From Rhizophagus irregularis (Eukaryota > Glomeromycota > Glomeromycetes > Glomerales > Glomeraceae): DNA of 64,000 nucleotides. The translations under genes and the position numbers were made by a program. Numbering within the stretch: the stretch's first letter is position 1; every line of letters begins with the position of its first letter. Below are positions 1-64,000 of the stretch, piece by piece. The stretch lies in contig NC_089430.1 in NCBI RefSeq assembly GCF_026210795.1, forward strand, positions 372,001 through 436,000. Reading direction: 5' to 3'. Under the pieces are notes generated by a model. It was not told where the DNA came from, searched no databases, and was given only the letters and a program-made list of their open reading frames with translations.

Positions 1-1637
1 AAAAAATACCTTTATTAATTGTAGAACTGAAAGAACTAAAATATCTGAAAAAAAATAAAATAAATTAGTGAAAAACGAAATATGAAACAGAAACAAAATA
101 AAAAATAAAAAAATGAGTAAGAAACGAAATGTAAAGTGAAAAACAACTGAACCTTACTGGAAGAACTAAATGACCTAAAAATAATGAAATAGAATTAAAT
201 ATGTAAATTATATAAATTATATAAATTTATTAGTCTAACCTTACCATATTGTAAATATTTATTATCAAAATACTAAGAAGTTTTATCCCCGGCGCAGCGC
301 GACGGGTTACACCTAGTAAATCATATAAAGATTTTTCTTGTTACAAGATTTACCAAAATAACTCTTGGTTGTACCCATAACTTCACACATCTTTTGACAG
401 GAAAAGAATAAAACAAATATCACATGGGTATAAAAACTTAAAATTTGTATAAAGAACAACCATCATTTTTTAATTTGATTGTATTACAATAAAGCTGTAA
501 ATACGCCTTTAAAAATTAATAAATTGTATCGTAAATTGTTAAATAGTAACGTTGTACTATTATCTTACAGAAAAAATTACTGCGTATGTACAGTAAAAGT
601 TAAAAGACCATAATAAAATGTTACCATAAATCACTTGACGTATTGCATAAATTAATATTGATAGAAATTAAGGACAAGAAAGAATTTTTGCTTTTTTGTA
701 AGGAATTCTATAAAAGAATTTTGTTTATTTTATTTTTTTTTATTTGAGATGCGGGTTTTTTCTATTAAATTCCGTGAATATGTCACATATATATGAGGAT
801 CAAATTACGGAATACTTTGTTATTTGGAATTACCAGAATGGCGGAATAATTTTCTCTTCTATTAAGAAAATTTTCGTTTTTCCAAATAGTAATGCGGACA
901 TTAACTCATTTTTCGACGCTTGATATCTAGTTTGTTTTATTATAAACAAAGTTCCTATATTGTAAAATATGATATAGCCTTAGTATATCACAAAAATTCT
1001 TTTCTTTATTTATTGATTAAATCCATGTATAATCGTATAATTGCCGAGTCAGTCAATCCGCGGATTTTGAAAAACAATACGATACTACTAAATGAGAAAT
1101 TGACCCCAAAAAAAAAAAAAAAATCCCAAAAGACAAAATCACAAACTTTACTTCTTCACTTCCAAAAAAAAACTTTGTAAAAAGAAAACAATCAAATCAA
1201 TATTTTTATACCGTAATCTTATTTAAAATTACAATAAAAAAAAGTCATGAAAAACTTCAATGAAATAGGCTTAAATTTTTTTTTGATTAGTATTTTTTTT
1301 CCATTAATTTCTATATAGATTGAAATTATGACCAATAACCTTCTTAATATTCTGTCATCAAATTCCTTTAATTTAGGATTTAGGATTTTGCTGAATTTAT
1401 AAACTTTTCATAAATTAGCAGTATTAAATTTGCCCAGTATAAATATCGACAAGGTCTCATCAAAAAAGATCGACTATAATAGTACCGAGAAAATCATTAC
1501 GGTAGTGTTACCTATTACAGTTCACCTGAGTGTTACAAAATTTATGTACAACCGTGTGACATCCAAAATTAGGCTTATAATGACTTATTTACTCCGTAAA
1601 TCCGGAAAAAATTTTCTTTCCTTCCTAAATTTTCAAG
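1..1637. other. AT-rich spacer upstream of the F-box gene
   Basis: I see no convincing gene here. Open frames on the plus strand at 920-1180 and 1430-1663 have lysine/asparagine-rich low-complexity translations, no recognisable motif, and no splice context. The stretch holds poly-A/T runs, a GC-rich hairpin at 288-306 (listed separately) and the presumed promoter of the gene starting at 1638. Confidence 0.6.
288..306. repeat. GC-rich 8-3-8 hairpin
   Basis: CCCGGCGC-AGC-GCGACGGG forms an 8-bp stem with one mismatch around a 3-nt loop, in surroundings that are almost pure A/T. It has the same format as the hairpins at 10682-10700, 32117-32135 and 37522-37538. Confidence 0.6.
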
Positions 1638-3173
1638 ATGACTTTACCTTATTTAACAGATGATTGTATCTTTTACATTTTACAACATCTCAAAAATAAT
1701 CATTCAACTTTATTTAATTGTTTATTAGTTAATCGATTTTGGTGTAAATCAACGATTCCTTTACTTTATGCAAACCCTTTTATGAATATAACTAAAAAAA
1801 ATTACTCGATAATCATGACCTTAATTTTTTGCTTTAATAAAGAAGAAATTTTACAATTGAAGAATAAACTAGAACAAAACCATATTAATAATATTAATTT
1901 GGATGAAGAATACAAACCATTATTTGAATATACGAAATATTTGGAAAACTATAATTATTTTACAATAGATAACATAATAAATGGATATTGTTTGGGTTTA
2001 TTGATTCCTTATAATAAAATATATGATATTACTCTAATATTTCATCAATCAATTTTACGTCAAAGTAAAAATATTAAACAATTAGTTATTTCGACATATT
2101 TATTTAATAGAGAATCGGCTAAAAATTTTAATGTTCAAAATTTCATATCAAATTTAACAAAATTAAATTCATTATCATTAAATTTAAATGACACTAGTAA
2201 TAATAAAATTAATCAAGAATTTTTAAACAATATGGCGACGAAGAATTTGCAAGAATTAATGATTGATTTTTCCAATAATTCGGTCAATAATACTACTTTT
2301 GAAAAGCTTCGTACAATTATTCAAGAGCAAAACAAACTTAAAAAATTTAAGATATTGAATTGTCATTCTTTATTAAATAATATTCTTTTGTCTTTAGAAT
2401 TTCAAAAGAATTCTTTAGTTCATATTGAATTTACAAAATCTAACTTTAGTAATGTTAGCTTTAAAAATTTTAATAATTTATATAATTTAAAGTACTTAAG
2501 ATTTATAAATTGTAAAGGTATATTATTAGATCAATGTGAGATTTTAAAATTTGCTCCATTTAAGCTCAAGGAATTATCATTTGCAAGTAATAATTGGGAT
2601 GCTGATGTCACATCATTAATGATCAAATATTTAGGTGCATCATTACAAAGATTATTAATTGGAAATCCGACAATTCTTTCTATTGAAAATATATCAATAT
2701 ATTGTTCAAATCTTATTTTTTTAAAAATATTAATTGATACCCGGTTTAATTGTTCAGTGTTACCATTTTTTAGAAATTTAAGAAGAATATTAAATTTTAG
2801 TATTATTACATCATTAACATATAATACTGAACTTTTTATAAATTTATCAAAAAATATACCTATTAATATTAGTAAAATTTCCATTAGTTATCATAATTCT
2901 AATAAGTATCTCAAATTTAAGGATTTTTTAGAAAATTGTCATAATAAGTTTGAAATAATTAATTTAAATCATACTGTTGAGTTAAACTTTCTTAAAATTG
3001 TTTTAAATTATATTGAAAGAAGTAATAATAGTTTAAAAATTCTTGGTTTGATCAATGTGAATGAAAGATTGAATGATGAAGAATCAATGTTATTGAATAG
3101 TATTAAAGCTAAAGGGATTAAAATAATGGAATTTCATAATTTAAATGGTGTTTGTGAAGGGTTGGAGGCATAA
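1638..3173 (+). CDS. F-box protein with degenerate LRR region
   Basis: This is a single-exon frame of 511 codons. Residues 1-45 form an F-box: LPYLTDDCIFYILQHL, then the CLLVNRFWCKSTIPLLYANPF block, where the W-C and the L-Y-NPF positions are typical. The rest is leucine/asparagine-rich, with irregular leucine-rich repeats such as LKYLRFINCKG and LKELSFASNNW, which usually form the substrate-binding face. F-box proteins bind Skp1 and bring substrates to an SCF ubiquitin ligase in the cytosol or nucleus. Large F-box/LRR families of this size are typical of Rhizophagus genomes as I remember them. The start is the ATG just before the F-box; no upstream in-frame extension is needed. No intron is evident. 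The substrate cannot be inferred. Confidence 0.85.
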   Translation: MTLPYLTDDCIFYILQHLKNNHSTLFNCLLVNRFWCKSTIPLLYANPFMNITKKNYSIIMTLIFCFNKEEILQLKNKLEQNHINNINLDEEYKPLFEYTKYLENYNYFTIDNIINGYCLGLLIPYNKIYDITLIFHQSILRQSKNIKQLVISTYLFNRESAKNFNVQNFISNLTKLNSLSLNLNDTSNNKINQEFLNNMATKNLQELMIDFSNNSVNNTTFEKLRTIIQEQNKLKKFKILNCHSLLNNILLSLEFQKNSLVHIEFTKSNFSNVSFKNFNNLYNLKYLRFINCKGILLDQCEILKFAPFKLKELSFASNNWDADVTSLMIKYLGASLQRLLIGNPTILSIENISIYCSNLIFLKILIDTRFNCSVLPFFRNLRRILNFSIITSLTYNTELFINLSKNIPINISKISISYHNSNKYLKFKDFLENCHNKFEIINLNHTVELNFLKIVLNYIERSNNSLKILGLINVNERLNDEESMLLNSIKAKGIKIMEFHNLNGVCEGLEA

Positions 3174-3555
3174 GTGGAGGCATATAATATTAGTATTATT
3201 ATTTTTATTTTCTTATAAATAAAGTCAAATATTTAAATATCAAAATACGTTCATCCAACCGATAAACATTAGCTAGTTGAAAATTATGAAGTATTACAAC
3301 ATCATACTAACGATGTTTTCTATTGATATAAGTGTAATCACTGATCACAATAGTGCTATGATAATACTATTTAAATAAGGCCTATATTATAAAATTTTAT
3401 AAATGTCATAAATATTGTGAAATCATACTTAACTTTGCATTTACATTATAGGATTTTATACATCTTAAATCATTTTTTATTTTATACTAATAACTAGAAA
3501 TATACATGGACCATCCACCAGCGTGAAGGTAGAAGTAATATAAATGACCCATAAC
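3174..3555. other. Spacer 3' of the F-box gene
   Basis: AT-rich sequence without coding signal. It presumably contains the polyadenylation region of the F-box gene. Confidence 0.5.
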
Positions 3556-3813
3556 GGGACAAAATGTCCTTAACGAAAAACGCTTAGAGCGTTCGTCGGA
3601 GATGTATATTGTGTAACCTGATCTGGTAATAACAGATAATTAGGTTGGGCGTTATTAGTTAAGTAAGTTATTGTAACGTGGCTGTTTTTGCCTCGCTGAA
3701 GAGGTATTTCTTTTTGGAAAGTTTCGTGAAACGGTACAAAATAAATTTGTAGATCCGGCGCAGATTTTATATGAATTACGTTAATTAGCATATTTTGATG
3801 TCGATTTTGTCCC
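3556..3813. mobile_element. GC-richer block bounded by GGGACAAAAT inverted ends (possible MITE or fossil coding fragment)
   Basis: A 258-bp block with clearly higher G+C than its surroundings starts with GGGACAAAAT and ends with ATTTTGTCCC, a perfect 10-bp inverted repeat. I cannot see a clean target-site duplication. On the minus strand 3570-3815 is open for 81 codons with ordinary-looking composition (for example PLQRGKNSHVTITYLTNN), so a captured or fossil exon is an alternative. I do not recognise the peptide. Confidence 0.35.
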
Positions 3814-3815
3814 AC

Positions 3816-4495
3816 AAGGTCACGTTTAAATGTAACGATGACTCACCAATCAATAACATTAAACGTGAATAAGCCACAAAAAAAAATTTTTTTATCGTTC
3901 GATATAAAATTTAACAAGTTTACCTTGGAGGAAGTCACCATTCCACCTTATATTTTAGTTAAGATAAGATTTTTTATACACGAATTTTGCAAATTTTACG
4001 AGATTTTTTTTACACTATTGAAAAATATATATTATTTTCTTTACCAAATTAACAAAATAACAAAAAAAAAATATATTTTTTTATTTTTCTTTTTTAGTTT
4101 TTTTTTTTGGCACACCTTGATCCTACCGGCTTTGGAAAACACACCCAGGTAATGTAATACCTTTTTCTGGCAAATTTTTGAAGTATTTATGTTGTTGTGA
4201 CGTGTTTTTAAGATAGTGCAAACACCACTCCAGAGCAATAGTATTTAATATATAAAAGTCCGTCGAAATTAATTATAGAAATCCATTAATACACATTTTG
4301 GTCGAGTATCCCTGTAATATGATGTATGACGGACACCGTAAATTCTAGTGTCATTGTGAGGTATAAATTAACTTATTTGGTAAGTAAAAAAAGGAAGTGT
4401 GACGTGGGTGACTTTTTAAGATCAGATGGGTGGGGAAATAAGATAACCAATATTCATATTGTGTTTGTAAAATTTAATTTAAACTAATTGTTGCT
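3816..4495. other. AT-rich spacer
   Basis: Overlapping open frames on both strands (about 3838-4238) are driven by poly-A/T runs and give phenylalanine/lysine-rich peptides. I see no gene. Confidence 0.5.
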
Positions 4496-4499
4496 AAAA

Positions 4500-5215
4500 G
4501 TGGAGAGTTTTAGTAAGGGCACAATGAGAATAGAATTGATATAATAAAACTATTGATTTATAGGAAAAGTCTGTTGTAAATAATATTATTGTGAGTAGAA
4601 CGTGGTAATCTAAGATGTGATTTGAAAAGCTTCTTTAAAGGGAATAGAATTTGTTCGCATTGAGCTAGTGAAAGGATAGTGAGCTGATTCACATATTCTA
4701 ATTTGGGTGAGTTAACTTTGTTGATAATATAAACTAGGTGGTTGTGTGTAATCTTTTTAAATTCAACAGAAATGCAAAGCGTGAAGTAATTTGATGTAGT
4801 TTTTTAAGAGTTGGTGTAAAGGAGTTAAATGTGTCGATGTAAACTCCTAAAATTCTTTTGCTGGCATTTCGAGAGGCGGTTTGAATTGTGATAACCTGAT
4901 TGTTCGAATCTTTAATTCAACTGGGCTGTTACACATTTTAAGATCATTAGTAGGGATCACGTATTTGTTGTAGTTAATAGTAATGTTGGCCATGTCATAA
5001 AAACTATTAGCTATTTGTAAATTTTGTTCAAGTTGGTGTTTTGAAGAAGCAAATCAACTAGTTTCATCTAAGTATCCTACTAGAGCGGTATTGAAAGTGA
5101 TATCGTGGTCTTGTTCATGATTATGGATATTTGTGATTTTGGCCATGTTCAAAGTCAAATGATGGTCGTGTAAAGCGTTAAAATCGTTGAAAGAGAGGGT
5201 CGTAATATATGATCC
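4500..5215 (-). pseudogene. Decayed LINE reverse transcriptase fragment
   Basis: Reading the minus strand with frame jumps gives a recognisable non-LTR reverse transcriptase piece. In order it shows VGYLDETS followed by a stop (the YxDD catalytic box decayed, in a GYMDDTxW-like context), FASSKHQLEQNLQIANSFYDM, then ILGVYIDTFNSF after a frame change, then KKLHQITSRFAFLL. Several stops and frameshifts make it a pseudogene. The order and spacing match what I know of Rhizophagus LINE RTs between the palm catalytic motif and the thumb region. No endonuclease part or poly-A tail is visible, so this is an internal fragment. The ends are approximate. Confidence 0.65.
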
Positions 5216-5650
5216 ATAAGATAGGTTAAGATTATTAAATTATTATAAAATTAAATTTAAGCACTTATATTAATTTATCATGTGAAGCATTTTTATTGGT
5301 TGATAAATTTTTCACTCTGGTGACCCGTCCGGGATATGAGATTATGAGAACCAATTTTTTTTGTGTCACCTTATTATTTCTATTTCCAATTATATGGAGC
5401 TATTTAGAAGTTAGAACTTCCCTTTCATGGCTAAAACAAGTTGTTATTTATATAAAACAAGACTACTAGTTGCAGTGCGTATATTTCCTTTATGTAAGGT
5501 TTTTATACTATAAGATAAATAAATTCAAAAATGGTACTTAATTTATTTATTTGAAAATTTCCTTATATATATGTACAACCACGCATAAAAAAAAAATTAA
5601 ATAAAAAAAAATTAAATTTGAAAATTTTTTTTCTGTTGAAAGTTGATCAT
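5216..5650. other. AT-rich spacer
   Basis: No gene or repeat is recognised apart from homopolymer runs that lead into the minisatellite. Confidence 0.5.
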
Positions 5651-6210
5651 TGCTCAATTAACTTTTCATAATAAGAAAATTTTTTTTTTTATGCAAGAGG
5701 CGTACAGACATGCATATTTATATGTTTTTCAAAATAAAAAAAGCTCAATTAACTTTACATAATAAAAAAATTTTTTTTTCTTTATGCAAGAGGCGAAATT
5801 TTACGTATTGTATAACCATGCATATTTGATTTGTGTTTCAAATAAAAATCTCAATTAACTTTTTCATAATAAAAAAAGATTTTTTTTTTATGCAAGAGGC
5901 GAAATTTACGTACAGATTTATACACGTGTTTCAAGTAAAAAGGCTCAAAAAAAAAAAATTTTTTTTATGCATGAGGCAAAATTTACGTACAGTCATGCAT
6001 ATTTTTATGTATGTGTTTAAATAAAAAGGCTCAACTAACTTTTCATAATAAAAAAAAAAGATTTTTTTTTTATGCAGGAGGCGAAATTTTAGAATATTTG
6101 ACATGTGTTTCAATAAAAAATACTTAATTAGCTTATCACAATAAAAAAAAATTCTTTTTTTATGTACGTACAACCATGCATATTTACACGTGTTTTAATA
6201 AAAAAAAAGT
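5651..6210. repeat. Minisatellite of about six units, 85-110 bp each
   Basis: Units begin near 5655, 5743, 5851, 5943, 6029 and 6122. Each carries CTCAATTAACTTTTCATAAT, a poly-A/poly-T run, ATGCAAGAGGCGAAATT, a CATGCATATTT-type segment and a TGTTTCAAATAAAAAGG-type end. The array stops about 80 bp before the ATG of the channel gene, so it lies in its promoter or 5' leader. Short frames in it are repeat translations, not genes. Confidence 0.75.
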
Positions 6211-6289
6211 ATATAATCGCAATTGGACGATATAAAAAAAATAATAATTTCTTTGGTAATAAATTTATAAATTTATAAGCGAATACCAA

Positions 6290-9200
6290 ATGAGTGAAAT
6301 AATCGAAATTAACAATGATGCTGACAAAAACGAAGTTGATGATGTTGATAAAATGGATTTTGATAAAATCGATGTTGATGAAAATGATATTGTTAAAATA
6401 TTTACCTTCGATGATGAACCATATGAACCACATAATGGTAAACCTATTACTAGGATAGAAATATCACTAAATGAAAAATACCTTATTACTTATAGTGAAG
6501 AAGATCGTTCAATTGTCGGTTGGAATGTTGAAGATATAAATAAGATTCAACTTAAGTTTCATCAAACTGTTAAAACTAATGAAGATAATGAAGATAAGAA
6601 ATATGAAATCAAAAGTTTATGCGTTTCTGATTATAAGAAACTTGCTTATATTACTATCCGTCATTATAATGATAGTACTCAATATACTATTACTGGTAAG
6701 TAATAATTATTTGATTATGTAATTATTAAATTATGGTAATTGATATTTATTTTAATATTTTTTTAGTAATCGATATGAATAATAAAGATAAAAAAATTGC
6801 ATTAAGTTTTAATAAATATGGTGCAAATTATTGTACTTTTAATTTAAAAGGTGAATTTATTTTATATAGCTCAGTTTACCCTGGTAATTGTTTTGATATC
6901 CAGGAAATTATTTGGATTTATTCCACACAAACTAAAAATAACAAATGGGAATGTAAGAGATTTTACAGGATACCCAAAGATTATGAATTAATTAGTATAT
7001 CAAAATATGATAAAGTTTACCTGGTTTCAAATGATTACATTTATGAATGGAATATTAATACTGAGAGAAGTGTAAAAATATTTGGTAATAATAAGGATAA
7101 GAATAAGGTAATAAATATTATAAAATTACAAAAAATATCGGAATATTCAGTTATGATGAAAAGTTTATTTCTCTAAAAATCAATGATAAAATCATCGTTT
7201 ATTCAATCGATTTGGGAATTCCTATTGCTTCTTTGGATATAAATGATGGTAACCATTTTTAAAAATTCTATTTATACTTTAATTATTACTCATATTGAAT
7301 CATTATTTTTTTATTTATATATTTACCTTCTTTATTCCTATTATACCCCAGATAAAGAAATCGAATATTGCTGGAATAGTAAATATGAAAATATGTTTAA
7401 TCAAATAAAACTAACTGATGAACCAACTGATGAATCAACTGATGAATCAACTGATGATCAAACAAAGTTTGTGTTTGGAATTCGAAATGGACATGTTTGG
7501 AAATCTAAATTTAACGAAAAGATGTCAAAGACGAACTTTTCATCCGAAATTTCTGTTCATTCATTTAATCTATATATGGATACTGTGTCTACAAATTTTC
7601 TAAAAGTCATAAATCATCGTAGTAGGAGATCTAAATCATTTGAATTAACTGGAAATTTAATTAAATGGAATATATGTATTGAAGATGATAAACTTAAACT
7701 GGAAGTTTTCAAATGGGAATCTATTAGCACAAGAATTACAAGAATTGAAAATCATCCTTATAGATCTAATTATGGTCATTATTTGATTGCGAGCTCATTA
7801 TTTAATAATAATGATATAGTTATATTGACAACATTTGGTATTCTTATTTATACTTTTAGTGAAAAAGACAAATCTATTATTTTAAACTATTTTTATTATA
7901 TCGACCGATATAAATATTGTCAACATTACAAAAAAATATTTTCAAAATCTACTTTGCCGTTACCTAATTATGATAGTTTTAGATTAGATGGGTGGGTTTC
8001 AGATATAATAAATATTAAGTTAAATCTTATGAAATATGGAGGTGAATTATTAAAATTTGCAATTAAAGAACATAAGGTAGAATTAATTGATGATATTTAT
8101 AAAAAATGTATGACTTATTTTAAAGAGGATTTAATGAACAATAAGTCATTTTTAAGCATTATCACTTCCGCAATGCCATTACTAGATAAATATTATCCAG
8201 AATATATTCTAAAATATTCATCAGAAACGAATATGATCATAGATTCTTCTTTTTATAGTATAGAGCATCAAAATAAAAATTTACATCTTTATTCTTTTTT
8301 TCAATCTCCTCAAATAGCTAATTTATCGAAATCTCTTTTATGGACAAAGTACTGTCGTAAAATTGATTACATATATGAAGAATATATTATATTGTATATT
8401 ATATTGTTTATTATACAAGCTTTAATAATACTTTTAACTTTACCCCTTTATTTGGCTACATTTTATATTTTATCAAAATACAATTTTATTAATGATTTAA
8501 CCATTCGTTGTGATTTATTTTCTTTTATTTATTTCTACATTGAACAAAAAATTTTTAAAATTCTTAAAAAATATACAACAATGACACCAACAATTACTTT
8601 TATAATTCCTTATATTAATTTTGTTAATTATTCAAGAGATTATAATTGGTTTTTTGAATTAATTAAACCTCAACCTAGTCCATTTACTGAAACAATAAAT
8701 AGAAATATTTATAAAACATGGAATGGAGAAGCATTAATTAATTTTAAATGGAATGCTTATGGAAAATATTATTATGCAATGATTTGGATTTTATTTATGG
8801 CTTTGCTTGGGTGCTTTACTACTGCTGCAACAATTCCTCAGAAATATATTAATGAAGAAGTTAGACAACAACTTTTTATTGCTTCGATTATACTTGGATT
8901 TATTCATCTAATTTTAGAAATTCGTCAATTTTTTTATAAAATTATTGAGTGGTTCAAGAATTTTTGGAATATTTTTGGTAAATATAAATATTTAATTTAG
9001 TTATTTTACAATATTTTATTAATTATATAATATTTTAATATTGTAGATATAATTGCTTATGTGCTTTCAATTTACACTTCTATTTATTGGCTTCAAACAA
9101 ATGATAAGAATAATAATAAGTATCTAATTCAATTGCTTTCTTTTTCATGCTTATTTTTGGATATAAAATTTTTATTATTTTTTAGAGCATTTGAATATTT

Positions 9201-10255
9201 TGGTGTTTATTTTGCAATTATAATTAGTGTTGGAAAAAAGATTTTTTCTTTTTTATTACTCTTATTCATTATTATAATAAGTTTTGCACATGCATTTTAT
9301 ATTTTATTATCACCAAAATCTGAATTTTCACTTGAACAATATAATACAAATAATAATGATGATCCAAATAATCCTTGGAATTTAGCTCCTAGTTATAGTC
9401 AAATTGATAATAATGGAAATATAAATTCTAATCCACTTATGATTCAAATTCCTGATGGAAATACAAACCTATTTATGGATTTTAAAACTTCCCTTTTTGC
9501 TACATATTTATTTTTAATAGGTATATTTAAATTTTTCATAATTATGTAATTATACACAATATTTTCTAATATTTTTAAACAATTCTACTTATCAATAGGT
9601 GATTCAAGTGCATTATCCAATTGGACATATATCGAAAATCCATCAATTGCAGTATTGATTGTTTTATTTTCCCTTTTAATTGTTATAGATCTTATGAACT
9701 TGTTAATTGGATTACTCAGCAATGCAATTGAAGAAGATAATAATAGAGTCTCATATTTGATGCAAACGGCAGAGGTAAATAATATTATTATTAATCATTC
9801 CATTTCTGTAAATATACTAATATATCTCAACTTTTAGATTTTGGCCGAGATTGAGTTATTTTACCTATTACCAAATCAGAGACGTTGGCAAACATGGTTT
9901 CCTGAAGTAATGTATGTAGTTTTACTTTTAATAAAATAATTTAATGTTATAATTTTATTAATTATTCAAATTTATTTTTTCAAGACATTATTATGCCGAT
10001 GCTGATAAGACTCGAGAAGAAATTCAAAGATTGATTAAAGAGGGTGAATGGGATACAAAGGAATTCACAGAGATGCGGAATGATTTATTAAAAGTACTTA
10101 AAATTAAACATAATCCTATTGATAATGAGGCAATAATGGAGAAATTAAAATCTCATGATGAAAAATTAGAAAAATTAGAAAAATTAGATAAATTAGAGGA
10201 ATTAGAGAAATTAAAGGAATTAGAGAAATTATTGAAAGAAATATGTGCAAAATAA
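6290..10255 (+). CDS. WD-like / TRP-type ion transport protein, eight exons, probable frameshift
   Basis: Exons by GT-AG and phase: 6290-6695, 6767-about 7107, about 7119-7248, 7352-8977, 9047-9520, 9599-9774, 9838-9911, 9985-10255. The N-terminal third has WD/beta-propeller-like strands (LNEKYLITYSEEDRSIVGWN, then YSIDLGIPIASLD). The middle and C-terminal parts carry about six membrane segments, first IILYIILFIIQALIILLTL and last IAVLIVLFSLLIVIDLMNLL. A pore-like loop sits just before the last helix, followed by NLLIGLLSNAIEEDN, as in the TRP/ion transport fold. The tail is a charged coiled coil of KLEKLEKLDKLEEL type. This suits a membrane cation channel with a cytosolic propeller, a family abundant in Rhizophagus as I recall. 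Reading frame changes between 7085 and 7120 without a usable intron; a 1-nt deletion fits. It is therefore a recent pseudogene or contains an assembly error. Ion selectivity is unknown. Confidence 0.75.
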
Positions 10256-11730
10256 TTTTTATCTTATGTTAGTTTTATAATTCAGTTTGTAATTTTAAAT
10301 AATATGGGCTTATCCAAATATTAAATATGTATATTCTTTTTTTTTTTTACTTAGAATTATTTAAACAACAAATGTTAGAGTATTGAATATTTTACAAAAT
10401 TCTTAGTTTGTAATTTAAATAAATCTTGATTTTTCTTTAACTTATCTAACTATTAAATATAAATTATCAAAATGATACATATAGTACTATAAAACCCATC
10501 TCCAATTTGCGAAATCAAAATAAATAATGTAAAATTTTTTATATACATCAAGACGAACCGAACTGATCAGAACTCTAGAAATAGATGAACACAAAAATTT
10601 GGCTCATTATATTGGATATTAATCATATGGATCGGTCCCCGGACCGGTCTTTGCTAGAACCGATCCAACTCTAGTTTATGTGCGGCGACTTTGTCGCCGC
10701 CAGACTTTTATTAAGTTATTAGGTTTTTTTTATGATTATTGTGTTTATAGTAACAAAGTTTTATAGTTTTTTTTAGTAAAATTAGGCTTGTTTTAAGTAA
10801 AATTGGTAAAATCCACTTAAAACTGAGTAAAAATTCGGATAAAATTGCTATTGGTTAGCAACAATAGTTTATATGTCTGAACTATCATAACGCTTGATCC
10901 ATTACAACTAGTTAAATATCTATCAAGTTTTATTTAGTAAAACAATTCATTAGAAATTAATATTAAATTAGTTAATTCAATAAACAATAATTTCGTTATT
11001 GCTTACCAAATTGTTGCAGTATAACATCTATCTGTTATGAGCTATCCATTTCAACTGAAGATAAATGTTCTGATCCAAAAAGTTCTTATTTAGCTATATA
11101 AATAAATATTTCATTAATAATTAGTAATTAGTTAAATAAATAAATAAAAATTACATCATTTACTAACATAATGCAGTATAAGATTTTTCCCATTCAATCA
11201 GTACATTACATCAAGTCCATAACAGATAAAGAAAAGGAGGGTATTGATTGAATAGCAATATTCAAAATGAAAAAAAATAATAAAAAAGGTTAGCCACCTA
11301 TCGTATTATTCCATTTTGATTGGCACCTTCTATTCTGAAGCTACAAATCTGAACCTAAAATAGCAATGAAGAAAAAAATGGGTCGATTAGTAACTTATGA
11401 AATGAAATAAATAAAAAAATCATTCCATTTTGATCAGTTCCTTACTTAAAATTGATAAGTGGATTGGTTAGTAGTAATTCGAATAAAAAAATGTAATGTA
11501 TATTTTGTCAGCAGCATTACATTATGATCAAATGAATAAAAATAATAATAATAAAGGAACAGACGTTATCATCACATGACGAAAAATTTTGTGTTAGGTC
11601 ACCCGATCAAACTATTTATCCATTTTGGAAAATCATACGATGATTTGCATAATTCTTCTCAATAAAAAAATTCCAAATTCCAAAAATCCGATTTTTATTC
11701 TCCAAACAAACTATATTAATATAAGTGATA
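10256..11730. other. Spacer between the channel gene and kinase A
   Basis: AT-rich with no coding signal. It contains GGATCGGT (10629-10636) repeated inverted as ACCGATCC (10659-10666) around a GC-rich core, which may be a transposon end, and the perfect GC hairpin at 10682-10700. The last few hundred bases presumably hold the kinase A promoter. Confidence 0.5.
10682..10700. repeat. Perfect GC-rich 8-3-8 hairpin
   Basis: GCGGCGAC-TTT-GTCGCCGC is a perfect 8-bp stem with a 3-nt loop in an AT-rich spacer. Confidence 0.8.
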
Positions 11731-13436
11731 ATGGAAAACTCAATTAAATATAGATTAAGAAATGCATCAAACAATAAATCTTTAATTCATAAAACACATA
11801 ATATATTAAAGCCAATATTCAAATTATGTAATGAGTGTAATAAAAAAAGAAAACATTGGGATGAAAGTCATCAATGTTGTCATCTATGTTATAAAGCAAA
11901 AACGGTACTTATATCAAGTGGAAATGAAGCTGTTGATGATTTTATAAGGTATACACGAATTAATTGGGATGCAACTGATGCAACCTTTAAAATGGAATTC
12001 GTTCCTTATAATAGATTCAATGATATAGAATTTATTGCTGAAGGAGGTTTTAGTAAAGTTTATAAAGCCACTTGGATTGATGGCCCAATAGCTAGTTGGA
12101 ATTATAAAAAACAAGCGTATCGTCGTAAAGGTAAAATGATGGTCGCTCTCAAGGAACTTAATAATTCTAAAAATATCACTCCAGAAGAATTAAATGAGGT
12201 AAGATATTATTATTAAATTATATTTTTATTTCTCTAATAAGTAATTAATTTAATTTTTATTTTAGCTTAAGATATTTTATGATTTTGCTATAAGACATCA
12301 AAATTCATCAATCATGTATGAATATACAGATAGTTACTATGACTTTAATCATTATCATGATATAAGTAATCATTATGGTATCACTAAAAATCCTATAACT
12401 CAAAATTTTGTGATAGTTACGGATTATTATGAAGGAAATAATCTAACACGTGAAATAGCTAAACATTTTAGCCTTTTATTATGGTATCAAAAGTTACTTA
12501 TTTTAGAAAGCACAATTTATAAACTTGAAATGGTACATAATGTAAATATCATTCATAGAGACTATCATAGTGGAAATATTTTGATTTCAAATGATTTCAG
12601 TTCAACTCTATGTGATTTAGGAATAAGTAAATCTGCAATGGGACATGATGAAGAGATTTATGGCATTATTCCTTATATTGCTCCAGAAATACTTAAGAGA
12701 CAAAATTATACTATAGCTTCAGATATATATGGTTTTGGTATGATTATGTGGGAATTAATGACTGGTAGAAGACCTTTCTGGGATCATGATCATGATACAG
12801 ATCTAATTATTAAGATTTGTGATGGTTTTCGTCCTCCAATTGTCACAAATGCACCTGAAGGTTATGTTGAATTAATGCAAAGGTGTTGGCATTCTGATCC
12901 AAATAAAAGACCTACAGCAACAGAATTACGTAAAAAAATTGTGATTATGAAAAACAATGAACCAGAGTATTATTGTGATGGCATTACTAAAATTGTAAAA
13001 TCACCAGATATTGGACCTGTAAAATCAATTAATCCGGGTGCCATCTATAAAAGTAGATCCTTGAGTGAGATGATAAAATCTGCAGAGTCTACAAGAAGTT
13101 TAGAAAGTATTGATTCAGAAATTAGTAATAACAAATTTGAAGATAATTTAACTATAAATGATAATGGTACAATAAAACTTAGCATTATCTATTTTCTAAT
13201 TATATCATGATTTTTTTTACATACTAATATTTCTTTTATTTGTTAGACTATTTAACAAAAGAAATTGAATTGGATATTGATAACGATACAAGTTTTGGTG
13301 ATTCTAAAGATGATGGTAAGCAAATACCAAATAATTGTTTACACTATTTTTTTTTTGTTTTTTGCCAATTTACTAATTTTAATTATAATATTTTATCACA
13401 GATTATGTTACTGAAGAGATCAATTTTGATATATGA
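11731..13436 (+). CDS. Protein kinase A (TKL-like) with N-terminal Cys ribbon
   Basis: Exons: 11731-12198, 12266-13166, 13247-13315, 13402-13436. The first intron is phase 0 and the last two phase 1, and all splice in frame to a TGA at 13434. Residues 35-57 carry CNECNKKRKHWDESHQCCHLC, a zinc-ribbon-like cluster. The kinase fold follows: glycine loop EGGFSKVYKATW, beta3 lysine in MVALKELNNS, catalytic loop HRDYHSGN, DLG in place of DFG, PYIAPE, SDIYGFGMIMWELMTG, and the RCWHSDPNKRPT helix. All catalytic residues are present, so it should be active on Ser/Thr or Tyr. It lacks the NWTSG leader seen in its neighbours, where SSGNEAVDDFI stands instead. The C-terminal tail is acidic and probably disordered. 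The ATG at 11731 is preferred because the only in-frame codon upstream is GTG. Confidence 0.88.
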
Positions 13437-16400
13437 ATTTTTTTTTCTGAAGGTGCTTTAAAAATTCAGATCAAAAATTTTACCATAATGAAATAAAATT
13501 TCAACAAAGTAATGAGTTCCCAAAATTTATTATTATAGCATCAAACATTAATTACTAATAGAAAGATAAATCAGATTAAAATATTATAGGTTTTCATTAA
13601 TACCTCTTCAAACTTTTTAGCCGGTAAAAACACTAGAGTATCTTTGATGCGGGTGGCGTCCTTGTTAATAAAAATTATTTGCATCATGAGTTATTCTTCA
13701 TTAGAAATTAGGCGTTCTTTTTTTGATTATTTCAATCAATACATTATTCTACTAGAAATTTTTTAAAAAATACCTTTTCTCCACGTATTAGGTTTAAGAT
13801 GCTAGTTTCAACTATTTAAAGTTAACTTCTTATGTAAATCATCAATTTGATATGTATTATATAAAAGTATTATTTATTCTTTCCTTTGATTAAAAAAAAT
13901 AAGTTTTAAATTCAGGTTTGGAGACAAATTGTTAATGGCAGATCGAGCACTTGAGCCATTATGTGATGCCTAACTTGGTTAAATTTTCTTTGAACCTTTA
14001 TTTTACCTAATAAAATAAATACGCCTGAATTTTTTCAATTTTAGATAAAGACAAAGTCTCCTTGAAAAAAAAAAAAATCTTTTATTAAAAATAGTTAATT
14101 TTAACATTTTACTTCATTCTAACTTTTAGGTAAAAATTCATATATTGAGCGAGAAAAAATTACAATTGATAAAGTTTATAATTCATTCTCATGAAATATA
14201 AATAAAAAAATGTAATATTATCATGAGCACGTTTTAATTTCTTTACTTGTATTATATCATTACAAAATACTAAGTTTGACTGCTAGTCTACGAAACGCCA
14301 TAATAAATTAATATTAATAAAACTAATTTAAAAAATGGACAATTGTTTTAAATCATTTGTTTCTGAGTAATACTTTTTGCGACTTAACATTTTGCATTTC
14401 ACAAATAAGTCAAACTAAATTCAATATTAATATTATTTTCAAGATGCCGATCTAGTAAGTGAACCTCGAGTTTTAAACCATTCGGGTTTGGTATGACTAT
14501 AAATCGGTTATTAATCTTTTCAAGAAAATTTGTCTGTTCGTGGGTCTATCAAATATCAATGGTTTTCCGAAATTTAAACAGTTAAAAACTTGCCGCTAAC
14601 TTTGACCAAAATATATGGGCGGAAATGGCAAATGGCTCAATGTCGATCATCAAGAGTCAAATCCGCTATAATAATTTCGCCATTGATTCTGGCTGGTGAA
14701 CCAAGTTCCAATTGATCAACATCTGGAGTTTTTTGATTTGTAATCATTTGTAATCATCCGGACCCGTGTCTTCCGCCATTATTACAGCTAATTCTACATC
14801 GGATCAAATAGGAAAATTAATATAACCTACTGACTAAATTTTGTACGTTACACACGGATAAAATTTTACTCGCTATTACCAATTAAGGTTAATGCCAATT
14901 TAAATAGGAAACAATAAAATCTTAAAATGTAACTCATTATATTGTATCCCGGAAATATTTTTGTTTTTCTACCAAAAATTCTTCTCTTAAAATTATTATG
15001 TACATTTTTAATAATAATCTTAAAATATAAACTTAAAGCAATTTTTTCGAATAAGTTGAGACGTAGGATTAATAGATATGGAGTATGTCCTTGTAAAAAT
15101 TGTGATTCTAATTGTCCTGCTTATCTAAATTTTTTATTACTGAAAGTTTTAGACCAATATATTAACGATAACAAACACGGAATAGATCACATCCTGGGTT
15201 TCCACATATAAAGCAAAAAAAAAATTTTTATTTCATAAATATATATAAAAGTAAAAATTTTTTCTGTATTGTTTACAGTATTATTCAATAAAAATATAAT
15301 AAAACTACTATTTAAAACTTAAAAAATTTATTTTATTTCTATTGATTTTATTTACTATAAAGTTACTTAAATATTAAGATTCTTTGAATTTTTCGCGAAT
15401 GTTTTAATGTTTTTATTTTTTTTCAAAGTTAAATGTTATACGAGATCAACCATGGTAAAAGAATGCTCAATTATCTATTAAAATATTGATTATGTGGGTT
15501 GGACAGGCAATTTTGGTAGAATAAGTAATTCATTGCGCTAACTGAAACGTTTACATAATTTACACTTATAGCAATTGAATTTCTCAAATAAATAACATTT
15601 ATTTTGCTTATCTCAAATAATATTATTATTAACCTAAAATATTATAATCAACTAATTTTCTGTAAAAATATGTAAATAATAGGGAGAAAAAACATAGTAA
15701 ATTGTATAAACGTTAAACATTTTTACATATCTAAAATTTAGAATAAAATTAAATAAATACCTGTTCCAATATGAATTTTTTTGAAGGAATATGCTTAAAG
15801 AAGTCAAAATTTCTTAATAAATAAAGGAACTAGAACAAAATTTTATTAATAATTGAGAATATTTCTAAAATAAGTCATATCAGATATTAGTATACAATTT
15901 TGAAAAGATAATTCTAATTCTTTGAATTAAGGTTTATGATAAATGTTGTTATTATTATTACATATAGGTAATTGAATTTTATTTTATATCAATTTCTATA
16001 TAGATTTTGATGATTATTTGTTATAGTAATAGTTGTAAATAAATTCCAAATAAATGAAAAAACTTTATTAACTAAGAAAAACTTTGTTGAATTTTTATAA
16101 AAGCCTTATTTGATAAAATAAAATTATTAAATCAAGTTTAACATTATATTGATAGATAACGCTAGAGATGCGATCCGACGGATAATCCGCCTTCAAGATA
16201 ACGGGTAATTTTCTGGATTCATCAACATTCATATTTACAGTTTAAAAAACCTAAATTAATTTATCTGACTTTGACCTACAGTACATATATAAACTATATA
16301 TTTAATGATGATGCTGCTCCATGATAAGTACTCGCGCAGCACTTTTAATATAAGCTTAGATTATGCTCTAATACGTATATTGATATCAACAAATTAAACG

Positions 16401-17402
16401 TGTTTGTTTAGTAGTATTTCGATCAATACTTTAATAATTTTTTTTTTTATGATAATAGTAAAGAAAATAACTAAAAATGAAATAAATGATTGATATACTG
16501 AATTAATATTTAATAATTTATATTTTCAGCATATTCGACGTTTACAGTATTCAAAATAAAAGGCTATAACATATTGAAATTAATGAAAAAAAAAATAGTA
16601 TATTGACAAAAAAAGACTCGATAATAACTTACCATTCCCAATACTACATTTACACATGTTTCTTCATATATTAAAATCTTGATGATAATATTTTAAGATT
16701 ACTACATTAAATAGTAAATACATTGTTTATATTTAGTTTACATATGCCTGAAAATAAAAGACAAAACTCGCATTTAAATATTTGACCAAAGTTATCAAAA
16801 ATTCTTGAAATTCAATTCTAACCGAAATCATTAATTATGGCCAGAATTATTAGAAATATGAAATATTACAATTCCAAATTCTAAAATTCTAATAAATTGA
16901 TAACATTTGCCTTGATCATGATCCTTAATCACATTATCGGTTACATGTGATCAATTAAAGTGATCTCTAAATCAATACTGTGTTTTGAGTAACCATATTT
17001 ACTATTTTAGCAATGATTGGGCGACGCGTGCTTTGTTATTTATTAACAATTTCACTTCACTTTACATTTCATTTGTCAAGCTTTCCAAATTTTGAAATTC
17101 TACAAATCATAATATGTAATTTGATAATTTATACAATAATTTATTAGTAAAATATAATGTGAAAATAATTATTTAAATTGCAAGCTAAGAATTTTGAAAG
17201 AAATCTCTTCTTTCTACTCTAGACTTAGTGTTTAAATAATTTTATAATAATGATAAGAAATATTATTGATATAATAATAATATTGTTATTATTTAATTGA
17301 AATAATTTATATGTATTAAATATCTAAATATATAATAAAAAAAATCGAGTTAAAAAAAAAAATGCTGAAATTTTATTTTAACTTTTAAATAAGAAAAAAT
17401 GT
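13437..17402. other. Long AT-rich spacer
   Basis: Nearly 4 kb without a gene I can support. A GC-richer tract at about 14440-14790 has the look of old transposon sequence but I cannot name it. On the plus strand 14942-15211 is open for 89 codons with a hydrophobic start and a cysteine cluster (YGVCPCKNCDSNCPAYL). It has no match that I recognise and no clear splice context, so I leave it as a possible exon remnant. Confidence 0.5.
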
Positions 17403-19584
17403 TTAATTACCATCAGGAAGTTCAAATTCATTTTGTTCTTCCAAATGAAAATTTGGATTATTATAGTATATTTCATCCTCATCTATAAAAACAAAAGAAA
17501 AAACAACTTAAAATTAATTATTGAAATTATATAGTTTAGATAATCTTACATACCATCAACGTTAATATTATTTTTCTTCACTTTTTGTTGCATTGTTTCT
17601 CCTTTATAATCATTTTGAATATCTTAAAAAATTTAAATAAAATTATGTTTTTAATATTAAATAAATTTTAGATCAATATAATAATTATTATTTTACTTGC
17701 CATTCTTTGAATTCCTTTTAAATATTTTGGATAACTTCTTACTATCAACTATATTATATAATTTAGTATAAAATTAATCATTGAATATTTTGATTATCGT
17801 AAAACAAATAATTTTGACGTACTATTCTTCTGAATACCCGATTTATCAAATTCATCAACTAAAAAAAAGTTAAAATAGATAAATATAATGTTTATTTTAC
17901 AGAAATCCAATAATACTTACTATTATCAGGAATAGATAAGTCATATGATTTACTATAAAATGCTAAAATGTCCACGAAACAAACACAATTATTAATTATT
18001 TTAAATAAATACTATAAATAAATTTAAATTTATACCTTCTAGTTCTTCTATTGTTTATATAATAAAGCATCATTGATTAATATTTAGTATCTTAATACTT
18101 TTTCTAAATATTTAACAAAACAATTCATTATAATAAATATAATACCTTCTGTTGCATTTCTGGGTTCAGGAAGATTGTCAAATTGATGAAGTTTACTTGC
18201 AGATAAACTACTACTACTACTTGTATAATTTTCTATACTTTTCCATTCTAAATTATTATTTACTTCTGGTTGAGTTAATGATTCATTTGATTTATTTTGA
18301 TAAAATAAATTGATTTCTTTTATTTTCTTCCAAAGTGCAGCAACATCGGGTCTTTTAAATGGATCAGCATCCCAGCATTGTTTCATTAAATTTTTATATT
18401 CTAAAGGAGTTCCTGGTACAATTTTTGGTCTTATACCATTAACAATATTCATTGCAAGATCATAATTATGTTCATAATTAATAAATGGTGGTTGTCCAGA
18501 TGAAATTTCCCACATAAGCATTGCAACACTATAAATATCAGATTTATGAGTCTGTACTTTTCCAATAATAACCTCAGGTGCCATATAAGGAAGATTTCCA
18601 TATATACTTTTTAATGGTTTATCCGCAGGTCCACAAAACCCAAGATCACTAATATTAAGTCCAAAATTTTTAAGTAATAAATTTCCAGAATGCAAATCTC
18701 TATGAATCGCATTCTCTTCATGAATTCTTATAAGTGAAAAAATTATATTCTCAGCAATTTGAATTCTTTCTTTCCATGTAAGTTTATTATGATTTTGTTG
18801 TAAATATTTTCTTAAATCTATATCCATTTCATACATTACAAGCATATAATTTCCATTTGATGGATCTTGTGTTAAACCAAAACATTGGACGATTTCGGTC
18901 CATTTATTGCTCATATTTAAATGTGATTTTGCCTATAAAAATAAAATATTAATATAACTTATAATATTAATAATTTTTTAAATACTTTAAATTACAAACC
19001 TCATCAAACCAATTTTGATTTGCATTTTCAACATTTACTAGTATTTTAAGCACTACAACATGTTCTCCAAATCTTTTTAATTGTTGTTTTTTAGAATCCC
19101 ATTCTTTATATTTTCCATTAATCCAATCTGCTGTATAGATTTCAGAGCATCCACCTTTTGTTAGATATTTGATATTTTTTAAATTATCATATGGAATCCA
19201 TTCTGGTATCCTATTTGGTGCCAGTGTTTTCATTTGACACTCTTGTAATAAATTATCAATATCAACATTTCCAGATGTCCAATTTGAAAAATTTGCTTTT
19301 AAATAATTTCGAACACAAAGTTCACAAAATAATGTAGCTAAACATTCTTGGTTACAATTTTCACAAATTCTTTTTGTTCCTTCATTAAACGTAATTTTTT
19401 CATCATCATAAGTTTTAGTTAATATTGTTATTGCTTCAGATTTCTCATTTTCTGTAAGTGATTCATCTGCAAGAACTGTTTGTTTTTTAAATTCAAATTG
19501 TTTATGTATATCATTGTAAATGTTATAATCTATTAATGCAAATGCTCCCTCAATTGCAAAATAAATTTTATCATTATAGGACAT
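17403..19584 (-). CDS. Protein kinase B (TKL-like) with zinc ribbon and C-terminal micro-exons
   Basis: Exons on the minus strand: 19584-19000, 18932-18146, 18047-18036 (12 nt), 17962-17921, 17858-17823, 17748-17701, 17622-17554, 17482-17403. The first intron is phase 0 and all later ones phase 1. The intron after 17701 has a GC donor (GCAAGT). The N-terminus is helical. Two CxxC pairs (CENC...CELC) form a ribbon, followed by NWTSGNVDIDNLLQ and EWIPYDNLKNI. Glycine loop is TKGGCSEIYTADW, beta3 lysine VVVLKIL, then HRDLHSGN, DLG for DFG, PYMAPEV, SDIYSVAMLMWEISSG and CWDADPFKRPD. The tail ends YNPNFHLEEQNEFELPDGN. Catalytic residues are intact, so an active cytosolic kinase is likely. I recognise this subfamily from Rhizophagus, including the ELPDG-like end. 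The frame is unbroken over all eight exons. Confidence 0.88.
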
Positions 19585-21151
19585 AATGAATTATATTGTA
19601 GAAGCTTCAAACTTTTAAAAATTAATTTAGAAAAAGTTTCTCAGAATGGAGTCAAATAAATTTATCAAAGTTAGTTGTGCAACTCAATGATCGTTACAAA
19701 AAAAAAATCGTACTACACGAGTCTGTGGTACGGGTTTGTACATTGTAAAAGGCGTAAAATTTTATACCAAAGACATGTGTCTTGCTTTTGTAGTTTTATT
19801 ATTTTTTTTTTTTTACAAGACAAATTTCCTGCATGTAGGTAAAATATTATAGTATTATGGCAATAAATAATCACAAACTTTTATTTGTGTATATTTTATC
19901 GTTCGTTTTATTTTTAAACTAGTACAATTATATGTGTGGTTAAGAATTCTTTGTTATACATATAAAGTTAATAGCAAATAACTGTATTACAGAATCAGAA
20001 CTAAAGGGATAAATTGATTTAATTGTGTAATGTTGTGTAATGTTGTGCAATGGTCCACTTGAAATTTTTTTTATGCCGATCTTATCATCAGATAGTAAAA
20101 CTTGTAACTTGTAAAAACCGAAAATTACAAGAAAAAACTAAAAGGAATAATATAGAATAAATAATAATATTTTTAGGAGAATTGATTAATATTTCATTAA
20201 ATGTATTCTTTTATGGAAATTTTATAAATAATTTGACGCGATACTCAATAAATAAATTTTACATCTTGTTTTTTAACGTAAAACTTTAACAGAAATTTGG
20301 TTTCTTCACGTGACTGGGTGGGTCCTGTTCTTTAGGAGATTTTTTGGCATTTTGTCTATTAAAATAATTGACTGAAACTTGATACTTATTTGATTCCAAA
20401 CAATATTTTAATGTGATAAATAAATTTATTAATAACAAGAAAAATTATAAAATTCAATGACTAATTATACCTTAATCTTAAATCCTATGTGACATGTGAC
20501 GCACGTCAGTTACAGTATCATCTGAGATCCTGACGCAAAGAGTTATTTATTTTTCACTGTAATTCACATATTAAACATATTAAAGCAACTAGAAAATTAA
20601 TACCGTGAAATTCTTTACATCTACTAAAAAAAGTTGCATCTCAATTAGTTATTGAATAACACAAAAATTACTCCTCATTATCAAATCTATCTAGTTTTAT
20701 AAATTTTTTATTTAATTAATAAACTCAGAAAATATATATAAAATAAACAATATAAATAAACTAAATTATAATATCTTCACAATTCAAAATCCTACTTAAT
20801 GTCATTCTTAATCAATCAATCCTATTGGAATAATTATCGAGGTGTAAATTTGTAAACTATATTTTTTTTAGAACCTCACAAAAAAACTACGATATATGTA
20901 ATTTTAAACTATATTGACGGAAAAATTCAAAGATATAAAATCATTACAGAATTACTTACGATTTAAATAATAAAAATAAACAAACAAATAAACTGACTAT
21001 TCTTAATAAACAGTGCTATAATAAATGTAAGTTTAAAATTTACCATCTTTATTAAATGTTTAGTTGAGAAATATCAATTTGCAAAGATAACGACACTAAT
21101 TAATAAATAAAGTTTTCATTAATAATTTACAACTAATTTAAATACTTTTTA
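19585..21151. other. Spacer between kinase B and gene C
   Basis: AT-rich, with no coding signal on either strand. It contains the kinase B promoter side and the 3' flank of gene C. Confidence 0.5.
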
Positions 21152-24100
21152 TTAACCATTACCTGAAGATTCCATGCTAATTATATCATCGTTCTGATTA
21201 TCATAATAATCGACAGTATTTTTTGGTTCAGGAAGATTATTAAAATTAAGCAATCTACTGGTATAAATATCTTCTGAACGTGATTTATATGATAATCCTA
21301 AGCTGGTTGAAGGTGCACTACTGACCGCCAAATTCTTATTGATATTTTCTGCTTCTCTAATTTGTATTTGTATTTCATGATTTTTCAATTTATTAAATAA
21401 TTCATTAGACCATTGATTTAAAATTTTTTTGATTTCTTCTGCTTCTGGTCGAGTTAACGGATTTGAATCTAAGCATCTTTTAATTAAATGGACAATTAAT
21501 TGTGGTACTTTGATATAAAACCTTGGCCTGAGTCCTTTACAAATTCTTATTGCTAAATTATGATCATGACTTACATCATGATATGGAGGTAATTCAGAAA
21601 TTACTTCATACATAATAATACCAAAACTATAAATATCTGAGGCTTTGGTATAATTTTGTCCTCGTAAAATTTCAGGAGAAATATAAGGTAAAATACCATA
21701 TGTACTCTTTTTTGCATTTTCTGATGGATTGTAATCTGCAGGTTTACATAATCCCATGTCGGTTATACAAGTGAGATCTTTGAACCTTAGTATATTGCCA
21801 ATATGTAAATCTCGATGAATTAATTCGTTTTTATGAATATCTGCAAGCCCTCGTGCAATGCTAAGTAAATAATTAATTTTATCATTAAGATATAATTTGT
21901 TATGATTTTTATTTAAATAATTTCGTAAATCTCCATCCTCTGCAAAATCTAAAACCATAGCATAATTTTCTGTTTCTGGATCTTGAGTTATTCCATAAAG
22001 TTTAACAATACACCTACCCAAATTTACTTTACAGTGTGATGTAATCTAAAATAAATGTATATATATTAGCAAAATTAAATATTTGCAACTTTTCAAATAA
22101 TAAAATTAGTTACCTCATTCATAAACTCTAATGTAACATTTTTTGAATTATTCAAACATTTTAATGCCACCAACATATTTTTATTCCTTCTTCTCCAATT
22201 TTGATTTTTATTATCCCATTTATCTATACATCCATCAATCCAATTTGCTTTATACACTTTACCAAATCCACCTTTTGCAATATAAGTAATATCATGAAAT
22301 TTATTGTAAGGTATCCATTCCAACGCATGGCATGCATTATAACTATGGTCTGATAGCTGAATATCTTGAATAAATCCATCAATATCATTATTACCACTTG
22401 TCCAATTATTGAAATTTTGTTGAAAATGTAATGCATTACACACATGCTTATATTTTTTACATTCTTCACTATAAGCTACTATATAATTTTTTGTCTCCGG
22501 ATCCTTAGTTATCCCATAAACTTCATGAAAACCTATAAACTATAAAAATAAAATATTAACGAAAATAAAAATTTTCAGAATTTCATTAATAATAAAAATA
22601 ATAAATTCATACCTCATTAATAAATTTTAACAAAACGTTTTCTGAACTATTAAAGCTTCTCAAAGTTACAATCATATCTTGATTTTTTCTTTTCCAATTT
22701 TGATTTTTATCATCCCATATATTTATATATCCATCAATCCAATTAGCTCTATATAATTTATCAGAAAAATTTTGAAGTTGCAGATCTGCGCATACTTTTG
22801 TAGTACATTTAATGTTATAAAATTTATCATAAGAAATCCATTCTAATGTTTTTGATATCTGATAGGTATTATGTGACAATAGCTGAGTAGTCTGAATAAA
22901 TTCATCAATATCATTATTACCACTAGTCCAATTTTTGAAACTTCGTTGAAAATGTATTGCATTGCATACTTTTTTACATTTTTCACATATATCTTTCAGA
23001 ACAAGCATATAATTTTGTGTTTCTGGATCTTGGGTTATCCCATAAACTTTATTATCAAATCCTATAATCTGCAACTAAAATAAAATAACACTGAAATATA
23101 TTAGTAAAAATAAAATTTTATAAATTATACTAAATGAAAAATAATTTTAATACCTTATTCATTATAAATTTTGATTCAATAGATTTTGGATCTGTACTTA
23201 AATTTTTTAAAATTACAAACATATTTTGATGCTTTCTTTCCCATTGACCTTTATTATCCCATTGGTTTATATATCCATCAATCCAATTTGCTCTATATAC
23301 TTTATCACTATTCTTTGCAATACATTCAATATTATAAAATTTGTCATAAGGTATCCATTCTAATACTTTTGATAATTGATAGGTTTTATGTAATAGTTGA
23401 GAATTTTGAATAAATTCATCAATAATATTATTACCACTAGTCCAATTTCCAAAATTTAGTTGAAAGTGTATTGCATTACATATATTATTACATTGCTTAC
23501 ATGTTAAAACTACCATGTATTTTTCTGTTTCTGGATCTTGGGTTATTCCATAAACTTTATAGGAACCTATAGTCTACAAATAAAATAGATGTATTGAATA
23601 TAATAACAAAAAATATTTTATTAAATAATAGTATTAATTATACCTTATTTAATTCGCTAACTTTTAAAACATTTAAACTTTTCAAAATCAAATAAATATA
23701 TTTGTCTTTTCTTTTCCAATTTTGATTTTCATCATTCCATTCATTTATATATCCATCAATCCAACTTGCTCTATATATTTTATCTTTTACAATGCATTTA
23801 ATATAAAATTTATCATAGGGTATCCATTCTAATGCTTCTGATAATTGATAGGTTTCATGCGATGATAGTTGAGAATTTTGAATAAATTCATCAATAATAT
23901 TATTACCACTAGTCCAATTTCCAAAATTTAGTTGAAAGTGTATTGCGTTACATATATTATTACATTGCTTACATGTTAAAACTACCATGTATTTTTCTGT
24001 TTCTGGATCTTGGGTTATTCCATAAACTTTATAGGAACCTATAGTCTACAAATAAAATAGATGTATTGAATATAATAACAAAAAAATATTTTATTAAATA

Positions 24101-27100
24101 ATAGTACTAATTATACCTTATTTAATTCGCTAACTTTTAAAACATTTAAACTTTTCAAAATCAAATAAATATATTTGTCTTTTCTTTTCCAATTTTGATT
24201 TTCATCATTCCATTCATTTATATATCCATCAATCCAACTTGCTCTATATATTTTATCTTTTACAATGCATTTAATATAAAATTTATCATAGGGTATCCAT
24301 TCTAATGCTTCTGATAATTGATAGGTTTCATGCGATGATAGTTGAGAATTTTGAATAAATTCATCAATAATATTATTACCACTAGTCCAATTTCCAAAAT
24401 TTAATTGAAAGTATATTGAATTACATACATCATTACATTTTTCGCATGTTAAAACCACCATGTAATTTTCTGTTTCTGAATCTTGGGTTATTCCATAAAC
24501 ATTATCGAATCCTATAATCTGCAACTAAAATAAATAACATTGAATATATTAGTAAACATTAAATTTTATAAATTACATTGGGTGAAAAATAATTTTAGTA
24601 CCTTATTCATTTTTGATTCAATAGATTTTGGATTTGTACTTAAATTTTTTAAAATTACAAGCATATTTTGATGCCTTCTTTCCCAATTTTGACCTTCATT
24701 ATCCCATTGGTTTATATATCCATCAATCCAATTTGCTCTATATACTTTATTTCCGCTTGTTGAAATACATTTCATGTCATAAAATTTGTTATAAGGTATC
24801 CATTCTAATGATTTTGATAATTGATAGGTTTTATGTGATGACAGTTGAGAATCTTGAATAAATTTATCAATAATATTATTACCACTAGTCCAATTTCCAA
24901 AATTTAATTGAAAGTATATTGCATTACATATGTCATTACATTTTTTACATGTTAAAACCACCATGTAATTTTCTGTTTCTGGATCTTGGGTTATTCCATA
25001 AACTTTATAGCAACCCATAGTCTAAAATGAAATGGATATATTAAATATACTAACAATAATCAAAATATTCAAAATATTTTAATAAATGAATGATAATATT
25101 AATTATTACCTTATTTAATTCACTAACTTTTAAAATATGATCTAAACTTTTCAAAATCATAGATATATTTTGGCCTTTTCTTTCCCAATTTTGATTTGCA
25201 TAGTCCCATTTATTTATATATCCATCAATCCAATTTGCTCTATATACTTTATTACCACTTTTTGAAATACATTTAATATCATAAAATTTGTTATAAGGTA
25301 TCCATTCTAATGCTTTTGATAATTGATAAATTTTATGTGATGATAGTTGAGAATTTTGAATAAATTTATCAATAATATTACTACCACTAGTCCAATTTCC
25401 AAAATTTAATTGAAAGTATATTGCATTACATACATCATTACATTTTTCACATGTTAAAACCACCATGTAATTTTCTGTTTCTGAATCTTGGGTTATCCCA
25501 TAAACATTATTAAATCCTATAATCTGCAACTAAAATAAATAACATTGAATATATTAGTAAATATTAAATTTTATAAATTACATTAGGGGAAAAATAATTT
25601 TAGTACCTTATTCATTTTTGATTCAATAGATTTTGGATTTGTACTTAAATTTTTTAAAATTACAAGCATATTTTGATGCCTTCTTTCCCAATTTTGACCT
25701 TCATTATCCCATTGGTTTATATATCCATCAATCCAATTTGCTCTATATACTTTATTTCCGCTTGTTGAAATACATTTCATGTCATAAAATTTGTTATAAG
25801 GTATCCATTCTAATGATTTTGATAATTGATAGGTTTTATGTGATGACAGTTGAGAATCTTGAATAAATTTATCAATAATATTACTACCACTAGTCCAATT
25901 TCCAAAATTTAATTGAAAGTATATTGCATTACATACATCATTACATTTTTCACATGTTAAAACCACCATGTAATTTTCTGTTTCTGAATCTTGGGTTATC
26001 CCATAAACATTATTAAATCCTATAATCTGCAACTAAAATAAATAACATTGAATATATTAGTAAATATTAAATTTTATAAATTACATTAGGGGAAAAATAA
26101 TTTTAGTACCTTATTCATTTTTGATTCAATAGATTTTGGATTTGTACTTAAATTTTTTAAAATTACAAGCATATTTTGATGCCTTCTTTCCCAATTTTGA
26201 CCTTCATTATCCCATTGGTTTATATATCCATCAATCCAATTTGCTCTATATACTTTATTACTACTTTTAGAAATACATTTAATATCATCAAATTTGTTAT
26301 AAGGTATCCATTCTAATGCTTTTGATAATTGATAGGTTTTATGTGATGATAGTTGAGAATCTTGAATAAATTTATCAATAATATTACTACCACTAGTCCA
26401 ATTTCCAAAATTTAATTGAAAGTATATTGCATTACATACATCATTACATTTTTCACATGATGTTAAAACCACCATGTAATTTTCTGTTTCTGAATCTCGG
26501 GTTATTCCATAAACTTTATAGCAACCTATAGTCTAAAATGAAATAGATACGTTTGAATATGTTAATAAAAATTAAAAATCCTATTAAATAATAATATTAA
26601 TTATACCTTATTTGTAAGTGTTAATTCACTAATATTTGAAATATTTAAACTTTTTAAAATTACAACCATATTTTGATGTTTTCTTTTCCAATGTTGATTT
26701 TCAACATTCCATTTATTTATATATCCATCAATCCAACTTGCTCTATATATTTTATCTTTTACAATGCACTTATTAATATAAAATTTATTATAGGGTATCC
26801 ATTCTAACACATTGTATGATACAAAATAATTATGTTCTAATAGTTGAGTATCTTGGATAAATTTATCAACATAATTATTACCGCTTGTCCAATTTTTGAA
26901 ATTTTGTTGAAAATGTATTGCATTACATATATAACCACATTCTTCACATATATCTTTCTGAACTATTATATAATTTTTTGTATCTGGATTTTGAGTTATC
27001 CCTATTGTTAACTATAAGTATAATAAATTAATAAGAGGTATACTGTTTAAAAAATGATAAAATAACTTGCCTTGTTTACAAATTCTGATATATTATATTT

Positions 27101-27972
27101 TGGATCACTTAAATTTTTTAGAATTACAAACATATTTTGATGCCTTCTTTCCCATTGACCTTCATTATCCCATTGGTTTATATATCCATCAATCCAATTT
27201 GCTCTATATACTTTATTACTATTTTTTGCAATACATTTAATATCATAAAATTTGTTATAAGGTATCCATTCTAATGCTTTTGATAATTGATAGTTTTTAT
27301 GTGACAATAGTTGAGAATTTTGAATAAATTCATCAATAATATTATTACCACTAGTCCAATTTCCAAAATTTAGTTGAAAATGTATTGCATTACATATATT
27401 ATTACATTTTTCACATGTTAAAACCACCATGTAATTTTCTGTTTCTAAAATTTGGGTTATTCCATAAACTTTATAGCAGCTGATAATCTACAAATGAAAT
27501 AGATATGTTTGAATATGATATTAACAAAAATAAAAATCTTATTAAATAATAGTATCAATTATACCTTATTTGTAAGTGTTAATTCACTAATATTTGAAAT
27601 ATTTAAACTTTTTAAAATTACAACCATATTTTGATGTTTTCTTTCCCAATTTTGATTTTTATCATCCCATTTATTTATGCACCCATCAATCCAATTTGCT
27701 TTATATACTTTGTTTTTTTCAATGTACTTAATATTATGAAATCTATCATAAGGTATCCATTCTAGTGCTTTTTCTGCATCGCTATGAGCTAATAGTTGAG
27801 TATTTTGGATAAATTTATCAATATCATCATTACCACTAGTCCAGTTTTTAAAATTTTGCTTAGACCGTTTTTCAAAACAAATTTTATAACATTTTATAAA
27901 TATCTTATCTGACTTGTATAGAATAATGATGAGTATGAAGAAGAAGGCACCAATAATTTGAATGAAACCCAT
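21152..27972 (-). CDS. Gene C: modular kinase, twelve tandem N-lobe modules plus one catalytic domain
   Basis: Thirteen minus-strand exons: 27972-27565, 27487-27071, 27011-26607, 26532-26110, 26032-25607, 25529-25110, 25021-24602, 24524-24117, 24045-23644, 23573-23154, 23074-22613, 22539-22114, 22045-21152. All twelve introns are phase 0, and one (after 27071) has a GC donor. No stop interrupts the join, giving about 1976 residues. Exon 1 starts at an ATG and encodes a hydrophobic segment (residues 3-19, FIQIIGAFFFILIIILY) followed by basic residues, so a membrane anchor with a cytosolic array is inferred. Exons 2-12 are module copies. The final exon carries YGITQDPETENYAMVLDF, HRDLHIGN, DMG for DFG, PYISPEI, SDIYSFGIIMYEV and RCLDSNPLTRPE. 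With module 12 (AKGGFGKVYKANW, VALKCLNNS) it completes one full kinase. It could be several genes if promoters lie inside, but the unbroken frame argues for one. Confidence 0.8.
22114..27972 (-). repeat. Tandem exon array in gene C (12 units, period about 470-535 bp)
   Basis: Each unit is one exon of 134-154 codons plus an intron. A unit carries VYGITQDxETENYMVVL, CxKCNxxCNAIxFQ, NFxNWTSGNNxID, LEWIPYxKFY, a glycine-loop remnant, YRANWIDGYIN, and a VILK-type beta3 lysine ending in NK. Unit 1 has the anchor instead of the hinge segment. Loop remnants: IEKNKVYKANW in 1; AKNSNKVY or SKSGNKVY types in 2, 4, 5, 6, 7 and 10; IVKDKIYRASW in 3, 8 and 9; an extra VCADLQLQNF stretch in 11, which also has TLRS where the lysine should be. 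Unit 12 alone is normal. Units start either LQIIGF-like (5, 6, 8, 11) or TIGCYK-like (4, 7, 9, 10), and end NPKSIESKMNK-like or VSELNK-like in mosaic combinations, a sign of exchange between copies. Confidence 0.9.
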
Positions 27973-28771
27973 TTAAATAATAATAAACGAATTCAAATTA
28001 ATAAAACAATTTGTTCGGAAGAATTTCAGTAGATAATGAAAAAAAATTCCGGAAAAAAATATTTTAGAGCGAAGATCATATAAATTGGTTAGTTAATCAC
28101 GCCGATCCCAATCTGCAGAATGATGTAATAGTTATTTCACGGGGATGATTTTCATAAACCGTGGAATAACTGGCGGTATCCGTACCATAAAGCTTTTTAA
28201 TATACTTATTTTGACTAATAATTATAGTCTTTTTATTCCAATATTGATAGACCTTTTACCCATCTTTTTAAATAATGAGAATATCAAGAAAAAAAATCAC
28301 AAAAAAAAAATATAAAAATCTAAAATTATTACATGCCTTCTGCAGATCGGCGAATATGTTATGTTACTATTATTTTTTTTTTCTAGTAATTCTCTTTATT
28401 AGTATCGTAAGAAATTTGGTACAAATCTAATTTAATATAATAAAGACGTAAAACACCTAATCAATAAAGTAACCTATCTATTAAAATAACCTATTTAACG
28501 TGCAAAACTATTATTACTATTATTATTATTTTTATAACACATCCGTTAAAGAAAATTTAAGCTCTACCTTTTATTAAAATTCATTAATTATTCTCAAACA
28601 TATTATAAGAATATTTTCCAAAAAATTAAAATGCACTATAAACTTTTCTAGCTTTGAACTGAAATCGTAAAGAAGCCAAAGATATATATTTCAATTTGAT
28701 ATTTTCAGTTAAGTCATCATAAAACGAATTGCTACAATTATGATAATTGCTAAGCAAGAATTAGTGGCAAC
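27973..28771. promoter_or_regulatory. 5' region of gene C
   Basis: Spacer upstream of the gene C start codon. No TATA element is assigned. A 13-bp inverted repeat lies at 28130-28171 (separate entry). The sequence just beyond is the left end of a TIR-bounded element. Confidence 0.45.
28130..28171. repeat. Inverted repeat upstream of gene C
   Basis: AGTTATTTCACGG (28130-28142) and CCGTGGAATAACT (28159-28171) pair over 13 bp with one mismatch around a 16-nt loop, about 160 bp before the start codon. It could be an operator-like site or a transposon fossil; its function is unknown. Confidence 0.6.
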
Positions 28772-30295
28772 CCCTATAAGAAATATGTACACGGAAAGGA
28801 TACGTTTTGTATACATTTTATGTACGTTTCTATAGATTACGTATACAAATTCCGTATATTTAATAAGCAATTCATTTTTGAACATTTTTTAAAAAAACTA
28901 ATGTATACGGAAAAAATTAATCATGCGGAATGTATACGGAATTTTTAAACGAAGATAATTTTACAAAAATCCCGTATCGTTACACGAGATCACGTGATTG
29001 TTTATTGATTTTTTATGATACGTTTTTTGTTTTTTATATAAACCTTTACTTTGATGAGTTTGATCTTCCGATCTTCCTTTCTGTCTTTCCTTTCCTTTCT
29101 CTTATCTCTTGTCTTATTTTTGTTATTTTTTCTAAAATTTTCTTCTTTCTTCATCATCCCCCTTTTAAAAAAAAATTTTTTTTTCGTACCTCACTTTAAA
29201 AAGTTTTTTTTTCGTCACTCTCCCTTAAAAAAAAAATTTTTGATTTTATTCTTTTATTCCCACTCTTCTTTTTTTTTTAAAAAATTATTTCTATTTCCTC
29301 TTTATAAAAAATTTTTTATTATTCTAACTTTGACATCCTCCCTTTAAAAAAAAATTTTTTTTAACTTTCCTAACTTCGTTACCCCTCTTTTTAAAAAAAT
29401 ATTTTTTTTTGATTTATTCTTTATTCCCTTTTCTTTTTTTATTTATATTTATCCCTTTTTTTATTTCATAGGCCAGCAGATTTTTTTTTGTGAGAAGATT
29501 CAGTTTTCTTTTTTCTTTTTTGTAGATCAGTTTGGGAGTCCTTTCCTTTTTGTAGGATGGTTCAGGATTTTTTCTTTTTTTAGGTCAGTTCAAATTTTCT
29601 TTTTTTTTTGTAAGTTGGGTTCAGATTCTTTTCTTTTATAGGTTATTACAGTTTTGTTGCTTTGGAGTCTTCTTTTTTTATAGGTCAGTTTTGGATTTAT
29701 TTTGTTGTTTTGGTTTCTTTTTCATCAGACACTTCATAATTCTTTTCTTTTATGTAGGTCAGACATTCTGGAGTTCTCTTTCTTTTTTTGTAGGAATGCT
29801 AACCTTTGGTGACTTGGATGATTGCAGATACTATATGAGGGGGGGGTTTTGTTTCCAATTAAGTTAGACGTTCTTATGTTTCTTTTTTTTTTGTTTTTTT
29901 AGGTTATTTGATTCCAAATGAACCTGAACTTATAGATAATTTTGGTTGCAATAGGTGGTTTTAATAAGGAGGGAATTTTCATAATATATTTGTATTTTGT
30001 TTATTTTTTATTTTTTATTTAATTTAATAAAGTAAAATTAGATTTATGAAAATACAATTATAGTAAACTGTAATACAAATAGTAAATTCAGTGACCAAAT
30101 CGTATAAATTTCGTGATAAAATCAGTGATCAAATCATGTAAATTCCATATGAATCCCGTGCAAATTCCGTATCCAAACCATATTTTTAGTGATACGGAAT
30201 TGTGCATTTTTCCGTATCCTATTATGATACGTTATTTCTAAGGAAAAAAATCGTATGAAAACTTTATAAAAAACGTATCCAATTTTTTTATAGGG
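28772..30295. mobile_element. Non-autonomous TIR element of about 1.5 kb
   Basis: The left end CCCTATAAGAAAT (28772) is mirrored by the right end ATTTTTTTATAGGG (to 30295), and both sides have the direct repeat AAC. Both subterminal regions are rich in TACGGAA / GATACG motifs, which occur nowhere else nearby. The interior is pyrimidine-rich on the plus strand and includes the repeat at 29470-29800. No transposase frame exists. The 3-bp target duplication is too short to assign a superfamily. Confidence 0.5.
29465..29805 (+). repeat. Tandem polypyrimidine plus TAGG/TCAG motif
   Basis: About ten copies of a roughly 30-40 bp unit: a T/C run, then TTTTGTAGGTCAG-like sequence (examples near 29522, 29583, 29680 and 29754). 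Each unit resembles a 3' splice site. It lies wholly inside the TIR element. Confidence 0.6.
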
Positions 30296-32266
30296 AACTA
30301 TCAACGTAAAAATCAATACAGAATTCTGAATTTTCAAGGTTTGCAACTAGGGATGGAAATATCATGGAATCGGTTAAAAATGAGTCGACTCGAGTCGATT
30401 CTGGAACTGAACTTAAATTTAAAAGATTCTGGATCTCTTGGGCTTAAAACTACTTTTAACCATAAAAACCGTTCTGAGAACCGAGTCATCAGACGATCAC
30501 ACACCATCATTTGAAGGCCAATCAAATTTTTCTTATTGGTCATCATCACATATACGTTGACTTAAATATATTGAAGTTCTGTATATTGAAGTTTTGTATA
30601 TTTCATCTATAAACAAATACAAGCACAAGTATAATATACTGTATATATTACAATTTCAGAATTTACAACTTTATGAACATATACAGACTGTACTATGTAT
30701 GTATATATATCATTATAAAAGGAACGTTTATTAAATTTTCTGTTAAAAAAAAAATAATGAAATCCAGTTAATGAACTAGCTATCGCTATACTGTTTAATC
30801 TAACTCACTCAGAATTAGAATTTTACTTACAAAAAAACTACTCTTTATCTAACCATTTAGTTTCAGAAATTAACCTTTTTGACTAATCTAAAAATATAAT
30901 TTTTTGAACATAATAAATACCTGGTAAACAGTATTTAGTGAAAAAAGAGTTAACTTATTAGTTGCACCAAAGTTTCATGAAATTTCTGTTAAAAAAAATA
31001 AAATAAATAAAAACTCGTATTATTGCAAAATTTATTTCTATACGTGTTAAAATTTTTTTTTTTTAAAAAAAAAGATAACTATTAACTAATTACTCGGGTT
31101 CTGACTCCGAGTCAAAAAAATTCTTAACTCATTTTACTTCATCCATGTATTACATACGTAGTAACTGAAACTGTGTAAATAAGAAAAAAAAATATTTTTA
31201 GCCATATTACTGATTACACAGCAATTTAATGTGTTTTCATTGATACCACGTCGTAACGATCAATTTCTTACAATCAAAATTATAAAAGTATTATCTAAAT
31301 TCTTAATAATTTTTTTGCCAATTTGTATAAAGTTTTTATAATAAAATTCTGGTGTTATATCCTTATGAGAAATCTATTATGTAAATTTTTTAAAGATTCA
31401 CAATAAATTACAATCATAGAATCATTTATATTGAAGAACAAGTTTTCATAATGCAAGTTGCTCTTTAACTTATTTATAAGCGATATGATTATTTCATATT
31501 TCTCTAAAAAATTAATAGATTTATAAGGTAAGTTCTATTGCATAAATAATGAAAAAAAATTTTTTTGCGTTTTTTTAACAAAAAGTAATTTTATAAGATC
31601 GAAGATGCCATTGTTAAATTATGGGTTTATATTTTTTTTTTTTAGATAATCGTCTAATGAATTATTTATTAGCGTTAGATAATGTATGGAAATTATTAGA
31701 AATTAAACAAACTTTTTGGAAAATTATGCTAGGTAATTAACGTTAATTAAGAAATTTTATAGATTTTCATTTGTTTTATTTGAATCTTTTTAACTTAATA
31801 ATATTATAATATAATTTATTTAACGTTATATTTTAAAACTTTATATTTTTTTTCCAATATTTATTATGAAAAATTACAAATAAAAGTTTGATTACATTAA
31901 ATTTTGATTCTTTATTTGACTTGTTTACGCGGATTGTGCATAATTTTTATAAAATTTCAAATTTTACGTTCATGTATCTTTTTCTCTTCAACTGTAATCA
32001 TAACTGCAAGTTCTTGATTTATCATTCTATTAATAAATGTCATCAAACTAGAACTAATTTTTTTTACATTGTATTTTAAGAATATAATCAATAAATTTAG
32101 TATTTACTAGCTGTAGCCTGTTGCGTTGCAACAGGATTAATTTATTTCATTAACGTTAAGTATTTGTAAATATTTTTTTTAGTGCTTTACCGTGTGTCTA
32201 CATTATGGTATTTGATTTGAATTATCTCGTTAACCAGAACGTGTACCAATTTATCAGAGTTGATAG
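30296..32266. other. Spacer with old transposon-like traces
   Basis: No gene is supported. GACTCGAGTC near 30392 and GACTCCGAGTC near 31100 face each other between AGGGATGG (about 30349) and CATCCATG (about 31140), which may mark a decayed hAT-like element, but no target duplication is seen. A splice-bounded open stretch of 88 nt at 31645-31732 is noted without assignment. Confidence 0.4.
32117..32135. repeat. Perfect 8-3-8 hairpin
   Basis: CCTGTTGC-GTT-GCAACAGG is a perfect 8-bp stem with a 3-nt loop, in the same format as the hairpins at 10682 and 37522. Confidence 0.8.
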
Positions 32267-32494
32267 CCAGAAATATATATATAAGGGTCAGGTTTGAGTT
32301 TGCGTATTTTGAACTAAAAAAAAAATCATGAAAATCTTTCCTTTTTTAAATAATTTTTGATAATGCCAGTCAGACTTTTATTCCTATTATAGTAACCGGC
32401 TGATATTATCATAATTCCGGCCCTGAAAAAATGCGTACAGCTCAAAAAAAATTTTTTCATCACCTGACCCTATATATATATATTTCTGGGTTCT
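32267..32494. mobile_element. MITE family M1, copy 1 (228 bp)
   Basis: It is flanked by the exact 8-bp target duplication GTTGATAG (32259-32266 and 32495-32502). The right end reads as AGAACCCAGAAATATATATA on the minus strand; the left end has lost the first five bases of that terminus. Interior landmarks shared with copies 2 and 3 are GGGTCAGGT near both ends and an ATAATTCCGGCCCTGA-type core. No coding capacity. Confidence 0.8.
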
Positions 32495-32933
32495 GTTGAT
32501 AGTTTGATCGAAGGACATTAAATTCTGTTATATCAGTCATTATACTATTAATATTTTAAAGAAACTTGTTGTTGACTCGCAATTGAGAATTAATAAAGTC
32601 CGATGTGTGGTTTGCGTCATTGATCTGGTTGTTGAAAATATCAATAAAGATGATCAATATCGAGATCATGCATGTTTTACATGTTTTATCTCAGTAAATA
32701 CAATAATAGTTTAATAGTTTAATTGAAACTCAATAATTAATTTATCTATCATTCTATCCATCCATCTTTTTCTTCATAATGACTCATCCAAAGCTTGCCA
32801 TAAAGAAGTAGATTGCAATCACAATACTGGTTATTATTTTTTTTTTTGTATTTGCTTTAAAAAGATATAAATATACCTCAAAAGCTCTCTCAAACTTCAA
32901 ACTTCTTTTTAAAAATATACTTACTTATTTACT
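32495..32933. other. AT-rich spacer
   Basis: No gene or repeat is recognised before the minisatellite. Confidence 0.45.
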
Positions 32934-33545
32934 TCTTTTCAATATTTATAACACTTCTCTCAAAACTTTTGAAATTTTCGCTAAAAAAAAAGTATCATGG
33001 TATAAAGTATTTTTATTTATTCTATTTACTTGTTTTTAATATTTACGATCACCTCTCTCAAAACTTTTGAAATTTTCGCTAAAAAAAAGTATCATGGTAT
33101 AAAGTATTTTTTATTTATTCTATTTACTTGTTTTTAATATTTACGATCACCTCTCTCAATACTTTTGATATTTTCGCTAAAAAAAAAAAGTATCATGATA
33201 TAAAGTGTCTTTTAGTTTATTATATTTACTTCCTTTTAATATTTACGATCACCTCTCCTAAAATTTTGATATTTTTGCTAAAAAACAAAATTATCATGAT
33301 ATAAAGTGTCTTTTAGTTTATTCTTATTTACTTCTTTTTAATATTTACGATCGGGAAGGGAAAGAGCAAGGAAATACACAAACATACACCACCTACGCAC
33401 AAACCCACACACAAACCTACCGACACACAACAACCCACATACCTAAAGGAAGACGTAAAGAAAAGGGTTTAAGACCTTTACTAAAATTTTTGATATTTTC
33501 GCTAAAAAAAATAAGTATCATGGTATAAAGTGTTTTCTAGTTTAT
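32934..33545. repeat. Minisatellite of five roughly 100-bp units with a foreign-looking insert
   Basis: Units share TTTACGATCACCTCTCTC, AAAACTTTTGAAATTTTCGC, AAGTATCATGGTATAAAGTA and a TTTATTCTATTTACTTGTTT end, starting near 32949, 33048, 33147, 33248 and 33345. The fifth unit is split between GATC and ACCT by about 120 bp (33353-33473) rich in A and C and almost free of T, including a CACAAACATACACCACC-like part. Confidence 0.75.
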
Positions 33546-35248
33546 TTTTTATATATTGATGATAATGTCGGTATATTCTGATAAATGAAATATAATTTTT
33601 TTTGGATATTTTCTGACAGTTTATTTAGACTTTACATTCAGCGTATAACGAATTTAAAAATTGGAAATAAATTTGAACGGATATTGATAATATTGAATTT
33701 CTTCGCTTTGGTGGTAAGTTGAAAACCAGCAACTTACTTTCTATGATAATTGTCGCCTTACTAGGGGTACCACAGATTATCCATAATATGTTGTATTTTT
33801 GTTGTATTTTATTTTTGTTATTTGTAGTTATTTGTATTTTTTTCTTTGCTTTTTTATTTAGTTTAGTATAGGTTATTTGTCATTATTTGTATTTTTTTTT
33901 GTCTTTATTTAGTTTAGTATAGTAATAATGGATAGTAACGGACTAGTGAGGGACATTAAGGAGAAACTGGCTTTCCTTGAGGAGGGTTAGCTTACTTTTC
34001 TCCTATCATAGGAATTATTAGTATGATTTTTAACCATACTAAGACCACTTTTTTTTGCAGCTTCTCTCATGTTTTCCTTGAATTTTCCTAGAAATGGTTC
34101 GGTATTTGACTAAAGTAAGTATACATTACATTCAGCATATAATGAACTGAGGAATTTCTTTTTTTCAAACTTCTTAAACTTAAAATTCTTTTTTCATGTT
34201 AGATATTATCATGTCATTATTGAATTTCATTATCTAAAGAAAAAAAATTAGATTTTACGAATATGTATATAATTTTATGGATCACTGTGAATTATATATG
34301 AAAGAAACTTATTATTTTGCATTTTATTATATAATTCCAGCCACGCAAACAAGGTTCTCATATTGGGCGCTTAATTTCGTAAAAAAATAAAATATTCACG
34401 AAATATAAATTATTTGATTTGCAGATAATCATTTTTTTATTGTCATATTCAATCAACATTGGAAAACTTTATGTAAGTATTGAACATAAATTTCTCCAAA
34501 ATTATTAATTTTAAAGGCAATATCAATTTGCGAAGTTTGCTATTTTTAACATATTTACTATTTTTATATTCACAAACTTGGGCACGAGCAACTTATTATG
34601 TATAAAATCAATTTTTAATTTGGTATACAGTACTTGCTTATACATTGTAGCACAGCGAAGAGGATTTATTTATATGAGATTATAAATGGCTTTAGTTATA
34701 CTTAAGTGCGAGATCAAAAGAAATTTAAACAAAACATCAAAAATTTCTTTGTAAGCAAGGATATTGCAAATAGATAATGTAAACTACTCCATTCACGTAT
34801 TAAAAAAATAAAGTTAAATTATCAAACATACAATATTTATTAATTACACTATACTGTATAACTGAAATTTGAATAATTTTATATTTTACATATCTTTTTT
34901 TTTTACAAAAGTATACAAGTATATAATTATTAACAATGATACATTAGTCTTGATTTAGAAACACTAAAATCATAGAATTTTAAAAAATTTTCATTTAACA
35001 ACAGAAACATTGAAATATTAGGAATTTGTTATAAAAGAATCACTTTCATCCCGCCATATACAGAATAAAGCTGTAAACATTCTGGAATTTCGCTATAAAA
35101 TTTATAAACAAAAGGGATAGGCCAAACCTTATCTAAGGAACCAGACGCCAAAAACGCCTAGAAGAAAAAAAGAACTGACTACGATAATGACCAAAAATAT
35201 AAAGTGAAATGAAGTAAAAAAAGATGTCAACAAAAATAAATAACAAAT
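33546..35248. other. Spacer
   Basis: No complete gene. At 33928-33990 a short frame (MDSNGLVRDIKEKLAFLEEG, then stop) with unusually balanced codon use stands out from the AT-rich flanks. It could be the 5' end of a truncated retroelement ORF, but I do not recognise it. Confidence 0.4.
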
Positions 35249-35621
35249 ATGATAGTGTGCTAGCATTAAATATATGTAATGGAATTAGACCTGAAATAAA
35301 TGAACAAGAAGCACCAAAATTTTATATCAATTTAATGACAAATTGCTGGGATTCAGATCCAGATAAGAGACCAAGTGCTATTGAAATAGAAAAATTGTTT
35401 AATGACTCTTTTGTTCTAATAAAGATGAAGAAATTAAGAAGCAGATTAAAAAAGCAGAAGAATATAGAAGAACAAATTTCTTATTTGCTGGAAATAGCCA
35501 ATCAATTCATCCACAAGCTTGTTATACTTCTCGATTACTCAATCAATTTATAAAAGAACTTCCAAAACATGATAATACTTGCAATATTTCAGCAGAAGTT
35601 ATTGATTTTACGGATATGTAA
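35249..35621 (+). pseudogene. Kinase pseudogene D (C-terminal fragment)
   Basis: This is a truncated copy of the end of the gene E catalytic exon. It shows LNICNGIRPEINEQEAPKFY, then NCWDSDPDKRPSAIEI, then after a net 1-nt deletion near 35405-35420 the tail continues in another frame (EEIKKQIKKAEEY, SIHPQACYTSRLLN) to a TAA at 35619. There is no glycine loop, catalytic loop or DFG. The 5' side is abruptly unrelated. It is the remnant end of a duplicated segment whose 3' flank continues beyond the inserted LTR at 43403. Confidence 0.85.
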
Positions 35622-36014
35622 TGTTACGCAATTCTTGCACACATGATTTCTGATGTTATATGATGATCCGATGGAAATTCAGTATGTTTTTTTTTTTTTT
35701 AAATAAAGGAAAAATTTATTATAAAAGAAAAATATACAAAATTGAACTAATCTAGTTTAAATACAAGATCGAATAAAAACTAATAAAAAACTTGGTGACT
35801 TAAGAATATGTGTTCAAAAGAACTATCTACCATCATGCCTGCCCAAATACTTTCACATGCATAAAATATCCTACCGGTATTCGTACATCCTTTGGTGACT
35901 AGCTCAAAGATATTTCTCTATAAAAAAAATAAAACTAAAACATAAAACAATTCTAAAACCTAAAAAAATCTAGTATATCCTAAATTAATTTACGTAAAAC
36001 ATCTAAAATTTCCG

Positions 36015-37492
36015 CTAAGACCTTAGATCATGATGTTTTATGGGACTTATCTTTCTTCTGCTTTTTATGCTTCTCAGATTTTGTTTCTTGTGGTTTCTTT
36101 TTAGAATTCTTAGAATTCTTTTGACTTTTATCAGTCTGTCAACTTCCTGAAGTTCTTTTCTGATCCTTGTTGGTATTATTGCCAAATGACCTTGTTCATT
36201 GCATTGGAGGATCATGTTGATTCCAAGACAGGTGCTGTTGCTCCCAATCATATTGATTATCTAATGCTGTATGCATATCAACCCACTTTTCAAAATAACC
36301 AATAAGCTTACAATCCCCTTTTGCTGTTTGTACAATTTTAAAGCTTTTCAAACCATTAATCACAGTAAGGAATGAATGTGGGTGATGGTCTTTCCATAAG
36401 GTTGCTATTGTCATTGAATCTGGAATTTTTTTGAATTGTAGCTTGAAACTTCTCACGTTGTTTTCTTTCTTTGAGTATTCACCTTGCTGGAAACTACTGA
36501 ACCGGTATCCCCTAAATCCATAGTCCAAACCGGACCATCATTACCTTCGAACTGGGCTAGACGAAAGGAAGTTAATTCTATCTTCAAATGAACTGTCTGG
36601 TATTTCTTTTGTTGTTTCATTTGTAACGAGATAGTCTTTCCCCACAGAGTTAACTGTTACAGAATTTCTTCTGGTGTCAAGGATACTGGAACATCATAAA
36701 CCAATATATCTCTAATCCGTGATGTACCATCATCATCTGGTTTATGACCTGTAATAACTTGTTGAATAATATTTTTATTTGACTTCTTTTTTTATTCGAA
36801 GATTTTGTCAAATTAGATGAATTGTCAACTGGTTGTTTTACAAGCTGCGGCTGAGGCATTACATCCAGTTCAGAAATAGGTTGTACTGTTGAGATTTCCA
36901 TATCAATATGTTGATCAACATGTGATTGTGATCCAGAGGCATCTGCAATCGACTGATTTATAATTACATCTTGATCAACACCTAATTGATCATCATCATC
37001 ATCAGTATTTCTCATTATTCTACTAGTACTTACATCTGTAAGCACATCAGAATCGGAATCTTCAGATTGGTGTTTTTTCTTCTTATTTTTTTTAGTCTTC
37101 TTGCCCTTTTTAGACTTTTCCTCATGCTTTCTCACTAAATGTAACATTTGCTTTCTTCCTTCACTGTGCTCTTTTATTCCAGAGTATACTGTGTTAAAAC
37201 TCTGAGAAGCAGAGTACATAGCAACATGTAAAAAAAAAGAAAAACTTTGAGGTGTCATTTTATAGCGAGTGGCTCTATTCTCCCAACTGAGTATTTCTTC
37301 ATTTGATAGACCAAAATTTGCTTTTAAAATATTATTTTGAACTTCTACTTGAGGTCCAGAAAAAAATGAAGTAAAAAGACTTTCACAATATTGAAAATAA
37401 TGTGTATATGTAAAATGTAAAAATCTATGTTCTTTGCCAGTTCCATAAGTAAACCTATTTTTGGCTATTTGTATATTTCTACTATCTTCCAT
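36015..37492 (-). pseudogene. Broken LINE ORF1-like gene
   Basis: Minus-strand pieces at 37492-36677, 36528-36196 and about 36251-36015 make one polypeptide broken by at least one stop (near 36657) and frame changes. Order: MEDSRNIQIAKNRFTYGTGK; a lysine-rich nuclear-signal-like run; an acidic low-complexity linker; DILVYDVPVSLTPEEIL and LKIELTSFRLAQFE, an RRM-like fold; IPDSMTIATLW; FKIVQTAKGDCKLIGYFEKW with HLSWNQHDPP; and a lysine-rich tail. I recognise this arrangement as ORF1 of Rhizophagus LINEs, an RNA-binding chaperone in general. An upstream in-frame ATG at 37540 lies inside a GC hairpin, so I prefer the ATG at 37492. Confidence 0.6.
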
Positions 37493-37521
37493 ATTAATAA
37501 AAACTAGAAATTGCGTTTTGC

Positions 37522-37538
37522 GGGGGACTTCGTCCCCC
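37522..37538. repeat. Perfect GC-rich 7-3-7 hairpin at the ORF1 start
   Basis: GGGGGAC-TTC-GTCCCCC is a perfect 7-bp stem with a 3-nt loop, just 5' (minus strand) of the ORF1 start codon. Confidence 0.8.
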
Positions 37539-37780
37539 ATTGTTTAATTTTGTGTATTGAAATGTCAATATCAAATCAAGTTGCATTTTACTGGCGTTTA
37601 TAAAATGCTCTAACAGAAAAAATTTAATTTTTTTTTTTTTTGATTCAAATTATTTAATGATAAGTGACAACTAACATTATCATATTTATTAAAAGCATTT
37701 ATTAAAAGTATTTACAAAAAAAAAATAATAATTTACTGTATGCTAATAATTAAAATTCCACCTTTACTAAAAATTTACAT

Positions 37781-37832
37781 GTTGTTAATGGTTTGGATAT
37801 TGGTTCCAGTTGGTTCGATTCCAACAGACAAC
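37781..37832 (+). other. tRNA-like patch with T-arm but missing arms
   Basis: A perfect T-arm (GTTGG-TTCGATT-CCAAC, 37809-37825) containing a B-box is followed by AGACAAC, which pairs mostly with GTTGTTA at 37781-37787. Only 21 nt lie between the 5' acceptor strand and the T-arm, too few for D and anticodon arms. It is a tRNA-derived fragment or a chance Pol III-like promoter, not a tRNA gene. Confidence 0.35.
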
Positions 37833-37899
37833 AAATAAAGATAAGAAATTCCATAGAAGCTAAAGTCCTATAAAAATCGTGCATTATTTATAAAAGATC

Positions 37900-40800
37900 T
37901 ACTATTGGGATTCAGGTGCCGATTTCCCTACAAAAAGAAAAAGTAACATTAAAAATAATAAAAATAAAGTTTTTTTTAAAGTTTTGAATCAAAACTTACT
38001 TATGGTATCCAAATCGGAGTCAATTTCCTTAAAAAGAAAATTCTGGAGCATTCTTTGAATCTCACAGATCCAAAGATATCACAGCTGAAACTTACAAAAT
38101 AAAGAAAGAGTCAAATTAAAAAACAATTTTTATTAAGAAGTTTTGAAGTATTTGCTTCAAAACTTACCATTTCAATGCCCAAAGATATCACAGCCGATAC
38201 CTACAAAATAAAAAAATAAATAAAATTATAAATTTTTCTGAAAGTTTGAAAAAAACGAAACTTTGAAACTTACTGACCCAATGTTTAAGGAGATATTGCA
38301 GTCAAAACCTACAGAATAAAAGAAAATTTTAAAAAATAATTTTTATTAAAAAAGTTTTGAAAAGAAAATGAAACTTACCGATCCAAAGCCCAATGAGATG
38401 TCGCAGCCATTACCTATAAAATAAAATAAAATAAAATAAAATAAAAAATCTTTTTTAAAGTTTTAAAAAGAAAGCAAAACTTCAATACTCACCTATCCAA
38501 AGCCCAAGGATATTACAACTGATAACTACAAAATAAAAAAACAAATAAATAAAATTAAAAAAAATTTTTAAAGTTTTGAAAAGAAAACAAAACTTTGAAA
38601 TTTACCTTTAAATCAAACGCATAAGAACTGAAAGCCGAAATCTACAAAAATAGAAGAAAAAAAAATTAAAATAAATTAATTTATCTTAAAAAAGTTTCAG
38701 CTCTTTTGCTCTGAAACTCACCTATATATCAAACACCCAGAAACAAAAAGCCGAAACCTACAAAATAGAAGAAAAAAAAAATTAAATAAATAATTTATTT
38801 TAAAAAAAGTTTTGGTTCTTTCACTCCAAAACTCACCTATATATCAAACGTCCAAGAACTGAAAGCTGAAACCTACAAAATAAAAAAAAAACAAGTAAAT
38901 TAAAAAAAATATTTTTTTAAAAAAGTTTCAAAGTTTTCACTTCAAAACTCACCAATATCAAATACCCAAGAACTGAAAGCCGAAATCTACAAAATAGAAG
39001 AAAAAAAAATCAAAATCAATTTATTTTAATAAAAATTTCAGCTCTTTCACTCCGATACTCACCTATATATCTAAACCAAAAGCTGAAATCTACAAAATAA
39101 AAAAAAGTAAGTAAATTAAAAAACTTTTTTAAAAAAACTTTTGAAGTTTTTGCTTTGAAACTCACTGAAAGCCGAAATCTACAAAATAGAAGAAAAAAAA
39201 ATTAAAATAATTTATTTTAAAAAAAGTTTCAGCTCGTTCGCTTTGAAACTTACTTATATAATAAACTTCCAAGAACCGAAAGCCGAAACCTACAAAATAG
39301 AAGAAAAAAAAAATTAAAATTAATTTATTTTAATAAAAATTTTGGCTCTTTCGCTCCAAAACTCACCTATATATCAAACATCCAAGAACTGAAAGCTGAA
39401 ATCTACAAAATAGAAGAAAAAAAAAATTAAAATAAATTAATTTATTTTAAAAAAAGTTTTGGCTTTTTCGCTTCGAAACTCACCAATAATAAACGTCCAA
39501 GAACCAAAAGTCGAAACCTACAAAATAAAAAAAATAAGTAGATTAAAAAATTTTTTTTTTAAAAAATTTCAAAGGTTTCACTTTGAAACTCACCTATATC
39601 AAACACCCAAAAACTGATAGCTGAAATCTACAAAATAGAAGAAAAAAAATCAAAATAAATAATTTATTTTAAAAAAAGTTTTGGCTCTTTCGTTCTGAAA
39701 CTCACCTATATATTTAACACCAGGAACCAAAAGCTGAAATCTACAAAATAGAAGAAAAAAAAAATTAAAAATTAATTTATTTTAATAAAAATTTTGGCTC
39801 TTTCGCTCCAAAACTCACCTATATATCAAACATCCAAGAACCGAAAGCTGAAATCTACAAAATAGAAGAAAAAAAAATTAAAATAAATTAATTTATTTTA
39901 AAAAAAGTTTTGGCTTTTTCACTTCGAAACTCACTAATAACAAACGTCCAAGAACCAAAAGTCGAAACCTACAAAATAAAAAAAAATAAGTAAATTAAAA
40001 AATTTTTTTTTAAAAAAATTTCAAAGGTTTCGCTTCAAAACTCACCAATATCAAACGCCCAAAAACTGATAGCCAAAATCTACAAAATAGAAGAAAAAAA
40101 AATCAAAATAAATAATTTATTTTTAAAAAGTTTTGAAGGTTTCGCTTCAAAACTCACCCCAAGAACTGATAGCCGAAATCTACAAAATAGAAGAAAAAAA
40201 AAATTAAAATAAATAATTTATTTTAAAATAGTTTTGGCTCTTTCACTCCGAAACTCACCTATATATTCAACACCAGGAACTGAAAGCCGAACCTACAAAA
40301 TAGAAGAAAAAAAAAATCAAAATAAATAATTTATTTTAAAAAAGTTTTGGTTCTTTTGCTTCGAAACTCACCTATATATTCAACACCTAAGAACCAAAAG
40401 CCAAAAATAGAAGAAAAAAATTTGATTTTTTTTTTAAAAAAAAGCTTTGATTCTTTCACTCTGAAACTCATCTATATACTTAACACCCAAGAACCAAAAG
40501 CCAAGATCTACAAAATAGAGAAAATAGAGGGAAAAAAAAATTAAAAAAAAATTTTTTTTTTTAAAAAAAGGTTCAATTCTTTCGTTCTAAAACTCACCTA
40601 TATACTCAAAGTTCAAAAACTAAAAGCTGAACCTACAAAATAAATAAAAAATATAAGTAAATTAAAAAAAATTTTTTTAAGTTCCGAAGTCAAAACTTAC
40701 CCATCTAACGTCCAAGAACTAGAAGCCGAAACCTACAAAGTAAAAGAAAAAAAAATTAAATAATTTTTTAAAAAAATTTCATAGTTATCATCTATATATT

Positions 40801-41285
40801 CAATGCTTAGGAACCGGAAGCCAAAACAATTAAAAATAATTTTTTTTTGAAGCTTTCACCTCAAAACTCACCCATATATCCAACGCGGAGCCAAAATCTA
40901 CAAAATAGAAGAAAAAAAAATTTAAAAAAAAATATTTTTTTTTAAAAGTTTCAAATCGAAACTTACCTATTGGAGATCTGGTATCCAAATCGGAACCAAT
41001 TTCTCTACAAAAATAAAGAAAAACATCATTTTTTTTTAAAAGTTTCAAATTTTGAAACTTATTGAGATTCCAATATCCAGTTGATTTCTTTACAAAAAAA
41101 GAAAAAAACGTTAATGTTTTTATTTTTAAAAAGTTTATATAATTTTTATTAGAGTCAAATACCCTACAAAAAAATAAAAAAATTAAAAAATTAATTTTTT
41201 CTAGAAATTTCTCTAATAAAAAATACTAAGTTTCGTAACAAAGTAAACTATTACAAAACTCACCTTTCCACCTATCCAAACTTGT
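37900..41285 (-). repeat. Array of about 29 units (~110 bp), each with splice-site-like ends
   Basis: On the plus strand units read ACTCACCTATATATCAAAC, then CAAGAACTGAAAGCCGAAA, then CTACAAAATAGAAGAAAAAA, an A/T tract, and AGTTTTGGCTCTTTCGCTCC. On the minus strand each therefore has TTCTATTTTGTAG (acceptor-like), a 27-36 nt segment, then GTGAGTTT or GTAAGTTT (donor-like). The CTACAAA motif recurs near 37928, 38199, 38526, 38642, 38757 and on to 41163. The segment lengths I counted (33, 35, 35, 33, 36, 36, 36, 34, 27) are not uniformly multiples of three, so coding is doubtful. Short frames in it are repeat translations. Confidence 0.85.
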
Positions 41286-41770
41286 CTGAACATAACAAAA
41301 TAAAAGGAAATATTAATAAAAATGTTTCCTTCCAAGAAAAAATTTTTTTTTTTTTTTAGTAAAACGAAAAAAAAGGGAATTAAATAATGATAAGTATTGT
41401 AATTGGATAATGATAATCAAAAAAAATGATGTTTCTTTCTAAAAAAAGAAAGAAAAATGATTTTTTTTAAAAAAATCCAAGATCTATTTATGACGCAATA
41501 TTTTTTTTATCCAACCAATTTTTTTTTTACTGCAAAAAAAAAGAGATGTAACACAATATTTTGGGGTTTTTTTTTTAGCTTAGAAAAAAAAAATATTCGT
41601 AGCTTTATTTCTTTGAAGATCATCTAAATCAAATTTGATGTGAAATCCTATTATTTGATGACTAAATTAAACATGCAATGAAAGTGGCACAGGAATGCTT
41701 AATTTGTAATTTTATTCTAATGATATCAAAAGAAGCAATTTGGTAAAAGCAATATTTTTTGCTATTTAGC

Positions 41771-41875
41771 GTCTATAGCTATAGCTATATAGCAATAGCA
41801 ATAGCAATAGCAATAGCAATAGCAATAGCAATAGCAATTGCTATTGCTATATAGCTATAAAACATAGCTATATAA
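41771..41875. repeat. AGCAAT hexanucleotide repeat with palindromic flanks
   Basis: About eight AGCAAT units (from 41791) run into TTGCTATTGCTATATAGCTAT. With AGCTATAGCTATATAGC on the left, the whole tract can fold into a long hairpin. Confidence 0.75.
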
Positions 41876-42516
41876 AATTGAACAATTAAAGTTCACGTTG
41901 TGCATTTCCGAAACTATGAAAAAATGTATGAAGATCGCATAACAAATTCCATATTGAGCGAAAAAGTGAATAAATATGGAAGATGATCGTCAGAAATTTA
42001 TCATCCAAAAGCATACTATCGCTAACAAGAGTAAAAAAAAATTTTTATTTTTTACTGCAGAATTATTATGTTTTTAAGAAATTGAGGAAGAAGTTTGGGA
42101 TATACATGTTGCCGAAATATTTCAGCTATTTCGCCCACGTGACAAACTCTTCAAAGCAAGATCATCTGATTTCATAGATTTGGCTGAAATTAGGCTTCAA
42201 ATAGGTTAATCTGGGTTTGAAGAACTTATGAAAGAACTTTTGAGGAATTTCGACCAACTTACATAATTTTGGCAGGGCTCTGGAATTTCGGACAACATAT
42301 ATTTAATATATGGCCAAAACTTTAAAATCCGATTCAAAATTATTGCAGATTATGCTGAAATTTTCTGAAGTCTGCCAAAAGTTGCTGCAGATCTGGCCCA
42401 AATTATCTGAGGTTTAAAAAATTTTATTGATATATCTACAAGTAGCTATATTTTGGTGCTGAAATGTGGCCGAAATTGAAAAAAGTTTCGGCAACATGTA
42501 TAGTTTGGGAATTCAC

Positions 42517-42634
42517 ACAGGTCAAAAAGTGAAAAATCAGGCACCAATCGGTCACCAATCAGGTAGCTGATTGGTGCCTGATTGGTGACCGATTGGTGTC
42601 TGATTGATGCCTGATTTTTCACTTTTCAACCTGT
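42517..42634. repeat. Long imperfect inverted repeat at the end of the LINE-like insert
   Basis: The left arm begins ACAGGTCAAAAAGTGAAAAA and continues with CAGGCACCAATCGGTCACC; the right arm mirrors it and ends TTTTCACTTTTCAACCTGT. The arms differ by a short internal duplication of the CACCAATC type. It ends one base before the target-site repeat, so it forms the very terminus of the insertion. Confidence 0.75.
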
Positions 42635-43402
42635 ATCAGTATGTTTGTGTACATGTCAATTTCCGATGTTACGAGATGATTTATGCCAATGTATTTGTGT
42701 ATATCAGTTAACTATATTAAAGATATTGATTTTATATGATAAATTTACTTATATATTGATTTTATATTTATTTTAATTTATTCAATTTATTTATCTACTA
42801 TTATTTATTTTCTTTATTTGTATTATTTATATGTATACAATTTTATTAGGATTTATTAGAAGATAATTGTGTGAGAATTAGTTCAATAGTATTAATTGTC
42901 CAAAATTATCATTTGTGTTCTATTTAAAAGTGGCTTACAATAAAAATTATTGCTATTGTAATATTGTGATGAAACATTGACGATTAGACATCTATAGATT
43001 AGATTTTGCCTTTGATTGTTAGAAAAAGAGATGGCAGTAAGATATAAATATGCCTCTACCAACTCCATAATAGAGGGAGATCTATATAGTTGTTCTTGAG
43101 AATTTTCCCTATCACCTTTATTCGTTTTATTGTAAACCGAAAGTGTCCTTTTATTAAATAAAATCATTACGTTTTGGTTATTTTACATTGTTTCTATATA
43201 TTCCACTTAAGATTTATTTTATATATATCGCGTATTGCTATTAATTGTATTTTATAGTTGTTTACCTTGACGATTCTTAACAAACAATACCGGAAATACC
43301 AGGATAGGTAGTATTGAGTAAGAATCTTGTTGGTATTCATGTAGTTATATGATATAAGTCATCCACTATACGTCCCTTAATTACCGCCATTATTCAGTAA
43401 CA

Positions 43403-44926
43403 GTAACATTTACCTAAATTATTTTCAAAATTTTATTAAATTATAAATCATTTTATAGGTAAGTTATCAAACAAAAATGAAAATAAGTCAATAGGAACAT
43501 TCATCTGCACCAAATAAAAATATAAAAGGTGTAAACACAATTGTGAAAACTCATATTCTAACACTAGACTTCTTATGTTGAATAAATGCAACAAATTTAA
43601 GCCTAATATTAACTATCAATGCAATTTTATAATTAGGATATTATTTTTTTTTGTTGATATCATTGTATTTTGTTCAACACTAATTATAGAGTATATGTAA
43701 TTTTTTTTTACATAAATAAAAATTAGTTTGTAATTGAACAAATTAAATATAAGATTTGAAAATATTATTAACTGTTAATTTTATGGTGATTAAAATTAAG
43801 AAATAAATTAATAATAAATATAAATACACTAGTAATTATCAATTTTTTTATAAACCTATTATTGGAGAATTATTACTAATAATAATAGCTTCAATAGTGG
43901 ATTTATTGCTAACATTTTCATTCAAAATAATAAAATTTTCTTATTATGAGGTATTTTGTATATCAAATTTATTATACACACTTAATTACTTAATAACAGA
44001 TAAACATGGTGTCTCTTTATTAAATATTAGGTTATGAAAATACTTATCAAGATGGAATGCAAAAAATTGATACTGTATGTACAGGCAAAAAAAAAAATAT
44101 GTAGTTTGAGAATTAAGTTATTTAAATTGATATATTAAAATATCAAATAAAAGTAGAAATTTTTTATAAATTCATGACTAATTAGATGAAATTAGGTCAA
44201 AACTCAAAACGAATCTATAACCAAGGTGATTTCTAATGATATAAAAAAACGTTATTATTAATAAGGAGCTAAAAGTATTAAAAATTTCACTATCTTTTAA
44301 AATTTAAATAGTAAAATTCGCCTAACTTTAGGTGATTATAATTTTATTATTGATTTTAAAGTTTTTACTTTTGGAAAATATTTAAAAGTAGGGTTGTGAA
44401 ACGGAACAATTCTTAATCCAATTCCATTTCCATCATAATTTGAACAATTCTATCAGGATTACTTGTTCAATAAAACCATTACAAAGATGTGAATCTGAAT
44501 GAAGAGAAAGACTACATCAGGAAAAACTGATTTGCCACACCCTGAAAATACACATTAATTGCATATTTAATATATGTAATGTATTTTCCATACAATATAT
44601 TGTAAAAAAATTTGTTAATTTTTATAGTACAAAGAATTATACATATAATATTGTTTTATATTGCATAAATTTTGAGAAATTTAACCATTTGTGCAATATT
44701 GAATACCCTGAAAATTTTGTGATGTAAATTGTTTTGAACTTAATAAGATTTCCCATATATCCAAAGATACTATGGTTCCAAAAAAAAGGTTATTAATCAA
44801 AGATTTAGCTTAAATGTCACACTTTTTTTATAGCTATCAATATAATTGGAAAGTTACTTTTTTTAAACAACATATTCCTTTTCTATTTGCTTATCCACAA
44901 TATTTTAACATTAATAACTAAAAGTA
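43403..44926. repeat. Segmental duplication copy A, part 1
   Basis: This aligns with 55068-55400 and 56284-59515 in the same order (anchors: AAATCATTTTATAGGTA, CATCTGCACCAAATA, TTGTTCAACACTAATTATAG, GTGTCTCTTTATTAAA, GGTTGTGAAACGGAACAATT, ATTCCTTTTCTATTTGCTTA). It contains no gene. It is the 3' flank of an ancestral kinase, continuing from pseudogene D. Confidence 0.8.
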
Positions 44927-46215
44927 CAGTCACGTCCGAAAGTGACGCCCGATTTAAAATTAATGCCAAAAATGGCAAAACTTTATTGATTTTCATTAAA
45001 ATTCACATAAAAAATAATTACTAAAAATGGTTAATAATGTGTTGGCCCTCCCCTTGCTTCTAGTACTGCATTTATTCTTTGTGGCATTGAAGCAACAACC
45101 TCTTCAAAAATGGAGCAATCCAAATTTTCCCATTCTTCACTTAGTGCAACTTTAAGTTCATCCACAGTTCTTGGAAAGACTTTACAACTCTGGATATTGT
45201 CCTTTAACTGCTTCCAGATGTTTTCTATTGGATTTAGATCAGGAGAATTTGCCGGCCAATCAATAACCACAATTTTATTCTTCTTCAACCAATCCTTGGT
45301 TATTTTCGCGGTATGTATGGGTGCATTATCCTGTTGAAAAATTGCAGCCCTTCCTGTTAACTCATGAACTGTATGCTGAAATGGATACAGATATGAATTT
45401 AGGATTCTAATGTAAGTATTTGAATTGATTTTTTTATTTCCTTCTTTATTTTCATCACAAAAAATTAATGGCCCTTTTATCCCTCCTGCAAAACAGCCAC
45501 AAACCATGACTGATTTTTGACCACTTTTAAAGATAGGTGTCAAGCATTCAGTGTTAAACCTTTCCCCTGTGTGTCTCCAAACTCTTATTTGTCGTGACTG
45601 CTTGCCAATCTCAACACTTGATTCATCTGAGAAAATAACTTGTGCCCAATCATAAGCTGTTTTTTCTTTATATTTCTCACACCAACTAATACGAGCTAAT
45701 GCATGCTTTTCTGAGATAAAGGGTTTTTTTGCAGCAACATGGGAATAAATTCCAACACTATGTAATGCTCTTTTAGCAGTTGTAAGGCTGCAATTTAAAT
45801 CTAATGTATTAATGACTTCATGTAAAGGTTCGCATCGATCTTGTGTAACTTTGTTTATGAGTGCATTTTTCTCATTATTATTGAGAGCAGGTGGACACCC
45901 CGATCTAGGTAAATTTTCAGTTTTCCCTGTCTTCTTGTATCTGTCAATAATTCTTCTTATTGTGGTGGGGTCACGACCCATTTTTCTTGCTATTTGTGCA
46001 GGGTTAAAATTCTCCATATATGCTAGTATTTTTCCTTTATCTTGAGAAGTTAACTCAGTTCTATGTGACATTATTTTTTTAACTTTGCAACGCGTTTATT
46101 AGGTTATGAAATTGTGAGAAAAACATTTAAAAATAAAAAAAAGGGGGTATAAATAATGTAAATTTTGTGTATCATAACACCGTACAAAATCGGGCGTCAC
46201 TTTCGGACCTGACTG
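44927..46215 (-). mobile_element. Tc1/mariner element, complete, with TA target duplication
   Basis: 1289 bp between TA dinucleotides (44925-44926 and 46216-46217). The ends are inverted repeats of about 30 bp: left begins CAGTCACGTCCGAAAGTGAC, right read inward begins CAGTCAGGTCCGAAAGTGAC, with one mismatch. It carries one intact transposase on the minus strand. The related flank at about 59515 lacks it. Confidence 0.93.
45031..46071 (-). CDS. Tc1/mariner transposase (DD34E)
   Basis: 346 residues, intact from ATG to stop, the usual length for Tc1 transposases. The N-terminal half has paired helix-turn-helix domains (KILAYMENFNPAQIARKMGRD and TTIRRIIDRYKKTG, then LPRSGCPPALNNNEK). These bind the inverted repeats. 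The catalytic domain shows the DDE residues: VIFSDESSVEIG, then FQQDNAPIHTAK, then WPANSPDLNPIENIWKQLK with 34 residues between the second Asp and the Glu. The enzyme cuts and pastes the element at TA sites and acts in the nucleus. Nothing is broken, so the copy may be active or recently inserted. Reading opposite to the flanking kinase genes is incidental. Confidence 0.95.
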   Translation of the reverse strand: MSHRTELTSQDKGKILAYMENFNPAQIARKMGRDPTTIRRIIDRYKKTGKTENLPRSGCPPALNNNEKNALINKVTQDRCEPLHEVINTLDLNCSLTTAKRALHSVGIYSHVAAKKPFISEKHALARISWCEKYKEKTAYDWAQVIFSDESSVEIGKQSRQIRVWRHTGERFNTECLTPIFKSGQKSVMVCGCFAGGIKGPLIFCDENKEGNKKINSNTYIRILNSYLYPFQHTVHELTGRAAIFQQDNAPIHTAKITKDWLKKNKIVVIDWPANSPDLNPIENIWKQLKDNIQSCKVFPRTVDELKVALSEEWENLDCSIFEEVVASMPQRINAVLEARGGPTHY

Positions 46216-46217
46216 TA

Positions 46218-48315
46218 CATATAGTTATATGTAAAAAAATATACTATTATTTTATTGCACCTTCTGAATTTTTTATTTCCTAAAAAAAGATAAAAAGTAT
46301 TATGGCAGCGAAAGTTATTAAATTTGTACAAATATTATAGTTAACTATGATTATTTGTTTGTTCATTAAATAGAATACTGACAGGTGAAGTCAAATCTTT
46401 GGATTGATATTAACTGCAAAATCAATTATCAATTTAATCTTATTACCTTTATTTTATAATCATTCTTTACAATTATAAAACTGTGAAGTATAAATCTACT
46501 TTAATCCTGTACATTAGACTACCACTTTAATGACCCTTTGAGATCCGAAATGATCTTCAACTATAGGGCAACTGGTGTAACAGAGGCTATATCACAAGGA
46601 TAATTAATTTAGTTATCAGAATTTACAATTACAAAACTATTATTAGAGAAATGTAGAACTATGTAAAGAAATTTATTTTAGAAATTTCGTTACAATAAAA
46701 TGGGAAATTTTTATTTTATTGGTCCTTTAATATCTTCTTTTTTTTTAACTTTAACCTTTATTAATATTGTATATTTATGCAATATAATTTATACATCCGT
46801 TAAGTAAAGTGTCTGTAAAATATATATATACCTTCCTTGCTAAAAAAAAATGTTAGTATACCACGAAAATCTAGCAGCAAATCTCTTAAGAGAAGATGTT
46901 AAGGGTACACCATAGGGGTATGTCAATAACGAATTTTTTGGCGAAACTAAACTCGACCCTGCTTTATCATCCCGTGACTAATTTCTCTAAATTTGTTTAC
47001 TCTATTCAACAGTTATTTCTTTTAATTTTTCCTAACGTAAACGTTACATTGTTCGAATTTGTTTGCTTATTTGAACGAAATATTTGCTTATTCGTTATCA
47101 GAGTCGTCTCTTCTTCCCTGCATTTTTTGTTTTCGTTCAATTTTTCTACAACCTTATCTTTTCCTTTGTTAATTATTTCTTCTTTGCAGCTGATCTTGGT
47201 AATTCAAGCACTAAATTCATTATTTAATTGGTTAAAATTTCCTACTACTTCCTTGGTTGGCATTGGAGAAACCACTGATATCTTGAGACTCGATAAAGCA
47301 TCTTCAAATGTTCATCCTCTAAAGGAGGCAGTGCATTTCGGTCTATTGTCTTTCAATATCTTGGCTTTTTAAAACTTCCATCTTTGCCAATGATTTCGTC
47401 TTGTTCTTTAATCTGCAAGCCTTTACTCAGGTCTTCATTCATGGCAGATTCGTATGTGGAGTTAAACAAATCTTGTTCATTATTAAAATACATTAACATA
47501 TATTTATTTTGTTAATTTTAATGATTTTAGCGAAATGGCCTCCATGATTTCGTCAGTATAATTTGCAATTCTATTCCATAAATTTGAAAAGCGGACATAA
47601 TAATTTGTGAATATAATAAAGTTTCCTAGTTGTAATAATCAAAAAGTACTGAAAATATATTAGTATGTCACAAATTAAGTGTGAAAAATATATCGTCAAC
47701 TTCTATAAATCAACTTAATTTTTTGCTCTTTTTAAAGATATCTATTAAACTTACAGTAAAATTTTCAATTATTAATTTTTAAGCTTTATTAGTAATATCC
47801 TTTTGATTTATCCTCAATATATTCACAACCTGTTCTAAATGATCATTATATATAGTATAAGTATAAATATTTAAGTTACTATAATAAAATAAAAATGATG
47901 AAAAATATCTAAAAACCTCTTCATTTGGGTAAGTATATTACTATATAATTCTTATTTTTTCTGTTAATAGAATTGTAAAAGTGTAACCTAAAATCTAATA
48001 TTTATAGCTCAAGAAAGCTATGATCGGAATGTCAATTATTTTGGCCAAAATTAACGTTAATGTTGGCCAAAATGATCAACATTCTGATCATTCAAGTGAG
48101 CCAAACGATTTTATTTTGATCTGCATTGTACAGTATGACAAATTTATTGAGTAAGTGTTATGCTTAAAGAAAAATGGCGTAATTATTATCACATGATTTC
48201 CAATTCGATTTAAATTTTGTGATAATCATCGCATATTTGTGTAATTGTTTTGACACCTTCTTTAATTAACACCGATTATTGTTTGTTTTTAAAAAAACAA
48301 AAAAAATCCTAAATC
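46218..48315. other. Duplication copy A, part 2, then spacer upstream of gene E
   Basis: 46218 to about 46530 aligns with about 59517-59790 and closes the duplicated segment. A block at about 46880-47480 is richer in G+C; its plus strand is open at 46896-47372 (158 codons, hydrophobic, no known motif), and I cannot assign it. The last several hundred bases hold the gene E promoter, including a paired GGCCAAAA motif near 48040-48075. Confidence 0.5.
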
Positions 48316-51300
48316 ATGTCATCTCAAAATGATATTATATGTGAAAGTTGTAATAAAATATATACAGATATTGATCATGAATGGTGTAAACCATGTGTAA
48401 TAAATAACTTAAAAAAAAATATCACGAACTGGACTAGTGGAAATGAAAATATTAATAATTTTATTCGAAAAATGCAATTAAAAATTAAAAAATATGATGA
48501 TATAATTGTTGAATGGATACCTTACAACCAATTTAATAATGTTAAACAAACAAACAAAGATGGTCTTGCTACAGCAATATGGAAGGATGGTTTATTAAAA
48601 TATGATGAAAAAGAAAGGAAACGTAAAAGATTATTTAATATAGAAGTTTCTTTAAAATGCTTGAACAATTCACAATCAAATGAGGTATGAAACTTCTATT
48701 TTTTTTGTAGTTTATTCTTAAAGTGCTTTTATTATAACAACCTTTTATATTAATAGGATGAGACATATTCCATTAAAGTAAATGAATATGATGATATTTT
48801 CAAAATATATGGAATATCCCAAAATCCAGATACAAAAAATTATATTATAGTACTTAATAATAGTTATTGCAAAGAATGTGGTGAAATATATACAAATGTA
48901 TGGGGAAAATGGTGTAAACCATGTGGAATAAATAATTTAAAACAAAATTTTACAAACTGGACTAGTGGGAATAAAAAAATTGACGAATTCATCCAAGAAA
49001 TGCAATTGTTAATTGAAAGTTATAATGATATAATTGTTGAATGGATACCTTATAACCAATTCAATAATGTTAAAAAAATAGGTAAAGATGGCTTTGATAT
49101 AGCAATATGGAAGAATGGTTCATTAAAATACAATTATGAAAAACTAAAATATGAAAGAGAACCTAATAAAGAAGTCACTTTAAAATGCTTGAATAATTCT
49201 CAAAATGTTATCAGTAACTTGCTAAATGAGGTATGAAACTTCTAATTTTTGTAATTTAATTCTTAAAAATACTTTATTTTAACAACTTTTATATTTAACA
49301 GGCTAAAGTATATTCCTATTATGAATATAATATTCCCAAAATATATGGAATATCCCAAAATCCAGGTACAAAAAATTATATTATAGTACTTAATAATAGT
49401 TATTGCAAAGAATGTGGTGAAATATATACAAATGTATGTGGAAAATGGTGTAAACCATGTAGAATAAATAATTTAAACCAAAATTTTACAAACTGCTGGA
49501 CTAGTGGGAATGAAAAAATTGATGAATTCATCCAAGAAATGCAATTGAAATTTGAAATATATGATGATATAATTGTTGAATGGATACCTTATAACCAATT
49601 CAATAATGTTAAAAAAATAGGTAAAGATGGCTTTGCTACAGCAATATGGAAGAATGGTTCATTAAAATACAATTATGAAGAAATAAAATATGAAAGAAAA
49701 CCTAATAAAGAAGTCACTTTAAAATGCTTGAATAATTCTCAAAATGTCATTAGTGGCTTGCTAAATGAGGTATAAAACTTCTAATTTTTGTAATTTAATT
49801 CTTAAAAATACTTTATTATAACAACTTTTATATTTAACAGGCTAAAGCATATTCCTAGTGCCTCGACCCGTATCCGGATCAATCCGGATTGATCCGGATT
49901 TTTTTTTTTTTCGGATATCCGGATTTTCACGGTTTTCATCCGGATTATAAACCGGATGAAAAATATCCGGTTTGACCCGGAATCCGGATGAAATTTTTAT
50001 TATTTTTTTTTTATTAATAATAATTTTGCTGATCCATAAAGATCTATATCTAAATGATATTATGGCTAATTATTTTTGCGCCTAATACCAATTTTTTTAT
50101 TAAAATTTATTAAATTTATATTTGTTATATTAAACTTTTTAATACAGTAAGTTTAAGAAGATTTTTCAATTATAATTTATTTATTGAAGTTTGTATCAGA
50201 TTTGTTTATTTAAATTTATACATTAACAAATAACAAATAATTTTAGATTTCACATTCAAACGTTCAAAAGAAAAAAAACTTTATATTATTTTTGTTAAAA
50301 CAAAATAATAATTATTGTTTTAAATGAAAAATTGTTCAATATTATAAATTTATATAATTATAACGACTTTTTTAAAAAATTAAAACTAGTGTTATATAAT
50401 TTGATTCAAATGATTCTTTAATTTTTGAAAGAAGAAACAAATCCTTAAAAAATTGCCTTACTAACCCAACACATCTATTTATAGTAATCTTTAGCTGTAT
50501 ATAAAAATATCTTGTTTAAAATTTCATAATTAGTTAATTTACAAAGAAATGTTAAACAATAGTCTGAGACAATGCTGAAATAATATGAAATTGTTTTAAA
50601 GAAAAGTATTTAATGAAATTGGAATTATGTAAATTTCGTGGTCTTGGATAATTTTGGCCAAATTTGTAATTCTGGCCGAAATTAAAATCACGTGACACCG
50701 GAAAAATAGTTTAGCCACCGGGCAAAAAATTTTTTATCGGCTGGCATGAAAATTTAATGTTACACAATTTGTAATTCTGGCCGGCGTTATGAATTCTGGC
50801 CAGAATTATTGCCGATCATTTGTAAATCCAATCCGGTTTCCGGTTTCTATCCGGATTATCTGATCCGGATTCAAAATCCGGGTCAATCCGGATATAATCC
50901 GGATTTTTTTTTTGTGTAATCCGGATGACGGTTTTCATCCGGGTCGAAGCACTACATATTCCATTAAAGTAAATGAATGTAATATTCCTAAAATATATGG
51001 AATATCCCAAAATCCAGATACAAATGATTATATTATAGTATTTAATAATAATAGTTGTTGCAAAGAATGTGGTGAAACATATACAGATATATGTAGAAAA
51101 TGGTGTAAACCATGTAGAATAAATAATTTAAAACAAAATTTTACAAACTGGACTAGTGGGAATAAAAAAATTGACGAATTCATCCAAGAAATGCAATTGT
51201 TAATTGAAAGTCATAATGATATAATTGTTGAATGGATACCTTATAACCAATTCAATAATGTTAAAAAAATAGGTAAAGATGGCTTTGCTACAGCAATATA

Positions 51301-54300
51301 GAAGAATGGTTCATTAAAATACAATTATGAAAAAATAAAATATGAAAGAGAACCTAATAAAGAAGTCACTTTAAAATGCTTGAATAATTCTCAAAATGTT
51401 ATCAGTAACTTGCTAAATGAGGTATAAAACTTCTAATTTTTGTAATTTAATTCTTAAAAATACTTTATTATAACAACTTTTATATTTAACAGGCTAAAGT
51501 ATATTCCTATTATGAATATAATATTCTTAAAACATATGGAATATCCCAAAATCCAGATACAAATGATTATATTATAGTACTTAATAATAGTTATTGTGAA
51601 GAATGTGGTAAAATATATACAGATATAGAAGCTAAATGGTGTAAACCATGTCAAATAAATAATTTAAAACAAAATTTTACAAACTGGACTAGTGGAAATG
51701 AAAAAATTGATGATTTCATTCAAGAAATGCAATTGAAAATTGAAAGTTATGATGATATAATTGTTGAATGGATACCTTATAACCAATTTAATACTATTAA
51801 AGAAATAAGCTTTTCTAAAGCATATTTAGCAATATGGAAGAATGGTTCATTAGAATATAATAAAGAAATAAATTATGAAAGAGAACCTGATAAAGAAGTC
51901 ACTTTAAAATGCTTGAATAATTCTCAAAATGTCATTAGTGGCTTGCTAAATGAGGTATAAAACTTCTAATTTTTGTAATTTAATCCTTAAAAATACTTTA
52001 TTATAACAACTTTTATATTTAACAGGCTAAAGCATATTCCATTAAAGTAAATGAATGTAATATTCCTAAAATATATGGAATATCCCAAAATCCAGATACA
52101 AAAAATTATATTATAGTACTTAATAATAGTTGTTGCAAAGAATGTGGTGAAATATATACAAATGTATGGGGAAAATGGTGTGAACCATGTGGAATAAATA
52201 ATTTAAAACAAAATTTTACAAACTGGACTAGTGGGAATAAAAAAATTGACGAATTCATCCAAGAAATGCAATTGTTAATTGAAAGTCATAATGATATAAT
52301 TGTTGAATGGATACCTTATAACCAATTCAATAATGTTAAAAAAATAGGTAAAGATGGCTTTGATATAGCAATATGGAAGAATGGTTCATTAAAATACAAT
52401 TATGAAAAACTAAAATATGAAAGAGAACCTAATAAAGAAGTCACTTTAAAATGCTTGAATAATTCTCAAAATGTTATCAGTAACTTGCTAAATGAGGTAT
52501 GAAACTTCTAATTTTTGTAATTTAATTCTTAAAAATACTTTATTTTAACAACTTTTATATTTAACAGGCTAAAGTATATTCCTATTATGAATATAATATT
52601 CCCAAAATATATGGAATATCCCAAAATCCAGATACAAATGATTATATTATAGTATTTAATAATAATAGTTGTTGCAAAGAATGTGGTGAAATATATACAG
52701 ATATATGTAGAAAATGGTGTGAACCATGTAGAATAAATAATTTAAAACAAAATTTTACAAACTGGACTAGTGGGAATAAAAAAATTGACGAATTCATCCA
52801 AGAAATGCAATTGTTAATTGAAAGTCATAATGATATAATTGTTGAATGGATACCTTATAACCAATTCAATAATGTTAAAAAAATAGGTAAAGATGGCTTT
52901 GATATAGCAATATGGAAGAATGGTTCATTAGAATACAATTATGAAAAAATAAAATATGAAAGAGAACCTAATAAAGAAGTCACTTTAAAATGCTTGAATA
53001 ATTCTCAAAATGTTATCAGTAACTTGCTAAATAAGGTATGAAACTTCTAATTTTTGTAATTTAATCCTTTAAAATACTTTATTATAACAACTTTTATATT
53101 TAACAGGCTAAAGCATATTCCATTAAAGTAAATGAATGTAATATTCCGAAAATATATGGAATATCCCAAAATCCAGATACAAATGATTATATTATAGTAT
53201 TTAATAATAATAGTTTTTGCAAAGAATGTGGTGAAATATATACAGATATATGGAGAAAATGGTGTAAACCATGTCAAATAAATAATTTGAAACAAAATTT
53301 TACAAACTGGACTAGTGGAAATAAAATAATTGATGAATTCATTCAAGAAACGCAATTGAAAATTAAAAGTCATAATGATATAATTGTTGAATGGATACCT
53401 TATAACCAATTTAATACTATTAAAGAAATAAGCTTTTCTAAAGCATATTTAGCAATATGGAAGAATGGGAAGAATGGTTCATTAGAATATAATGATTATG
53501 AAAGAGAACCTGATAAGGAAGTCACTTTAAAATGCTTGAATAATTCTCAAAATGTCATTAATGACTTGCTAAATGAGGTATAAAACTTTTAATTTTTGTA
53601 ATTTAATTCTATCTTAAAAATACATTATTATAACAACTTTTATATTTAACAGGCTAAGACATATTCCATTAAAGTAGATGAATGCAATATTCCTAAAATA
53701 TATGGGATATCCCAAAATTCAGATACAAATGATTATATCATAGTACTTAATAATAGTTATTGTAAAGAATGTGGTAAAATATATACAGATATAGGAGCTA
53801 AATGGTGTAAACCATGTCAAATTAATGGTTTAAAACAAAATTTTGTAAATTGGACTAGTGGAAATGAAAAAATTAACAATTTTATTCAAAAAATGCAATT
53901 AAAAATCAACAATTATAATGATATAATTGTTGAATGGATACCATATTACCAGCTTATTAGTATTAAAGAAATAGGTAAAGGTGGATTTGCTACAGTCTAT
54001 TTAGCAGTATGGAAAGATGGTCCATTAAATTATAATAAAAGGGAATACAAAAGGGTAACTAGTAATAAAGAAGTTGCTTTAAAATGCTTACATAATTCAC
54101 AAAATATTACTAATGAATTTTTAAATGAGGTATGAAATTTATTTGTTTAGGCTTCATTAAACACTTCTGAATAATGATTGTTTTTACTTTTTGATAGGTT
54201 AATGCATACTCTATTAGTATTAATAATGGAATTCTCAAAATATTTGGTATATCTCAAAATCCAGATACAAATAACTATATTATTGTACTTGAATATGTAG

Positions 54301-55067
54301 ATGGTGGAAATTTTAATAATTACAATAATTACATCAGTAGGAATTACACTTGGAATGAAAAATTGGTTGTACTAAGTAAAATTGGTAAAGGTCTTAAAAT
54401 AATTCATGAAAATAAAGTAGTTCACCGCGATTTCCATACAGGAAATATATTGGTATCAATTAATAATAATAGTTATTATTATATATCTGAAAATCATTCA
54501 AGTAATATATATATTTCAGATATGGGATTATGTGGAGAAGTCAGTAATATAGACAAAACAAAAATTTATGGAGTCATGCCATTTGTAGCTCCTGAAGTAT
54601 TAAGAGGAAAACCATATAGCCAAGCAGCAGATGTATATAGTTTTGGTATGATTATGTATTATATTGCAACTGGAAGACAACCTTTTGCCAATTGTGCTCA
54701 TGATAGTGTTTTGGTATTAAATATATGTAATGGAATTAGACCTGAAATAAATGAACAAGAAGCACCAAAATTTTATATTGATTTAATGAAAAATTGTTGG
54801 GATGAAGATCAAGATAAGAGACCAAGTGCTATTGAAATAGTAAAATTGGTCAATGATCCTTATTGTTCTGTTATAGATGAAGAAATTAAAAAGCAAATTG
54901 AAAAAGCAGAAGAATATAAAAGAACAAATTTTTTGTCTACTAGAAATAGTCAATCAATTCATCCACAAGCTTGTTATACTTCTCGATTACTCAATCCATT
55001 TACACAAGATCTTTCAAAAGATGATACTAGTTGTACTGAATGTTTAGATTGCGTTATTATTGATTGA
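48316..55067 (+). CDS. Gene E: modular kinase, tandem N-lobe modules plus one catalytic domain
   Basis: Exons: 48316-48684, 48757-49230, 49302-49769, (damaged 49841-51421), 51493-51954, 52026-52496, 52568-53035, 53107-53577, 53653-54129, 54198-55067. All introns are phase 0 and most are exactly 71 nt. Skipping the damaged exon leaves an open frame of about 1509 residues. Exon 1 starts MSSQNDIICESCNKIY and has a full ribbon (CESC...WCKPC), NWTSGNENIN and VEWIPYNQF. The last module has the only intact loop, GKGGFATVYLAVW, with VALKCLHNS. The final exon has FGISQNPDTNNYIIVLEYVDGG, HRDFHTGN, DMG for DFG, PFVAPEV, ADVYSFGMIMYYIATG, NCWDEDQDKRPS and a QACYTSRLLN tail. One active kinase carrying a string of pseudo-N-lobes is inferred. 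No membrane anchor is seen, unlike gene C. Confidence 0.8.
49841..51421 (+). pseudogene. Damaged module exon of gene E
   Basis: The exon begins normally (GCT AAA GCA TAT TCC) but is interrupted after 15 nt by a 1.1-kb element. Downstream, the Trp codon of the AIWKNG motif is TAG (51299-51301). The remaining module and its 3' splice donor are otherwise normal. Because both flanking introns are phase 0, skipping it would keep gene E in frame. Confidence 0.88.
49856..50954. mobile_element. hAT-like non-autonomous element (1099 bp)
   Basis: The ends are TAGTGCCTCGACCCG and, read inward, TAGTGCTTCGACCCG (15 bp, one mismatch). They are flanked by the exact 8-bp duplication CATATTCC (49848-49855, 50955-50962). 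An 8-bp target site and a terminal YARNG-type pentamer (TAGTG) fit hAT. Both subterminal regions are packed with ATCCGGAT motifs in both orientations, likely transposase-binding sites. There is no transposase frame. The sibling exon at 52026 gives the empty-site sequence. Confidence 0.92.
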
Positions 55068-55400
55068 ACTGAAGCTATTATAAATTACTATTATTTACTT
55101 ATTTTTATTGAAAACTTATTAAATTACAAATCATTTTATAGGTAGGTTATCGAACAAATGAAAATAAATCAATTAGAACATGCATCTGCACCAAATAGAA
55201 AATACATTTTATGAAGTTTCATCTAAGAAAAAAGTGATGATTATAAATATAAAAGGTTGTAACACAGTTGTGATAAACTCATTTTCTAACTATAATTTGA
55301 TACTAAATTCCTTATATCAGATAAGATGCAACAAACTTAAGCCTAATATTACTATTAATACAAATTTTATAATTAGGATATTATTTTTTTTTGTTGATAT
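55068..55400. repeat. 3' flank of gene E (duplication copy B, first part)
   Basis: This non-coding flank aligns with 43410-43660. It shows that the sequence following the LTR in copy A originally followed the kinase stop codon directly. Confidence 0.75.
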
Positions 55401-56279
55401 TGTTACGCGAATTTTTGCGCATGTGATTTCCGATATTATATGGTGATCCGATGAAATTCGGTACATTTGTGTACATGTCGATTTCCGATGTTATGAGACG
55501 ATTTACGCCGATATATGATAGTTGCTGATTTGTGTATATCGGTTAACTATATTAAAGATATTGATTTTAATTGATAGATTTACTTATATATCGTTTTTAT
55601 AGTTATTTTATTTTATTTAGATAATTTATTTATATTATTTATTTTCTTTATTTGTATTGTTTATATATAAGATTTTATTAGAAGTTATTGTAGGGAAATT
55701 AGCTCAATAGTAATTAACCGTCTAAAATTATCATTTGTACTTTATTAAAAGTGGCTTATAATCGTATTGTAATTGTATTGATATATTACGAATCAATAAC
55801 CCATCAATAGACATCTATAGATTAGATTTTGCCTTGATGACAGGAAAAAGAGATGACGGTTAGATAAAATAAGATATAAATACACCTTCCGCCAACTCTT
55901 TGATAGAGTAGTTATCTCATAGCTATTTTTCTGTAGTTATTTTGTCATTAAATATCTTTAAGATATATTTCCTATCCCTTTCTGTCACTTTTTATCACTT
56001 TGTTGTAAAGATCCGAATTTACACCTGTTTAATAAAATCGTTATATTTGGTCAATATTACACGTTGTTTCTAACAGTCATATAACAGTTGTTGTTATAAC
56101 CATTGCGTATTATTTTCATTTATCGTATTTATAGTGTTTACCTTGACGATTCTTAACGAACAATACCGGAAGTACCTTGGATAGGTAGTATTGAGTAAGA
56201 ATTTTGTTGGTATTCGTGTAGTTATACGATATAAGTCATCCGCCATTCGTCCCTTAATTACCGTCATTATTCGGTAACA
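55401..56279. mobile_element. Solo LTR (copy B, 879 bp)
   Basis: It begins TGTTACGCGA and ends TTCGGTAACA (TG...CA with short inverted ends), flanked by the 4-bp duplication ATAT (55397-55400, 56280-56283). The uninterrupted site, TTGTTGATATCATTG, is present in copy A near 43656. It belongs to the same family as the split LTR at 35622-43402 but was inserted independently at a different position. Confidence 0.88.
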
Positions 56280-56283
56280 ATAT

Positions 56284-59200
56284 CATTATATTTTGTTCAA
56301 CACTAATTATAGAGTACTGTATATGTAATATTTTTTTTACATAAATAAAAAAATTAGTTTGTAATTGAACAAATTAAATATAAGTTTTGAAAATATTATT
56401 ACTAACTGTAATTTTATGTGATTAAAATTTAGAAATAAGTTAATAATAAATATAAATGGTAATTATCAATTTTTTTAAACCTATTATTGACGAATTATTA
56501 CTAATAATAGATTCAATAGTGTATTTATTGCTAACATTTTCTTTCAAAATAACAAATTTTCTTATTATGCGGTTATATTTCGTATATCAAAATTATTATA
56601 CACTTAATTATTTAATTACAGATAAACATAGTGTCTCTTTATTAAAGATTTGGTTATGAAAATATTGTGACAATACTTATCAAGACGGAATGCAAAAAAT
56701 TGACACTGTAATTTATAAAAATATGGTATACAATTTAAAATATATAATTTAACCTAGGCTGGGACTTTATCAATACTCTAATCAAAAAGAAAGAATTTGT
56801 TAAACTCTCGCCATACAATAAAATTATTATCTAGATTTTATAGGACCCCGAAATATATATGTAGAGGTCAGGTCCAGAAGTGGTCCAAAATACGCATTCT
56901 TTCAGGGCCGGAATTACGATAATTTCAGCCATTATCTAAATTAGGAAATATTATTTTGGCTGGGATTATCCATAAAAGGAATGATCTACATGATTTTTTT
57001 GACTCATTATACGCAAACTCTGACCTGACCCTTTTATGTATATTTCGGGGTCCTGATTTTATTCTTTTATTGCTAATTAAAGGTAATAAATAAATATTTA
57101 ACAACTATATTAATATGCTTTGAATTATATAATATGTTTAAAAAAAATCATATATATAAAATATATTAATGTTTTTTTCTAATTATCACTGTTTTGCAAG
57201 TTCTCTTTATACGATATTTACTTGAAAAAAATTGGAGAAACTATAGTCCGGAAGCCAATATAACTTTCAACAGTATATATAAGCTTTAATTAAATTTAAT
57301 TAAAGAATAAAAATTTAACAAAATTCTCATTATAAGTATCTTTTTGTAAATGTTTACCATAATAAAAAACTAAAATGATGCCGATTCAGATAATTTGGAA
57401 GCGAATGTACTTTGTACAAGCAAAAAAAAATATGTAGTATGAGAATTAAGTTATTTAAATTGTTAGATAAATTATACAAAATTAATACGTAATTTCATAT
57501 AAAATTGCTTTGATGTGTTTATTAAAATATCAAATAAGAATATAGTGACAGAGAAATTTTTTATAAACTCATGACTAATTAGATGAAATTAAACCGAATC
57601 TATAACTAAGGTGATTTATAATGATATTAAAAAGAGCTATTATAATTAAGTAGCTATCTAAAAGTAATAAAATATTTCACTTTCTTTAAAATTTGAATAG
57701 TAAAATTCGCCTAACTTTAAAATCAATAATAAAATTATAATCACTTAAATTTCTTTAAAATATTATAGGAAAAAAAAGAAATAAATTTAAACCAAAGTTT
57801 TTACTTTTGGAAAATATTTCAAAGTATGGTTGTGAAACGGAACAATTCTTTATTTTTGGCTGAGTCTATAGTATTTTTCGATATAATGCATTTGTAATCC
57901 AATTCCATTTCCATCATAATTTGAACACGAAATCCTGAAACTATACTTATAATCCTGACGGTATAATATCCCGATATTCACCCGTAGTTACTTCTCGAAA
58001 AATCAAAATATCGAAATGTTATAATCCCAACACTTCATAAGTCCGAAATTCAAAATACGGAAAAGAAAAATCTTGAGATCGGTATTATGGTGGTACGGGA
58101 TTACGACATTAATTTCGAGATTATGGCATTTGGATTAAGATTTCGTCGGATTTTGAGTGTCTGGATTTAGGATGACGGGATACAGAGTCCACAAAATTAA
58201 TAGTGATTCTTTCAAAATCAGTTTATATATTTTCTTTTTAAGGTTTAATATTTGGTATACCATTAGAAAGGTAATTGAGAGTTCGTAGAGTAAACTTATA
58301 TTCTTTACGTCACTCTCTTTATAAATGTACTGAATTTCTGTATGGTACATAACAAATAATGATCAAATTATTACAACATTATGCAACAAGCCCAAAAGCA
58401 TTTTCAAGTAATGAATTGTAACATCTTGATTTTTGAATTTTTGAAGATTTTAAAATCATTAAACATATTTTAATTAAAATAATTAATAATTAATCATATT
58501 GATCGCAGATAAAAATTACCCTTTAGTGTAAAAAGGATTAAATGATTTTTTATTACTATTTTTAAATTAATTATTGCAAACGGGAACTTTTAAAATTATA
58601 AGATAGATTCATGATTTATTATTATTATTTTTAAATTCTTCACTAGAAGGATTTTTATGAATCTCAAGATGCGATTTGTAGTTTGACAAAAAGTTGTTTT
58701 TCATATGTGTGCGTATTAACAGATATTTACACACTACTAAGTGTCTTCCGCTACATCATGTATCCTCCACTATGCTTTGTATCTTCCGCTATGCTTTGTA
58801 TTAAAAAATCATGACGTTTAGTAAAGATAATCGATGTAATTATTATAACTGTTAAAATGAATTTGACAAATTTCTTTTAAAATATTTGATTAAAACATTA
58901 TTACGTATGAAAGTTTACAATAACAAAATGATTCGGATTTTTTTATTTCGAAAGAATTGGTATTATGAAATTCTTAAAAGCAATATTTAGGGCGAAACTA
59001 AATTATTTAGTCTACCAATTAGGTAACTATTTACCCAATTCAAACCTCAGCTTTAAGTATATCTAGAAATCATAGATAATAACGTTGTAAGCTTGCTGCC
59101 AATGTTTAACACTATATTAAAAGAAGGCAAAGCCAGTTTTTATTTGTAAATTTTTTGGAAAATTATTCTATTTTTAATAACTTTTGTCTTCCTTGGTGTC

Positions 59201-59790
59201 CAGATTTTGCACGGAATTTTTCCAAAGTTCAGAGATTATGTTCACAAAAACATTTCTTATACTTAACATATATAATAAAGTATTTAAAAAAAATAAGATT
59301 CACAACTTGATCCAATAATTATCTAATTAATCATATAAAACAAATTTTGATGTTAAATTATGATTGAAATTTCAAAATTAATAAATATTCAAGTATAATC
59401 AAAGATTTTAGCTTAAATGACATATTTCTTTTTAATATAATTGGAAAATTATTTTTTTTAAGTAACATATTCCTTTTCTATTTGCTTATCCACATCAATA
59501 ACTAAAAGTCAATATAATCATATATATAAGAAAATATACCGTTATTTTATTGCTCCTTCTGAATTTTTTATTTCCCAAAAAAGATAGAAAAGTATTTGTT
59601 TGTTTATTAATTAGAATAATAAACATACTATGATACTAGCCCAGTAAATATGGCTTTGCTTTGTTATTTCATTAACTACATATACTGACAGGTAAAGGTA
59701 AAGTTTTGGAATTATTTTTACAATTATTCTTTACAATTATAAAGTTTGTGAAGTATAAATCTTTAATCCTGTACATTAGGAGTAATTTAT
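56284..59790. repeat. Segmental duplication copy B, second part
   Basis: Non-coding; colinear with 43660-44926 plus 46218-46530. Extra sequence relative to copy A includes about 56720-57420 (with a MITE) and about 57930-59380. The latter has a GC-richer tract near 57950-58180 with repeated CGGGAT-type words. No gene is supported. Confidence 0.7.
56842..57054. mobile_element. MITE family M1, copy 2 (213 bp)
   Basis: The ends are AGGACCCCGAAATATATATG and, read inward, AGGACCCCGAAATATACAT. The exact 8-bp target duplication is GATTTTAT (56834-56841, 57055-57062). This is the best-preserved copy of the three. It is absent from duplication copy A. Confidence 0.9.
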
Positions 59791-61197
59791 CTATTAGGAA
59801 AGGACTAAAATTTATAATGAAAAAAAAATTTTCAGACATGGTTTTTATAAATCACCACGTGGTGATCATCACCGTACCAGCATTAGCAAATATCGGAGGG
59901 CAGAGTTTCATGTCATTTTTAATTCTGCCCAAAATTCTACCCTAATTCCGGTAAGATGACAGTGATATTTAGCTATACTATTTTATAATTCGATTTAGGA
60001 GAAATGAACAATATATACTACTAAAAGCGTGCCTATAAATATAATTTACAAAATTTAATACTAAAATTTAAGCGGTAATAATCTCATATTGTAATATTGT
60101 AATAGAAATAAATACAAATCAATACTATTCAAGTACATATAAAATAAAAATTTACGTAATGTAATTGTAAATCAGTTTGGTAAGCCTCAACTAAACAAAG
60201 AAATAATATATTCAAAGTAGACCAACAGTTATTATTTTCAGAAAAAGCCCAGTTGCTGAGTAGCCTGAGTAGCCTGATGACCAAAATTTTTTGCACTGCC
60301 GCATTTCGTTAAGAGAACGGTTACAGCTTACCTATAGTCTATAAAAATGTACAAATTTTACAATAATGTAAATAATAAAATTGTTCTATTAGTTTTAATA
60401 AAATAAAGTTAAACCTAAATGTATAAATTCTGAATTTTTCATTGAACTTTATAATCTCTTTTTCCAGCAAGAAGCTCTAACTTCTACTATTAGAAAAAGC
60501 AATAAACAAAATCATGTATCAGGAATTTTAACTATGCTACGCTTATAGATATAACTTTAATCGTCTTTCATGAGATCAAAAAGTTACTAAAGTTATCAAT
60601 GAATTTATTTGAGATATTGTTAACATTTTTTCTCCAAAATAATAAAATTTGAATAAATATTTACCAAAACGATTTTACCAATTAAGTTTAGGAAATATTA
60701 AAAAAATTAATTTTACGTGAATTTATAGAAACGAAGTATACAAAAATTTATTACTTTAAACAAAATATTTATTTCTTTTTCTTTTATGAAAATTAATACT
60801 TCAAGTTTATCAAAATAAAAAAAGAGATTTTTTCGTAAACTCTCACTATACCATCTATGCTTTAACTTACATTATTAGTGAAATTTAACGGACAATAATA
60901 ATATAAATATACTTAAAGAAACGATACAAAGATCAGCAAACTCTTTCACAAGTTTTTTGACTTAAACTTGAGAAAATATATCCAAATACTGAGTAATATA
61001 TGTAATTTGAATTTAATTTTCAGCAACTGTTACTTAAAAAATATATATATATACCGCCTATACTATATAAAAATTAAAATGTGACGTCACCAGATGTTTT
61101 GCTTTTTTTCAAGCAAAAAATACTTTAACCTTTAGAATTAAATCATATATTATAAAGTGCTTTAAGACTTTGCATGTAATAATTATATAATTATATC
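59791..61197. other. Spacer
   Basis: AT-rich, no gene. It contains a perfect 16-bp palindrome at 59851-59866. A stretch near 60236-60340 weakly resembles 61770-61870 (AAAGCCC-GTT-CTG-TAGCC spacing), which may be another dispersed repeat. Confidence 0.45.
59851..59866. promoter_or_regulatory. Perfect 16-bp palindrome with a CACGTG core
   Basis: ATCACCACGTGGTGAT is perfectly self-complementary and centred on an E-box. No gene start lies close by, so a regulatory role is only a possibility. Confidence 0.35.
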
Positions 61198-61389
61198 AGG
61201 ACCCAAAATATATATGTAAAGGTCAAGTGATTTCAGTAAATTATGTTTTTCAGGGCCGAAATTATGCTAACCTCAGTCAGTTACTAAAATAGTAATAAAA
61301 TTTTGACCGGCATTATCTAAAGAAATTATCTAAAAAGGAATGATCAACACGATTCAAAATTCTCTCTACCTTATACATTTTGGTGTCCT
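61198..61389. mobile_element. MITE family M1, copy 3 (192 bp, older)
   Basis: It starts AGGACCCAAAATATATATG and ends TTTTGGTGTCCT. Its flanks ATTATATC / ATTATAAT are a diverged 8-bp target duplication (six of eight match). The core CAGGGCCGAAATTATG matches copies 1 and 2. Confidence 0.75.
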
Positions 61390-63059
61390 ATTATAATATA
61401 AAACTTCTTTGTATATTAGGCTATCAAATAAGGGTACATTCAAAAGAAACTAGCAATGAAGCTTTTTTCATAATTTGATTGCAGTCGATTATTGTAATAC
61501 TACCAGATGATTCAGATCTAAAACGGGATGTTTTGCAGTTTGCACCAAATATCAAATTATCAATCGGTCTTTATTATGAGATTTTGTATAGATAATGAAA
61601 ATAATATGCAAATTAAATATTTTATTAAGAAATTACTAATGTATACGTAATAGCATAATATATATTATATTTAAGTAATAAATTATTATTATTTAACTGT
61701 TTATGGTTATAACAAATTAAATAACTATTGAATATTTTATATTATAGTTATCTCTAGTATCTCCAATCAGATTAACGTTTGTTGCATTTTCGGTAAAAGC
61801 CCTGTTTCTGCATAGCCCGCCCGAATTTTGCCAAAAAAATTGCGCCACGCGTCACCTTTAGCTCTGCCACATTTTTGCATATATAAACCCCTTGTTTAAT
61901 ATACAATAAAAATCTGACATTCAAATTTATGAAATTATAAGATAAACAGTATTATTGCCATTAAGATAGAATGACAACTGTATTATTTGTATTATTTATA
62001 GCATTAACAACGGTGTCTGAACAATAACACAATTATTGGATGGATGTAAAAAATAATACAGTACTTTGTGCGCACACGCTGCTGTTTAGCGGTTGGTATA
62101 TTTTTTGGCGAGTTTTTTGTATTTTACTGAAGATTATCATTATATTGTAGAAGTAAGTGGCTTAGTTAAGTTTGTAATTAAATTTAGTTTACAAATAATA
62201 AATTAGAAAACTGACTTTAATTGGTAACCGCTTTATTTTTTTTTCACCAATTTTTGGGTTTTTTTTTTGTTTCAAATTTCTGTTTCGTTGCACAAAAAGA
62301 TCAGCCAATCAAAAATGAATACCAGAATGAACAGGACTAATAAAGAATATCGTTTATTAACTTGATAAGTTAGGAACAAAAAAAAGTTCGTACATTAATT
62401 AATTAAATTTTTTTTTTCTTTTTTAGTGATTGTTGAAATATTTTAATTTTAATATATCATATATATATTTTTTTATAAGAATTTTAAGTAAAGGTGACGT
62501 TAAAAAATGTTTTTAAGGTGCATAAGTATAATAAATTCACAAGTTAATAAATCACATTTTTTGACATCATAATTTTTGATATTTTATGTAATATTAATTC
62601 TTTATAATATTTTGTTAAAATATACACCATTAATTTTTTTTATTATGACAATACTTTATTGTCCGAAACCATAACTTCTAAGCATTTTCAAATGCAATGT
62701 CGTTCTATTCCGCATGCTTATCGACCAATTAGATTTTGTATTTAATTTACGTTTGCCCTGTCATAACGTTAACCCCAGTTATGCTTCGGACCTGAACGAT
62801 TTGCGTTCCCTAGTTCATATAGTAGTTCATAATATTAATATCATAGTAAATTGGAAAATTTAAATCATAAAATTGATTTTATTCGTAAAAAGCTATTTGT
62901 TCAATTACAAACTGATTTTATTTATGCGAAGGAAAGTTCACACATACTCTATAATCGGTGTTGAACGAATCAATATAATAGAGCTTTTAAATGTTCTTTA
63001 ACGACAAATGTTTTTAAATATAACTATTTGCATCTTTTTCAATAATAAATAGAGTAATA
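61390..63059. other. Spacer 3' of kinase F
   Basis: AT-rich with poly-T runs. No coding signal is supported. Confidence 0.5.
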
Positions 63060-63935
63060 TTATATTTCACATTCTAAACATTCAGAATATTTCGGAAGAT
63101 CATTTGTATAGGAATTAAGTAGTTGTGATGTATAAACAGCTTGTGGATGAGTGGGTGATTGTCTTCTTTCCTCTAAAAGTATGGTATTTGATTCTTTGTA
63201 CTCTTCCGCTTTTTTAAATTGCTTTTCAATATCATAATGTTGTTGGTTTTTTTCTTCGGTTAACAAATGTGAATTTGGTACATATGATTCATGAAATAAA
63301 TGAATCGATTCTGCTATTTCAGTTGCTTTTGGTCTATTATCTGGATTTAAATTCCAACACTTCTTCATTAAGTCTACATAACATTCTGGTACTTCTAGTT
63401 CATTCATTTTAGGTCTAATTCCCTCACAGATATCCAATGCTAGATTTTCATCATGTGCACAATAGGAAAAAGGCTGTCTGCTAGTTGCTATAAAATACAT
63501 AATCATACCAAAACTATATATATCTGCTGCTTGAGTGTAAGGTCGTCCTCTCAACACTTCAGGTGCTACATAAGGCATAACTCCATAAATATTTTCTTCA
63601 TCCGTATTATCAACTCTTTCACATAATCCCATATCTGCTATACACATTGAACTATAATCTTCTAAAAAAGCATACATTGATAATATATTTCCTGTATGAA
63701 AATCACGATGAACCATTTGTCTTTCATGAATTTCTTCAAGACCCTTTATAATACATATTAATATTTCTATATTATGTGACCAGTTAAGATTTTTATAATG
63801 TTTATTTATCCAGTTATATAAACTTCCGCCTTCTGCATAATCAAGAACCATAATATAATTATTTGTATCAGGATTTTGAGATATTCCGTATATTGAAAGA
63901 ATTCTATCAGATTCATTAATAGAATATCCTTTAAT
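63060..63935 (-). CDS. Kinase F catalytic exon (gene continues beyond the right edge)
   Basis: This is the last exon of a minus-strand kinase closely related to gene E; 291 codons read to a stop at 63060. It starts in phase 0 after an AG at 63937-63936. It shows YGISQNPDTNNYIMVLDYAEGG, HRDFHTGN, DMG for DFG, YVAPEVLRGRPYTQAADIYS, FGMIMYFIATSRQPF and KCWNLNPDNRPK, then an acidic tail with QAVYTSQLLN. The catalytic residues are intact. The ribbon, glycine loop and beta3 lysine must lie in upstream exons outside the window (above 64000). Because its closest relatives here carry module arrays, a further array may lie there. Confidence 0.88.
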   Translation of the reverse strand: MKGYSINESDRILSIYGISQNPDTNNYIMVLDYAEGGSLYNWINKHYKNLNWSHNIEILICIIKGLEEIHERQMVHRDFHTGNILSMYAFLEDYSSMCIADMGLCERVDNTDEENIYGVMPYVAPEVLRGRPYTQAADIYSFGMIMYFIATSRQPFSYCAHDENLALDICEGIRPKMNELEVPECYVDLMKKCWNLNPDNRPKATEIAESIHLFHESYVPNSHLLTEEKNQQHYDIEKQFKKAEEYKESNTILLEERRQSPTHPQAVYTSQLLNSYTNDLPKYSECLECEI

Positions 63936-64000
63936 CTATTAAAATACACTAATTAATTATTAATATATTTGAATGATTTAACTTGAATAAAATATTTCAT

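Follow-up and report, generated by a model that had tools for sequence, protein, structure and literature searches.

In this study, we found a gene of the arbuscular mycorrhizal fungus Rhizophagus irregularis whose predicted product is eleven tandem pseudo-N-lobes followed by one complete protein kinase, and the same plan is present in 20 other arrays of its kinase subfamily (type 1) and in eight arrays of a second subfamily (type 2). The preliminary description of this DNA had treated the gene as singular. Judged by sequence, the array design looks like a maintained way of making proteins and not a single decaying oddity, because the same architecture recurs in many genes of the genome.

The window gene and its single kinase

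The gene lies on the minus strand of the window, by which we mean the whole stretch of 64,000 nucleotides analysed. Splice reconstruction bore out the 13 exons (27972-21152) and 12 phase-0 introns described earlier, joined into one open frame: the introns are 59-88 nt long, each exon is divisible by three, and the coding sequence of 5907 nt (1968 codons, 1968 amino acids) has no internal stop. The length first given, about 1976 residues, needs correction by eight, a gap exactly matched by the four tandem acceptors (TAG/TTGCAG/, spacing 6 nt) of introns 4, 5, 7 and 10, every one of which is an optional Leu-Gln. Intron 2 has a GC donor (AAG/GCAAGT), not GT. The exons are as follows:

27565..27972, minus strand: exon 1, with the start codon, the hydrophobic segment FFFILIIILY and the first pseudo-N-lobe (beta1-3/alphaC part)
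27071..27487, minus strand: exon 2, pseudo-N-lobe module; GC donor at 27070
26607..27011, minus strand: exon 3, pseudo-N-lobe module
26110..26532, minus strand: exon 4, pseudo-N-lobe module
25607..26026, minus strand: exon 5, pseudo-N-lobe module; tandem acceptor
25110..25523, minus strand: exon 6, pseudo-N-lobe module; tandem acceptor
24602..25021, minus strand: exon 7, pseudo-N-lobe module
24117..24518, minus strand: exon 8, pseudo-N-lobe module; tandem acceptor
23644..24045, minus strand: exon 9, pseudo-N-lobe module, 96% identical in DNA to exon 8
23154..23573, minus strand: exon 10, pseudo-N-lobe module
22613..23068, minus strand: exon 11, pseudo-N-lobe module; insertion at the expected glycine-loop site; tandem acceptor
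22114..22539, minus strand: exon 12, the sole intact N-lobe of the gene (GGFGKVY, VALK, FMNE)
21152..22045, minus strand: exon 13, beta4-5 and C-lobe (HRDLHIGN, DMG, SPE), C-terminal tail and stop codon

Exons 12 and 13 together hold GGFGKVY, VALK, FMNE, HRDLHIGN and TDMG, with DMG replacing the canonical DFG, and match PF07714 in Pfam (E 1.9e-44; residues 86-350, profile 6-257 of 258). Their closest PDB match was 7t6f, a 'Tyrosine-protein kinase' that we take to be a JAK, in two matched stretches, with TAK1 entries close behind. Within the gene, glycine loop, VALK lysine and helix-C glutamate occur together in exon 12 only; the GG loop is missing from exons 1-11, exons 1-10 end in NK, and exon 11 ends in NE, retaining the helix-C glutamate but not the glycine loop. 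Exon 12 is the catalytic kinase's own N-lobe, and the twelve pseudo-N-lobes originally counted are eleven.

Each N-lobe unit spans an intron: one exon supplies beta1-beta3 with helix C, and its successor supplies beta4-beta5. The following unit starts at the hinge, where a C-lobe would be expected to begin, and in exons 2-12 beta5 runs directly into a Cys linker and NWTSG. The sole HRD of the protein is in exon 13, and the entire protein has a single C-lobe. Exons 1-11 are, on alignment, plainly homologous to exon 12: identity to exon 5 among the other eleven N-lobe exons is 52-94%, with exon 12 at 57%. Pfam returned no kinase match for the 12 single exons searched one by one, and this silence is no argument against kinase descent, because exon 12 alone is without a match as well. 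Structure prediction of a single module gave a weak model (pLDDT 43 with the 12 window sequences, 66 with 21 sequences), for which Foldseek found no PDB match at E up to 0.001. In VIA-align, kinase N-lobes were among the top rows for residues 73-140, next to folds of no relation that covered residues 1-72, and no row exceeded Z 3.2; the best one, itself weak, was a RIPK2 N-lobe (Z 3.2, rmsd 6.1, 49 aligned). Tandem Repeats Finder, whose longest period is 500, did not report the array, and a promoter scan built for bacterial promoters found fewer sites in the 5' flank than in shuffles.

Recurrence of the arrays in the genome

All 20 other type-1 arrays fetched show the plan of the window gene, with 3-15 N-lobe modules preceding the last one; they were mostly picked as the large ones of the 62 clusters with two or more type-1 modules, and the seven type-2 arrays likewise, so that long arrays are favoured. 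Genome-wide array counts are lower bounds, and some matches counted as type-1 modules are pieces of one broken module. A phase-0 AG...GT pair was present for 174 of the 180 full-length modules in the 20 other arrays, against 1/180 for each of the two wrong phases. Loop glycines are found in the last module of 21/21 type-1 arrays (window gene included), the VAxK alanine in 19/20 last modules and the helix-C glutamate in 20/20. Upstream, glycine stands at the first loop place in 9/189 modules and at the second in 25/132, the VAxK position is a mixture, and among 146 modules the helix-C residue is lysine in 102 and glutamate in 41. Upstream modules do carry the beta3 lysine (182/200), three Cys (196/198, 194/198 and 197/200), W44 (198/199) and W74 (197/200). 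Exceptions to the last-module rule are three upstream modules with GGF, two in array L005 and one in L008. The catalytic exon has HRD in 19 of the 21 type-1 arrays; L015 has HQD, and L008 gave no match.

In a tree of the modules, last modules group together and not with their own arrays (7 changes vs a shuffled mean of 19.4, with 0/500 shuffles as low). The first tree was built on 213, and pN/pS computed on 214, of the 228 extracted matches, longer modules only in both cases. Part of the type-1 family, including the sister array L013, is decaying or mis-modelled, because only 9 of the 21 arrays join end to end under simple rules, the others showing defects or unusual splice sites, or running up to the edge of the locus. 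L020 may be two genes, since a first-exon-like module sits inside the array. Among 12 other catalytic exons sampled, ten have one N-lobe exon ahead, and these single-N-lobe genes display the parts from which a fused exon could have arisen. The array genes sit in groups: C2 has 45 of the 92 type-1 module clusters, and C14 has 17 of the 33 type-2 clusters with two or more modules.

A second array, of a different kinase subfamily, lies in the same window:

48328..54132, plus strand: second array, nine modules
50993-51424, plus strand: broken module of this array
53698-54132, plus strand: last module, alone with GKGGFATVY and VALK
54198..55067, plus strand: catalytic exon

Counting this one (48328-55067), eight of eight type-2 arrays share the plan and the last-module rule, with GKGGI in one upstream module, of L038, as the exception. 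A tree of the modules of both subfamilies (upstream sample of 40 type-1 and 21 type-2 modules; 98 rows retained out of 99, the program having dropped the last module of one type-2 array) suggests that the type-2 arrays had an origin separate from that of type 1.

Constraint and exchange among the modules

The absence of stops had been ascribed to selection or to very recent expansion. In a neutral simulation (substitution spectrum from array introns, 80 modules per level, no indels and no selection), 0.05 changes per site produced 2.5 stops per module and left 9% of modules stop-free, and 0.10 changes per site produced 4.5 stops and left none. The most diverged window modules are still stop-free at a dS of about 0.5-0.6; the simulation rules out recency alone and leaves selection standing. 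Recent expansion does hold for some units: exons 4, 5 and 7 match one another at 96-97%, and introns 4 and 5 do not differ at all. Introns were copied along with exons, as is also seen in introns 8 and 9 (99%). Across the genome, 3 of the best 150 six-frame matches had a stop inside the module, best-scoring matches being biased to intact copies.

The comparison of substitution rates among modules that had been proposed as a check favours selection too, with a pooled pN/pS of 0.69 for the window modules vs a neutral 1.03-1.13; NG86 ratios are rough at the given base composition and were therefore compared with simulation, not with 1. Constraint on the modules is uneven as these ratios have it, because upstream module-wide pN/pS within arrays is 0.75, only mildly below neutral (1.00 in L001 and 1.05 in L017). 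By region (629 pairs from 20 arrays, limited to those with the same gaps and a pS no higher than 0.25), pN/pS was 0.33 for NWTSG and the helix, 0.35 for WIDG and 0.61 for EWIPY (neutral 1.03, 1.33 and 1.14). It was 0.59 for beta3, scarcely under its own neutral of 0.70, and 1.03, 0.94 and 0.91 for glycine loop, helix C and insert (neutral 1.26, 0.84 and 1.00).

Recent paralogues with close catalytic exons (dS 0.07-0.10) have unequal array lengths, and from this sister-gene comparison we infer that array length shifts through gain or loss of units mid-array. Within arrays, the start and the end of an exon have near-unrelated histories (mean r 0.04, 19 arrays), a low correlation that amounts to mosaic shuffling; linkage between array segments declines with distance. 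Neither the exon nor the intron-straddling N-lobe was upheld as the unit of exchange, mean r being 0.33 across introns (17 arrays) and 0.28-0.49 for neighbours within an exon. By eye, exon ends and next exon starts in the window gene appear paired by type.

Proposed function and known systems

The product of the window gene, cytosolic or membrane-anchored, would be a row of eleven N-lobes unable to grip ATP, then a complete TKL/tyrosine-kinase-like kinase. N-lobes of such kinases often mediate kinase-kinase contacts, and we propose, at a probability of roughly 45%, that the ATP-free repeats are multivalent docking modules serving the terminal kinase. The pseudo-N-lobes would fold without binding ATP, and partners bound along the array would recruit substrates or partner kinases to the terminal kinase, or switch it.

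It appears more doubtful that the arrays serve recognition, with pseudo-N-lobes mimicking the kinase N-lobes to which proteins of foreign or non-self origin bind, such as effectors or those of other isolates and endosymbionts, and reporting the binding to the terminal kinase; such a role has been proposed for plant tandem kinase-pseudokinases. Variation in length and spacer would then itself be the purpose. The mosaic shuffling, the clustering of array genes and the variable length of arrays between close paralogues would agree with this, as would a pN/pS of 1.53 (bootstrap 1.28-1.84), above the neutral 1.19, in the spacer from the first helix to EWIPY; but the spacer is one of ten regions, uncorrected, and its excess shrinks to 1.42 (1.04-1.82; neutral 1.14) when scaled by module-wide pS. 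A broader form, in our view unlikely, is that, on at least two occasions in this genome, the kinase N-lobe turned into an independent repeat domain that does without ATP. Its tandem arrays, mosaic in make-up, hypervariable at a spacer and each joined to a single conserved terminal kinase, would then form a large recognition repertoire, comparable in a fungus to the diversifying receptors of immunity or of self/non-self discrimination.

We find it distinctly unlikely that the array is a passenger, in which unequal exchange multiplies functionless modules and the frame survives only since any stop or frameshift would shut off the kinase downstream. Frame-keeping by itself would purge stops, and both the copying of introns with exons and the near-neutral glycine loop, helix C and insert fit such a course. 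Against it, the core motifs (NWTSG and helix, WIDG, EWIPY, W44 and W74) are conserved beyond frame-keeping, albeit in a manner compatible with mere folding, and the arrangement occurs in two subfamilies with the last module spared in every fetched array. Very improbable, finally, is a bank of symmetrical phase 0-0 cassettes skipped or chosen by alternative splicing to give kinases with varied N-lobe number or kind: phase-0 introns and exons divisible by three make internal exons skippable without frame shift, and four exons have tandem acceptors, but as alternatives to exon 12 eleven of the twelve choices lack a glycine loop, and introns this short are in keeping with constitutive splicing.

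In Dscam-type mutually exclusive arrays, one of several tandem similar exons enters each transcript; tandem similar exons of equal phase are found in the window gene as well. Janus kinases carry a pseudokinase N-terminal to the active kinase in the same chain. The window gene is like them in having its predicted inactive part N-terminal to the kinase, and 7t6f was the best PDB match, but theirs is one complete pseudokinase domain and here there is a row of half-domains. Excerpts of PMC6170490 note that Janus kinases share the kinase-pseudokinase structure of the plant proteins, and attribute the copies in the plant WTK1/Yr15 tandem kinase-pseudokinases to duplication or fusion, with a decoy role as one possibility. 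In WTK1/Yr15 and its relatives, inactive kinase-derived copies share one protein with an apparently active kinase, an arrangement that the fungal gene model and motifs would fit. The plant unit, in the same excerpts, is a kinase or pseudokinase domain, whereas the fungal unit is an N-lobe alone, built across an intron; plant-type proteins have at least two such domains with both lobes, and the window gene has a single C-lobe.

Our open-access literature search found no paper on N-lobe array architecture, and excerpts of PMC8647823, PMC4219462, PMC10234402, PMC6123716, PMC6170490 and PMC8778642 do not mention such arrays. In their excerpts, the papers on expanded R. irregularis kinases (PMC10234402, PMC8647823, PMC6123716) deal with how many genes there are, where they lie and how they are methylated, and not with N-lobe arrays; they give 2,533 kinases (PMC10234402, which also describes nanopore RNA) and PF07714 as the commonest motif of expanded genes (PMC6123716), while an excerpt of PMC8778642 restricts MLKL-family homologues with Sel1 repeats to Glomeromycotina. 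Because the upstream modules have no Pfam kinase match, Pfam-based kinase counts would miss them and present annotations may conceal them.

The usual view takes a kinase to have two lobes and dismisses half-kinases as debris. In these arrays, N-lobes that lack a C-lobe have multiplied, largely in frame and with core sequence kept, ahead of one catalytic exon in every fetched array of two subfamilies. If the modules work, they would add a repeat domain to the signalling-protein toolbox and offer a concrete handle on why this fungus has some 2,500 kinases (PMC10234402, in excerpt).

A membrane-like start was rejected as a hallmark of the family: a stretch like FFFILIIILY is present in the window gene and its sister L013 and missing in its sister L009, whose counterpart of exon 1 is 85% identical in amino acids across 110 codons. 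The 17-residue hydrophobicity score exceeds 2 in 4 of 21 first exons (window gene, L013, L012 and L016), and in L012 and L016 it comes from an upstream ATG that is possibly not the start.

Gene model and module composition

We rebuilt the window gene exon by exon on the minus strand, from E1 (27972-27565) through E13 (22045-21152), and searched the genome around it (146,748,485 bases, 32 contigs; the window is C2:372001-436000). Its coding sequence comprises 5907 nt (1968 aa) with no internal stops, and its 12 introns (59-88 nt) are all phase 0, with GT-AG ends in 11 and GC-AG in intron 2. This bears out the thirteen minus-strand exons, twelve phase-0 introns and stop-free frame of the preliminary description, but not its exact length of about 1976 residues, a count that would be explained by four tandem acceptors of 6 nt each, whose second site lies 6 nt upstream of the one used and which permit an optional Leu-Gln at the module joint:

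26026, 25523, 24518 and 23068, minus strand: tandem acceptors TAG|TTGCAG| of introns 4, 5, 7 and 10, six bases apart

Every internal exon opens on the beta4-beta5 portion of a kinase N-lobe (such as VYGITQDSETENYMVVL, to which LYGITQDPETENYAMVL corresponds in exon 13). A Cys linker and an NWTSG segment come next, and beta1-beta3 and helix C close the exon; each N-lobe is thereby completed across an intron. Twelve further catalytic exons were sampled, inspecting about 2 kb or more upstream of each, and in ten a single N-lobe exon lies ahead (in two pieces at locus L031). That exon shares the Cys linker, NWTSG and glycine loop, and is followed by an exon with the beta4-beta5 start and C-lobe. 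As these parts are seen in single-N-lobe genes, the array exon can be read as a fusion of the leading part of an exon 2, truncated at the hinge, with an exon 1 from its Cys linker on, an order of events that sequence comparison leads us to infer. The remaining two were L032, a short stretch with at least two modules, and L028, where three modules and a catalytic exon form a short array (L028:1483-3697) whose second module match has no beta4-5 at its start; the array may represent an early stage or a decayed one.

Last and upstream modules

Among window-gene modules, GGFGKVY, VALK and FMNE occur together only in exon 12, directly before the catalytic exon, and the earlier count of twelve pseudo-N-lobe exons does not hold for this one. 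Going by the motifs typical of kinases and by a Pfam match, we take these places to be the canonical glycine loop, lysine and glutamate. Across arrays of this subfamily (type-1), two glycines stand at the loop places in 21/21 last modules, one reading GGHGK, whereas upstream modules have glycine at the first place in 9/189 and at the second in 25/132. GGF recurs in three upstream modules, two in L005, both with VILK, and one in L008, too short to tell. The VAxK alanine is present in 19/20 last modules (VVLK in L010; L006 is cut) and the helix-C glutamate in 20/20; upstream, the glutamate place holds K in 102/146 and E in 41/146, and the beta3 lysine is kept in 182/200. Catalytic exons carry D-x-G in 21/21 and HRD in 19/21 (HQD in L015, no match in L008).

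In a neutral simulation of 80 modules, using the substitution spectrum of array introns, 0.10 changes per site produced 4.5 stops per module and left 0/80 stop-free, with a pN/pS of 1.03-1.13. Stops were seen in 3/150 best module matches, 2/150 best exon-1-search matches, 2/150 best type-2 matches and 6/150 best catalytic matches. The proposed dN/dS check, run as pN/pS, gave a pooled 0.69 for the window, below neutral, 0.75 within arrays and 0.55 among last modules; at L001 and L017 it stood at 1.00 and 1.05. By region, values were lowest in NWTSG plus helix (0.33) and WIDG (0.35), intermediate in beta3 (0.59; neutral 0.70), EWIPY (0.61), Cys linker (0.66) and beta4-5 (0.70), and highest in the insert (0.91), helix C (0.94), glycine loop (1.03) and spacer (1.53). 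The spacer excess is suggestive only, with ten regions tested and an interval that reaches the neutral value when scaled by module-wide pS.

On our best reading, the array is probably a repeated binding surface that regulates or targets the terminal kinase. One mRNA would encode a row of folded N-lobes, of which the upstream ones may have lost ATP binding; such ATP-free lobes would present the repeated surface to partners and could thereby control or direct a single kinase. What the sequence shows of this is the gene model, the degenerate upstream loops, the conserved core and the recurrence of the plan. An array for recognition or as a decoy is a serious rival, and so is a passenger array: frame-keeping for the downstream kinase would account for the missing stops, but leaves the conserved core unexplained. 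An exon bank is less likely.

Plant tandem kinase-pseudokinases place an inactive kinase-derived copy beside a kinase (PMC6170490), and the window gene perhaps works in a similar manner. They are defined, however, by two-lobed units, a feature that the window gene lacks. We rate N-lobe-array kinases as a variant of the pseudokinase-kinase kind; searches of an open-access library turned up no description of their architecture.

Recurrence and turnover of type-1 arrays

A module and exon 1 each served as query, and the best 150 matches of either search were taken, making all counts lower bounds. Counting those of the window, there are at least 277 distinct modules in at least 92 clusters; at least 62 clusters hold two or more modules and at least 42 hold three or more. 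Two or more listed modules lie upstream of 52 of the best 150 catalytic exons. Listed module clusters, those of the type-2 search included, crowd at C2 4.85-5.87 Mb and C14 0.25-1.2 Mb, a distribution reminiscent of resistance-gene clusters. All 20 type-1 arrays fetched for comparison, mostly large ones, follow one plan: a first exon beginning at profile position 15-25 and lacking most or all of beta4-5, then more modules, and at the 3' end a single catalytic region (in pieces in several). L020 has, in addition, a module like a first exon within its array. Of 180 full-length modules, 174 have phase-0 splice pairs (other two phases, 1 and 1). Simple rules join 9/21 arrays from one end to the other, that of the window gene among them; broken arrays exist, so decay happens and is visible where it does.

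Last modules cluster with one another and not with the remainder of their array, but do not form a single clade. The sisters of the window gene, L009 and L013 (partly broken), have positional counterparts of its modules at the array ends (support 81-100), L009 for modules 1 to 3 and L013 for modules 11 and 12. In its middle part (E4-E10), the array of the window gene exceeds theirs in length. Despite catalytic exons only dS 0.07-0.10 apart (last modules, 0.20-0.32), the arrays hold 12 modules in the window gene and about 6 and 5 in the sisters. Introns were copied along with exons in the window array. Within arrays, linkage falls off over the span of one module.

Type-2 arrays and window neighbours

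Further features of the window are as follows:

48328-55067, plus strand: second array, of the other subfamily (type-2; YGISQNPDT, four Cys in linker)
11725-13210, plus strand: kinase of a related subfamily near the window gene, one N-lobe exon and one catalytic exon
18084-19590, minus strand: kinase of the same make-up, related subfamily, near the window gene
45031-46095, minus strand: open frame of 354 codons, presumably resembling a Tc1/mariner-type transposase
7243-9549, plus strand: two long open frames rich in hydrophobic stretches, presumably resembling an ion channel of the TRP kind

The window type-2 array has glycine loop and VALK together in its last module only. With seven further arrays fetched, GKGGF stands in 8/8 last modules, seven of them carrying VALK and that of L038 IALK. 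Upstream, GKGGI occurs in one L038 module, and a few modules of L036 and L037 retain VALK but not the loop. Phase-0 splice pairs were present for 40/43 full modules (wrong phases, 4 and 0), and the best 150 matches include at least 33 clusters with two modules or more, of which 17 lie on C14. In a 98-row N-lobe tree (alignment of 100 columns), a 100/100 branch sets off the 28 type-2 array rows and a weaker one (96/78) the 59 type-1 array rows, and 11 simple kinases fall outside both groups. Two origins would be the simplest reading of this tree; the alternative, one old origin with later replacement, may also fit.

A 1,099-bp element at 49856-50954 (plus strand; within 49848-50962) sits in the exon start of type-2 module 50993-51424, which also has a stop codon. 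The element has short inverted ends, TAGTGC.TCGACCCG, and a direct repeat of 8 bp, CATATTCC; repeats of this length suggest to us a hAT-like element. A YGISQNPDT catalytic exon lies at 63060-63935 (minus strand), and its upstream exons would fall at or beyond the window edge. On C14, four module matches in 713585-715732 reappear in 721174-723321 with the same scores, each shifted by 7,589 bases, which suggests that part of an array gene was copied very recently.
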